Shown here: piece after piece, positions 1 through 47,430 of the stretch | Layout: each line of letters begins with the position of its first letter | Numbering within the stretch: the stretch's first letter is position 1 | Source of the DNA: an uncultured Candidatus Saccharibacteria bacterium | GTDB taxonomy: Bacteria; Patescibacteriota; Saccharimonadia; Saccharimonadales; Saccharimonadaceae | NCBI GenBank assembly: GCA_947302355.1 | Contig: CAMYUU010000006.1 | Location: 1-47,430 of the forward strand | Reading direction: 5' to 3' | Length of the DNA: 47,430 nt | Notes under the pieces: model-generated | The model's input: the letters and a program-made list of their open reading frames with translations, nothing else | Told to the model about the DNA's origin: nothing | The model's database searches: none | Program-made: the position numbers and the translations under genes

Positions 1-20
1 TGAAATTCAATCTCTAGCAT
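1..20 (-). CDS. 5' end of a leftward CDS, truncated by window edge
   Basis: Reading leftward, an ATG at 18-20 is preceded by a good ribosome binding site (AAAGGAG, about 6 nt upstream), and six codons (MLEIEF) remain open to the window edge. Too short to identify. It would be the next gene after the HD hydrolase in the same direction. The start is supported only by the RBS spacing. Confidence 0.45.
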
Positions 21-246
21 CGCGACTCCTTTCGTTTTTGTTTTCACAAAATACTACGGAAATCTACAACCCGACTATCTAGCATCATCGCAGCAGATTC
101 CCGTTGAGAGTTCGACCCTAACGGCCCACCATCCAGAACCTGCAAATCGCAAAACTAATCCGCTCCCAAGACCTGCCACCAAAATAACGTGGCTCAAACA
201 AAAATTCAACCCCATGTCTGTTGATTATTTAACACAAGAATTATGG
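21..246. other. Intergenic stretch, no gene recognised
   Basis: About 225 bases separate the HD hydrolase stop from the partial gene at the left edge. On the minus strand it can form two small stems, GCCAC/GTGGC near 191-209 and CCGTT/AACGG near 103-126, but there is no U-tract typical of a terminator and I do not recognise a known RNA family. It may hold the leader of the truncated gene. Confidence 0.4.
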
Positions 247-675
247 CTATTCAGCTAGCACCCTCTTCGCGAGCTCATACTTCTCCCGCCGCGCCTCATT
301 TAACCCACCCGCCCGCTTCGGGTCGGTGTTGTTCGCAAGATCCGCCAGCTTCACTTGCTTCGCCAAAGGGTTCTCCTTCACCCACCGAAGATACGATTCG
401 TATTCCTCATCCTCCGGCTTTGTCAAAAGCTGCACCGCCTCCACGATGTGTTTCGGAATTCCCTTTTCCAGCAAATACTCCGCCGTCACATCCGCGTCTT
501 CAATCGTATCATGTAGAACTGCAATGGTTTTGAGCTCCAACGAATCCAAAAGCCCCGCCACCGCCAGCGGATGCAAAATATACGCCACCCCATTCTTATC
601 CACCTGTCCCTTATGCGCCTTCATGGCAATTTCTAATGCTGTTTCGAAAACCGAATTCATATAGTCATTATCCAT
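247..675 (-). CDS. HD-domain phosphohydrolase, MESH1/RelA-SpoT hydrolase-like
   Basis: The product is a small single-domain protein of about 142 residues with the HD-hydrolase signature: an early Lys-Gly-Gln segment, HP near residue 35, HDTIED near 55-60 and a late VKLADLANN segment. This layout fits stand-alone ppGpp hydrolases (MESH1-like, HD_4), which remove the 3'-pyrophosphate of (p)ppGpp in the cytoplasm; activity on other nucleotides is possible. The ATG at 673-675 is preferred because AAGGTGG lies just upstream; a GTG three codons earlier would overlap that site. It follows hsdR by about 10 bases, so it is probably the last gene of the restriction operon. No synthetase domain is attached. 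Confidence 0.8.
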   Translation of the reverse strand: MDNDYMNSVFETALEIAMKAHKGQVDKNGVAYILHPLAVAGLLDSLELKTIAVLHDTIEDADVTAEYLLEKGIPKHIVEAVQLLTKPEDEEYESYLRWVKENPLAKQVKLADLANNTDPKRAGGLNEARREKYELAKRVLAE

Positions 676-685
676 GTTATCCACC

Positions 686-3600
686 TTAAATCACCCCTTT
701 AATTATAAAATTCCTCAATAGTCTATCAACTTCCATATTAACCTCAATCATCATAAGCTCTCGCTCCAGCTTCTTTTCTAGATACTGTTTTGCTTTTTCC
801 TTATCTACGGTATCTTTTAATTGATCAAAACGACCATACTCATTTAAAGTATGTTCGTTCAAATTTAAGTCAACCATTTTTCGCAATAACTCCGTGTCCA
901 GCCCAAGATTACTTGCAAGAGAATTAATTCTATCATTCTTATCCCTTGCCTCATACTCTGCTATATAATCCATAAATGACTTACCAGCCTCAACAGCTAT
1001 TTCACCACGCAAAATATCATTAATAAAAATCTTAGCAAACTTCTGCTGCCGAGCAGACAAGAATGCAAATGCCTTATGTAAATCATTCAAAGATTTTTCT
1101 AATTCCTCTGGCGAAATATTCTCTTGTCCAAGATTAACCAAGTATTTATGGAACTTCTTATTTAGATAATCCGAATCAATCTTTGTACGGTCATATTCCG
1201 TGATGTCAGTGTCGATATCAAATGGAAAACCGTCAATAACGCCACCACTACTACCTTCCAAATCTTTAGCACGCTGTTTAATAATCTCGACGAATTCGGG
1301 GCCAAAATCCAGACTAACATCGCATTCCAAGTTTTCAATAATGCTCTCACTAGAATCCTCAGTAGCATCATCTTCAACAATGATACCAGTCAACGCTTCG
1401 ACATTTTTATCAACCTTCAGACCTTGAATCTGAGCGCTCCGATAAGTCTTAACGAACTCCCTATACAGCTGACCAAATTTTTTCTGGTCAACCTCATCTT
1501 CTGGCAAAGTTTCAAAATTAACTATGCCGCAGCTCTCAAACAAATCCTTAATTTCCCCATACAAAATATTTAGCTTTATGACATTATCCTTCAATTTATC
1601 GACAAAAATTCCAAATGGTTTATTCCCCGAATACTCAGCAATAGCCTTCTCAATATACTTATCCATTGAAAACGGATATCGATAGTACTTTATTATTCCT
1701 GATGGCTTATCCTTATCACAAATACGATTCGTTCTAGAAAACGCCTGAACTATATATGCTCCTTGAAGCACCTTATCCAAATATAATACATTTAGCCATT
1801 TTGAATCAAATCCAGTCAACAGCTGATCTACAACGATAAGCAAATTAATCTTTTCTTCATCTTTTATTAATTGATATGGCTTCTTATGAGCAAATCTTTC
1901 AACGATATCCTCTTTCAGCTTCGCATAAGTCGGAAGCGAATAGGACATTCCATACTGTTCATTGTAATCATTTATAATCTCTTTTAGACCGTCCTCCTTA
2001 AATTCAAATCCATCCATATTATCTATAGTCGGATCAAATAAACAGCTGACCTTTAAATCTAATTCCTTCTTCTTAATCTCCTCCTTCAAAATCCTATAAT
2101 ATTCAATAGCCTCCGGAATTGAAGAAGTAGCTAAAAGGCCAGAAAACTTATTATTTCTAGAAATTACCTTTACGTTTTTCAGAATATTATCAACTACTGC
2201 ACGATGATGCTTTTCAGTTTGATATTGAGCCTTCGGTACATAGCTTTCAAGTCCATGGCCCACAACATTCCAATCCTCATCAAAGATATCACGCTCCATA
2301 GGTAAATCGCTAAGTTTATTATATACATCTGCTTTTTCAGGATCATTAAGCACCTCATCAATATTTTCAGACTTCGTCTCATGTATTGCAATAGCTTGTA
2401 TCAAATCTTCCGGTGTAAAAGTTGGCACACTCTTCGGATCAAACCCAAGCACATTTTTATCACGAATCCCGTCAGAAATACTATAACGATGAAGTTCATC
2501 GCCAAACACTTCCGCCGTATTCTTATCATCAGCCATTAATGGTGTACCCGTAAAGCCAAACATCATCGCCTTCGGAAATGTCTGCTTTATCGTCGCCATC
2601 ATCTCGCCAAAAACATCTCGGTGACATTCATCGACGATAAACACTAATCTCTTCTTATTAATAATATCTATATCCGCACTCGATAGCCCGTCATCCTTAA
2701 TTCTACTCATCTTTTGGATAGAAGTCACAATCAACATATCCGATGTATTATTACTTTTGAGTTTCGTTTTTAAGACATCAGTATTCTCAGTAGCCTGCAC
2801 ATCCTCCGCACAGTCAGCGAACCCTCTATACTCACGAAGGGATTGCGTACCCAGCTCTATCCTATCCATCAAGAACACTACCTTATCAGCATCCTGCGAA
2901 TTCGCAATCAGCTCAGCCGACTTAAAACAAGTCATCGTCTTGCCAGAACCAGTCGTATGCCAAATATACCCACCCAGCACTCGCTCATCATTAAAGTCCG
3001 CCTTCGCCACCTTGTCGCTAATCGCATTGGCTGCATAATACTGATAGCTACGCATCACTTTGAGCGTACTGTCGCCATCATCCGCCACAGTATAAAATCC
3101 AATTAGCTGATGCGCCATCGGGATGGAAAGAAGCGTAGATGCAATGGTTTTCCAATCATAAATTATCTCATTGTTGAAATCTTCCCAATGGAAATAAAAA
3201 TCAGAATTGAACTTAGAAAACTCACCTGGGTTTGCAAAATAGACCGTTTCCTCTGGCGTCATCGCAACAAAAACTTGTATTAATGAATATAATCCGCTAA
3301 ACTTACCTTCATAAGAATACTTTTGAATCTGAGTCGTTGCTTCACCGACAGAAACTCCGCTCTTCTTAAGCTCAATATGGATAACTGGCATACCATTAAT
3401 GAGAAGCATAATGTCACCACGCCGTTTGTAGCCAATCGGGTCCTCCGCTTCAAATCTTGGTTGCTCCGCTATTTGATATTTACTCTTCCCCGCCGCAATT
3501 TCATCACGATCATAAATATCAAGACTAATCTCCTTGCCAAGATGCTCAACATCCTCCGAATTATCACGCTTAATACTAACCGTCTTACCATTTATGAAAC

Positions 3601-3841
3601 CATTTAGTTTCAAAGGCGTCCTCAGCTCCTTTATCTGATCCAAGATTTGTTGCATCTCTGTATCAGTAAGAGGATAGTCATTAAGTCTATCCCTCTGACG
3701 ATTATTGTTAAAGAGAATATTCTTCCAGTTTTCAATCAAATCCTTTTCCGACGGGTTTTTGATTACTTCAGTCTCCCAACCCTTCGTCTGTAGCACCGCA
3801 ATTAACGCCGCTTCGAAATCTTTTTCTTTATCAAATCCCAT
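686..3841 (-). CDS. hsdR: Type I restriction enzyme, R (endonuclease/translocase) subunit
   Basis: HsdR is the motor and nuclease subunit of type I restriction-modification complexes, translocating and cutting unmethylated DNA. The 1051-residue protein has the expected order: an N-terminal PD-(D/E)xK nuclease (D143, E157-x-K159), then a superfamily 2 translocase with TTGSGKT (296-302), DECH (404-407) and GFTGTP motifs, then a helical C-terminal region that docks on the methyltransferase. Length is normal and no frame break is seen. It starts one base after hsdS ends, giving the operon order hsdM-hsdS-hsdR. Confidence 0.95.
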   Translation of the reverse strand: MGFDKEKDFEAALIAVLQTKGWETEVIKNPSEKDLIENWKNILFNNNRQRDRLNDYPLTDTEMQQILDQIKELRTPLKLNGFINGKTVSIKRDNSEDVEHLGKEISLDIYDRDEIAAGKSKYQIAEQPRFEAEDPIGYKRRGDIMLLINGMPVIHIELKKSGVSVGEATTQIQKYSYEGKFSGLYSLIQVFVAMTPEETVYFANPGEFSKFNSDFYFHWEDFNNEIIYDWKTIASTLLSIPMAHQLIGFYTVADDGDSTLKVMRSYQYYAANAISDKVAKADFNDERVLGGYIWHTTGSGKTMTCFKSAELIANSQDADKVVFLMDRIELGTQSLREYRGFADCAEDVQATENTDVLKTKLKSNNTSDMLIVTSIQKMSRIKDDGLSSADIDIINKKRLVFIVDECHRDVFGEMMATIKQTFPKAMMFGFTGTPLMADDKNTAEVFGDELHRYSISDGIRDKNVLGFDPKSVPTFTPEDLIQAIAIHETKSENIDEVLNDPEKADVYNKLSDLPMERDIFDEDWNVVGHGLESYVPKAQYQTEKHHRAVVDNILKNVKVISRNNKFSGLLATSSIPEAIEYYRILKEEIKKKELDLKVSCLFDPTIDNMDGFEFKEDGLKEIINDYNEQYGMSYSLPTYAKLKEDIVERFAHKKPYQLIKDEEKINLLIVVDQLLTGFDSKWLNVLYLDKVLQGAYIVQAFSRTNRICDKDKPSGIIKYYRYPFSMDKYIEKAIAEYSGNKPFGIFVDKLKDNVIKLNILYGEIKDLFESCGIVNFETLPEDEVDQKKFGQLYREFVKTYRSAQIQGLKVDKNVEALTGIIVEDDATEDSSESIIENLECDVSLDFGPEFVEIIKQRAKDLEGSSGGVIDGFPFDIDTDITEYDRTKIDSDYLNKKFHKYLVNLGQENISPEELEKSLNDLHKAFAFLSARQQKFAKIFINDILRGEIAVEAGKSFMDYIAEYEARDKNDRINSLASNLGLDTELLRKMVDLNLNEHTLNEYGRFDQLKDTVDKEKAKQYLEKKLERELMMIEVNMEVDRLLRNFIIKGVI

Positions 3842-3842
3842 A

Positions 3843-5051
3843 TTATACCTCCACCTTTACAAACATTTTATCCAAAAATGCTTTTTTAATATCTTTTAGC
3901 TTCTCGAGTTTAAACTGATAGAAATCAATGAGATTATCAACAGTATCTAGCAAATATACAATTTTGTTCTGTTCGTCAATCGATGGTATATTCAAGCAAA
4001 TATCATTAATATTCTTGGAACTCAAGCCCAGCTGTGCAGATCCGGTAACGAGCGGCATAATCTGTTCCCTAATATAATCGCTATTAATCTGGTAATGAAT
4101 AAAACGACCATTGACATCATTAAATCTAAGTCGATACACATGATCTCCTAAAACATAATGATTATTTGACGGAATATAGGCAGTTCTTCCGATTATTAAG
4201 CCCCCACCTATATCATCTTTTGGCATTACTAAATCGTTTTCTTGAAGCATGTCTCTTGCTTCATTGGTTTTTTTATATTCAATCCGCTTCCCCTCTTGAC
4301 TAACTGACCCCATATCCATCACTATGTATTTTCCATCAATTGCCAACTCATTCGAAAATGGTTTTCCAGTTATGAACCCAGTCATATCCCCCATTTTCTG
4401 CTGTTTCCAACCCCCAGCATAGCCGCTAAATCTTATTTCTGGTATATTTGAGCCATTTCGCGGGAACATTTTTTCTAATAATGATTTTTTTACAGTTTTC
4501 ATCTTTTCTAACTTACGCTGATGAAGAGTGATAAGGTTGTCGAAGCTAGTAATAAAACTGCCAATTCTTTTTTGCTCATCTTCTGAGACTGGCAAAGCAA
4601 TCTCTAAATTTGAAAGGTCATTTGAGTTTATTGCAGGATAGCTTGTACCTGTACAATTATCCAAAACAACCTTTACAAAACTATCAGTTTGCAAAAAGCA
4701 CATAAGGAAATCCGCATCTATCTTAGGTCTCATTTGTGTGTAGCCAGTAGAGAAAACATAATTATTATCAGGTTTTACAAACAAATAGTTGTTTCTCTGA
4801 TATGGTCTTACGGTTTGAAAGAATACGTCTCCAGTTTGCGCTAATCTCTGCGCTCTTGATGGAGCTGTTTCTCTCATTTCTGTTCTATAAGATACCATTT
4901 CTGTCCCCACAACAGACTCTAAATCAACATACTCAAATACCTCTGGGAGCTCAGATTTTGGATTAAATTCCGCAACTTCATATAACTTACGCTGCCCCCA
5001 AGCGTCAGTACATCTATTAAAGCGGATTTTCGGAGAAACACTTTTACTCAT
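3843..5051 (-). CDS. hsdS: Type I restriction enzyme, S (specificity) subunit
   Basis: HsdS selects the split DNA target of the type I complex. The 402-residue product has two target-recognition domains (about 15-175 and 210-375), each followed by a conserved helical spacer: a TLHQRKLEKMK segment ending in LLEKMF in the middle and a DFYQFKLEKLK segment ending in FLDKMF at the end. This two-fold symmetry is diagnostic. Both half-subunits look intact. Its ATG lies one base beyond the hsdM stop, implying translational coupling. The recognition sequence cannot be read from the protein. Confidence 0.93.
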   Translation of the reverse strand: MSKSVSPKIRFNRCTDAWGQRKLYEVAEFNPKSELPEVFEYVDLESVVGTEMVSYRTEMRETAPSRAQRLAQTGDVFFQTVRPYQRNNYLFVKPDNNYVFSTGYTQMRPKIDADFLMCFLQTDSFVKVVLDNCTGTSYPAINSNDLSNLEIALPVSEDEQKRIGSFITSFDNLITLHQRKLEKMKTVKKSLLEKMFPRNGSNIPEIRFSGYAGGWKQQKMGDMTGFITGKPFSNELAIDGKYIVMDMGSVSQEGKRIEYKKTNEARDMLQENDLVMPKDDIGGGLIIGRTAYIPSNNHYVLGDHVYRLRFNDVNGRFIHYQINSDYIREQIMPLVTGSAQLGLSSKNINDICLNIPSIDEQNKIVYLLDTVDNLIDFYQFKLEKLKDIKKAFLDKMFVKVEV

Positions 5052-5052
5052 A

Positions 5053-7623
5053 CTAGTGCTCCAATAGTTTTTTTAGTTCTTCTACGCCCTTCATATCATA
5101 ATCTGAACCAGTCAGTTCTGACAAATTTGCACATAGCTCTTTTTCAGTTTTAGCAATACTTTCAGATATATCCACAAGTGTCGTCTGATACTTAGTAGCT
5201 AAATGATTAATCTTCTTCACGAGCTTCATAATCAATCTATCATCCAATTGTTCAACTTCATCCACAATTGGCTGCACCCAATGCTTAATTAGCATCTCGT
5301 GTATTTGTTCGTCAGTTAATTCACTGGTAGCCTTTTTGGTAGCCTCCACCAGATTTAACTCAGCCTCTTTTATGGATTTTTTATATGTTTTTGCCTCTTC
5401 AAGCAATTTATCAATTTCCAGGATTTTTCCTTCAGCAGAATCCGCTTCAATACTTTCGCCTGACTTTCTAATTTCTTTAGCCCTTTTTTTGACATTAGCA
5501 TTTACAAAATCAGTATTATCCTCATTTAGACACTCACCAAATTCCTCTTTTTCATCCTCATCCAATGAGTCAAGTATCTCGCTTCGTTTCGCATCGGTTT
5601 CTTCAAGCTTTTCTTTTTCTTTTGATAATTCCTCAACCATTTCCGGAAGTATATTATTCTGAATCACATCAAAAGGAATAACATGTCCCTTCCAGCCGTC
5701 CTGAACTTCAACCTCCTCGTTACCCTTTTTCTTCATTATCATATTTGGATCAACTATTCTGACGCATTCTAGCCCTTCCTTTTGAATTAATTCAAGGTCT
5801 CCTGCTATCTCAGCATATTTATCATCCAGAATTTGATAGGCCGCATAATTGTCTATTAACTTAAAACCATCTAGCGTATCAAATAATCTTTTACTAATTA
5901 CACCCTCTTCTGATTCTATATCCACCTTCAATGCATTGTTCACTAATTCCGCTTTCAAATATTCTGGTAGATAAGAAATCGCTCGTTTGAATTTTACTCT
6001 GAAGTCTGCGACACTCTTATAATTCTTAATATACCCCGCCAAGTTATCCTGTTTCGCTGTATAGTATTCATCATTCACGACCTCAAATAAATCATCCCGA
6101 ATTCCAGGGAACTCAGCGAAATAACCATCCAAACTATCCAGTTCTGATTTTGGAATACCACCAAACATAGTTGCATAGATATCATAAGTCTCCGCTTCTT
6201 CAGACGAATCTACATAGCGCGGAATGTTCAAATTATAATCATTCTCACGTATCTCATCACGCGAAACAACCTTTGAAAACTTCTCAATGTCCTTCCGTTC
6301 CACAATAGCATCTACAATTTTCTTTACATCGCAAGAACGAAGTTTGTTCTTTTTACCATCCTTAACAAATCCCTTTGATGCATCAATAATTTGAACATCT
6401 GTGTTACTACGTTCTTTCTTGAGCACCATAATAATTGTAGGGATCCCAGTCCCAAAGAAAATATTCGCAGGTAAACCAATTATTGCATCAATACGGTTTT
6501 TCTCAATCAACTTTTTACGAATCTCACCCTCTTCGCCGCCACGAAATAGCACGCCATGAGGTAAAACGATCGTCATAATTCCATCTTGTTTCAAATGGAA
6601 TAAATCATGCAGTAAGAATGCATAATCCGCTTTCTTTTTTGGCGCCAGACCATAGTCTTTGAAGCGCGGGTCATTTGTCATATCAGTCTGATCCCAATCT
6701 TGAGAATAGGGCGGATTTGACACGACGGTATCAATATATAACGGGCTATAAGTACCCTCAGGGTCAGAATCATCAAAATATGGCCAATCAGAAGCTAACG
6801 TATCGCCATTCCGCACTATGATATTAGACGGAGAAATACCACGCATTACCAAGTTCATACGCGTCAGATTATAAGTGTTCTGCTTTAATTCTTGAGCATA
6901 ATACTTAATCTTATTGTCACCTTTAATATATTTCGATACGCTCTTACCAATATTAATCAAAAGTGACCCAGAACCGCTTGTTGGGTCGTAGATACTTATT
7001 TCATTACGGTCTTTTAGATGGTTCGCAATTATTTCCGACATCAATACTGATACTTCGTGTGGAGTATAAAACTCGCCAGCTTTTTTCCCGGCATTTGCTG
7101 CAAAATTACCAATCAAGTATTCATAGATAAAACCAAGCACATCATAATCGGCCTTATTGTTCATTGGTATTGTCTTTATTAAATTCAGTAAATCAGAAAC
7201 TGCTTTCGTTTGGTTCTTTGTCGTATCCCCCAATTTAGATAATCCAGTTTCTAGTGTATTAAAGATACCGGTAAATACTTTTTCATGAGACTTATCAATA
7301 AGACGCCCAAACCGTGAAAGCGCATCACGCACATTAGATACATCAAATTTTGTACCTTTACTGAGCCAAGTGGAAAACAAATCATCATAAGCAATAAAAT
7401 ATCCCAAGTTTTTTTGAGCATAGTCTTTAAACTTTTCATTTGTTTCTTTAAGCTGCGTCAAATCCGACAAACCCTGTTCTTCGAAGAACTTCTCTTCTTT
7501 ATCCGAGAGGAATTTGTAAAAGATAAACCCCAAAATATAATCTTTGTATTCATTTGCATCAATTTTGGAACGCATCTTATCCGCCGATTCCCAAATCTTT
7601 GATGCTAATTGTTGCTTATTCAT
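5053..7623 (-). CDS. hsdM: Type I restriction enzyme, M (N6-adenine methyltransferase) subunit, long form
   Basis: HsdM methylates adenine in the HsdS target. It has an N-terminal HsdM helical domain, EFYTP near 186, the SAM-binding DPTSGSGSLL near 215-224, and catalytic NPPY near 305. At about 856 residues it is much longer than the usual 500-550; the extra C-terminal third is charged, Glu/Lys-rich and predicted coiled coil (about 640-850), as in some fused or extended M subunits. The second ATG (7621-7623) is preferred because AAGGA lies 8 nt upstream. A TATAAT sequence near 7704-7709 (minus strand) could be the operon promoter, leaving a leader of some 75 nt. Confidence 0.92.
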   Translation of the reverse strand: MNKQQLASKIWESADKMRSKIDANEYKDYILGFIFYKFLSDKEEKFFEEQGLSDLTQLKETNEKFKDYAQKNLGYFIAYDDLFSTWLSKGTKFDVSNVRDALSRFGRLIDKSHEKVFTGIFNTLETGLSKLGDTTKNQTKAVSDLLNLIKTIPMNNKADYDVLGFIYEYLIGNFAANAGKKAGEFYTPHEVSVLMSEIIANHLKDRNEISIYDPTSGSGSLLINIGKSVSKYIKGDNKIKYYAQELKQNTYNLTRMNLVMRGISPSNIIVRNGDTLASDWPYFDDSDPEGTYSPLYIDTVVSNPPYSQDWDQTDMTNDPRFKDYGLAPKKKADYAFLLHDLFHLKQDGIMTIVLPHGVLFRGGEEGEIRKKLIEKNRIDAIIGLPANIFFGTGIPTIIMVLKKERSNTDVQIIDASKGFVKDGKKNKLRSCDVKKIVDAIVERKDIEKFSKVVSRDEIRENDYNLNIPRYVDSSEEAETYDIYATMFGGIPKSELDSLDGYFAEFPGIRDDLFEVVNDEYYTAKQDNLAGYIKNYKSVADFRVKFKRAISYLPEYLKAELVNNALKVDIESEEGVISKRLFDTLDGFKLIDNYAAYQILDDKYAEIAGDLELIQKEGLECVRIVDPNMIMKKKGNEEVEVQDGWKGHVIPFDVIQNNILPEMVEELSKEKEKLEETDAKRSEILDSLDEDEKEEFGECLNEDNTDFVNANVKKRAKEIRKSGESIEADSAEGKILEIDKLLEEAKTYKKSIKEAELNLVEATKKATSELTDEQIHEMLIKHWVQPIVDEVEQLDDRLIMKLVKKINHLATKYQTTLVDISESIAKTEKELCANLSELTGSDYDMKGVEELKKLLEH

Positions 7624-7779
7624 TACCATTTTCCATTTTCCTTGTTTACATATTTAGACTACTCCCACACAGAATATAGCTACAGTAATCACTATTAAGA
7701 TTATTATACCATAAAAGTCTTCGACGTTTATATCACCCATTCTTAACAGGCTTAGAGGCACAAAGGCAAATGTCTAATT

Positions 7780-9135
7780 CTATTCGTTAGTTTTGGTTAG
7801 GGTCTCGTAACTTCTGTTTACGTCGCAAATAATCCATTTCGCATTACTATCCTTATGTATTCTATACTTCCATTCTGGAGCATCATCAACGAATCTAAAT
7901 TCTATCCTTGTTAAAACCTCATCTTGATACCTGTTTAAATCTATATTAAAAACATGGCAGACCAAATCGATCTCCGGATTATTATCTCCAGCAGTAAGGC
8001 CGATGCCTGAATGAGTAATGGAATCTACCATATTATTTACGCCAATACCTTTCCTCGCATCTAAAAACCTACGTGACAAAAAGAAAAAAGCCACAGAAGA
8101 ATCCACCGATTCATTAGCTTCAGCGAACGCAATCACACTGCGTAATAAAAACTTCAATGAGCGCATAGTAAATAAGGACGAATCGGAACAAGCCAAGATG
8201 GTTAGCTTGATCGTTTCAACTAGCTTTTCATCGCAACATCCAGCCGATTCCAGTAATTGTTGCACTTGTTCTTCTGTTACTTTTCCGGAAAGAGTTCCGT
8301 AAATTACGTCTTCATATATTTTTATTGAGTTTTCAAGTTTCGCAACAGAGTCCCAATGATCATCACCATTTTTATACATAATACTGCCAAATGAATAATC
8401 ACGTTGTGGGCATATAACTAATAGAGATTTGTCTCCTATGTCTTTCAAAAAACATTTTAAAGTCTCGAGAAATCGTTGTCCATCATCGCCAGATCGATCT
8501 ACGTCCTCAATTATTATCACGACTGGTTGATTATTCTTTCTTATAACTTTGTTTAACTCGTCCTTATATTGAACTAATGTTTTCATCTTCGATTCATGGA
8601 TTGGGAAAACTCTATTTATCCCAGCAAGTGCTATGAAAACTGGCGCCGCATATATCAAAAAGGCACGCAAAAAGCGAATCACCGCACAATCAGAGTCCTT
8701 CAGTAAAAACCACGCAACACAACTTGCGACAAAATAACATAGAGAGTATAAGCTCAATACGCGCCATCGTATTTTTGTACCATCAATTCTATCAATAATC
8801 TTCTTCTCTTTCTCGTACTCTAATTCAGATAAAGTCTTTATTAGAAATGATTCCCAAATATCCTTCTTACTTGAACATTGCCAAATATCAAATTGTATTT
8901 TTTTATATTTTTCTGGCAGCTCTTTTAATACATTATTCAGAACCACACTTTTTCCTGAACCATAAGGCGCCAAGTAAGCAACAATTCTCGGCTTGTGCTT
9001 TTTCAATTGTTTTAAAATATAGTTTTTAATTCTATCAATCTCTTTTTGCTGATATCCTAGGGGATTTTCTTCTATTGTTTCATCCAGAACGTCAAGATGA
9101 GAAAAGAGTCTTCCCTCCTTTTTATTATTTTTCAT
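7780..9135 (-). CDS. KAP-family P-loop NTPase with two transmembrane segments
   Basis: The 451-residue protein has a Walker A motif APYGSGKS (56-63) and a Walker B motif with four hydrophobic residues before EDVDR (205-213). Two hydrophobic segments (about 126-146 and 152-175) are inserted between them, the hallmark of KAP NTPases, which are membrane-associated with the ATPase domain in the cytoplasm. KAP proteins are frequent in phage-defence neighbourhoods; a defence role here is inference from that and from the adjacent hsd operon. Its start overlaps the end of the ImmA-like peptidase by 4 bases, so it is probably co-transcribed with the XRE-ImmA pair. Confidence 0.82.
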   Translation of the reverse strand: MKNNKKEGRLFSHLDVLDETIEENPLGYQQKEIDRIKNYILKQLKKHKPRIVAYLAPYGSGKSVVLNNVLKELPEKYKKIQFDIWQCSSKKDIWESFLIKTLSELEYEKEKKIIDRIDGTKIRWRVLSLYSLCYFVASCVAWFLLKDSDCAVIRFLRAFLIYAAPVFIALAGINRVFPIHESKMKTLVQYKDELNKVIRKNNQPVVIIIEDVDRSGDDGQRFLETLKCFLKDIGDKSLLVICPQRDYSFGSIMYKNGDDHWDSVAKLENSIKIYEDVIYGTLSGKVTEEQVQQLLESAGCCDEKLVETIKLTILACSDSSLFTMRSLKFLLRSVIAFAEANESVDSSVAFFFLSRRFLDARKGIGVNNMVDSITHSGIGLTAGDNNPEIDLVCHVFNIDLNRYQDEVLTRIEFRFVDDAPEWKYRIHKDSNAKWIICDVNRSYETLTKTNE

Positions 9136-9740
9136 TTTTCAACCCTTTCTATCTCCGGGAACACCTCCCTAATCCTCCTCGCAATTACATCATTTGAAAC
9201 CTTGAATTTTCGCCGAATGCTGTTGAATATCCTCTCCCGTTCCCCATCACTCGCCAGCCACACATTTTTCAAAAAATCACCATTATAATACTTGTTAAGT
9301 GCTATTGCAAATTCATCACTAGGTACCAGCAGATTCGCTGCAAAGAAATTCGCTTGGAATTCAGCATTATCTGTCGCAATCTGCCTAGAAATTTTCAACC
9401 ACTCATCTATATTCTTTACGCTAGACGGGTAATACTTCTGATGAAGTAGCAAATGCCCCAATTCGTGTGCCACGCTAAATCTATATCTCGGACTTTCCTT
9501 TTCAAATTCAGCTTCATCCACATATATTGTTCTAAAGTCTACCGACACATACGCATCAATATAAAACATGCGATTAAGCTTCGGAACAGGAATAATACTA
9601 ACCCCCAAACCATCGCATAACAGCTCTACGTCTACCGGAAACACTCCGTCCCAACATTCTTCTAGTAAATTATCTACCTCCTTGATTATTTTATCCTTAG
9701 CTAGGTAAGGAATTTGCCCACCCTTACCTAAATAAATCAT
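9132..9740 (-). CDS. ImmA/IrrE-type zinc metallopeptidase
   Basis: The 202-residue product contains the zinc-protease signature HELGH followed by LLLHQK (about residues 93-103) within an ImmA/IrrE (DUF955) domain. Relatives cleave XRE-type repressors to switch on mobile elements or stress genes. The XRE gene immediately upstream (3-base gap) is the natural substrate candidate, and the downstream KAP gene overlaps by 4 bases. A repressor-protease pair driving an effector NTPase is an inference from gene order. Confidence 0.88.
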   Translation of the reverse strand: MIYLGKGGQIPYLAKDKIIKEVDNLLEECWDGVFPVDVELLCDGLGVSIIPVPKLNRMFYIDAYVSVDFRTIYVDEAEFEKESPRYRFSVAHELGHLLLHQKYYPSSVKNIDEWLKISRQIATDNAEFQANFFAANLLVPSDEFAIALNKYYNGDFLKNVWLASDGERERIFNSIRRKFKVSNDVIARRIREVFPEIERVEK

Positions 9741-9743
9741 TAT

Positions 9744-10115
9744 TTATTCTTCCTTTCCGGAACTCCTGATTAGCTTTAATAGTTTTTCAGCTTCTTCCCT
9801 ATCTAACTTTTCATTTCGTAAAGTTCGATAGAACGCTGGCAACATCGCTACCGCCCGCTCATCATCCCGCAAATCAATCGGTAACTCATTTTTTGCCATT
9901 GAAGCAAGATCTAAGAATTCTTGCCATTCACTAGAACCTTTAGCGATACCAAGCGCAAGACCTAGCTTTGTCAATTTGTTGGAGTCCTTTGGGGGTGTTG
10001 TAATCCCATTCTCAAGCCGCGAAATGTAGGCCACGTCATAGCCATTGTCTTTCGCAAACTCTCTTACGGTTCCAATCGCCCGCCTTTTTTGTTTAAAGAA
10101 TTGGCAAAAATCCAT
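9744..10115 (-). CDS. XRE-family helix-turn-helix regulator
   Basis: The product (about 123 residues) starts with an XRE helix-turn-helix: RRAIGTVREFAKDNG, then VAYISRLENG, the recognition-helix pattern, in the first 50 residues. The ATG at 10113-10115 is chosen because AAAGGAG lies 5-6 nt upstream; an in-frame ATG five codons earlier would contain that RBS. It is the first gene of XRE-ImmA-KAP and likely regulates its own promoter. The upstream region contains TATAAT near 10141-10147 on the minus strand. Confidence 0.88.
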   Translation of the reverse strand: MDFCQFFKQKRRAIGTVREFAKDNGYDVAYISRLENGITTPPKDSNKLTKLGLALGIAKGSSEWQEFLDLASMAKNELPIDLRDDERAVAMLPAFYRTLRNEKLDREEAEKLLKLIRSSGKEE

Positions 10116-10174
10116 ATTACTCCTTTGCATTACCTACTTATTATTATACTCTTGTTGTATAAAAAAATCAACAA

Positions 10175-10483
10175 CTATTTCGAGTTACTGTCTAGGCCAA
10201 TAACTGTTACATCAATTATTTCTGCCAACTTTTCCCTATCATCCACCTCCCCCACCAACCACATCGGCTTCGCTCCAGGATACGGCACAGCCTCTTCCAT
10301 CCCGAACCCTTCATTCCCTGAACACTTCTTCAACAACAGCCTATCATCATAAATCCCCCCAATCAGCACCCCATCTATATACAATAAATACTCCCCCATC
10401 ATCGGCCGACAACTGGCGTCAGAAAACCCCGCCGCTAGGAGCTGCTCCAATATATAATCTCGATATTCCTTCGTACTTGCCAT
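10175..10483 (-). CDS. TfoX N-terminal-domain protein
   Basis: The 102-residue protein matches the stand-alone TfoX_N domain: a MMGEYLLY segment, the GVLIGGIYDDRLLLK core and the MWLVGEVDDREKL end. In Gammaproteobacteria TfoX promotes competence, but single-domain TfoX_N proteins elsewhere have no settled function. The start codon follows TATAAT by 9 nt, so the transcript would have nearly no leader and no RBS. A fragment of a second copy lies at 12360-12440. Confidence 0.8.
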   Translation of the reverse strand: MASTKEYRDYILEQLLAAGFSDASCRPMMGEYLLYIDGVLIGGIYDDRLLLKKCSGNEGFGMEEAVPYPGAKPMWLVGEVDDREKLAEIIDVTVIGLDSNSK

Positions 10484-10563
10484 ATATTATATATTATACA
10501 CTCTCTCTATCCTTAACAAACCGCACTACTATTACTATAGTGACCACCCTTCACCCAAGGTGC

Positions 10564-10569
10564 TATAAT
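10564..10569 (+). promoter_or_regulatory. Extended -10 promoter, leaderless start
   Basis: TGC followed by TATAAT, then 6 nt and the ATG at 10576. Transcription starting at the usual distance begins on or next to the A of the ATG, and there is no RBS. Confidence 0.7.
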
Positions 10570-10575
10570 ATCCCC

Positions 10576-10785
10576 ATGGACGACTTATCAGAAGATGATA
10601 TCGAAACCCTCGGTATCGAAGACGGCACCTACGACCGCGATAATAAAATGTCATACCAAGCCAGCTTTGGCTCTTCCGTCGATCTCGACGAACTCAGCGA
10701 CGAAGAACGCGAAGCCTACGAGCTCGGCTATGAAATAGGCGCCGAAAACTACGACCTAGACATCGATGATGAAGATGATTTCTAA
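10576..10785 (+). CDS. Small acidic protein, unknown function
   Basis: The 69-residue product is very acidic (MDDLSEDDIETLG at the start, DLDIDDEDDF at the end), with a DEERE-x-YELGYEIG segment in the middle. No cysteines or membrane segments are seen. I do not recognise a named family; the composition suggests a soluble, partly disordered protein that binds basic partners, which is speculation. The ATG at 10576 is preferred over an upstream in-frame ATG because a strong extended -10 promoter overlaps the earlier part, so the mRNA should start at this codon. Confidence 0.7.
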   Translation: MDDLSEDDIETLGIEDGTYDRDNKMSYQASFGSSVDLDELSDEEREAYELGYEIGAENYDLDIDDEDDF

Positions 10786-10845
10786 ACTATTCTTGGTGCT
10801 CATCATGACTACGAGCATGTTTAAGACGCAGGAAAGGTCCTTCAA

Positions 10846-11145
10846 CTAAGAATATTCAAACAGAATGCTATTCGAAGCTTTCTCTATCAAGTTATCATCC
10901 TTAACCAGAATTTCGCGTTGAAGCACAAATTCCAGTCCATCACCCTCAAACTTCAATAAATGCGGAAAAACGTCAAACTCGAAGTCGCCAGTATAATCGG
11001 CTGAAATTAAGAGATATTTCTTGCCACCATCCTCAAAAAGATAAATCCAAGTATCCGGTCCGACTTGGTAATGACTCATTTCGGTGGCATTTTCGTATCC
11101 ATAAATAGCCATCACATCTTTTCGTTCTGATTTTGATAAATACAT
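10846..11145 (-). CDS. Hypothetical protein, 99 aa
   Basis: A small soluble protein with alternating beta-strand-like segments (TWIYLFEDGGKKYLLIS, then DFEFDVFPHLLKF). I do not recognise the family. It is predicted leaderless: on the minus strand TGG-TATAAT is followed by TAGAGT and the ATG. It shares the interval with the terminator of the coiled-coil gene upstream (11170-11194). Confidence 0.6.
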   Translation of the reverse strand: MYLSKSERKDVMAIYGYENATEMSHYQVGPDTWIYLFEDGGKKYLLISADYTGDFEFDVFPHLLKFEGDGLEFVLQREILVKDDNLIEKASNSILFEYS

Positions 11146-11169
11146 ACTCTAATTATACCATAAAAAGAA

Positions 11170-11208
11170 AAGGCCGGCAACTTGCGCCGGCCTTAGTATT
11201 TGGTTGGC
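11170..11208 (-). terminator. 3' trailer motif plus abutting terminator of coiled-coil gene
   Basis: Reading leftward: GCCAACCAAATACT (11208 to 11195), then with no gap a GC-rich hairpin AAGGCCGGC/GCCGGCCTT (11194 to 11170), then a short T-rich tail. The 14-mer is the exact reverse complement of the first 14 nt of the predicted transcript (12249 to 12236). Confidence 0.8.
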
Positions 11209-11214
11209 TAGCAC

Positions 11215-12189
11215 TTAAATCCTGTGCGTATCCGTGCCGCGCTTCCTGGAATCATCAATCAGATAATCGTCGTGATCCTGCCAGGCATCACGCAGATAAG
11301 TGACATTTCCATCGCGGTCAATCACGGCGTGCCCATGGCCCATGCCGTCTCCAGCCGCGTTTAACCCACCGAAGTACACATGCGTAGTGCCATCGCCATG
11401 CGGGACAATCTTCGCATTCTGACCAAACAAAGTTCCGAGATAGTGCGCATTAGACTTCATGAGCACCATGTTTACTTTGTCTACGGTCTTTTGCTTCTTT
11501 GCAGCACGCTCCGATTTCACTTCTTCAAGTTTACGGTCGAACGCGGCTTGAGCCTGCTTGAACTGAGACTGAAGACGATTGAACTCGTCTCTTGCAGAAT
11601 CGCGCAAGGCCTTCAATCTCTTAAACTCATCCTGGGCCGCTTTGTGGCGAGCCTTTGCCAACTCAAAAGTAGACTTCGCATGATTGAATGCGGAAGAATC
11701 TACTCTTGGGGCTGAAGCCTCAGCATTTGCTTTGGCTTGCTTAACTTCGCGAGCGAGTGCTGAGATTGTGGCATTAAGCTCATCGCGACGCGCCTTATGC
11801 TCATGCCCCTCCTGAGAGTAGTATCGAGCTCCAGCTTTATCACCACATCGATAAGCATTGCTGGCGCGTTCGAAGCAATCCTGCATTGCATGATGCTCGG
11901 CATCAGCCTCATGTTTCAACGACCCAATCCTAGAGTTATTATGGTCACGAATACGACCATATTCACTCCAAACCGTATCGCGATGAGCATAAGCCGATTG
12001 TCTGGCTTCGAATTCGCTATTCATGCGCTCTCTCGCACGGACTCGTTCGTCCCATGCGGACTGCATAGTGTCATATGCCACATTTGTTTGTCCTTGTAGG
12101 TCCTTAAGTCTCTGGAAGGCAGCCTGCTTTTGTTCGAAAAGCGACTGCCGTTCCGCCTTCAGCCTATCCAATTCTGGATTTCTCGGCAT
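11215..12189 (-). CDS. DUF1771-like coiled-coil protein
   Basis: The 324-residue protein is mostly charged alpha-helix and coiled coil (about 1-245). Residues about 90-150 (AEHHAMQDCFERASNAYRC, GDKAGARYYSQEGHEHKA) match the pattern of DUF1771, usually found before an Smr nuclease domain; no Smr domain follows. The last 85 residues form a different compact domain rich in Gly/His/Asp (GDGMGHGHAVIDRDGNV) that I do not recognise. The start has a moderate RBS (AAAGG). The promoter is strong (TTTACA, 17 nt, TATAAT), and the two mRNA ends carry a perfect 14-nt complementarity, unlike the predicted leaderless genes nearby. Confidence 0.75.
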   Translation of the reverse strand: MPRNPELDRLKAERQSLFEQKQAAFQRLKDLQGQTNVAYDTMQSAWDERVRARERMNSEFEARQSAYAHRDTVWSEYGRIRDHNNSRIGSLKHEADAEHHAMQDCFERASNAYRCGDKAGARYYSQEGHEHKARRDELNATISALAREVKQAKANAEASAPRVDSSAFNHAKSTFELAKARHKAAQDEFKRLKALRDSARDEFNRLQSQFKQAQAAFDRKLEEVKSERAAKKQKTVDKVNMVLMKSNAHYLGTLFGQNAKIVPHGDGTTHVYFGGLNAAGDGMGHGHAVIDRDGNVTYLRDAWQDHDDYLIDDSRKRGTDTHRI

Positions 12190-12235
12190 ACATAATCACC
12201 AACCTTTCAAAATAGTAACGTACGTTTGAATCTGT

Positions 12236-12284
12236 GCCAACCAAATACTCATATTATTATAACATATTCTATTATATATGTAAA
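12236..12284 (-). promoter_or_regulatory. Promoter and 5' panhandle arm of coiled-coil gene
   Basis: On the minus strand: TTTACA (12284-12279), 17-nt spacer, TATAAT (12261-12256), 6 nt, then AGTATTTGGTTGGC (12249-12236). The predicted +1 is the first base of this 14-mer, which is perfectly complementary to the motif directly before the terminator. A second GGTTGGT beside the RBS (about 12190-12200) can pair with the same trailer as a shorter alternative. Confidence 0.75.
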
Positions 12285-12359
12285 CTAGCTCAAAAGCAGA
12301 GCGCTCAAAAACCCACTCGGTTCAGACACTCAATCGTACCGTACAATATTAACGAGCTA

Positions 12360-12440
12360 TTATGTTGCTAAACCATCTACGGTTTGGTGAATTATCTCTT
12401 CTAGCTTTTTCCTATCATCTACTTCACTCACCAGCCACAT
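12360..12440 (-). pseudogene. TfoX_N C-terminal fragment
   Basis: Reading leftward from 12440, 26 codons (MWLVSEVDDRKKLEEI, then IHQTVDGLAT and a stop) closely match the end of the TfoX-domain protein at 10175-10483 (MWLVGEVDDREKLAEI). The rest of that gene is absent. The neighbouring membrane-protein gene reads into it in another frame and ends on a TGA inside it, so the breakpoint is at or just right of 12440. Confidence 0.75.
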
Positions 12441-13404
12441 CTACTTCTTGATGCAACTTAGCAAACTTCTTTGACTTGCCGTCGATTTCGTTGAAATCCT
12501 TCTCAGTTGGCTTCCCTTTCATGCCGGATTCGATGTAGTTACGTAGTACACCTACCAAGATGAATGGTCGTACGAATGTTGAATGGATAATTTCCCACAT
12601 TACTACGCCACCAATTCCGGCTGCGATTAATTGTAAATTGTTAGGATTCGTCAAAATCTCTGATACTTCTTCGCCTTCGGAGGCCATCTTTGCAAACTCT
12701 GCTGCTAGTGCCGCAAAAGCTTCTGGGAATGCCATTGTAATCAAATAGAAAATACCAAAGAAAATCCCACCAATCACTGCGAGTGACAAAAGTCCCATTC
12801 CAAAGATTCTTCCTAGATTCTTTGCAAGAGTTTTACCATGCTTAAAGAATAATACGCCACCTTCAAGTGTAGCCTTGGTCGCCTTCTCATCTTTGCGGTA
12901 AAATACCCAGCCAAGACAACAATCGCATAGATATCCCACTACTACATTGATGGCGCTCGAAATCGTGCTACCAATTGCATTACCACTATCTCCGCCAATC
13001 GCGCTTCCAACTGCCGTGATTGCTTTGCCGAGCTCGTTAAAGATTCCTTTAATTACATTCGTCACCGCATAATATGCAGCTACCGTCAAGAAGCGTTCTT
13101 TGACGATCTTCTTTCCCTCGCCATATACGTCATCCGGCAGTTTGCCGTCAGTGATTGCCCGCGTCATCATTGCAATTTGGCCAGCCTTAAATACATATGA
13201 GAAGAAATGTGAAACAATCGCGACGATTATGATACCAATAACGATACCGATAACTAGCCCAATCAGCCCGTTAGCAGCCGCTTTCTCGGCCAAGAAAAAT
13301 CCTGCCGCCGCCACTATTATAATAATGACAAATGCCAACACGTCCCACAAAAAACGCCTTAGCGAAAAAGTCAAAGTCTTTTTATATATTTCCTTATTAT
13401 CCAT
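12424..13404 (-). CDS. Polytopic membrane protein, unknown function
   Basis: The 326-residue protein has several hydrophobic segments (about 21-39, 46-69, 140-165, 203-230 and 258-285) and short charged loops, so it is an inner-membrane protein. A Gly/Ser/Ala-rich stretch with AIGGDSGNAIGSTISSA lies in the middle. The family is not recognised. The last codons (VDVAGE) come from the out-of-frame tfoX fragment, suggesting the original C-terminus was lost or replaced. TGC-TATAAT near 13440 on the minus strand offers a promoter inside the end of the MBL gene. Confidence 0.7.
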   Translation of the reverse strand: MDNKEIYKKTLTFSLRRFLWDVLAFVIIIIVAAAGFFLAEKAAANGLIGLVIGIVIGIIIVAIVSHFFSYVFKAGQIAMMTRAITDGKLPDDVYGEGKKIVKERFLTVAAYYAVTNVIKGIFNELGKAITAVGSAIGGDSGNAIGSTISSAINVVVGYLCDCCLGWVFYRKDEKATKATLEGGVLFFKHGKTLAKNLGRIFGMGLLSLAVIGGIFFGIFYLITMAFPEAFAALAAEFAKMASEGEEVSEILTNPNNLQLIAAGIGGVVMWEIIHSTFVRPFILVGVLRNYIESGMKGKPTEKDFNEIDGKSKKFAKLHQEVDVAGE

Positions 13405-13421
13405 ATTTGCCCTACATTATG

Positions 13422-14006
13422 TTAATTAATAATTGAATTATAGCATAAAAAATACATTAGCTTCACTCTGTCTTCAATCCCAGCCTCTTTACATAATGCC
13501 AAGAATTCGTCCACTGACGCAAGCTCCGGGTAGCCACTTGCTTCCGTCCGATAGTGCATCGGAATAATGCGTTTTGGTCGGCTGGCACAGCAAATATCAA
13601 CCGCAGTTTTCGCATCGATCGTGTAGTATCCACCTACCGGAATCAATAAATAATCTGCGCCCGAAATCTTGGCCAGCTGGTCGTCATTCGGGAAATGTCC
13701 TAAATCACCTAGATGTACCAATTTCTCTCCACCTTTAGTAATTACAAAGATAGTATTCGGCCCCCGAAGCGCGCCCTGCTTATCATCGTGCCAACTCGGC
13801 ACCTCTTCAATTTCGAAGTCACATTCTTCTGGGGTAATCTCTACGCATCCTCGCCCACTATGATCAGCGTGTTCATGTGAGCAAATTACCTTTCGTGCCG
13901 ACACACGCAAAGGCTCTAACCCCGGCACACTGCCATCTTTATACGGATCAACCACTAGCTCGTCATCTAATCTAAAGCAAGCATGTCCTAAGAATTCTAT
14001 TTTCAT
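13422..14006 (-). CDS. Metallo-beta-lactamase-fold hydrolase
   Basis: The 194-residue product begins with the MBL-fold pattern FLGHACFRL and contains the metal-binding SHEHADHSG (about 43-51), followed by HLGDLGH (about 97-103) and a late IPMHYRTE. It resembles the UlaG-like/UPF0173 group, whose substrates vary. The RBS AGGAGG is well placed. It starts 24 bases after the GmrSD-like gene, in the same direction, so the two may be co-transcribed; the membrane-protein gene follows. Confidence 0.88.
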   Translation of the reverse strand: MKIEFLGHACFRLDDELVVDPYKDGSVPGLEPLRVSARKVICSHEHADHSGRGCVEITPEECDFEIEEVPSWHDDKQGALRGPNTIFVITKGGEKLVHLGDLGHFPNDDQLAKISGADYLLIPVGGYYTIDAKTAVDICCASRPKRIIPMHYRTEASGYPELASVDEFLALCKEAGIEDRVKLMYFLCYNSIIN

Positions 14007-14030
14007 AATTCCGCCTCCTCTTCATAACGT

Positions 14031-15797
14031 TTATCGTGCAATCTTCAGCATGTTTTCGATACCACGTATCAAATATTGACCACGCGAAACAATCTTATCC
14101 ATAGCGCGCTGAGTGGCATCGCCCGATTCGTCTTCTTTATTGCTGATCAAATAATCTTCTACTACCGTAATCGTAGTATCAAACGGAATATAGCCTGACT
14201 TATACTTATCGTTGCCACGGTAGATATCAATCTTTCTATCCATGCCGTAATTTAGCGCCTCAAGATTCTTCACTGCCGAACAAAGAGCCATATTGCCAAT
14301 CGTATTTAGATGCCCTTTTATCTCCTCATAATCAATGCCCGGCCACGCCTCAGGCCTTTTGTTGAATTGTTTTGGCAAAATATGGTCAATATGTACACTG
14401 TTATTATTGAGATAAAAAGTAGTATTAAGTGAACTTCTGAGCTCGTATTCAAGCGAGAATAGTAGCGGCTTTAGGAAGCTCTCGCCATAGACTTCCCCAT
14501 CCAAAGCCTCATAAGCGTCACGTATTAGCATCTTATTCTTAATAAAGTCCTCAGCTTCCTCCCGAATCTCAGATAGTGGCGCATTCTTACTGATCATTTT
14601 AATCATATTAAAAGAAGTCTGCTTGATAGAGTTTAGAGTCTTGCCAGCAATCCAACACAAATAGTAAAAACGTCTAAGGGCGGTAAATAGCCCTACGATA
14701 TCAGGATATTTTGCAGTATACGCCGTAGTCATCGCCGCCATCGCGTGCACACTCCAGGGGACATATCTAAGGCTATAGACCAGCGACATTTCTTCTCGGC
14801 TTTTCTTGTCGGCTTGGAAGATTTCCTTCATGCCGTTTTCAAAATTACTTAACTCTTGCACTAGTGCCGCTACATCATTTTCTTTTACAATCTCATAGAA
14901 ATCATCCGTAATTTGCTTACGCGGCAGGCTACTTAGCTTATAGTAGCTATAGTAAGCCAGAAACTCATCCATCTTAATATCATTCTCGCTACAAGTTTCC
15001 TCAATCCGGCGCCAGTTCTGCTCAAAAATATTCTTGCCATTTTCATTATCACCGTATTTATCTAAAATGTACGTCTTAATGATGTCCGCAGAAGCCAAAT
15101 CCTTGCCTCGGTCGTTAAGAATCAAAAATAGCTTAATGGCAAACGGCTCATCATAGCACACAATTTTAATAATATAGATGTTATAGATAATATATTTTAC
15201 GAATTTAGCCAGCTCATCCATGCCGTATTCATCTACGAAATTCTTGAAATTATCGTAAAAGAATTTGGCGGTATTACGGAATTTATGGGACGGATCCTCC
15301 CTCTTTAGTAAGGTCTTAGGAACGCTTTCAATCTTGCTATAATCTTCGCAATTCACAATCTCACGACGAAATACTGAATCGTATTCCGGGCGCGTCTGTA
15401 GCTGCAGCATGCTCTCGTCTTCGCCGTTGTAATAAATCAGGTTTCTGAGAACTGTGCTATTCACGTAGTCGTGATCCCTTTCATCCCGACGGCTGTTGAT
15501 TTCGGGATAGGTCTTATAGAGTACATTTAACATAATCATGAGTGTGGTAATGCGTTGTTGGCCATCTACGACCGAGAGACCTTCGTTGCTAGCTACTACC
15601 ACTACGGATCCCAGGAAATAATCGTTTTGCTTTGGGTTGCGATATGCATCTAGAAAATCGTTCCAGAGATCGTCTAATTCTTCATTGCCCCAACTGTATT
15701 GGCGCTGGTACCTTGGTATCACAAAAATCCCTTCAGACCCCATAAAAAATCTGCGGATACTTTCGTTTGAAGGGTTGAATGATTTCTTTTCGTCCAT
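14031..15797 (-). CDS. DUF262/DUF1524 protein, GmrSD-like type IV restriction enzyme
   Basis: The 588-residue single polypeptide fuses an N-terminal DUF262 domain (IPRYQRQYSWGNEELDDLW; VVDGQQRITTLMIML, the ParB-like NTPase motif) with a C-terminal DUF1524 HNH nuclease (HIDHILPKQF near 470-480). This is the GmrSD architecture, which cuts phage DNA with modified cytosines using NTP. The exact target here is unknown. The catalytic segments look intact. It is the second restriction system in the window and is transcribed away from the 273-aa protein at 15887. Confidence 0.88.
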   Translation of the reverse strand: MDEKKSFNPSNESIRRFFMGSEGIFVIPRYQRQYSWGNEELDDLWNDFLDAYRNPKQNDYFLGSVVVVASNEGLSVVDGQQRITTLMIMLNVLYKTYPEINSRRDERDHDYVNSTVLRNLIYYNGEDESMLQLQTRPEYDSVFRREIVNCEDYSKIESVPKTLLKREDPSHKFRNTAKFFYDNFKNFVDEYGMDELAKFVKYIIYNIYIIKIVCYDEPFAIKLFLILNDRGKDLASADIIKTYILDKYGDNENGKNIFEQNWRRIEETCSENDIKMDEFLAYYSYYKLSSLPRKQITDDFYEIVKENDVAALVQELSNFENGMKEIFQADKKSREEMSLVYSLRYVPWSVHAMAAMTTAYTAKYPDIVGLFTALRRFYYLCWIAGKTLNSIKQTSFNMIKMISKNAPLSEIREEAEDFIKNKMLIRDAYEALDGEVYGESFLKPLLFSLEYELRSSLNTTFYLNNNSVHIDHILPKQFNKRPEAWPGIDYEEIKGHLNTIGNMALCSAVKNLEALNYGMDRKIDIYRGNDKYKSGYIPFDTTITVVEDYLISNKEDESGDATQRAMDKIVSRGQYLIRGIENMLKIAR

Positions 15798-15886
15798 GTC
15801 TACATCCCCAATTTACAAACTATTTTATCATAAAAGCAACCGCTAGCAAAAGCATTTATGCTACAATAATCAAAGAGGAGGAAAAA

Positions 15887-16708
15887 ATGGGCATAGAGCT
15901 AGGTGTATTCAAAGAATCATCATCGTCTGAAGAGTTAGAGGCGGCGAATAAAGCCGCTCAAGAATTTAGAACCGAACAGTCGACTAAGTCTGTCGAGTTA
16001 GCTACTAGATTTTTTAAAGAGGCATTAGAAGTGCAGACAGATTTTAGGCGGCGTTTGGAGTTAATTAGCCAAAACGGCGACGAAATGAGCGAAAAAGAAT
16101 TCGAAAAATGGGAAGACTATTATGCGAATGAAATTAGCTATGCTGAGGACGAGCTCAAGCAATGGACGGATTATAGACCCGAAACAGTTGCGGAATGTAA
16201 GAAATCGATGATCCTTCCCACATCAAACGACGGTGAACTGTCTAATACCATAGAGGCACAGGCTGGTAGATTCTATTTCTCTAGATTATCGGCTTTAAGA
16301 GAAGCTATTATTTCTTCGAATGACCCAAAAGCAGAAGAAGATTTAGAATACGCCAAAGGCTTTTATCCAACAGTTCTTAGGCACCTTGATTATGTTTATA
16401 TGTCTGAAGACGATGCTCGGGATCATGGTTTTGCCGAATACGATCAGGCTAGGACTTGGGCTCACAATCAAGTAATCAGATACTTAAATGGTCTCAACGA
16501 TTTAGCAACAAAGTATCACGTAAGAACGTTTATGGCACGAAATCTCTGGCCGAGCGACACTAGAAGCAAAAAAGACCAAACGCCAGCAATCGCAAATATG
16601 ATGCGATACGATCGAGATATAGCCGGACGTTACTATACGACAGTCTTTTCTGCCGAGATTGAACAAAGAGAAAGAGCCCAAAAGGCCAAGCAGCGGCTCT
16701 TTCGTTAG
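15887..16708 (+). CDS. Hypothetical helical protein, 273 aa
   Basis: The ATG at 15887 is chosen because AGAGGAGG lies 7-8 nt upstream and TGC-TACAAT (15859-15867) gives an extended -10 promoter; upstream in-frame starts would lie in the divergent gene. The protein is soluble, highly charged and predicted almost all helical, with no membrane segments and no motif I recognise. The divergent partner is the GmrSD-like gene, so a role in the same defence locus is possible but only by proximity. Confidence 0.65.
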   Translation: MGIELGVFKESSSSEELEAANKAAQEFRTEQSTKSVELATRFFKEALEVQTDFRRRLELISQNGDEMSEKEFEKWEDYYANEISYAEDELKQWTDYRPETVAECKKSMILPTSNDGELSNTIEAQAGRFYFSRLSALREAIISSNDPKAEEDLEYAKGFYPTVLRHLDYVYMSEDDARDHGFAEYDQARTWAHNQVIRYLNGLNDLATKYHVRTFMARNLWPSDTRSKKDQTPAIANMMRYDRDIAGRYYTTVFSAEIEQRERAQKAKQRLFR

Positions 16709-16710
16709 TA

Positions 16711-16739
16711 TTGACAAAATCACGCAAACCTGCTATAAT
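16711..16739 (+). promoter_or_regulatory. Consensus sigma70-type promoter
   Basis: TTGACA (16711-16716), a 17-bp spacer and TGC-TATAAT (-10 at 16734-16739), a perfect extended consensus. It drives the 92-aa gene at 16776 with a leader of about 30 nt carrying AGGAGG. Confidence 0.85.
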
Positions 16740-16775
16740 TATAGCAGTCTTGAGTTCGAGAGGAGGTGTATTTAT

Positions 16776-17054
16776 ATGGATGCATCTATGTCTCAAGAGG
16801 CACTTAGTGGGGTCGAAGTTATAGAGGCTATGCCTCGAGAGGAATTTCACCTCAAGTTTGTGAGAGGGGTAGGTCAAACCAGAGCTTTTGGCGCTCTAGT
16901 TTCTTTTCTCGCTGAGAACATCACTCCAGCAGAGAAACAAGAGGTGCGCAAGTCGCTTGAGAAACTCGGAATCCCCCTTGCACTAACAGAGTCAGACGAA
17001 GAACTGAATAGGATTGCCGTGGCGGCCTCCGCACGCTCCGTTGCTCTTCGATGA
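16776..17054 (+). CDS. Hypothetical protein, 92 aa
   Basis: A small soluble protein behind one of the strongest promoters in the window and a full RBS (GAGGAGG, 8 nt from ATG). It contains FHLKFVRGVGQTRAFGAL and an acidic helical tail; no known domain is recognised. The strong expression signals and its own terminator (17061-17085) mark it as a real, probably abundant product. Confidence 0.65.
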   Translation: MDASMSQEALSGVEVIEAMPREEFHLKFVRGVGQTRAFGALVSFLAENITPAEKQEVRKSLEKLGIPLALTESDEELNRIAVAASARSVALR

Positions 17055-17060
17055 CACATG

Positions 17061-17085
17061 AGCCTCCGACTGTTCGGGGGCTTTT
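17061..17085 (+). terminator. Rho-independent terminator
   Basis: GCCTCCG/CGGGGGC stem followed by CTTTTG, 8 nt after the stop of the 92-aa gene. Confidence 0.65.
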
Positions 17086-17138
17086 GTTCGGCAATAAAAA
17101 ACGCGCCCAAGCGCGAAAATCCAGAATTTTGTTCCGTT

Positions 17139-17161
17139 ATGGTGCCCGAGACAGGACTTGA
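17139..17161 (-). repeat. Partial copy of tRNA-Leu 3' end (23 bp direct repeat)
   Basis: ATGGTGCCCGAGACAGG plus ACTTGA here is identical to 17205-17227, which is the 3' end of the tRNA-Leu gene including the encoded CCA. The copy lacks the rest of the tRNA. Such duplications of a tRNA 3' end are typical att scars of integrase-driven insertion, although only about 45 bp lie between the two copies. Confidence 0.75.
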
Positions 17162-17205
17162 TTCGAAGAACAATGTCCTACTTTTTGCGTGCGTCGTTAG
17201 ACGCA

Positions 17206-17290
17206 TGGTGCCCGAGACAGGACTTGAACCTGCACGCATTGCTGCATATGCTCCTAAGGCATACGTGTATACCAATTTCACCACTCGGGC
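17206..17290 (-). tRNA. tRNA-Leu (anticodon UAG)
   Basis: On the minus strand GCCCGAG pairs with CTCGGGC in the acceptor stem, and the 3' CCA is encoded (17206-17208). The D region contains GTGAAATTGGTATACAC, the anticodon stem-loop is TATGC-CTTAGGA-GCATA (anticodon TAG), a variable arm follows, and the T-arm carries GGTTCAAGTCC. The length of 85 nt fits a class II tRNA-Leu. TGT-TATAAT lies 8 nt before the first base. Confidence 0.93.
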
Positions 17291-17307
17291 TTAATAATAT
17301 TATAACA

Positions 17308-17338
17308 TAAAAATGAGCCCCCGGGGGCTCATTTTTAT
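17308..17338 (-). terminator. Strong palindromic terminator
   Basis: AAAATGAGCCCCC directly followed by GGGGGCTCATTTTT, a perfect palindrome after the stop of the surface-protein gene. It lies just upstream of the tRNA-Leu promoter and separates the two units. Confidence 0.85.
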
Positions 17339-17341
17339 AAA

Positions 17342-17860
17342 TTAAGCATTTCTTTTGGCTATTACAGCGGAACCTAGATATGTAGTTAGGGCTCCGAGCA
17401 CTAAAGCCGCTGGCAACGCTTCTTCTGGGCCAGTGCTAGGCATCGGTGAATCGTCAGAAGAGTTGCTAGATGCGGTCGAGCTACTAGTTTCGCTCTTAGC
17501 AGTAGAAGACCTAGACGAGCTTGTCGAACGAGTGCTACTTGAAGAGCTAGAAGAGCTATTGGAGCTCGATGAGGAACCCTCGTTCTTAGAGCTACTACTT
17601 GATCCATTAGAATTACTCTCGGTAGTACTATTATTGTTTGACGAATCACTTGAAGCAGAAGAGTTATTTTCTGATTTATTGTCATCTGCTATTACCTGAG
17701 TTGTGTTATTAGAATCAGCATTGCCATTATTTCTGCTGGATTTCTTAGTCGCGACCACAATGATAGCGATAATCAAAAGTAAAATCAAAACTACAGCAAC
17801 GGTAGCTACGACAATGATTTTACGACGCTCTTTGCGATCAGCTTCATCTTGATAATACAT
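17342..17860 (-). CDS. Ser/Asn-rich surface protein with membrane anchor and sorting-signal-like C-terminus
   Basis: The 172-residue protein has a hydrophobic N-terminal segment (about 15-38) after a basic start, then roughly 85 residues of almost pure Ser/Asn/Thr, low complexity and extracellular. It ends PMPSTGPEEALP, a hydrophobic stretch and AKRNA, which resembles an LPxTG sortase signal with Met in place of Leu. If processed, it would be a flexible cell-wall-linked spacer. The N-terminal segment could be a signal-anchor or an atypical signal peptide. TGA-TATAAT and AAGGAG precede the ATG. Confidence 0.75.
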   Translation of the reverse strand: MYYQDEADRKERRKIIVVATVAVVLILLLIIAIIVVATKKSSRNNGNADSNNTTQVIADDNKSENNSSASSDSSNNNSTTESNSNGSSSSSKNEGSSSSSNSSSSSSSSTRSTSSSRSSTAKSETSSSTASSNSSDDSPMPSTGPEEALPAALVLGALTTYLGSAVIAKRNA

Positions 17861-17911
17861 AATAAACTCCTTATGACTTAATTATATCACACTTTTGCTA
17901 AAAATGCAATA

Positions 17912-18454
17912 TTATGTATAAGGTTTAAGGTAAATAGAAATATGCGCAGAAGCATACTTTTGGGTCTTTATTAGCTTAGTTTTTGCAAAACTCGGAGCTT
18001 CACCAGGGTGAGATAAGACAAAAATACCGTCAGGTTTTAGGTAATCTATTAAGCAACTCACCTCTTTTTCGTCAAAATGATCATATGGCGGATCCGCTAG
18101 GATGAGGTCAGCCTGCACCTCAGAATTAGCCTCACAAAAGCTTCCTACTGAGCCTTTGTAAAACTTTACCCGAGCACCGTTAATCTCCAGGGAGGAACAA
18201 TTCTCCGTAATCGTCTTGAGAGCCATTGCGCTCTTCTCTATAAATAGCACTTTTTTCGCCCCTCTAGAAAGAGCCTCAATACCTAAAGCCCCAGAGCCAG
18301 CATATGCGTCTATTACCTCGGCTCCAGGCACATAATCCAAAATCATATTAAATAGCGCCAGGCGCTCACGCTCACCCATTGGATGCGTACCCTCTCCAGG
18401 CGTCTTTATTTGTCTTCTTTTGTATTCCCCAGAGGTAATTCTAATATTTCCCAT
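17912..18454 (-). CDS. rsmD: 16S rRNA (guanine966-N2)-methyltransferase RsmD
   Basis: RsmD methylates G966 of 16S rRNA in the 30S subunit. The 180-residue protein has the family start (MGNIRITSGEYKRRQI), the SAM-binding DAYAGSGALGIEALSRGA (about 60-77) and the catalytic ADPPYDHF (about 120-127). It starts 4 bases after recG ends and is surely co-transcribed with it. Length is normal. Confidence 0.93.
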   Translation of the reverse strand: MGNIRITSGEYKRRQIKTPGEGTHPMGERERLALFNMILDYVPGAEVIDAYAGSGALGIEALSRGAKKVLFIEKSAMALKTITENCSSLEINGARVKFYKGSVGSFCEANSEVQADLILADPPYDHFDEKEVSCLIDYLKPDGIFVLSHPGEAPSFAKTKLIKTQKYASAHISIYLKPYT

Positions 18455-18458
18455 AGTA

Positions 18459-20474
18459 TTAATTTAAAGTAGTTATTTGTTGATACTTAGTAATTCCCTG
18501 CATTAGCTCCTTCCATTTTACCAAATTCTCAGGGTTTTCTAGGAATTTAGCGACATCATTTTGCGCGCGGTAAATCAACTTCGTATCTGTTAAAGTTGCG
18601 ATTCTTAAATCCAAGGCCCCGTGCTGCAAAGATCCATATATTTCGCCCGGGCCACGCATTTTTAGGTCTACCTCTGCTAGATAGAACCCATCCGACGACT
18701 TTTCTAGCTCAAGTAGCCTCCGCGAGGGGCGACTATCGTTGGAAGTCAAAAGGTAACAAAAAGACGCTTTATCACCTCGCCCCACACGTCCGCGCAGCTG
18801 ATGTAATTGCGCCAGACCATAAAGTTCGGCATTTTCGATAACCATCAGAGAGGCGTTAGGTACATCTACGCCCACTTCCACCACAGTGGTGGATACTAGG
18901 ATGTCAATTTTGCCCTGAGAAAATTGCTCCATTATTTCGTCTTTTTCGGCTGGCTTCATGCGCCCATGCAAGAACTCAATTTTAAGCTTAGGAAACTCGC
19001 GTTTTAGCTTATCACGGCGTGATTTTACAGAGATGGTCTCAGAGCGTGAATCGTCATCAATTGCTTTGCATATCCAGTATGCCTGCTGCCCAGCTCTTAC
19101 CGTATCTAGTAGCATGGGGTACAATTTCTCACGCATTTCTAGCTCGGACAGAATACGGGTTGTAATTGGGCGTCGCCCCTTTGGTAATTGATTAAGAACC
19201 GATACGCTAAGGTCACCAAACACCGTAAGTTGCAAAGAACGTGGAATAGGGGTAGCGGTCATAGCTAAAAGATGAGGCGCCAGGCCAGCGGGCGATTTTA
19301 AGGCTAGTCTTTGCCTCTGTTCCACCCCGAAGCGATGTTGTTCATCAATAATTACTAGTCCTAAGTTTTTAAACTCTGTATCATCGGTCAGTAGAGCGTG
19401 TGTACCGATGACGAAATTGATTTTACCATCATGAATATTATCTTTGAGATTTCTTTTATCCTTTGTCGCCCCTGTTAAGAGTGCCACGGTAATCTTGAAT
19501 TGCTCAAGTAGGTCTTTCAGATTCTCATAGTGCTGTGTGGCTAAAATCGCTGTCGGCGCCAGCAGTGCTACCTGTGCCCCTGACATAATTGCCTCATACG
19601 CACTCATTGCGGCTACCATGGTTTTCCCTGAGCCTACGTCACCCTGCAAAAGCCGATTCATCGGCGTAGCTCTTTCCATATCTTGGAAAATCTCCCAAGA
19701 AGCTTTCTTTTGCGCATCTGTTAATTTAAACGGTAGTTTTTTAATAAACTCCTGTATTTTTGCTAAATCAAAGGGGATTTCCATCGCTTTGAGTTTTTCG
19801 TTTTCTCTGCGGTTTAATTTGGCGGCCAGAATCAGTTCGAATAACTCCTCGTAGGCCAAATAATCGCGAGATTTCTGGATATCCTCTAGAGATTTTGGAA
19901 AATGGACGTTAAATAGAGCGCTTTTGCGCACCCCCTTGGGCACGGTAGGCAAAAAATCCGGTATTTCATTAAACCTATCACGTGACTTAGTAACCAAACG
20001 CCTAAAATCAGTCGATTTTAGGCTCCCGTGAGCCACGTAGACAGGGTTCAGGCCTGCCGAAGGGTCAATATCGGATACTAAGGCTGCCGACGGCGACATT
20101 AGACTATAGCGGCCATTTTTGAGCTCATAGCTACCAGTAAAATAGTATTCTTTATCCGGATCGAATTGTTTGATACGATAATTCTGGTTAAACCATACTA
20201 CTTTGATAGACCCAGTTCCGTCGCTAATTATTCCCTCTACGATAGATAGGTTGCGCCTCTTGGCTCTTCTGGCGGATAATTGATCGATTTTGCCCCTAAT
20301 CACCACCTTGCCGGGCCTAATTTTCGAAATAGAGACGGGTTTTTCGTAATTGTCGTAATCTTTTGGTAAATTGTAAAAAAAATCTCGCACGGTACGAATA
20401 CCGTATTTTTTTAGAATCTCTGCGGTCTTTGACCCTACACCCCTTAAATCATCTACAGGCGCGAATAATTGCAT
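18459..20474 (-). CDS. recG: ATP-dependent DNA helicase RecG
   Basis: RecG remodels stalled forks and Holliday junctions. The 671-residue product shows the N-terminal wedge/OB domain (VVIRGKIDQL), Walker A GDVGSGKT (about 280), DEQH (about 375), TATPIPRS and the RGRVGRG motif VI (about 565). The start is predicted leaderless: on the minus strand TGA-TATAAT is followed by TAAGTT and the ATG. The divergent neighbour is the first solenoid gene. Confidence 0.95.
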   Translation of the reverse strand: MQLFAPVDDLRGVGSKTAEILKKYGIRTVRDFFYNLPKDYDNYEKPVSISKIRPGKVVIRGKIDQLSARRAKRRNLSIVEGIISDGTGSIKVVWFNQNYRIKQFDPDKEYYFTGSYELKNGRYSLMSPSAALVSDIDPSAGLNPVYVAHGSLKSTDFRRLVTKSRDRFNEIPDFLPTVPKGVRKSALFNVHFPKSLEDIQKSRDYLAYEELFELILAAKLNRRENEKLKAMEIPFDLAKIQEFIKKLPFKLTDAQKKASWEIFQDMERATPMNRLLQGDVGSGKTMVAAMSAYEAIMSGAQVALLAPTAILATQHYENLKDLLEQFKITVALLTGATKDKRNLKDNIHDGKINFVIGTHALLTDDTEFKNLGLVIIDEQHRFGVEQRQRLALKSPAGLAPHLLAMTATPIPRSLQLTVFGDLSVSVLNQLPKGRRPITTRILSELEMREKLYPMLLDTVRAGQQAYWICKAIDDDSRSETISVKSRRDKLKREFPKLKIEFLHGRMKPAEKDEIMEQFSQGKIDILVSTTVVEVGVDVPNASLMVIENAELYGLAQLHQLRGRVGRGDKASFCYLLTSNDSRPSRRLLELEKSSDGFYLAEVDLKMRGPGEIYGSLQHGALDLRIATLTDTKLIYRAQNDVAKFLENPENLVKWKELMQGITKYQQITTLN

Positions 20475-20499
20475 AACTTAATTATATCAAACGATTATC

Positions 20500-20571
20500 T
20501 TGACCAGCCCATTTGGCTGTGCTATTGTAAAACGAATAGTCATTCTTGATTACGTACTTTGAGGTGTCGGT
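20500..20571 (+). promoter_or_regulatory. Promoter and leader of solenoid gene 1
   Basis: TTGACC (20500-20505), 17-bp spacer ending TGC, TATTGT (20523-20528); then a small hairpin TAGTCA/TGATTA, a GTACTTT block and the leader motif TGTCGGT (20565-20571), the exact complement of ACCGACA at 21106-21112. Confidence 0.75.
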
Positions 20572-20646
20572 TTTTGAGGCGAAAGTTGTGAGGAGGTTGT
20601 ATCGGAATTAAGAGAATCCAAGCAGAAGGAAGAGGGTGAACTGCAC

Positions 20647-21093
20647 ATGTCTTTTGACGGTAAAAAATACGAGCTTGTGCTCGACGATTCAATTGTGTTT
20701 TACGGAAGGACTCTCTATCGGATTAGGGCGCTAAAGGCGTTTCACGATGTGGAACCATCGGCTCTAGGCGGCTACATTGAATCTGAAGATAACCTATCTC
20801 AAGATGGCGATTGCTGGGTGTATTCTGGTTCGATGGTTTTTGATCAGGCTCAAGTCTTAGAGAACGCTATGGTTTATGGGGGTGCTAAGGTTTATGGTCA
20901 CGCTCTAGTGCGGGATAGTGCGCGCGTCTACAACTGCGCGAAAATCTATGGAAGTGCCCACATTGGTGATGGAGCCTGGGTTTCAGGCTACGTTAGAATC
21001 TGCGGAAGTGTCCAAATCTACGGAGATTCACGAGTTTTCATCGCCTCTACGAGTGGCATGATATGCGAATCTGGACAAGAGGAGGAATTGTAG
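20647..21093 (+). CDS. YdcK-like hexapeptide beta-solenoid protein, paralog 1
   Basis: The 148-residue protein starts with the family head ([34 protein letters not shown]-x-G-x-CW, about 6-60) and continues with about 11 six-residue repeats of the form A-x-V-Y-G-x (about 61-130), predicting a short left-handed parallel beta-helix. E. coli YdcK and many phage proteins share this head-plus-solenoid layout; no enzymatic residues are evident and the function is unknown. It is the shortest paralog. It has its own promoter, leader and terminator. A deleted trmD copy overlaps its end on the other strand. Confidence 0.8.
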
Positions 21094-21406
21094 CCAGACC
21101 CGAAGACCGACAAAAGACGTCACTCTTAGAGTGGCGTCTTTTGCTATCTTTATTTATCCCACCAGAGTGTTCTTCGCGCCGCTTAGCAATTTCACCATGA
21201 TTTCCGGAGAGTAGTACCTCTGGTACTTTCATGCCCCTGAAATCTTCTGGCCTTGCGTATTGGGGGTATTCCAGATTGTCCCCATCCGAAAACGATTCAA
21301 TGTCTACAGATTGTTCCCCGCCTAGTGTGGCTTTTTCCATCATTGAAGACTTAAGATATGGCTCTAAAGCCTCCTGAAATAGCGTAATGATTGTAAATTT
21401 AACCAT
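21047..21406 (-). pseudogene. trmD: trmD duplicate with internal deletion
   Basis: From the ATG at 21404-21406 the first 27 residues ([16 protein letters not shown], then [11 protein letters not shown]) match trmD at 23139, then jump directly to [16 protein letters not shown], which matches the C-terminal part. About 130 residues holding the SAM-binding knot are missing. DNA identity to the intact copy is near 97% over the retained parts, so the duplication is recent. After EEHSG the frame runs into unrelated sequence overlapping solenoid gene 1. The promoter (TGT-TATAAT, 6 nt, ATG) is retained. Confidence 0.85.
21106..21143 (+). terminator. Trailer motif and terminator, solenoid gene 1
   Basis: ACCGACA (21106-21112) pairs with the leader TGTCGGT. 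The terminator stem AAAAGACG-T-CACTC / GAGTG-G-CGTCTTTT begins at its last base. The sequence also works as a terminator for the trmD remnant on the other strand. Confidence 0.8.
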
Positions 21407-21458
21407 AGGGGCATTATAACACATTGGCTTCAAGCGTACCCCATCGCTACAAGTATAA

Positions 21459-21546
21459 TTGACCAATAATCTCAAATATGATACAAATTAAAACAATTAT
21501 CTATCCATCTTTGTAGATGTATATATAGCTCTTTAAATCGTTGGTT
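21459..21546 (+). promoter_or_regulatory. Promoter and leader of solenoid gene 2
   Basis: TTGACC, 17-bp spacer ending TGA, TACAAA (21482-21487); a small hairpin ATCTA/TAGAT; then TATATAGCTCTTTAAA and the motif TCGTTGGTT (21538-21546), complementary to GACCAACGA at 22414-22422 with one G-U pair. Confidence 0.75.
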
Positions 21547-21576
21547 TTGTCTATTATCTAGGGAAGGTGATGAAAA

Positions 21577-22395
21577 ATGACGGAAAAGAAATATGAATTA
21601 ACAGAAGAAACCAAGAATCTACACGGGCGTACGCTTTATCGCATTCGTGCACTGAAAGCGTTTGGCTTTGGTAAAGTCAAGGAGGGTGACCTTGGTGGTT
21701 GGGTTGAGTGGGAAGGAAACCTGGACCAAAAAGGAAACTGCTGGATTGCCGACGAGGCTATGGTTTATGGATCGGCCGAAGTTTCTGAAAATGCTTGGAT
21801 TACCGGTCGTGCCAAAGTCTATCGGCTTGCCAAGATCTCTGGTAACGCCATGGTCTTTGGCGACGCCGAAGTCTCTGGCATGGCCATCGTCACTGATTCA
21901 TCTCGGATTTCCGATAATGCCGTAATAAGCGGCATCGCCAGGATCTCCAAGTATGCTCAGATCCGTCAAGACGCTACCGTATCCAATTCTGCCCAGGTTA
22001 CTGACGACGCCGAAGTTTCCGGTAACGCCAGGGTCTTTGATGGCGCTTGTATCTCCAGAGTCGCCAAAGTTACCAGTTATGCTAGAGTCTATGGTGCAGC
22101 CAGAATATCAGGCAACGCTGTGATATCGGGCAACGCCGCAGTCTCCGGTGATGCCGAAATTACCGGGTCCGCTTATATCGGCAATCATGCAGAAATAAGC
22201 GATTACGCCTACGTTGCCAACGGAGCCAGGGTTTTTGATTATGCCAAAGTATCCGGCCACGCGAGGATTCTCGATGACGCACACATTCTTTTCAATGCCG
22301 AAGTTTCTGGTGACGCCATAATTACAGGCGACTCGTTAATCTGTCGAGATGAGAAAATCACCACAGGGACTCACCATAATCATACACCAGATTAG
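21577..22395 (+). CDS. YdcK-like hexapeptide beta-solenoid protein, paralog 2
   Basis: The 272-residue protein has the family head ([36 protein letters not shown], about 3-58) and then about 33 hexapeptide repeats (for example GNAMVFGDAEVSGMAIV) up to residue 255, which predicts a long, straight beta-helix. No signal peptide or membrane segment is seen, so a cytoplasmic or phage-like structural role is likelier than surface display. An RBS GGAAGGTGA precedes the ATG. It ends in a terminator homologous to those of paralogs 3-5. Confidence 0.82.
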   Translation: MTEKKYELTEETKNLHGRTLYRIRALKAFGFGKVKEGDLGGWVEWEGNLDQKGNCWIADEAMVYGSAEVSENAWITGRAKVYRLAKISGNAMVFGDAEVSGMAIVTDSSRISDNAVISGIARISKYAQIRQDATVSNSAQVTDDAEVSGNARVFDGACISRVAKVTSYARVYGAARISGNAVISGNAAVSGDAEITGSAYIGNHAEISDYAYVANGARVFDYAKVSGHARILDDAHILFNAEVSGDAIITGDSLICRDEKITTGTHHNHTPD

Positions 22396-22413
22396 GAGTG
22401 GTGAGCTTAGCGT

Positions 22414-22450
22414 GACCAACGAAGAAGCACCGCCTCAAGCGGTGCTTTTT
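22414..22450 (+). terminator. Trailer motif and terminator, solenoid gene 2
   Basis: GACCAACGA (22414-22422), then 1-2 nt, then the stem AAGCACCGC/GCGGTGCTT and a T-tract. Confidence 0.82.
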
Positions 22451-22462
22451 CATGCCATATGA

Positions 22463-23139
22463 CTATTCAACTTTGCCAGAATGTTCTTCGCGCCACTTAG
22501 CAATTTCACCATGATTTCCGGAGAGTAGTACCTCTGGTACTTTCATGCCCCTGAAATCTTCTGGCCTTGTGTATTGGGGGTATTCCAGATTGTCCCCATC
22601 CGAAAACGATTCAATGTCTGCAGACTGTTCCCCGCCTAGCACACCAGGGACTAGACGCACCACAGAATCGATTATAATCAAAGCTGGTAATTCTCCACCA
22701 GTTAAGATGTATTTCCCTAGCGAGATTTTATAGTCTACGATCGAAAGAATCCTCTCGTCATATCCTTCGTAATGCGGGCAAAGAATAATGTAATGCCGGT
22801 TAGAGGCTTGACCATCTTCTGACTGACCGTTAGCGAAGGTTCTGGCCATTTCTTGATTCCAAAGCTCCCCCGCAGGAGTAGGTAAAATTACTTTAGCTGA
22901 CGAATCTTTTTTTTTACACTCTCTATAGCTGCAAATACTGGCTCGCATCTAAGCAACATCCCGTCTCCACCGCCATACGGGGTATCGTCGACCGACTTAT
23001 GCGGCCCCAGTCCAAAATCGCGTAAATTAACAAAATTAAACTCAGCTAACCCTTTTCGTGTGGCTTTTTCCATCATCGAAGACTTAAGATATGGCTCCAA
23101 AGCCTCCTGAAATAGCGTAATGATTGTAAATTTAATCAT
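22463..23139 (-). CDS. trmD: tRNA (guanine37-N1)-methyltransferase TrmD, interrupted by a frameshift at A9
   Basis: TrmD makes m1G37 in tRNA and is normally essential. The N-terminal part ([30 protein letters not shown]) is in one frame to about residue 80 and the rest ([37 protein letters not shown]) is in the -1 frame. The break is a run of nine A (22915-22907 on the minus strand) read GTA-AAA-AAA-AAG, which contains the A-AAA-AAG slippery heptamer. A -1 slip gives [11 protein letters not shown], matching TrmD, for about 225 residues total. The zero frame stops six codons later. Sequencing error, real mutation or recoding cannot be separated here. Predicted leaderless start: TGT-TATAAT, 6 nt, ATG. 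Confidence 0.88.
22907..22915 (-). other. A9 run with A-AAA-AAG slippery heptamer
   Basis: The heptamer is in the exact zero-frame register used by dnaX, and the following codon in the -1 frame is GAT, restoring the TrmD sequence. Nine A residues would also allow transcriptional slippage. Confidence 0.7.
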
Positions 23140-23222
23140 AGGGGTATTATAACATATTTGAACCGTTCATAAGGCATGCTCTAAAACACAAGGTTAAAAA
23201 ATAAAGAACAGTTGATATTATA

Positions 23223-23319
23223 TTGACAAGATAGAGAAAACATTATATCATTATGACATAATCATGATTTCACGCTTCGATATGAAGCATGTTTCAATAT
23301 AGTACTTTTAATCGTTGGT
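23223..23319 (+). promoter_or_regulatory. Promoter and leader of solenoid gene 3
   Basis: TTGACA (23223-23228), 17-bp spacer, TATCAT (23246-23251); a hairpin GCTTC-gatat-GAAGC; then TATAGTACTTTTAATC and GTTGGT (23314-23319), complementary to ACCAAC at 23987-23992. Confidence 0.72.
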
Positions 23320-23344
23320 CTTTCTATTCTTGGAAGGGGCGGAA

Positions 23345-23920
23345 ATGAAAGAAGAGATGAAGAAATACGAGCTTACGGACGAGATTATCACGGTAGATGG
23401 TCACACCCTTCACCGCATCCGTGCCTTGCGCGCTTTCGTGTGCCAAGGACGAGCAGTGAAGCCGGGTGATCTAGGAGGTTTCATTGAGAGAGAAGAGAAT
23501 CTTTCTCATCGTGAAACTTGCTGGGTTTTTGATGATAGTAAGGTTTATGGCCTCGCCAGGGTCTCCGGTGACGCCAGAATATCTGGATGTGCTGTAGTTT
23601 TCGGTTATGCCAGGATATCTAATCAGGCTTCAGTCTTCGATAGCGCCATTGTCCATGACGGCGCTTACGTCCTTGACCACGCCAAGATTTACAATGACGC
23701 TAGGGTCGGCGGCGGTGCCGAGGTCTATGGCCACGCCAGGGTCTATGGCGAGGCTATAGTCTCTGGTGAGGCTTGGATTCATGGCTACGCTAGGGTCCAT
23801 GGCAAAGCGAAAGTCTATGAGCGAGCCATTATCTTCGGTAATTCCGAAGTCTATGACGAAACTACAATCATTAGTACCATCTTTACCCCCAACAACGAAG
23901 AGGCCCCCGGCATTAGCTAG
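23345..23920 (+). CDS. YdcK-like hexapeptide beta-solenoid protein, paralog 3
   Basis: The 191-residue protein has the head KKYELTDEI, LHRIRALRAF, GDLGGFIEREENLSH (about 5-65), followed by about 19 hexapeptide repeats (for example GHARVYGEAIVSGEAWI). The ATG at 23345 is preferred because GGAAGGGG lies about 7 nt upstream; an earlier in-frame TTG would lie inside the conserved leader motif. An ATG at 23357 is an alternative that matches the start of paralog 4. It lies just after trmD, which is on the opposite strand. Function unknown. Confidence 0.8.
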   Translation: MKEEMKKYELTDEIITVDGHTLHRIRALRAFVCQGRAVKPGDLGGFIEREENLSHRETCWVFDDSKVYGLARVSGDARISGCAVVFGYARISNQASVFDSAIVHDGAYVLDHAKIYNDARVGGGAEVYGHARVYGEAIVSGEAWIHGYARVHGKAKVYERAIIFGNSEVYDETTIISTIFTPNNEEAPGIS

Positions 23921-23986
23921 AACGTCAGCGACTGGGTGGGCCAGGTATTCTAACGTCCGTGATGATGAATGATCATCAGAAAGGAA

Positions 23987-24027
23987 ACCAACAAAAAGCA
24001 CCGCGCTGCCATTAGGCGGTGCTTTTT
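23987..24027 (+). terminator. Trailer motif and terminator, solenoid gene 3
   Basis: ACCAAC (23987-23992) followed directly by AAAAAGCACCGC / GCGGTGCTTTTT. This is the shortest complementarity of the set (6 bp core). Confidence 0.8.
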
Positions 24028-24034
24028 CATGGAA

Positions 24035-24124
24035 TTGACCTAACGTCATAAATATGATACAAAATAGAACATTCATATGCTCATCTTTGCATATGTGTAT
24101 ATAGCACTTTTAATTGTTGGTTTT
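24035..24124 (+). promoter_or_regulatory. Promoter and leader of solenoid gene 4
   Basis: TTGACC (24035-24040), 17-bp spacer ending TGA, TACAAA (24058-24063); a hairpin CATATGC/GCATATG; TATATAGCACTTTTAA; then TTGTTGGTTTT (24114-24124), which pairs with GAAGCCAACGA at 24761-24771 (11 bp, three of them G-U). Confidence 0.75.
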
Positions 24125-24143
24125 TTCTGGAAGGTGAGAAGAG

Positions 24144-24746
24144 ATGAAGAAATACGAGTTGACATCTGAGGTTATCGTGGTAGATGGTCACACCCTTCAC
24201 CGCATCCGCGCCTTGCGCGATTTTTCGTATCAAGGGGGGAGAGTTAAGCAAGGCCATCTTGGAGGATTCGTTGAGAAAGAGGAGAATCTTTCTCACGATG
24301 GAGGCTGTTGGATATCCCCCGGGGCTATGGTTTATGGCGATGCCAAGATCTATGGTTACGCTTGGGTTTTTGGCCAAGCCTCAGTCTTCGATAGTGCTTC
24401 GGTCTTCGGCTATGCCTGGGTTAATGATGATGCCATGGTCTACGGTTGCGCAAAGATTTGCGATAGCGCCATGGTTTACGGTCGTGCTAAGGTCTATGGT
24501 AAAGCCAGGATTCTCGATGATGCCAAGGTCTATGATAATGCCAAAGTCTATGATGATGCCATAGTGTATGAGCATGCTAAAATTCACGGTGATTACCGAA
24601 TTTTCGGCGATAACAAAGTTGGTGACCATACTGAATGCCCCTCTCCGCCAAGTTTAATATTGGCGCGCGTCATGGCAGAAAAATATCCTAGTGTCTGGCG
24701 TAATACGTGGAATCTTAGTTATTCTGATATCTGGGGCAAAGATTGA
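24144..24746 (+). CDS. YdcK-like hexapeptide beta-solenoid protein, paralog 4
   Basis: The 200-residue protein has the head KKYELTSEV, LHRIRALRDF, GHLGGFVEKEENLSH (about 2-60), and about 16 hexapeptide repeats in the style A-x-V-Y-G/D (about 61-155). The final 40 residues leave the repeat (CPSPPSLILARVMAEKYP) and form a distinct tail not seen in the other paralogs. The RBS is GGAAGGTGA. The head is nearly identical to paralog 3, so these two are recent duplicates. Confidence 0.8.
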   Translation: MKKYELTSEVIVVDGHTLHRIRALRDFSYQGGRVKQGHLGGFVEKEENLSHDGGCWISPGAMVYGDAKIYGYAWVFGQASVFDSASVFGYAWVNDDAMVYGCAKICDSAMVYGRAKVYGKARILDDAKVYDNAKVYDDAIVYEHAKIHGDYRIFGDNKVGDHTECPSPPSLILARVMAEKYPSVWRNTWNLSYSDIWGKD

Positions 24747-24760
24747 TAATCATCAGAAAG

Positions 24761-24804
24761 GAAGCCAACGAAAAGCACCGCGCTGCCATAGGCGGTGTTT
24801 TTTT
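24761..24804 (+). terminator. Trailer motif and terminator, solenoid gene 4
   Basis: GAAGCCAACGA (24761-24771) directly followed by AAAGCACCGC / GCGGTGTTTTTTT. Confidence 0.82.
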
Positions 24805-24845
24805 GTTTTTCAAGATATCCATCATAAAAACGTTTTTTCTACAGT

Positions 24846-24943
24846 TTGACTGGTACTCATTTTTGTGATACGGTATATTAGAATTGTCATGATCAACTTT
24901 ACCTATTAAGGAGGTGCAATTAGTACATTTATCTGTTGGTTTT
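24846..24943 (+). promoter_or_regulatory. Promoter and leader of solenoid gene 5
   Basis: TTGACT (24846-24851), 17-bp spacer ending TGA, TACGGT (24869-24874); an ACCT/AGGT stem; TAGTACATTTATC; then TGTTGGTTTT (24934-24943), pairing with AAAGCCAACG at 25804-25813 (10 bp, two G-U). Confidence 0.72.
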
Positions 24944-24968
24944 CTACTACTAAAGGGGGGTGAATAAA

Positions 24969-25802
24969 TTGGAAGAAAAGAAGTACGAGCTAACTGATGA
25001 AACTAAGTGTTTGAATGGTCACATTCTTCACCGCATCCGTGCGCTGAAAACCTTTTGTTTCGATAAGGTCAAAGAAGGAGACCTTGGTGGCTGGATTGAA
25101 GATGAAGAGAATCTAAGCCAATGCGGAAACAGCTGGGTCGCCGGCGAGGCCATTGTCTATGAATCCGCCAGGGTTTCTGAAGATGCATGGATCGGTTGCA
25201 CTGCCCACGCTTATGGTGAAGCCCAAGTTTTTGGCAATGCCAAGGTCTGTGGCGACGCCAGAGTTACTGGTCGAGCCTTTGTTTACGATTCCGCTAGGGT
25301 TTACGACAACGCTGTAATTAATTGTAACGCTACGATTTGTGATTCTGCCCAGGTTCACGATCGGGCTATAGTATCTCACCATGCTTATGTTTCAGGTTAC
25401 GCTTGCATTTCCGGATACACCGAAATACTCCATAATGCTTCGGTATCTGGGCTCGCCAGCGTCACTGAATACGCTAAAATTATTCACAGCGCTTTCGTAT
25501 CTGGCTTCGCTCACATTTCTGGCCATGCCACAATCTCTGGCAATGCTGTAGTTGACGGACATAGTCAAGTTACTGGAGAAGCCGTAATCACTAAACGTGC
25601 CCACGTTACGAGCCATGCCGTCATCTCCGATCACGCCAAAATCTTTGGCTACGCCATAATTTCTGGCACCGCCCACATCCTTGATTATGTGGAAGTTTCT
25701 GGCGATGCTCGCGTTATGGGCGACGCACGAGTTTTCTGGAACGAGAAAATCGTCACGGGAGTTCGCACGGACCACATGCCGCCCGTACCCTACGTAGAGT
25801 AG
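24969..25802 (+). CDS. YdcK-like hexapeptide beta-solenoid protein, paralog 5
   Basis: A TTG start at 24969 is preferred over a GTG at 24960: it gives MEEKKYEL, matching paralog 2 (MTEKKYEL), and leaves 8 nt to the GGGGGG RBS. The 277-residue protein has the head (LHRIRALKTF; GDLGGWIEDEENLSQ) and about 34 hexapeptide repeats, many of the form GxAxISG, ending with a short tail. Paralogs 2 and 5 form a long-solenoid pair. Function unknown; no catalytic residues are visible. Confidence 0.8.
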   Translation: MEEKKYELTDETKCLNGHILHRIRALKTFCFDKVKEGDLGGWIEDEENLSQCGNSWVAGEAIVYESARVSEDAWIGCTAHAYGEAQVFGNAKVCGDARVTGRAFVYDSARVYDNAVINCNATICDSAQVHDRAIVSHHAYVSGYACISGYTEILHNASVSGLASVTEYAKIIHSAFVSGFAHISGHATISGNAVVDGHSQVTGEAVITKRAHVTSHAVISDHAKIFGYAIISGTAHILDYVEVSGDARVMGDARVFWNEKIVTGVRTDHMPPVPYVE

Positions 25803-25803
25803 C

Positions 25804-25847
25804 AAAGCCAACGAAAAGCACCGCGCTACCACAGGCGGTGCTTTTTT
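25804..25847 (+). terminator. Trailer motif and terminator, solenoid gene 5
   Basis: AAAGCCAACG (25804-25813) directly followed by AAAAGCACCGC / GCGGTGCTTTTTT. The trailer starts within two bases of the stop codon. Confidence 0.82.
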
Positions 25848-25875
25848 GTATAAAATCGAAAAACACAAAAAGTCC

Positions 25876-25904
25876 TTGACAATTTTACGCTTATGGTTTA
25901 ATAT
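25876..25904 (+). promoter_or_regulatory. Promoter of candidate ncRNA
   Basis: TTGACA (25876-25881), 17-bp spacer, TAATAT (25899-25904). Predicted start about 25911. Confidence 0.7.
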
Positions 25905-25910
25905 GAAGAT

Positions 25911-26054
25911 AAGCTGGTACGCTTCACAGGGGTTCCACTGACAATTAGTGGAGTGTGGAGACTTACATTAAAAATAAACAGCGGATTAAAACAAAACAAT
26001 GTGCCCCAAGGGTGGGCGCGTAGCAGCGACAAAACGGCCGAAAGGCCGTTTTGC
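25911..26054 (+). ncRNA. Candidate structured small RNA, about 145 nt
   Basis: A 350-base gap between solenoid genes 5 and 6 holds a promoter, a compact structured stretch and a terminator (AAAACGGCC-gaaa-GGCCGTTTT, 26031-26052), but no credible CDS with an RBS. The ends close: GCTGGTACGC (25913-25922) pairs with GCGTAGCAGC (26018-26027), 9 of 10 positions, just before the terminator. Inside, CTTCACA/TGTGGAG plus TCCACT/AGTGGA make a two-part hairpin (25923-25961), and GCCC/GGGC makes another (26003-26017). I do not recognise 4.5S, 6S, tmRNA or RNase P motifs. It could be an independent RNA or a solenoid cassette that lost its gene. Confidence 0.6.
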
Positions 26055-26091
26055 TTGTCTTGGTATGATACTCGTTCTCTCTAATACCATC

Positions 26092-26135
26092 AAAAAGGCG
26101 CCACGCTTGAAGGCGCGGCGCTCTTTTCGTCGAAC
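26092..26135 (-). terminator. Trailer motif and terminator, solenoid gene 6
   Basis: On the minus strand GTTCGACG (26135-26128), then directly the stem AGCGCCGCGCC / GCGTGGCGCC and TTTTTG. The trailer pairs with the leader CGTTGAAC (8 bp, one G-U). Confidence 0.78.
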
Positions 26136-26153
26136 TAAATCGGGGGCGTACAG

Positions 26154-26858
26154 TTAGTGCATATCGGCATCGCCGAAGACTTTGCCCTGAGAGATATCGG
26201 CGTCGCCGTGAATCGTGGCGGAGCCAAATACGTCTGCTGAGCCATGCACCTCGGCTTCACCGCGAACTACGGCTTTACCGTGAACCTTGGCGGAGCCAGA
26301 AACAACAACATCGTCATAGACATCGGCTTTCTTATAGATCCGTGCTTTACCTTCGACTTTGGCGTCGCCATGGACATCTGCGCGGCCACTAATGAAGGCG
26401 TCACCCTCAACCCAGGCTCGCTCATGGACTCTTGCTAGGGCGCAGACTCTGGCCGAACCCTCAACCCAGGCGTCGTCGAAAACCATGGCATAGCCATAAA
26501 TCTGGGCTGAAACGAAGACTTCGGCCCCGCCATACACCATGGCATCGTCTTGGACTTTGGCTTTGTCTCTGATCATAGCCATTCCATACACCTTCGCTCG
26601 GTCACAAACCATAGCGGAACCGAGGACTAGGGCGTCGTCATATACCTGAGCTTCACCGTACACGCAGGCATTATCGCCAACCCAGCACTTCCCCTCTTGT
26701 GCAAGATTGCTCGGCTTTTCGATGAAACCTCCTTTTGTTCCTGCCTTCACTACACTTCCGCTTGCTAGCACGACATCTCTAACAGCGCGAATCCGGTAGA
26801 GTAGACGCTCATCCATCTCCTTGGTTTCATCTTCTAGCAGCTCGTATTTCTGGTTCAT
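26154..26858 (-). CDS. YdcK-like hexapeptide beta-solenoid protein, paralog 6
   Basis: This is the only paralog on the minus strand. The 234-residue protein has the head QKYELLEDETKEMDERLLY, RIRAVRDV, GTKGGFIEKPSNLAQEG (about 3-68) and about 27 very regular hexapeptide repeats (for example GKAVVRGEAEVHGSADV) running to the C-terminus with no tail. An RBS GGGGAGG lies about 9 nt before the ATG. Base composition is more GC-rich than in the others, and the leader, trailer and terminator have diverged together, so it is an older branch of the family. Confidence 0.82.
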   Translation of the reverse strand: MNQKYELLEDETKEMDERLLYRIRAVRDVVLASGSVVKAGTKGGFIEKPSNLAQEGKCWVGDNACVYGEAQVYDDALVLGSAMVCDRAKVYGMAMIRDKAKVQDDAMVYGGAEVFVSAQIYGYAMVFDDAWVEGSARVCALARVHERAWVEGDAFISGRADVHGDAKVEGKARIYKKADVYDDVVVSGSAKVHGKAVVRGEAEVHGSADVFGSATIHGDADISQGKVFGDADMH

Positions 26859-26875
26859 TATTACGCCTCCCCTAT

Positions 26876-26950
26876 GTTCAACGTAAAGTTGCTTAATGTC
26901 AATAAAGACAATTACATAATTATCATATCATGATATGCTACAAAAATCAA
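26876..26950 (-). promoter_or_regulatory. Promoter and leader of solenoid gene 6
   Basis: On the minus strand TTGATT (26950-26945), 17-bp spacer ending TGA, TATGAT (26927-26922); a small stem with GTC/GAC; then CGTTGAAC (26883-26876), pairing with GTTCGACG at 26135-26128. Confidence 0.72.
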
Positions 26951-26970
26951 ATCAATAGGATTAGACTGTA

Positions 26971-27066
26971 TTGACGGAATATCAATAAAGTGATATTGTA
27001 ATAGAGTTAATCGCCATCTTCTAGGTTTGGAGGAATGTTCGGTTGGTACATTTATTCGTTGATTTT
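26971..27066 (+). promoter_or_regulatory. Promoter and leader of solenoid gene 7
   Basis: TTGACG (26971-26976), 17-bp spacer ending TGA, TATTGT (26994-26999); then GGTACATTTA and TTCGTTGATTTT (27055-27066), pairing with AGAATCAACGAA at 28074-28085: 12 bp, one G-U. It has GTTGA where paralogs 2-5 have GTTGG, matched by TCAAC in the trailer. Confidence 0.78.
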
Positions 27067-27087
27067 ATAGTTTAGGGGGTGTAGTCT

Positions 27088-28053
27088 ATGGCGGGACAAA
27101 AGTATGAATTTACGGATGATTCGCGAATCGTCCGTACTCCAAGTGGGTTTAGGAAGGTACGCCGTATCCGTGCTTTGCCCGGGTGTCCTATTCCAGGCGT
27201 AAAGCCTGGCGATCTCGGTGGATATATCGAGAGCGAAAAAAACCTTTCCCACGAAGGGTGTTGTTGGATTTACGACGATGCGGTAGTTTGCAATGATGCA
27301 GTCGTATGCGACGATGCCGAAGTGCGGAATCGCGCTAGGATTTACGACCGCGTCCAAGTATGCGGTTGTGCCAAAATCTATGGCCATGTTCGAGCATACG
27401 ATGACGCAAAGATTGCTGGTTACGCTGAAGCGTGCAATCGTGTCAAGGTACACGGAAACGCACAAATCTACGGTCACGCTAGGCTCTATGGGCATGCCAA
27501 GGTACTTGATCATGCTGAGATCTATGACGACGCCGAGGTATTTGACTTTGGTGTGGTTCGTGGCTCTGCCAAAATCTACCAAGATGCCAGAGTCTACGGT
27601 CACGCTTACGTCTCTGGTTGTGCTAGAGTGCACGATTGTGCTGTGATTTGTGGCAGGGCAAAGGCATACGAATACGCTGAAGTTTACGGCCACGCCTCCA
27701 TGTCTGGTCACGCTGAGGTCAGCATGTTCGTCAGGATTCATGGTAATGCTTCCCTGTATGACCATGCCTTAGTCTGTGACTTCGCCGAAATCTTTGGCGA
27801 TGCCAGAATCTATGACCGCGCCCAAATATGCGATCTTGTAATCGCGTGCGGTAATGCCGAAGTGTACGGCTATGCCGAAATCCATGACGAATCGAAAATC
27901 TTCGGTCACGCACGTGTGTGCGGGCATGCTAAGGTTTGCGACAAGTCCCAGATTTTTGGCCACGCACGAGTCAGTGGCAATTCCCTGGTTGTTTATTCTT
28001 CCAGGATTAATGCTAGGTTGGAAGTCACTGACGTGGTGGCGGGAGCCGCATAG
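27088..28053 (+). CDS. YdcK-like hexapeptide beta-solenoid protein, paralog 7
   Basis: This is the longest paralog, 321 residues, with a diverged head ([40 protein letters not shown], about 4-62) and about 40 hexapeptide repeats with frequent Cys (for example VCDDAEVRNRARIYDRVQV). The Cys content is unusual against the other paralogs and may allow metal or disulfide contacts; that is inference. The RBS is GGGGGTG. It lies directly upstream of obg, but its terminator separates the two. Confidence 0.8.
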   Translation: MAGQKYEFTDDSRIVRTPSGFRKVRRIRALPGCPIPGVKPGDLGGYIESEKNLSHEGCCWIYDDAVVCNDAVVCDDAEVRNRARIYDRVQVCGCAKIYGHVRAYDDAKIAGYAEACNRVKVHGNAQIYGHARLYGHAKVLDHAEIYDDAEVFDFGVVRGSAKIYQDARVYGHAYVSGCARVHDCAVICGRAKAYEYAEVYGHASMSGHAEVSMFVRIHGNASLYDHALVCDFAEIFGDARIYDRAQICDLVIACGNAEVYGYAEIHDESKIFGHARVCGHAKVCDKSQIFGHARVSGNSLVVYSSRINARLEVTDVVAGAA

Positions 28054-28073
28054 TAGCTTAGGCGAATCACTAG

Positions 28074-28119
28074 AGAATCAACGAAAAAAACACCACGCTA
28101 AAACAGGTGGTGTTTTTTT
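28074..28119 (+). terminator. Trailer motif and terminator, solenoid gene 7
   Basis: AGAATCAACGAA (28074-28085) runs into AAAAACACCAC / GTGGTGTTTTTTT. The stem has also changed relative to paralogs 2-5 (CACCAC/GTGGTG). Confidence 0.82.
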
Positions 28120-28138
28120 CAAGCCATATAATTTATGT

Positions 28139-28144
28139 TATAAT
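28139..28144 (+). promoter_or_regulatory. Extended -10 promoter of obg, leaderless
   Basis: TGT-TATAAT, 6 nt, ATG at 28151. No RBS is present. Confidence 0.7.
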
Positions 28145-28150
28145 ATTATT

Positions 28151-29587
28151 ATGTTTGTAGACAAAGCCAAAGTTAGTTTAAAAGCTGGTAAAGGCGGCGA
28201 TGGTGCCGTTTCTTTTCGCCATGAAATTTATGTGCCAAAAGGTGGTCCCGATGGGGGCGACGGAGGTAAAGGTGGCGATATTATTTTTAGAGCTGACCGC
28301 AACACTAATACTTTGGTTGATTTTCGTTTTACTCCGATTCTCACTGCTGAAAATGGCAAAAATGGTGCTGGCCAACGCGCTGCTGGCCGCTCCGGCAAAG
28401 ACCTGATTGTCGACGTGCCCGTTGGCACGGTTGTTTACAGAATCAACGACTTAACACCTTCTGAGACCATGTCCCGCGAGCCTCACGAGGCGAGCGAAGT
28501 GAGTGAGCCCCGTAACGACGGGAGCGAACGAGCGGGGTCGAAGAAGGTGTTAATCGCTGATCTTGTAGAAGATGGTGCCGAGGCCATCATCGCTCATGGT
28601 GGCGCCGGTGGCTTTGGCAATGCTCATTTTAAGAGTTCGACGCGTCAGGCTCCCTTGGTCGCCGAAGTTGGTGAACCAGGCGAAGAATTCGAAGCCGAAT
28701 TAGAACTTAAAACCATGGCTGACGTCGGCTTAGTAGGGCTACCGAATGCGGGTAAGTCCACTTTTCTATCGGTAGTTTCTAATGCTAAGCCAGAAATCGC
28801 CGACTATGCTTTTACTACAATTACGCCGAATCTTGGCGTCGCCACTATTGATAGTCAAGATTTACTGATAGCCGATATTCCAGGTCTGATTGAAGGAGCG
28901 GCTGAAGGCAAGGGACTTGGCCACGATTTTCTGCGTCACGTAGATCGCACTGCGGTCTTGCTACACTTAATTGATATTTACAATGATGACGCCGGCGAAG
29001 CTTATCAAACTATTCGCACTGAACTTGGCAAATATTCCGACCTCGCTTCGCGTCCTGAAATTGTCGCACTTACTAAATGTGAAGGTGTAGATGAAGACAT
29101 CATTAAGATGCAAACATCTTCCATTCTTGCCAAGAACCCAGACGCGAAGGTTTTTGCCATTTCCAGCTCCGCTCACCAAGGCCTCACCGAGCTCCTACGT
29201 GAATTAGTGAGGATTGTGAAAAATGAGTCTACTGAGACCGTTTGCGACAACGGGAGCAAATTAGCGAGCGACGCCCGTAACGACGGGCCGGCGCGAAGCG
29301 GGTCTCAGGAGGCTCATTTGAGCAATCTGCCGACTATTTCGCTTAGTGAAGATGTTCTGAAAGGCACTTGGCAAGTCGAAAAACAAGACGACAAATTCAT
29401 CGTAACTGGTGAAAAGATTGAGAAATTTGCCCGTAGAACCGATCTAGATAACTACGCCAGCGTTAACCGTCTTCGCGACATCATGAAAAAGATGGGTATT
29501 CGTGCTGAGCTTACCAATCAAGGCGCCGAGCCGGATTCAATTATTGAGATTGCCGGGAAAGAATTTACTCTTGTCGAAGATTACTAA
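28151..29587 (+). CDS. obg: GTPase Obg with two palindromic-element insertions
   Basis: Obg (CgtA) is a ribosome-assembly GTPase. The 478-residue protein has the Gly-rich Obg fold (FVDKAKVSLKAGKGGDG), a G domain with P-loop GLPNAGKS and DIPGLIEGA, TKCE and SSS motifs, and a C-terminal OCT domain. Two stretches do not belong to the family: about residues 101-135 inside the Obg domain and about 357-390 between the G and OCT domains. Both are encoded by GC-rich palindromic DNA and keep the frame. The ATG at 28151 follows TGT-TATAAT by 6 nt. Confidence 0.95.
   Translation: MFVDKAKVSLKAGKGGDGAVSFRHEIYVPKGGPDGGDGGKGGDIIFRADRNTNTLVDFRFTPILTAENGKNGAGQRAAGRSGKDLIVDVPVGTVVYRINDLTPSETMSREPHEASEVSEPRNDGSERAGSKKVLIADLVEDGAEAIIAHGGAGGFGNAHFKSSTRQAPLVAEVGEPGEEFEAELELKTMADVGLVGLPNAGKSTFLSVVSNAKPEIADYAFTTITPNLGVATIDSQDLLIADIPGLIEGAAEGKGLGHDFLRHVDRTAVLLHLIDIYNDDAGEAYQTIRTELGKYSDLASRPEIVALTKCEGVDEDIIKMQTSSILAKNPDAKVFAISSSAHQGLTELLRELVRIVKNESTETVCDNGSKLASDARNDGPARSGSQEAHLSNLPTISLSEDVLKGTWQVEKQDDKFIVTGEKIEKFARRTDLDNYASVNRLRDIMKKMGIRAELTNQGAEPDSIIEIAGKEFTLVEDY
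28451..28553 (+). repeat. Palindromic element in obg, copy 1
   Basis: Perfect 12-bp terminal inverted repeat TTAACACCTTCT / AGAAGGTGTTAA, inner GACC-CCCGC / GCGGGGTC arms, and the shared core CCCGTAACGACGGG (28509-28522). Open in frame. Confidence 0.82.
29221..29319 (+). repeat. Palindromic element in obg, copy 2
   Basis: Terminal arms of 19 bp, 17 complementary (AAATGAGTCTACTGAGACC with GGTCTCAGGAGGCTCATTT), total 99 bp, exactly 33 codons. The same core CCCGTAACGACGGG is at 29274-29287. Confidence 0.82.
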
Positions 29588-29597
29588 AACCAATTTC

Positions 29598-30698
29598 CTA
29601 GTGAATATAATTGAAGTTTCCCACTGAGCTGGCAGGAATGGTGGAGCGAATTACGCGCCAAGGAATACCATAGTTCATCTCTGATACCACAATCGAACCA
29701 TCACCGTTTACCGCTTCTACATAGCCCACATGACCATACCAACCAGACGCAGTCTGGATAATCGCGCCCGCAGCTGGCGTACGATCTACTAAGTAACCGG
29801 CGGCCGCCGCATTCCGAGCCCAGGCATTTGCATTTCCGAGATTGGACGGCAAATCTTGCCTCTTATACCAAGCCCACTGTGTACACTGACCACCACCATA
29901 AGGGCCACCAAGGTTATAGAACCAACCCACTACCTCGATGTTTTGTCGCTCAGATGTACTACCAAGATAGGTATAGGTATAGGTATTTGTATTCGTATAA
30001 GTAGGACGAGTCACTACTGGTGCTACATACTCTGGACGCTCAGTTTCTGGAAGAGAACCATTTTTTACAACGATTTGCATGCCATCGGTCAGACCAGACA
30101 CCTCGAGGTCGTTTAGGGCGATTATCTCCTCAACCGTTGAACCATATTTCTCGGTGATGGACTCTAGGGTATCGTCTGATTTTACGGTGTACACGATACC
30201 AGGGGCGCTAGGTAACTTAAGAATGGTACCAGCGGATACGTCCGTAGTTTTCAGACCGTTAGACCAACGAACCTGGTCGGCGGTAAGGCCGAATTTAGAG
30301 GCAATTGTGTTTACGTCCTCGCCCTCTGACACTTCGTATTCTATTACGCCTCTAGAAACGGCAATATCTGTAATACTAGGCTTCTCCAACTTACCGGAGA
30401 CAGTCTGGCCAGAGTCATACATAGTGGTAGTGATTACATAGTTAGACGCTACGTCGCCCGCGCTAGCAAGCTCCAAAGCGTCAGATAAATCCGCAACCGT
30501 ATAGAGCTCAGATAACTGATCAATGGAAATATTGCTATAGTCATCAGCCGCAAAAGAACTAAGGCTAAGATTGGCCTCTGAATTTTGCTTGTCAATCGAG
30601 CCAACAAAAACTAATAGCAACGTAGCCCCACCTACGATTAAATAGGGTAATGCGCTCTTAAAACTGTCAAACTTAATCTTTCGTTTCTTCTTTGTCAT
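29598..30698 (-). CDS. LysM-CHAP peptidoglycan hydrolase, membrane-anchored
   Basis: The 366-residue protein has a basic start and one hydrophobic segment (about 17-34), two LysM peptidoglycan-binding modules (about 121-163 and 170-212), a Thr/Tyr-rich linker (TYTNTNTYTYTY) and a C-terminal CHAP domain (about 255-366) with catalytic Cys272 (GGQCTQWAW) and His323 (YGHVGYVEAV). It would act outside the membrane as an amidase or endopeptidase in wall turnover. Its ATG overlaps the RuvX-MltG stop (ATGA), so the two wall-active proteins are translationally coupled. Confidence 0.9.
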   Translation of the reverse strand: MTKKKRKIKFDSFKSALPYLIVGGATLLLVFVGSIDKQNSEANLSLSSFAADDYSNISIDQLSELYTVADLSDALELASAGDVASNYVITTTMYDSGQTVSGKLEKPSITDIAVSRGVIEYEVSEGEDVNTIASKFGLTADQVRWSNGLKTTDVSAGTILKLPSAPGIVYTVKSDDTLESITEKYGSTVEEIIALNDLEVSGLTDGMQIVVKNGSLPETERPEYVAPVVTRPTYTNTNTYTYTYLGSTSERQNIEVVGWFYNLGGPYGGGQCTQWAWYKRQDLPSNLGNANAWARNAAAAGYLVDRTPAAGAIIQTASGWYGHVGYVEAVNGDGSIVVSEMNYGIPWRVIRSTIPASSVGNFNYIH

Positions 30699-32149
30699 AA
30701 TGATACATTACAGAGGTCCTGGCAATGGCTGGAAATATTCTGATTATGCTCAGCCTCTGTATAACTATAATACATCATTCCATCGTCTCCTGTCAAGAAG
30801 TAAAGATAAGAAGTATCCGAAGGTTCCGCTACGGCTAGAAGTGCCGTCAGGCTAGGATTAGAGATGGGTCCACAAGGCAAACCAGTATGAAGGCGCGTAT
30901 TGTAGCAAGAATCGACTTTTAGGGCGGCTTGATTATCCTGATACGTTGCTCTGTCGGGATCAACTACGTCAAGCGCATAAGACACCGTTACGTCGCTTCC
31001 AAGGGATATTCCATAATTAAGACGCGACAAAAACACTTGTGCCACCGTCGGCTGTTCGGGAGGGGAAGCTTCTTTTTGCACTACCGAAGCCAGGGTAATT
31101 CCCTCAAATAGAGATAGACCTCTATCGGCATATCTTTGCTCTAATCTGTTCTCTTTTATTACGTCGTCCATCCCTTTAAGAAAAGTCTCAATTACTTCAT
31201 TTGCGGTAGCTGACTTATAAAATTCATGTGTTTCCCCAAACAAATACCCCTCCAGCGTAGCCCCCTCTGGCCTTCCCTGTAAGAAAGCAAAATCATAATT
31301 CGCACTCAAAGCTTCGTCCACCTCTGTTTCGGAATATCCAACCTCGATTAAATTCTTCTTGATGTCAAAAATAGTTTCCCCTGGGCGAATGGTAAAATCA
31401 AACACTTCTGCCACCATCTTCGATTCCTGCTCTTTTACCCAAGCTAGATACTCCTGGTGTTTTTTCTCTTTAATCATTAATGCAATTCCAGTCCCTATTA
31501 AGCCTATAATAATCAGAATAACTATTGCACTCGTCCATTTTGTAACTGTTTTCATCTTATGTTTCGCCTTTTTAGTACTTAATAATACTTTTTCAGATTG
31601 TTTCTTCGCCAAGCCTTTTGCGTTTTGGATTTCCTGCAATGCCTTATCAGTTAGCTGGCGCTCAGATATGTTTTCCGCAGACCGTAAGCTTGGACTAGCA
31701 TCCTTGAGTGCGTCCGCGGAAGATATGTCTGAGTGCTCCATCTTGTCACTGGTAAGGTTTTCCAAGAAATCCTGCAGAATAATTGCGGCCGCCTCTGCGT
31801 CGATTTCGCCTTTTTCGTATTGCTTCTTGCGTGACTTTAATCGTTCTTCGGCCACAACGGAGGTTAGCGACTCGTCTTGGAATTTAATTCTAGCCCCTGG
31901 TATCTTCTCTGTTAAAGTCTTAGCAAAACTCCTCACATATTGCGATTGTGCAGTCTCGTTGCCCTCGTTACTGCGTGGTAAACCTAAAACGAAGAGATTG
32001 GTGCTATTGAGGCGTGCAATTCTAGCTATTTCTTGCCATTCTGAGCCGTCAACGTTTACGAAGCCTACTGGAACCGCAATCCGCGTATCAGAATCAGCCC
32101 TGGCCACGCCAATGCGTTTCTCTCCCACATCTAGACACAAAACTCGCAT
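30695..32149 (-). CDS. ruvX-mltG: RuvX (YqgF) - MltG (YceG) fusion protein
   Basis: Residues about 1-132 form a complete RuvX/YqgF RNase H-like resolvase domain (MRVLCLDVGEKRIGVA; FVLGLPRS; QDESLTS; DAEAAAIILQDFL). A linker follows, then one transmembrane segment (about 205-226) and a YceG/MltG lytic transglycosylase domain (LASVVQKEA; SDVTVSYALD; TGLPCGPISNPS). The two families often lie side by side in bacteria, but here no stop intervenes. RuvX would face the cytoplasm and MltG the outside, a topology compatible with both. A GAGGAG RBS is present. An artificial join by a single base error is possible but nothing suggests it. Confidence 0.88.
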   Translation of the reverse strand: MRVLCLDVGEKRIGVARADSDTRIAVPVGFVNVDGSEWQEIARIARLNSTNLFVLGLPRSNEGNETAQSQYVRSFAKTLTEKIPGARIKFQDESLTSVVAEERLKSRKKQYEKGEIDAEAAAIILQDFLENLTSDKMEHSDISSADALKDASPSLRSAENISERQLTDKALQEIQNAKGLAKKQSEKVLLSTKKAKHKMKTVTKWTSAIVILIIIGLIGTGIALMIKEKKHQEYLAWVKEQESKMVAEVFDFTIRPGETIFDIKKNLIEVGYSETEVDEALSANYDFAFLQGRPEGATLEGYLFGETHEFYKSATANEVIETFLKGMDDVIKENRLEQRYADRGLSLFEGITLASVVQKEASPPEQPTVAQVFLSRLNYGISLGSDVTVSYALDVVDPDRATYQDNQAALKVDSCYNTRLHTGLPCGPISNPSLTALLAVAEPSDTSYLYFLTGDDGMMYYSYTEAEHNQNISSHCQDLCNVSL

Positions 32150-32177
32150 TTTTCTCCTCGCATTTTACTCTACCCCC

Positions 32178-33980
32178 CTAGTTATTCTCTTTTTTATTGT
32201 CTTCGCTCTCTTTTTTGGCTTCTTCGTCAGACTTTTCCTCGGACTTATCTTCGTCTTTGTTCTGTTTAACTTCATTGCCATTTTGATCTTTCACGTTAAA
32301 GATGACGGTAATTTTATTAGAATCATTTGGAATATTCATTACCCAAGGAAGAGATTTGTCAATTCTGACCTCAGAAACGCCATTAATATCCCTCAAATCG
32401 TGTTGTGCTTCGCCAAGACCCTTGCCCTTTACCCTTTCGATTACTTCATTCTCTGTAATCTTAGGGCCTACTAGATAAGAAGTCTTGAGCTTGCCAGTAA
32501 TACCGTTGTTATTCTTTGAAAAATTCTCAATGAACGGATCCTTCATTTCGTAGATTTTTTGTGCTTCGCCAAGATTGGCCTTTTTGGTGATAAATTCTTC
32601 TACCTTAGTTTTATCTATAGTATAAATCGATGCAGTCACGGTTACCTTTATGGAAGGCGTAACACCGTCTTTTACTTCTTCTCCGACCGCCGGCGTTGAA
32701 ACTGCGTCAGATGTGGTCTTGTTGAAGCTCGAACTAATTATCAATGCGCCATCACCTATTGATTTTGTGAGATTTTCCTTATCGTCCTGCTCGTTGGTGG
32801 TGGAAAGCTCTTCCTTAGCCTTATCTATATCGGATTGTTGTACGATGGTAATTTCTTCGTCGGTCCCGCCGCTCATAGCTTGGCTAGAGTAAGCAAAAAC
32901 CCTAGCATTAGTGCTCCAGCCAGTGCTTGATGCTGCGACATTGTACTTCTCGCCGGGCTCATTTGCTATTACCGAAACAGTGCCATTAATTCTACAGCCA
33001 TAATCTACTAACCCCTCAGGGTTATCCTTGTTCGCACAGTCGCCTTTGCCTTCACCACTATAGTTTAAGGTTTTGCTTTCTGTCGCAGTAAATACTAGTC
33101 CAGAAATCGAAAAAGTTTCACCTTCCGATATATGTGTCGAAGCCTTAATATTTAATGGAAAATACGCATAAACTTCAACTTCGCCCGTAGCTTTTTCGCC
33201 TACGTTCTTTTTCCCGGTCGCATCGAAGTTAACTTCTTGTACGGACTCTATTTTTTTCTCATCCAAATAGAATTTACCTTCATCGGCATCTTCTTCTCCG
33301 AGTTCGGTAGTGAAACTGACATTTTCTGAAAAGTTGTTTTGCTCGGTCTTGATACCAACCGTAAGAGTGACGCTTGGAGCGATTATGAATGCCCAAATCA
33401 TAAAGACTATTAACAGTACAACGCCAATGCCACTTAAGATAGCTAATTTCTTATGTGCGATAACCCAAGCTATAAGCTTGTTGGCAGATTTTTTCGCCTT
33501 TGCGCTCGGCTTACCCTTTTTATCATCAGAGTCTTCTTTTTCATCTTCTTCGTCTTCTTTATTTTTATCATTCTCGTCTTTAGGCTCTTCGGTTTTCTCA
33601 TCCTCTGAAGTGGCATTCTCTTTTTCTTCTTCTTTGTTGTCGGGTTCTTCTTCAACTAAATCTTCCTTCTCGGTGGTATCCTTCGTTAAATCGTCAGAAT
33701 CAGTCTTTGGAATTTCAGGCGCAGTTTGTAGATTCTTAGCTACCGGCAACTTAGTAGCGGCGGCGAGCTTCTTGATGGATGGATCGGTAGTTACTAGCAC
33801 AATCGTCTTTTCGGCTGAAGCACCAGCTTTTGAAATTAGTTTAATATTAACTATACTCCTAAAAACGCCGGCTTTCTTGGGCGGGACTAGCGCCACAATC
33901 TTTGATTTAGCGCCTTCAATCTTGGTAATGATATCTGTAATATCATCTTCTGGTTCGATATAAATCACGTCTTTATTCAT
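32178..33980 (-). CDS. Single-pass membrane protein of the CPR baseplate-J-like type
   Basis: The 600-residue protein has an N-terminal cytoplasmic domain (IVALVPPKKAGVFRS; LVTTDPSIKKLAAA, about 1-90), a long Glu/Lys/Asp low-complexity linker (about 95-165), a transmembrane segment (about 178-200) and a large extracellular region with repeated beta-rich modules. The tail is again acidic. Proteins of this layout are common in CPR genomes and often labelled baseplate J-like; function is unknown. The start is predicted leaderless (TGT-TAAAAT, TAGACC, ATG). The histidine kinase is divergent. Confidence 0.7.
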   Translation of the reverse strand: MNKDVIYIEPEDDITDIITKIEGAKSKIVALVPPKKAGVFRSIVNIKLISKAGASAEKTIVLVTTDPSIKKLAAATKLPVAKNLQTAPEIPKTDSDDLTKDTTEKEDLVEEEPDNKEEEKENATSEDEKTEEPKDENDKNKEDEEDEKEDSDDKKGKPSAKAKKSANKLIAWVIAHKKLAILSGIGVVLLIVFMIWAFIIAPSVTLTVGIKTEQNNFSENVSFTTELGEEDADEGKFYLDEKKIESVQEVNFDATGKKNVGEKATGEVEVYAYFPLNIKASTHISEGETFSISGLVFTATESKTLNYSGEGKGDCANKDNPEGLVDYGCRINGTVSVIANEPGEKYNVAASSTGWSTNARVFAYSSQAMSGGTDEEITIVQQSDIDKAKEELSTTNEQDDKENLTKSIGDGALIISSSFNKTTSDAVSTPAVGEEVKDGVTPSIKVTVTASIYTIDKTKVEEFITKKANLGEAQKIYEMKDPFIENFSKNNNGITGKLKTSYLVGPKITENEVIERVKGKGLGEAQHDLRDINGVSEVRIDKSLPWVMNIPNDSNKITVIFNVKDQNGNEVKQNKDEDKSEEKSDEEAKKESEDNKKENN

Positions 33981-34028
33981 GGTCTAATTTTAACACATTT
34001 TGTTAAGCTTGTGCTAAAATATATTTAA

Positions 34029-35543
34029 ATGAGCTTAATTAAACGCATGCATAAGAAAAATCCAAAATCCGATCAAGCTAATTTGGCCGAGCTGGCTTTG
34101 CGCGCTATTCATGATGGCGTTATCATGACGGATAAAAAAGGTGTTATTGAGTTTATTAATTCTGCAGCTGCCGAAATGACTGGATACGGCAATAATGCTT
34201 TGGGTCTAGATTATGGGCTCGTGATTAAACTTGAGTCTAAGGAAGGGCGCGAGCTATTGCCAAACGAGAATCAACTAACGTTAGCTATGAATTCTGGCCA
34301 ACCCTTGGAAGCCTTTCAAGCTACCCTAATTGTTGCTCAATCCAATAAACGTATCCCAGTTTCGATTAACCTAGTAGTCGAGGGTAATACATCGCAAGAG
34401 CGGATTATTACTATACGTGATATTACGAAGGAACTGCAGGAGGAGGGCGAACAAGCTGAGTTTATCTCGACGGCTTCTCACGAAATGCGTACACCAGTGG
34501 CCACCATTGATGGGTATTTATCACTATGTCTAAGTCCCCAAACCGCCACTATTGATGAGCGCGCCCGCGGATATTTGACCGCCGCTCAAGCAGCTTCGAA
34601 ACACCTTGGTAAATTATTCCAAGATTTGCTCGATGTTACCAAGCTAGATGATAATCGCATTCGTCCCAATATGGAGCCAGTTGAAATGTCAGAGCTCATT
34701 AGCGAAATCACCTCAGGTTATCAACAGCGCGCCAAGGATCTCAAGATTAATCTAACAATCGGTTCTAATCCTGAGTCCTCTTTTGGCGAAACACATCTCA
34801 AGCAAGTAACCTATGGATTTGTAGATACTAATTTCCTGCGCGAAATACTAGACAATCTGATTGATAATGCGCTAAAATATACTCCAGAAGGGGGGTCAGT
34901 TTATGTAAATGTACGCGGCGATGGCGATCGCGTACTGATTAACGTTACGGATACCGGAATTGGTATCTCGCCTGAAGATTTGGGGCATATTTTCCAAAAA
35001 TTCTATCGGGCAGACAATTCCGACACGCGCACTATTGGAGGCAATGGGCTGGGGCTTTACCTAGTAAAGCAGCGAGCTGAAGCCATGGGCGGCAAAGTAT
35101 GGGCTGAATCGGCCTTCGGCGAAGGATCAACTTTCTATGTTTCTCTGCCACGTCTATCTGACGATGAATATGAGAAACGTATGATAGTTGTACGCAACGC
35201 CAAGCTTCAACCGCAGCCTACTGCGCCAGCTAGCCCAGTTGCGGCTCAGCCAGTCACTCCGGTTCCAGCTATGCCACAGGCGCCAGCGCCTGCAACTACA
35301 TCAGCTGCCGCGCCGCCCGCTCCGGTGAAAGCAGTACCACCTGTTCCGGCACCAGCTGCCGCGCCGCCCGCTCCGGTGAAAGCAGTACCACCTGTTCCGG
35401 CACCAGCTGCTGCGTCGCCGGTAGTTAATCCGGTTCAGCCACCAGCTGCTCCGCCTACCGCATCGCCACTGGCCGCTACTGTGCCATCAACTCAACCAGT
35501 TCAAAATCAAACTAATATCAACCTAAACGGAGGAGAAAAATGA
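34029..35543 (+). CDS. PAS-domain sensor histidine kinase with Pro/Ala-rich tail
   Basis: The 504-residue protein has a PAS domain (about 20-130), a HisKA domain with phosphorylated His151 (STASHEMRTP) and an HATPase domain with LDNLIDNALKYTP (N box), DTGIGI and GGNGLGLYLVKQ. No membrane segment is seen, so sensing is cytoplasmic. The last 115 residues are Pro/Ala/Val-rich and contain an exact 17-residue tandem repeat (51 bp, 35304-35405). TGC-TAAAAT lies 8 nt before the ATG. The gene overlaps the response regulator by ATGA. Confidence 0.92.
   Translation: MSLIKRMHKKNPKSDQANLAELALRAIHDGVIMTDKKGVIEFINSAAAEMTGYGNNALGLDYGLVIKLESKEGRELLPNENQLTLAMNSGQPLEAFQATLIVAQSNKRIPVSINLVVEGNTSQERIITIRDITKELQEEGEQAEFISTASHEMRTPVATIDGYLSLCLSPQTATIDERARGYLTAAQAASKHLGKLFQDLLDVTKLDDNRIRPNMEPVEMSELISEITSGYQQRAKDLKINLTIGSNPESSFGETHLKQVTYGFVDTNFLREILDNLIDNALKYTPEGGSVYVNVRGDGDRVLINVTDTGIGISPEDLGHIFQKFYRADNSDTRTIGGNGLGLYLVKQRAEAMGGKVWAESAFGEGSTFYVSLPRLSDDEYEKRMIVVRNAKLQPQPTAPASPVAAQPVTPVPAMPQAPAPATTSAAAPPAPVKAVPPVPAPAAAPPAPVKAVPPVPAPAAASPVVNPVQPPAAPPTASPLAATVPSTQPVQNQTNINLNGGEK
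35304..35405 (+). repeat. 51-bp tandem duplication in kinase tail
   Basis: Two identical 51-bp units in tandem encode 17 residues each (APPAPVKAVPPVPAP core). The repeat is in frame and is likely to vary in copy number. Confidence 0.85.
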
Positions 35544-36175
35544 CTAAAATAATGGTAGTAGAAGACGACGCGTCTTTACGAGAGATTTATAGCATTCGGA
35601 TTACGGCTGAGGGCTACGATGTAGTTTCTGCTGGAGATGGCGAAGAAGCACTAGCAGTGGCAGTTCGCGAAAAACCCGATTTAATTCTTTCTGATATCAT
35701 GATGCCTAAGATTTCTGGTTTTGATATGTTAGATATCTTGCGGTCCACACCCGAAATCGCTGGAATTAAGGTAGTAATGATGACGGCTCTTTCCGCTGAC
35801 GACCAACGCCAGCGTGGCGAACGCCTTGGTGCTGATAGATACCTTGTAAAATCCCAAGTCGGTATAGAAGACGTAATTAATACTATTCATGAAGTTCTTG
35901 GTGACAAATCGGCTCCATCCTCCGATGTTGCTCCGGCACCAGCCCCAGAAGCTGTGCCAGGCACCGCTCCAGTTCCGGAAGCCGAGCCTACAGCCGCTCC
36001 GGCGCCAGAAGTTGCACCCGTAGCCGAACCAGTAGTTGCTCCAGTGGCTCCAGAGATTCCAGAAGTCCCAGCGGCTTCATCCCCAGAAATTACAGAAGCT
36101 CCAGCCGCAGAAGAAGCGCCCGCTCCAATTCAACCTCAAGCCGAAAATGAACAGCCAGCTAGTCCGGCTCAATAA
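35540..36175 (+). CDS. Response regulator, REC domain plus Pro/Ala/Glu-rich tail
   Basis: The 211-residue protein has a receiver domain (about 1-120) with acidic D9/D10, phosphorylated D52 (LILSDIMMP), T82 and K104. Instead of a DNA-binding output domain it has about 85 residues rich in Pro, Ala and Glu. It is thus a single-domain regulator acting by protein contact, perhaps through a tail similar in character to that of its kinase. It overlaps both the upstream kinase and the downstream pseudouridine synthase start. Confidence 0.9.
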   Translation: MTKIMVVEDDASLREIYSIRITAEGYDVVSAGDGEEALAVAVREKPDLILSDIMMPKISGFDMLDILRSTPEIAGIKVVMMTALSADDQRQRGERLGADRYLVKSQVGIEDVINTIHEVLGDKSAPSSDVAPAPAPEAVPGTAPVPEAEPTAAPAPEVAPVAEPVVAPVAPEIPEVPAASSPEITEAPAAEEAPAPIQPQAENEQPASPAQ

Positions 36176-36974
36176 ATTTCTAGCCGAACGTCTCGGGGTG
36201 TCGCGTCGCGAAGCTGACCGCCTAATTTCTGACGGCAAAATTACTATTAATGGCCAAACGGCCAATGTGGGTGATAAAGTTAAAATCCTAAATGGAGGGA
36301 GTCAGCAATCTGACTATATTGACAAAGGCGACAAAGTATGTTATAATGGAAAGACAGTGCCTGAAAAGGCAGACTATATCTATCTTGCTTTTCATAAACC
36401 AGTAGGTTATGTGTGTTCTAGGCATGCCCAGGGCGACACGCCTACTCTTTACGAAATCTTACCTAAAGAATATTATCAGCTTAAGACCGTAGGCCGGCTT
36501 GATAAAGACTCTTCGGGCCTGATTCTATTAACCAATGACGGTGACTTTGCTTTTTCTATGACTCATCCCAAGTTCCGTAAAAACAAGGTTTACGAAGTAG
36601 AGCTAGACAAGCCCCTAGCGCCGCTCCATCAGCAAATGATTTCAGACCATGGAATCAAACTAGAAGATGGTATTTCATGCTTCAAGATAATCAAACAAAA
36701 CGATTATGCATTACCTCTTTCGAAGGGGGTCCGGAGGCTGGCAAGCCGAGGATTAGCGCCGGCCGCCCGTGGCGACGGGTCGGCCGGACGCGCCCCGAGA
36801 AAGATGGTAATGCACAATCATTATCTTGTCATTTTACAAGAGGGTCGTAATCGCCAAATTAGGCGAACTTTTGCAGCACTTGGCTACAAAGTAACGAAGC
36901 TTCATCGTACTGGATTTGGCAAATATGAACTTGGTGACTTAAAACCTGGAAAATATGTTATAATCAAGCCATGA
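36147..36974 (+). CDS. RsuA/RluB-family pseudouridine synthase with palindromic-element insertion
   Basis: The 275-residue protein has an N-terminal S4 domain (VRLNKFLAERLGVSRREADRLI) and the catalytic core with GRLDKDSSGLILLTNDG and a late GRNRQIRRTFAALGY. RsuA/RluB/RluE-type enzymes convert uridine to pseudouridine in rRNA; the target here is not certain. The ATG at 36147 gives the full S4 domain and overlaps the response regulator by 29 bases. About residues 190-220 are a foreign GC-rich insertion (36702-36819) close to the C-terminal catalytic lobe. Confidence 0.88.
   Translation: MNSQLVRLNKFLAERLGVSRREADRLISDGKITINGQTANVGDKVKILNGGSQQSDYIDKGDKVCYNGKTVPEKADYIYLAFHKPVGYVCSRHAQGDTPTLYEILPKEYYQLKTVGRLDKDSSGLILLTNDGDFAFSMTHPKFRKNKVYEVELDKPLAPLHQQMISDHGIKLEDGISCFKIIKQNDYALPLSKGVRRLASRGLAPAARGDGSAGRAPRKMVMHNHYLVILQEGRNRQIRRTFAALGYKVTKLHRTGFGKYELGDLKPGKYVIIKP
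36702..36819 (+). repeat. Palindromic element in pseudouridine synthase gene
   Basis: Near-perfect 20-bp terminal inverted repeat (GATTATGCATTACCTCTTTC with GAAAGATGGTAATGCACAAT plus C; one extra base and one mismatch) and core CCCGTGGCGACGGG (36766-36779). In frame. Confidence 0.8.
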
Positions 36975-38209
36975 GCACGATCTTAGCTTTAGATATCGGT
37001 ACTGAATTTGTAAAGGCGATTCTAGCAAAACCCGCCAAAAAAGGTAGCCTCGAAATTCTTGGCGTGGGTAAAGCCAGGCAGACCGAAGGTAATATGCATG
37101 CTGGCGCTGTGGCCGATATTCCCGCCGTAGTGAATGTTTGCGAAGAAGCCTTGGTGAAGGCTGAAGAGCAGGCGGGCGAACGCGCCGAGCTTACCGTCGT
37201 AGGAATTGCTGGCGAGCTAATTCAGGGCAATACCACTACTGTTAATTACACCCGCAAGAATCCCAACAAGCCAATTACCGATTCTGAGATGAATGAGATT
37301 ATCAAAAAAGTCCAGCAAAAATCTGGCGAAGTCGCCAAAAAGACCGTCGCCCTCGAGACTGGCAATGATAATGTAGAGGTGCGCCTAATCAATTCAGCAA
37401 TCGTTTCCCTGACTATCGACGGATATAAAATATCTAACCCCATCGGCTTTAAGGGCTCCGATATCGTAATTCAATTCTATACTGCTTTTGCTCCCCTTAT
37501 TCATGTAGCTGCCATTGAGAAAGTCTGCGCAGAGTTAAATCTTGATCTGCTTACCGTAGCAGTTGAGCCTTTTGCGGTCTGTAGGGCTTGCCTTGGCGAT
37601 GATCTGGAGTCAAATTTCTCTGGCATCGTGATGGATATCGGTGGTGGCACCACGGATGTCGCAGTAATCGAAGATGGCGGCGTCGAAGGCACTAAGATGT
37701 TTGGCATTGGCGGACGTAGCTTTACCCATCAAATCGCCGAGTCCTTAGGCGTAGATTTTGATACTGCCGAGAATTACAAACTAGAATATGATACTGGAGA
37801 ATTGGACGACCGTGTAAAATCCAAGATTGAGACGGCAATTTCGCGCAATCTCAGCGTCTGGCTTACCGGCGTAGAAGTGGCTCTTGAAGAATTTGAAAAT
37901 GTCGGTAGCCTGCCACGTAATATTTTGCTATGTGGTGGCGGTGCTAGTCTTTCCTTGCTGCAAGAAGAGCTGGCAGTTTCGGATTGGTACACCAGCCTAC
38001 CGTTTTCTCGTCGTCCAGTAATTCATCTAATCGATGTAAACGAATTACCAGATCTTGATATTGATCACCTTAATGTTGAGGGTACTAGCGAGCTAGACCA
38101 TTCCTTTGCTACCGCACTTGGCCTGCTTAGGGTCGGAGTAGACACTTTGGCCGGCGCACCCGAGGAAAACAAACTGAGAGCTAAGATTGCGAAATTGCTC
38201 CAAAAATAG
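36971..38209 (+). CDS. FtsA/PilM-like actin-fold ATPase
   Basis: The 412-residue protein has the actin-like phosphate-1 motif (ILALDIGTEFVKAIL), the DIGGGTTDVAVIEDGG phosphate-2 motif (about 224-239) and the adenosine motif NILLCGGGASL (about 318). It fits the FtsA/PilM/SHS2 group; FtsA tethers FtsZ to the membrane, PilM belongs to type IV pili. No clear C-terminal amphipathic helix is obvious. The start overlaps the upstream gene, but TGT-TATAAT, CAAGCC, ATG gives it a predicted leaderless promoter inside that gene. Confidence 0.82.
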   Translation: MSTILALDIGTEFVKAILAKPAKKGSLEILGVGKARQTEGNMHAGAVADIPAVVNVCEEALVKAEEQAGERAELTVVGIAGELIQGNTTTVNYTRKNPNKPITDSEMNEIIKKVQQKSGEVAKKTVALETGNDNVEVRLINSAIVSLTIDGYKISNPIGFKGSDIVIQFYTAFAPLIHVAAIEKVCAELNLDLLTVAVEPFAVCRACLGDDLESNFSGIVMDIGGGTTDVAVIEDGGVEGTKMFGIGGRSFTHQIAESLGVDFDTAENYKLEYDTGELDDRVKSKIETAISRNLSVWLTGVEVALEEFENVGSLPRNILLCGGGASLSLLQEELAVSDWYTSLPFSRRPVIHLIDVNELPDLDIDHLNVEGTSELDHSFATALGLLRVGVDTLAGAPEENKLRAKIAKLLQK

Positions 38210-38253
38210 CGTGACGTATTGTAAAGCCGTAAAAAATTATGTATAATATACTT

Positions 38254-40206
38254 ATGTTAAAAGCGTTTAATAATAAATCTACTTATGCCTCGCTAGGCCT
38301 ATTTATTCTAACTATTTTATTATCATCAATTCTAATTTCACCGCCGTCTTCTGCCGAAACCACCACTGTGGACGCTAGTGTTAATGTCCCTGTATCATGT
38401 TCTTTATCTGGTACCGGCATGAACTCCCATAATGCAGATGTGCCTAATGGTACATATCAAGCAGATATAGGTATTACTACACTTAAAGCTATGTGTAATG
38501 ATAGTGAAGGCTTTGCTATATATGCTATAGGCTATACTGGAGATCAATATTTAGGAGATGATCATACTAAACTTATAGGTACTAGCACTAATCAAAAGAT
38601 TACTACAAGTACTGCTACTTCTGGTAGTACATCTAGCTGGGCTATGAAACTTGCAGCAGTATCTAGTCCTACTCCAGTCTATCCTATTACACTAGACAAT
38701 GGCTATGGTAGCTATAGTTCAATACCAGATACTTATACTAAAGTAGCGCATAGAGATTCTGGTACTGATGTAGGTACTAATGCTACTGGAGCACAACTTA
38801 CCACCACATACGCCTCATTTATATCAAGTACTCAAGTAGCTGATAACTATAGTGGTAAAGTGAAGTATACGCTTGTACATCCAGCAGATAATACCCCTAA
38901 AGACGGCCCTATGGCATGCGAAAGTGGAAAAATCTGTTACAGCCCTAGCGCTAGCAATGTAATAGGAACTATGGGAAAACAAACAATCAGCTTAGAAAAA
39001 GATTGGAGTCAGTGTTATGAGACGGATTTTGATACATATTGCCTCGATGATATGTATGAGTATATCGACCCCGATACTTTACCGAATCTAGATTATTTAC
39101 TTCTATTAGCTTCTAATTACAGTCGAGAAGGATACGGCTTCGCTGGCTGGTCTAATACCATTGATTATGGAATCGACTCCAATGCTCGCTTCTACGGACC
39201 CCAGGAATCTATAACACCATCTAGTGATGATATCCTAAATGGTTTAACTCTATATGCTGTTTGGGTGCCATCAGTGGGTAGTTTGCAAGACTCCACTAAA
39301 GTAGCAGAGCTTTGTGGTACTGGGGCTAATTCTTTAACTACTGCTCCTACTAATGGTACCGCTAATCTAGCATCTGTATCTGCTTTAACGGATCAAAGAG
39401 ACGGCGAAACCTATGCTATCGCTAAACTAGCTGATGGTAAATGTTGGATGATTGAAAATCTAAGACTAGAAGCAGATGACACTATTGCTGCAGAAGATAT
39501 AGCCTTATCCCAAGGGTATGATTCTAGCTTTATTGGTCTAGCTACAGCAGAATCAGATAACTTTTTTATGCGTGGCTCCACTACGGCGAATAGTCTATAC
39601 AGCATAGACGGTTCCACCACTATGACCATATCAGGAAGTAATCAAGGCTACAGATTTCCACGCTATAATAATCTTAATACTCCTTCAGACGCTAGCAATA
39701 GGCCACAGGATCCAACCAGCAATACATTTTTAAATGATAACACTACAGGTATGTATAGTTATGGTAATTATTATACTTGGGCAGCAACTGTAGCGGACAC
39801 CACATATAGTGGTGGAGACCATGATACTACATCAATCTGTCCAAAGGGATGGCAAGTACCATTGGGAAATGTAAGCGCTGGGGATATAGATCAAGGGGCA
39901 AGTGATGCCGCAAACAGGGTTCCGGGATTCTCGTATTTAGATCGCAAATTAGGAGGTACCGGAGCCCAGCGGTTCGGCACGGACATTGCGCTCCAATGGC
40001 GCAGTTTTCCTAATAATTTTCTCTACTCTGGCAGTTTTCAGTCGTCATCAGCGCTTAACAGGGGCCACAGTGGGGATTATTGGTCGTCTACTTCAGCCGG
40101 ATACTACGCATATGATTTGAGATTTAGTCCTAATGGGTTATATCCAGCCAGTAGTAATTATTATAAGCCATTAGGCTACAGTGTTAGGTGTGTACTTGAA
40201 TTGTAG
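38254..40206 (+). CDS. Secreted FISUMP-domain protein with InlB-type repeat
   Basis: The ATG at 38254 is preferred: TATAAT (38242-38247) and 6 nt precede it, and the protein then begins with a signal peptide (about 1-34). Next comes a beta-rich region, an InlB B-repeat-like module (YGFAGWS to LTLYAVW, about 285-340) and a C-terminal FISUMP-type domain (GKCWMIENLRL; YTWAATVAD; SICPKGWQVP; DYWSSTSAG; SVRCVLEL). Such proteins are thought to act in cell-surface adhesion in CPR bacteria. The gene is AT-rich with uniform codon use. A fragment of a paralogous C-terminus lies just downstream. Confidence 0.82.
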   Translation: MLKAFNNKSTYASLGLFILTILLSSILISPPSSAETTTVDASVNVPVSCSLSGTGMNSHNADVPNGTYQADIGITTLKAMCNDSEGFAIYAIGYTGDQYLGDDHTKLIGTSTNQKITTSTATSGSTSSWAMKLAAVSSPTPVYPITLDNGYGSYSSIPDTYTKVAHRDSGTDVGTNATGAQLTTTYASFISSTQVADNYSGKVKYTLVHPADNTPKDGPMACESGKICYSPSASNVIGTMGKQTISLEKDWSQCYETDFDTYCLDDMYEYIDPDTLPNLDYLLLLASNYSREGYGFAGWSNTIDYGIDSNARFYGPQESITPSSDDILNGLTLYAVWVPSVGSLQDSTKVAELCGTGANSLTTAPTNGTANLASVSALTDQRDGETYAIAKLADGKCWMIENLRLEADDTIAAEDIALSQGYDSSFIGLATAESDNFFMRGSTTANSLYSIDGSTTMTISGSNQGYRFPRYNNLNTPSDASNRPQDPTSNTFLNDNTTGMYSYGNYYTWAATVADTTYSGGDHDTTSICPKGWQVPLGNVSAGDIDQGASDAANRVPGFSYLDRKLGGTGAQRFGTDIALQWRSFPNNFLYSGSFQSSSALNRGHSGDYWSSTSAGYYAYDLRFSPNGLYPASSNYYKPLGYSVRCVLEL

Positions 40207-40369
40207 TCGTTTAGCCTACTATCTTTTTCTTGATGACGGACACATCCCACTCACGAAACTGAATTATCAAAACCACCAATCTTGCCCACGCCGAAAGGTT
40301 AATCGATAAAACAATATGGTTTCTTACTTTTTCCGAAGCAATAACGTAACTATGTACTATGATTAGCTT

Positions 40370-40561
40370 ATGTTGAAGTTGTTCGATAAAACCAATTCTT
40401 ACGCTAGGGGCAGCAATAGCTTTTATTGGTCGTCTGCCGTGTATAATAATGGCATGTCGCGTAGTTTGTATCTGGATAGTTCCTTCGCGAGTCCAGATAC
40501 TTGTAGGATGCATAAATTCAGAGGCGAAAGTGTTAGATGTACAGTGCTGATCGGCAGTTAG
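40370..40561 (+). pseudogene. C-terminal fragment of a FISUMP-domain protein
   Basis: From 40370 the frame encodes FYWSSAVYNNGMSRSLYLD and ends ESVRCTVLIGS, matching the final 60 residues of the upstream secreted protein (DYWSSTSAG to SVRCVLEL) in pattern but not closely in DNA. There is no RBS, signal peptide or N-terminal domain. It is a decayed paralog or a silent C-terminal cassette. Confidence 0.65.
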
Positions 40562-40574
40562 TAATATTACTAAA
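40560..40574. repeat. AGTAATATTACTAAA palindrome, copy 1
   Basis: The 15-mer contains a perfect 12-bp palindrome and recurs exactly at 42614-42628. Here it follows the FISUMP fragment and precedes an AATACA/TGTATT hairpin. Confidence 0.5.
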
Positions 40575-40635
40575 ATACAATTATTGTATTATACCAGAAA
40601 CAATGCGTCATAAGAAATGGCCAAGGAATTTAATT

Positions 40636-42516
40636 CTATTCAATCACCGCTTTAATCCGCCTCACTCCAGCCGATGAGGATTCTTCCTTTTTAATCTTAA
40701 AATGTCCAATTACGCCAGTATGTTCCACGTGCGGACCGCCACAGACTTCGCGTGAAACCGGATTATTAAAATCACCAATCGTATATACTTTTAGCTTCTC
40801 AGGATATTTATCCCAAAACTGCCCGTGCGCTTTTAAGGTGTCGCGCGCATAGTCCCTATCATATTCATCAAATACCACCGGTAGATCCGCCTCAATCCAC
40901 TCATTGACTTGGTTTTCTACCGCCTGCTTTTCTTCCGGTGTTAATTTGTGATCGCAGTTAAAATCGAACCTTACGCGATCTGCCGTAATATTGGAGCCCT
41001 TCTGGCAAGCATCTGGCGAAACAATCTTTTGCAAAGCTGCCAGTAGTAGATGTGTGGCAGTATGGTACTTTACCGTCTGCTCGCCGTGGTCTTCTAGGCC
41101 ACCTTTGAACATACCCTTAGACGCCGTCTGGCTGCGCTCGCGTTGCTCTTTCAATGCTTCATCAAACTCCTCACGGTAATTCTCGGAAAGCTTAATCCCT
41201 TCACGATAACACTCCTCTACAGATAGTTCCATCGGAAAGCCGTAGGTATCCTGGAGTTTAAACAAATCGTAACCGGAAAGAACCTTGGCTGCTCGCGCCA
41301 TCTTACGTAGCTCTTTAAGCCCACGGTTCAACGTTTTTCTAAATGCCGTTTCTTCACGTAGCATTACGTCTAACGCAATTTCGCGATGGGTCAGAATCGA
41401 ATCAGGCAGTTTTTTATAATTCCCTGCTACAATCGGCACAATTTCCGCTAAGAAATTGTCTGAAATCCCGAGATCTAGTGCTCTTAAGATAGCTCGGCGT
41501 AGTAGCCTTCTCATGGCGTAACCCTGGGTTTTATTCGAAGGAACCAAACCTTGCGCAGCCAGTAGGTATGCTCCACGGATATGGTCTGCAATCACGCGCA
41601 TTTCATCGGTATTATTGTCATAAGATTTGCCTGAAATTTCTTCAAGCTTATCGATAATTGGCCGAATTAATGAAATCTTAAACACATCAAACGAGCCAAT
41701 AGCTGCCGCAGCAATGCGCTCTAACCCTGCGCCAAAGTCTACATTCTTCTTCTCGAGCTCAGAAAAGCTTCCATCTTCATTGCGACGATATTGCATAAAC
41801 ACTTGATTGCCAATCTCCATAAAACGTGCGCCATCAGAAGCAGGATGAGCCAGCCCATACTTCTCTTCATCTTGGAGCTCTTCGCCGAAATCGTAAAACA
41901 CTTCTGAATCTGGCCCGCAAGGGTCGCCAATAGGAGTGGTTTCGCAACCGCCACCGCGGCTCCACCAGTTCTCGTGGTCATCGTAGAAGAAGATACGCTC
42001 ACCTGGCTTAATTCCCCGCTTGTCGCCAATCTCGGCGGCGCCAATCTCTGCAATTTTAGCTTCAATACCAGCTTCCTGAAAAACTTTTTGCCAAATCTCT
42101 GCCGCTTCGGTATCTTTCGGAATACCATATTCTTCGTTACCAATAAAACAAGTTACATAAATCTTAGACGGGTCGAGCCCAACTTCACGGGTTAAGAATT
42201 CAAAGAAGTTGCGAATCTGCTCCTCTTTAAAATAATCACCTAGCGACCAGTTGCCGAGCATTTCAAATACCGTAGTATGACGCGGATCTCCCACGTCTTC
42301 AATATCCTGCAATCTCATAGAAGGTTGCGAGTCGCATAACCTCTTTCCAAGCGGATGTTCCTTGCCGAGTAGATACGGAAGAAGTGGTTGCATACCAGAG
42401 CCAGTAAACAATGTCGTAGGATCACCCTCTAACACGAGCGGCGCCGGCTGAATAACCTTATGTCCTCTCGCCTCTTGAAAATCTAGAAATTTTTGTCTAA
42501 TCGTATTTGCATCCAT
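40636..42516 (-). CDS. alaS: Alanyl-tRNA synthetase lacking the C-terminal C-Ala domain
   Basis: AlaRS charges tRNA-Ala. The 626-residue protein has the class II catalytic core (TTLFTGSGMQPLLPYL; FEMLGNWSLGDYF; GAGLERI), the tRNA-recognition middle and the editing domain with zinc-binding HTATHLLL and CGGPHVEHTG. It ends right after the editing domain, about 250 residues shorter than the standard enzyme, so oligomerisation and the C-Ala tRNA grip are missing. The ending is clean (IKAVIE, stop), so this is probably the lineage form. The start is predicted leaderless (TGG-TATAAT, 7 nt, ATG). Confidence 0.93.
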   Translation of the reverse strand: MDANTIRQKFLDFQEARGHKVIQPAPLVLEGDPTTLFTGSGMQPLLPYLLGKEHPLGKRLCDSQPSMRLQDIEDVGDPRHTTVFEMLGNWSLGDYFKEEQIRNFFEFLTREVGLDPSKIYVTCFIGNEEYGIPKDTEAAEIWQKVFQEAGIEAKIAEIGAAEIGDKRGIKPGERIFFYDDHENWWSRGGGCETTPIGDPCGPDSEVFYDFGEELQDEEKYGLAHPASDGARFMEIGNQVFMQYRRNEDGSFSELEKKNVDFGAGLERIAAAAIGSFDVFKISLIRPIIDKLEEISGKSYDNNTDEMRVIADHIRGAYLLAAQGLVPSNKTQGYAMRRLLRRAILRALDLGISDNFLAEIVPIVAGNYKKLPDSILTHREIALDVMLREETAFRKTLNRGLKELRKMARAAKVLSGYDLFKLQDTYGFPMELSVEECYREGIKLSENYREEFDEALKEQRERSQTASKGMFKGGLEDHGEQTVKYHTATHLLLAALQKIVSPDACQKGSNITADRVRFDFNCDHKLTPEEKQAVENQVNEWIEADLPVVFDEYDRDYARDTLKAHGQFWDKYPEKLKVYTIGDFNNPVSREVCGGPHVEHTGVIGHFKIKKEESSSAGVRRIKAVIE

Positions 42517-42578
42517 AGAGTAAATTATACCATCTCTTGTGTTTTTTACAATCTGTATAGCGACACGAATTGCGAGCC

Positions 42579-42607
42579 TTGACTTCTGATTTCGTTTATG
42601 CTAAACT
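42579..42607 (+). promoter_or_regulatory. Promoter of the 67-aa basic protein
   Basis: TTGACT (42579-42584), 17-bp spacer ending TGC, TAAACT (42602-42607). The predicted start, about 42614, coincides with the first base of the AGTAATATTACT palindrome. Confidence 0.7.
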
Positions 42608-42613
42608 GAAAGC

Positions 42614-42628
42614 AGTAATATTACTAAA
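42614..42628. repeat. AGTAATATTACTAAA palindrome, copy 2
   Basis: Identical 15-mer to 40560-40574, located at the predicted transcription start of the 67-aa gene; an operator is possible. Confidence 0.5.
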
Positions 42629-42645
42629 TAAACAAAGGAATTATT

Positions 42646-42849
42646 ATGGCGCAAGCTAAAAAGAAACAAGCTACCAAGACTAAAAAGACTACTTCGCGTC
42701 CACAGCAAGCACGTCGCAAGGCGAGTACGCGAACGGCTAAAAAGCAACAAATCACTCAGAATGAGAAGATGCACATCTATATTGTCACCGCTATGGCGAT
42801 AGCAGCAGGCGCACTTCTTTGTGCAAATGCCGTTATGATGATTATCTAA
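42646..42849 (+). CDS. Small basic protein with C-terminal membrane helix
   Basis: The 67-residue product has a Lys/Arg/Thr-rich N-terminal half (KKKQATKTKKTTSRPQ), like a histone-tail or DNA-binding segment, and a C-terminal hydrophobic helix (about 46-66). It could tether nucleic acid to the membrane; this is inference from composition. An AAAGGA RBS, a good promoter and a terminator support it as real. No family is recognised. Confidence 0.65.
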   Translation: MAQAKKKQATKTKKTTSRPQQARRKASTRTAKKQQITQNEKMHIYIVTAMAIAAGALLCANAVMMII

Positions 42850-42863
42850 TCTAATCCGGCTTT

Positions 42864-42893
42864 AAAAATACTCCTCTCGAGGGAGTATTTTTA
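42864..42893. terminator. Bidirectional terminator
   Basis: AAAAATACTCC / GGAGTATTTTT stem between the convergent 67-aa gene and mnmA; it works on both strands. Confidence 0.8.
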
Positions 42894-44054
42894 TGCAATA
42901 ATGCCGCCACCTAAACATTCCTTTTCGTTATATAACACGGCAGATTGTCCCGACGCGGGCCGTTTTATTTCATTAGCAAAAGTTAGTTTCTTGCCGTCGA
43001 ACCGTGCAGGAATTAGTGGAGCTCTGTGTCGCATGCGCACTAGGCATGAATCAAAGGCGGAATTGGTTCTCAGAAAGACATCTCTTAACTCGAGCTCATT
43101 TACCCATAAATTTTCATTATTCAGATCTTTCGAAACATAAATGATGTTGTTCTTCATATCCTTTTTTACTATATAATATGGCAAACCATCATTTACTTTG
43201 CCTTTTTCGCCATTCAAATATAGCCCATGACGCTGGCCGATGGTATAGAACACTGTACCTTCATGATATCCCAATATTTCACCGCTTTCAATCTCGCGAA
43301 TTTCACCCGGCTGAATGTCGATATACTCTTTGAGGAAATCCTTCATGCCCACTTCTCCCACAAAGCACACGCCCATAGATTCCCTCTTGTAGGCATTGTG
43401 TAGGCTATTTTCTTCTGCTAGCTTTTTGACTTCCGGCTTAGTCATTTCGCCAATTGGGAAGATAGTATGTACTAATGCTTCGTTTGAAATGCGATAAAGG
43501 AAATAGGTTTGATCTTTATTTTCGTCGACGGCACGTAGCAAAGCGGGAGAATCTAATCTATCTGACTCTCGAACATGTCCCGGACGGCGAAGCTCGCCGT
43601 CCGAGAATGAGCCCCCCGTGAAGACGGGCGGGCGAGTGGGTTCGAGAGTGGACGGATTAGATTCTCCTACCCTTGCATAGTGTCCAGTGGCAATAAAATC
43701 GGCCCCCTGCTTCATGGCTCTTTCGTAGAATAGTTTAAACTTGATTTCCTGATTGCACATGATGTCTGGGTTTGGCGTATTTCCAGCTTTAAACTCACGT
43801 AGCATATATTCCACGACTTTTTCGCGATATTCATTTTCAAAATCCCAAACCTCAAAATCAATGCCGAGCCTTACTGCCACACGCTTGGCATCCGCAAGAT
43901 CTTCCGCCCAAGGACATTTCATTCCGGGAAGATCTTGTGACCAGTTTTTCATGTATACGCCCACTACATCGTAACCTTGCTCTTTTAAAAGCATGGCCGA
44001 CACGCTCGAATCCACACCGCCACTCATCCCAACGAAAACTTTAGTCTTACTCAT
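42891..44054 (-). CDS. mnmA: tRNA-specific 2-thiouridylase MnmA with palindromic-element insertion
   Basis: MnmA adds sulfur to U34 of tRNA-Lys/Glu/Gln. The 387-residue protein has the PP-loop GMSGGVDSSV (9-18), the first catalytic Cys in CNQEIKF, the second in GVCFVGE and the ATGHYAR segment. About residues 130-170 (SNPSTLEPTRPPVFTG to RESDRLDSPALL) are foreign and encoded by a palindromic element (43546-43667). It starts inside the end of the cysteine desulfurase gene, its natural sulfur donor, giving a two-gene thiolation operon. Confidence 0.93.
   Translation of the reverse strand: MSKTKVFVGMSGGVDSSVSAMLLKEQGYDVVGVYMKNWSQDLPGMKCPWAEDLADAKRVAVRLGIDFEVWDFENEYREKVVEYMLREFKAGNTPNPDIMCNQEIKFKLFYERAMKQGADFIATGHYARVGESNPSTLEPTRPPVFTGGSFSDGELRRPGHVRESDRLDSPALLRAVDENKDQTYFLYRISNEALVHTIFPIGEMTKPEVKKLAEENSLHNAYKRESMGVCFVGEVGMKDFLKEYIDIQPGEIREIESGEILGYHEGTVFYTIGQRHGLYLNGEKGKVNDGLPYYIVKKDMKNNIIYVSKDLNNENLWVNELELRDVFLRTNSAFDSCLVRMRHRAPLIPARFDGKKLTFANEIKRPASGQSAVLYNEKECLGGGIIA
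43546..43667 (-). repeat. Palindromic element in mnmA
   Basis: Perfect 13-bp outer repeat GGAGAATCTAATC / GATTAGATTCTCC, inner CTCTCGAAC / GTTCGAGAG, an internal GGACGGCGA hairpin and core CCCGTGAAGACGGG (43615-43628), which is in the opposite orientation to the gene compared with obg. Confidence 0.82.
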
Positions 44055-45219
44055 TGTTTTCGAGCCTCTTTCTTTCCGTAGCTACAACTTCATTCATGAT
44101 TCTGGCCACTTCGTGAATCTGGCTCTCATCATTAGTTTCGCCTAGTGAAATCCTAAGCGAACCCGCAATTTGTTCGTCGGTAAGCCCGATGGCTTTTAGT
44201 ACATGAGAACGTACGCCCTTAGAAGCGGCACAGGCAGCCCCCGTCGAAACGTAAACTTGTTTTTCCTCAAGAAGAAAGATTAACCTCTCTGCATCTATAC
44301 CATTATAGCATAATACGATAAAATTGTCAAGCATGTGCTTTTTGTTAACTAATTCATACCCCTGTAATTCTGCTAATAGGATTTTCCGCCAAGTGGTATA
44401 CTTTTTGCGATTACTCGTTAGGTGTTTTTTTGCGATTTCCAGCGCCTTAGCAAACCCAATTACGCCAGGCACGTTTTCGGTCCCACTTCTAAATCCATTC
44501 TCCTGCCCGCCTCCAAGAGTTAGTGGCTTTAGTCTAGCTTCATGTGAAACATACAGAGCCCCCACGCCTTTAGGCCCATACACTTTGGCGGAGTTAATCG
44601 TTAGTAAATCTATTCCGAGGCGCGCCACATTGATGTCTAGTAAGTTTAAAGCCTGCGAAGCGTCAGAGTGAAGCAAAAGCTGGGTCTTAATTCCTCGCTT
44701 CAATCTATCAAGTTTTGCCTCACGGATGATGGCGGCTATCTCAGCTAGCGGTTGGATAGTCCCGAGTTCGTTATTTGCTAGTGCTACTGAAACCAATTCT
44801 ACATCGTCGGTAAGTTTGTCTTTAAAATCATTTAAGTCAATTAGTCCATTTGGCAAGACTCTGATTGCTTCTCCGCCATATTGTTCGGCCACTCTCCTTA
44901 CTGAATCGTGCTCGGTTTCTAAATATAATACAGATTTTATACTTTGACCCGACAAACTTTGGCGTGAGTCAACGCAATCAATACTAGTAAACGCCAAATT
45001 ATTGGCCTCAGTCGCGCCTGCCGTGATAATCAAATCTGAAGCCTTAGCGCCAATTGCGTGCGCGATTGTTCCCTTGGCTGCTTCGTAATTAGCATTAACT
45101 TTCTTTGCGGGTAGATAAGCAGCTGAAGGATTAAAGAAATCATGCAAAAAATACGGCTCCATCGCCTCCAATACCTTTTTCGAAACTGGCGTAGCCGCCG
45201 CATGATCAAGATAAATCAT
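44047..45219 (-). CDS. Cysteine desulfurase (NifS/IscS family)
   Basis: This PLP enzyme takes sulfur from cysteine for tRNA thiolation and Fe-S clusters. The 390-residue protein has MIYLDHAAATP at the start, HSDASQALN (about 190), the PLP-lysine segment NSAKVYGPKG and the catalytic-loop Cys in STGAACAASKG (about 325). The overlap with mnmA points to tRNA thiolation as its main job. The start is predicted leaderless (TGT-TATAAT, ATTAGA, ATG). Confidence 0.92.
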   Translation of the reverse strand: MIYLDHAAATPVSKKVLEAMEPYFLHDFFNPSAAYLPAKKVNANYEAAKGTIAHAIGAKASDLIITAGATEANNLAFTSIDCVDSRQSLSGQSIKSVLYLETEHDSVRRVAEQYGGEAIRVLPNGLIDLNDFKDKLTDDVELVSVALANNELGTIQPLAEIAAIIREAKLDRLKRGIKTQLLLHSDASQALNLLDINVARLGIDLLTINSAKVYGPKGVGALYVSHEARLKPLTLGGGQENGFRSGTENVPGVIGFAKALEIAKKHLTSNRKKYTTWRKILLAELQGYELVNKKHMLDNFIVLCYNGIDAERLIFLLEEKQVYVSTGAACAASKGVRSHVLKAIGLTDEQIAGSLRISLGETNDESQIHEVARIMNEVVATERKRLENNE

Positions 45220-45239
45220 TCTAATATTATAACATATTT

Positions 45240-45779
45240 TTACTCAGTTTCAAATACGCCTACGAACTTAAATTCCTTGTCGCCGTCTTTTAGTATTAGT
45301 GTATTATCGTTCTGATTAAGTTCGTATTCATACTCGTTTTCCAAGGTATAGAGCCAATCAGTTTCAATCTTGAGCTCACCATCGTCCAGCGCCCAGATGA
45401 AATCATAATCATTGATATGATTATTAGTAGTCAGAGTCCCTTTGCCGATTTCGGTAAATTTCCAAATCACGCCATGCTCACAATTTGATTCTGTCTCCTC
45501 GCTTGAATCGCAATTTGAGCCATCTTCCAGTATCCATTCTTTTGCTGAAATCAAGTATTCTCCGTCTTGTATTACAGGACCACCCGTCAACTGGATTATT
45601 AAAAAGACTGTCCCAGCAATCATTGTAAGAATTCCAAAAACGAAAACAATTATCGATACGAGTTTTTTCTTGGATTTTTTCTCGACTTTTGCTTTATTCT
45701 TTTTCTCTGCCCCGTTCTCAGGCTTAAAAGCCTCAGCTAATTTTTCCATAGGCACATTACCATTCGTAGCATCTTCCAT
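45240..45779 (-). CDS. Membrane-anchored hypothetical protein, 179 aa
   Basis: A Lys-rich cytoplasmic N-terminus, one hydrophobic segment (about 43-65) and an extracellular domain of about 110 residues with two close cysteines (SNCDSSEETESNCEHG) that may form a disulfide. The C-terminal part is beta-strand-like. The family is not recognised. TGT-TAAAAT, AATAAT, ATG predicts a leaderless mRNA. Confidence 0.65.
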   Translation of the reverse strand: MEDATNGNVPMEKLAEAFKPENGAEKKNKAKVEKKSKKKLVSIIVFVFGILTMIAGTVFLIIQLTGGPVIQDGEYLISAKEWILEDGSNCDSSEETESNCEHGVIWKFTEIGKGTLTTNNHINDYDFIWALDDGELKIETDWLYTLENEYEYELNQNDNTLILKDGDKEFKFVGVFETE

Positions 45780-45820
45780 ATTATTATTTTAACATAAAAA
45801 TAATGTTATTTTAAGTAATG

Positions 45821-46624
45821 TTACAGCCCGAATAAATCGTGTGCGTTTTTAGTCGTGACTTTCTCAATGGTATTAAAATCTTGCCCCAACTTGTCGCTTA
45901 GCCAATCAGCAATTTCGCGTATATAAGATGGTTCGTTTGTTTCTCCGCGATGTGGTACTGGCGCCAAAAACGGCGCGTCCGTCTCGAGTAATGTTCTCTC
46001 GAGTGGCGGAGTGGGTAAAGTCGAATAAGTTGCAAGACCGTTTACTCCCACATAAAAATCAGTTTCGTTCAGGATTCTTTTTAAGACCTTCTTGCTGTCC
46101 GTAAAAGAATGTACTACGCCACGTATATTTGGAAAATTAGATACCACCGCAAAGAAATCAGCGAACGCTTCCCGTACATGAAAAGACACCGGCAAATCAT
46201 TATCAACCGCTAGCTGCAACATTTGCTCAAAAAGTTTAATTTGCGCCTCGCGATTATAGCCCTCATAATGATAATCCAGCCCCACTTCGCCAATCGCGAC
46301 TAGGTGATTGGAATATGGCTTTTCGGGAGACGGGTCGCTCGCGCCCGTCGTCACGGGGCTCGCGCCCTCATCCTCGGTCGTAACCTCCGGAAGCCCTCGA
46401 AAAGGAACCATTCCTGCATCAATATAACAAAGCGACAAGTGTGTCTCCGGAATCTTCTCGCAAGATTCTACTCGCACTACATAAATATTATCGTACTTAT
46501 GTGTTTCGTCAATCACCCCCTCAACTTCAACTAAACGTGCGCCAATCAAACGAATTAAATCCTCATCAGAAACTTCTTTGGGGATTATGACATATTTTTT
46601 TAACCAATTCAAAGAAATCTTCAT
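45821..46624 (-). CDS. Chimeric gene: PheT N-terminus joined to TatD lacking its N-terminus
   Basis: Residues about 1-72 (MKISLNWLKKYVIIPKEVSD; VEVEGVIDE; YDNIYVVRVES) are the start of phenylalanyl-tRNA synthetase beta (PheT), correctly placed 10 bases after pheS with an AGGAGG RBS. After about 30 residues from a palindromic element, the protein continues as TatD from HLVAIGEVGLDYH to its end (HSFTDSKK; LLETDAPFLAP). TatD's first 85 or so residues, with the HxH metal ligands, are missing, so nuclease activity is doubtful; PheT lacks about 90% of its length. Either a deletion fused the two genes or the assembly joined two loci at the repeat. A full pheT must exist elsewhere if the cell is viable. 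Confidence 0.82.
   Translation of the reverse strand: MKISLNWLKKYVIIPKEVSDEDLIRLIGARLVEVEGVIDETHKYDNIYVVRVESCEKIPETHLSLCYIDAGMVPFRGLPEVTTEDEGASPVTTGASDPSPEKPYSNHLVAIGEVGLDYHYEGYNREAQIKLFEQMLQLAVDNDLPVSFHVREAFADFFAVVSNFPNIRGVVHSFTDSKKVLKRILNETDFYVGVNGLATYSTLPTPPLERTLLETDAPFLAPVPHRGETNEPSYIREIADWLSDKLGQDFNTIEKVTTKNAHDLFGL
46319..46404 (-). repeat. Palindromic element at the pheT-tatD junction
   Basis: Outer CTTTTCG / CGAAAAG arms and the core CCCGTCGTCACGGG (46344-46357; CCCGTGACGACGGG on the coding strand). The flank GCGCGAGCGACCCGTCTC resembles obg copy 2. Confidence 0.75.
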
Positions 46625-46634
46625 CGCACTCCTC

Positions 46635-47430
46635 CTATTTAAATTCTCTTAAGAAATTAAGGTTACCGCTCTCAAAATGACGCACATCGTCTAGGCCATA
46701 TCGAAGCATTACTAGCCGATCAATTCCTCCACCCCAAGCAAAGCCATGGTACACGGTCGGATCAATTCCGGCCATTTTGAGGACATTTGGATGAATCATG
46801 CCACATCCCAACATTTCAAGATAATCACCCTTCTTACCACCCAGTAATTTTGGTTTTTCAATCATAAATTCGAGTGACGGTTCCGTAAACGGAAAATACC
46901 CAGGCTGCGTGCGAATGCTGAGTTTCTGCTCATAATACTTTTCAAAAAATTCCCTCAAAATCCCAAGCATCTGCCCCATGTTACAATCACGAGAAACATA
47001 AACTCCTTCACATTGATAAAAAGTATGCTCATGCGTCGCATCGACATCTTCGTTTCTAAATACTCTGCCAGGTACTACCACGGCAATCGGTTTGTTTTCT
47101 TCCAAATTATGTCGATATGCCTTCAGAACCCTATGTTGCATCGTGGAGGTATGTGCTGGTGGAATCAAACCTTCTTCTGTACGAAAAGTATCATAACCAT
47201 CTCGTGCCGGATGTTCCTTCGCGAAGTTTAAAGAATCAAACATGTGAAACTCATCATCTAGCTGCCGCGACTCCATCACATCGAATCCCATCAGCTGATA
47301 AATGTCCGTCACCCTCTGAAGCTCCGTCATTAATGGATGCATCGAACCCAGTTCAGCCGGATAAAACTCTGGCATAGGCTCATTCACACCACTCCAAGCG
47401 GTTATATCAAGCGGCTCAACAGCCTGATCA
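46635..47430 (-). CDS. pheS: Phenylalanyl-tRNA synthetase alpha subunit, 3' part
   Basis: PheS carries the aminoacylation site of the PheST heterotetramer. The frame is open through the window edge (AVEPLDITAW upstream of NEPMPEFYPAELGSMHPL), so the N-terminal coiled coil and beginning are outside. The visible part has GSMHPL, HTSTMQHRVL (class II motif 2 region), RNEDVDATHEHTFYQCEG, FTEPSLEFMI and the motif 3 AWGGGIDRLVMLRYG. The catalytic domain looks intact. The next gene is the pheT-tatD chimera. Confidence 0.94.
   Translation of the reverse strand, partial: DQAVEPLDITAWSGVNEPMPEFYPAELGSMHPLMTELQRVTDIYQLMGFDVMESRQLDDEFHMFDSLNFAKEHPARDGYDTFRTEEGLIPPAHTSTMQHRVLKAYRHNLEENKPIAVVVPGRVFRNEDVDATHEHTFYQCEGVYVSRDCNMGQMLGILREFFEKYYEQKLSIRTQPGYFPFTEPSLEFMIEKPKLLGGKKGDYLEMLGCGMIHPNVLKMAGIDPTVYHGFAWGGGIDRLVMLRYGLDDVRHFESGNLNFLREFK

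Follow-up and report, generated by a model that had tools for sequence, protein, structure and literature searches.

Pairing between the leader and the 3' region of one and the same message is known from a few bacterial mRNAs. In the hbs mRNA of Bacillus subtilis, a 14-nt interaction that joins leader and 3' UTR (Braun et al. 2017, as described in PMC7821165) shields a leader site from RNase Y, which has been shown experimentally for that single gene (PMC7821165). In the icaR mRNA of Staphylococcus aureus, the motif UCCCCUG within a long 3' UTR covers the Shine-Dalgarno sequence; this pairing inhibits translation and yields a substrate for RNase III (PMC3868564). A long-range 5'/3' pairing of 7 bp is also present in S. 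aureus RNAIII, its effect on translation being not proven (PMC7821165), and long-range mRNA duplexes are cut by RNase III in B. subtilis (PMC11780869). According to a review, whether leader/trailer pairing extends to other genes needs investigation (PMC7821165). Our literature search found little transcript-level work on Patescibacteria. The results presented below suggest that this kind of pairing, known elsewhere from so few messages, seems to be common in one genus of Saccharibacteria.

We started from a window of 47,430 nt, contig 6 in the draft assembly of a 727-kb genome. On the minus strand of this window, a gene (11215–12189) lies between two 14-nt arms that are 1028 nt apart; its product is a coiled-coil protein of 324 aa that contains a DUF1771 segment (PF08590, 1.6e-11). 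The 5' arm, AGTATTTGGTTGGC (12236–12249, minus strand), is the exact complement of positions 11208–11195, that is, of the 3' arm GCCAACCAAATACT (minus strand), the identification of which is based on complementarity and on coordinated changes in homologs. The 3' arm adjoins, with zero gap, the stem AAGGCCGGC..GCCGGCCTT (11194–11170, minus strand) of an intrinsic terminator, a hairpin of 10 pairs, 7 of them G-C, with a T-rich tail after it. At the other end, a promoter scan found TTTACA-17-TATAAT with TG before the -10 box (12256–12284, minus strand; 11 of 12 consensus matches). Since the first arm base (12249) is the 7th nucleotide after this near-consensus -10 box, it is a plausible +1. Thus, the perfect 14-nt end pairing, the predicted transcription start at the first paired base and the direct contact with the terminator stem, all of which had been proposed in the first-pass annotation, are upheld at the level of sequence. 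The helix occupies positions -60 to -47 relative to the start codon and ends 46 nt before it, leaving the ribosome-binding region AAAGGTTGGTGA (12196–12207, minus strand) free. The predicted transcript (12249–11162, 1088 nt) folds into a 14-bp end helix with the terminator hairpin directly after it, the pair probabilities of the arms in the full-length fold being 0.89 for the outermost pair and above 0.99 for the others. The end helix was unaffected when the codon order of the coding sequence was shuffled and the transcript refolded. Curated covariance models of Rfam matched a tRNA alone over the window, and the focal leader corresponds to no described leader or riboswitch.

Two other features of this leader deserve mention. 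An overlapping upstream ATG within the conserved start region TTATGTATG (12194–12165) opens a 9-codon out-of-frame reading frame, and the overlap is kept as ATGTATG or ATGAATG in most DUF1771 relatives. The leader also carries the motif GTACGTTA (12216–12223, minus strand), which belongs to the GYACNTTW class recognized by its excess over shuffled leaders. Genome-wide, GYACNTYW is found in 78 of 1097 leaders compared to 18.8 in shuffles, and GCACATT, the commonest form of GYACNTT(T/A), in 33 of 1097 compared to 2.4. The GYACNTT(T/A) motif is positioned about 20–31 nt before the start codon and stands out among promoter and Shine-Dalgarno words; examples of its leader sites in the window are 12223–12216 (minus strand) and 23302, 24923 and 27046 (all three plus strand).

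A good homolog of the DUF1771 gene was found in 36 of the 174 genomes of the genus. Among these relatives, a helix of the focal type is confined to a close clade, represented by nine distinct arm pairs from 10 genomes, and in the close homologs having the arm it follows the -10 box after 5–6 nt. Eight of the 14 pairs (inner pairs 5–12) are invariant across the nine arm pairs, and two more change on both sides. Sliding the partner by 1–3 columns lowers the proportion of paired cells from 88% to 18–44%; since most pairs do not vary, the percentage for the nine arm pairs does not stand out above column shuffles (95/500). Coordinated changes are seen in two sets of loci, each of which are sisters on the protein tree. 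L009 and L010 differ at pair 14 (C-G versus T-A), while L100 and L101 differ both at pair 13 (G-C versus A-T, i.e., A-U in L101) and at pair 14 (C-G versus T-A). In each of the two sister sets, U-A has thus replaced C-G at pair 14, implying coordinated change at least twice at this position and once at pair 13. In other words, complementarity has been kept by compensatory changes, modest in number. Pair 14 is either C-G or U-A, except in the L011/L099/L120 group, where it is broken; more generally, several of the nine sets of arms have breaks among their outermost pairs (e.g., L011, L099, L120 and L123).

The helix at +1 is absent from the DUF1771 relatives L102, L012, L107, L108, L109, L111, L025 and L127, and since some of these, such as L102 and L012, are close, it is not indispensable. 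In more distant members, a leader hairpin preceding GTACNTTTA takes the place of the end helix. Some of these (L106 and L110) have ACCAACC before the terminator, which matches their own ribosome-binding GGTTGGT. The upstream leader varies among the homologs and the AAAGGTTGGTGA region is kept in most of them. Beyond the terminator, a 99-aa gene (10846–11145, minus strand) is adjacent to the DUF1771 gene in close relatives as well (13 loci identified by tblastn, 54–68% identity). Together with the variable C-terminal ends of the coiled-coil protein among relatives, this co-travelling small neighbour (10846–12189 for both genes) resembles an effector with its partner protein. The surrounding stretch (686–15797) is rich in defence genes, including type I restriction-modification (HsdR, HsdS and HsdM), a KAP NTPase, a GmrSD-type endonuclease and an M78 peptidase with an HTH gene.

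The first-pass annotation had also suggested searching other genes for complementarity between leaders and the nucleotides preceding terminators. We performed such a search on the whole of the own genome (G000) and on most of each of two other genomes of the genus (G050 and G043), with positive results in all three. Genes were identified with a simple caller and joined into runs, of which those ending in a terminator were kept (94, 125 and 94 for G000, G050 and G043, respectively). The longest exact match over 110-nt leaders turned out to be too blunt a statistic (matches of at least 8 nt were seen 7 times, with 4.5 expected), and we therefore used duplex energies between the leader and the 16–18 nt before the terminator stem, comparing own and swapped partners by double centring and permutation. 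Own partners pair better than swapped ones in all three genomes (z of -3.7, -4.9 and -4.6 in the same order), while a control stretch 22–40 nt before the stem gave z of -0.5, +1.2 and +0.1. With 20,000 permutations, the values were -3.9, -4.3 and -4.7, or -7.4 combined. Outside leader positions -40 to -4 and the ~15 nt closest to the stem, the signal disappears. It comes from single-gene transcripts (z = -8.8, n = 207), multi-gene runs showing no excess (z = 0.07, n = 106). Reversing the 3' segment retained a z of -3.9 (-1.3 when it was reverse-complemented), so that composition or simple runs account for part of the signal, and our claim leans also on a comparison with 200 shuffles of each 3' 16-mer. 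In that comparison, the mean z was -0.65 for own partners, -0.09 for swapped and -0.02 for far ones; the difference between own and swapped partners (P = 2.6e-7) is order-specific. At the level of individual transcripts, p<0.05 was reached by 42 of 313 (~16 expected) and p<0.01 by 16 of 313 (~3 expected), the focal gene being one of five with p<0.001. Leaders are thus complementary to their own 3' UTRs beyond chance, as in the class to which hbs and icaR belong. A 300-kb sample of E. coli K-12 (47 runs) had no signal (z = -0.9), and z was close to zero in other Saccharibacteria, gut Saccharibacteria and other Patescibacteria, where 26–43 runs each provide low power.

These data support the earlier proposal of an RNA architecture common to unrelated genes, own partners pairing better than swapped ones throughout the three genomes. 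The idea that pairing takes place exactly at the predicted transcript ends holds for the focal gene but not for most others, in which the helix is placed further into the leader, after +1 and before the ribosome-binding site, which it covers in some cases. As had been noted, the coiled-coil gene is unrelated to the YdcK-type beta-solenoid genes at 20.6–28 kb of the window, one of which provides a second example: its leader segment TCGTTGGT (21538–21545, plus strand) has a partner, ACCAACGA (22415–22422, plus strand), 1 nt before the terminator stem. For the solenoid genes, the preference for own over swapped partners is significant (P = 0.0005), and in a solenoid relative, L070, TAGTTGATTTTTCTA(C) has its exact complement after the stop codon, making a perfect pair of 15–16 nt. 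Within the solenoid cluster (20647–28053), several genes share a near-identical GCACCGC..GCGGTGC terminator and have leaders carrying GTACTTTTA-(A)TCGTTGGT. Elsewhere, the G043 transcript C3:95818 has a helix at +1, designed as in the focal gene. The 3' segment ATGTTCCTGATGACC of C3:44765 in G000 matches two leader pieces, one of them at the ribosome-binding site. An unrelated, widely conserved gene family shows co-change of leader and trailer among nine orthologs with terminators (P<5e-5 by permutation), the mean duplex energy being -15.3 kcal/mol for own and -11.5 kcal/mol for swapped partners.

Taken together, these observations are best read as recurrent cis pairing between 5' and 3' UTRs, of the kind known for B. 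subtilis hbs and S. aureus icaR and with sequences specific to each gene. As judged from sequence, the two arms of the focal gene are probably the ends of one mRNA that pair in cis; that the duplex forms in cells and has an effect there is our inference. RNA polymerase would start from the first 5'-arm base, and once the 3' end had been made, the 14 nt next to the terminator stem would zip onto the first 14 nt. The coding region would be closed into a loop, with the new helix adjoining the terminator hairpin. Because the ribosome-binding site of the focal gene would stay free, we favour mRNA stability as the main effect: with both ends double-stranded, decay of the RNase J or RNase Y type would find no 5' entry and 3' exonucleases would be denied access, a protective effect like that reported for hbs. 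In genes having the Shine-Dalgarno sequence covered by the 3' segment, translation should instead be damped as soon as the full transcript exists, similarly to icaR. Genes for RNase Y, an RNase J-type enzyme and RNase III are all present in the genome; these enzymes make up the machinery of the known hbs and icaR cases. It is somewhat easier to believe than to doubt that, as a rule, single-gene mRNAs of this genus pair end to end, each evolving matching segments of its own next to the ribosome-binding site and the terminator, and that this amounts to a genome-wide way of closing or gating messages in reduced genomes.

A different balance of functions is conceivable, though we consider it the less probable one. 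The 3' segment could be an anti-leader acting mainly on translation, as in icaR, with ribosomes loading only until the 3' end is made and stability being secondary. Such a role is suggested by 14 of the 45 best helices, which extend into the Shine-Dalgarno zone, by C3:44765, L290 and L293, in which the 3' segment matches both the +1 segment and the Shine-Dalgarno site, and by the ACCAACC segments of L106 and L110. The focal gene does not fit: although a 3' motif over the Shine-Dalgarno site occurs in some other genes of the genus, here the helix stops well short of the start codon, with AAAGGTTGGTGA free. It is improbable that the 3' segment is a small RNA, released or acting in trans on paralogous leaders having GGTTGGTGA or GTTGGT. 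The conserved leaders of paralogs would offer common target sites, but the fit is poorer when paralogous or orthologous partners are swapped in, and only one DUF1771 homolog of the focal kind exists in the focal genome.

Cis pairing of transcript ends, our preferred reading, also has to be weighed against explanations in which the arms have no role in RNA. As a perfect inverted repeat encloses a single gene, and restriction and defence genes abound nearby, the arms might be taken for the terminal repeats of a mobile unit or cassette, the alternative by which the first-pass annotation would have been refuted. This is very unlikely: a search of the whole genome allowing 0 or 1 mismatch found no second copy of the arm, arm sequences differ among relatives, and unrelated genes have the same geometry with other sequences. 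Furthermore, the promoter outside one arm and the terminator and 99-aa gene outside the other are conserved along with the gene, which argues against a unit bounded by the arms. Neither bounding repeats, nor other copies or empty sites, nor unconserved flanks were found; integron-like readings were rejected too, as the arms are not repeated and not at unit borders, and R''-like (RYYYAAC) cores misfit. Least credible of all is a chance match. The first-pass annotation had called chance very unlikely, which is true of the placement at both ends but not of the 14-bp length alone: by 4^14 arithmetic, a 47-kb window should contain about one inverted pair of 14 bp with arms no more than 6 kb apart, and a second one is indeed present (40558/42614), so that it is placement, and not length, that is decisive. 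Against chance are the exact position at +1 and at the terminator stem, the co-variation in homologs and the genome-wide excess at the same positions; in addition, swapped leader/trailer matches never exceeded 12 nt when the 88 terminator-ended transcripts of the own genome were shuffled 20 times. The second pair was considered as transcript ends and discarded, being a palindrome, AGTAATATTACT, repeated on both sides of an alanyl-tRNA synthetase-like gene (42614–42627 and 40558–40571). Its copies are in leader-like positions of neighbouring genes and may represent an operator.

Since the comparison of own and swapped partners detects pairing across three genomes of the genus, at exact positions and with co-varying orthologs, the question raised in the review becomes directly testable. 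The comparison further suggests that bacterial transcripts hold, in their 3' ends, information directed at their own 5' ends, and it opens a way into the study of gene regulation in Patescibacteria. Among the described systems, RNAIII is similar in being a coding transcript with long-distance pairing of its ends, but its pairing is 7 bp and belongs to a regulatory RNA. Like icaR, the focal gene has a short 3' UTR motif whose partner is its own leader; it differs in having the helix at +1, adjoining the terminator, and a very short 3' UTR. The focal gene also resembles hbs, in which a 14-nt leader/3' UTR interaction likewise takes place in cis within one mRNA, in a host that has both RNase Y and RNase J. 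What sets the present case apart from hbs, as far as sequence can tell, is that many unrelated single-gene mRNAs of another phylum have such pairing, each with gene-specific sequences placed directly before the terminator stem.
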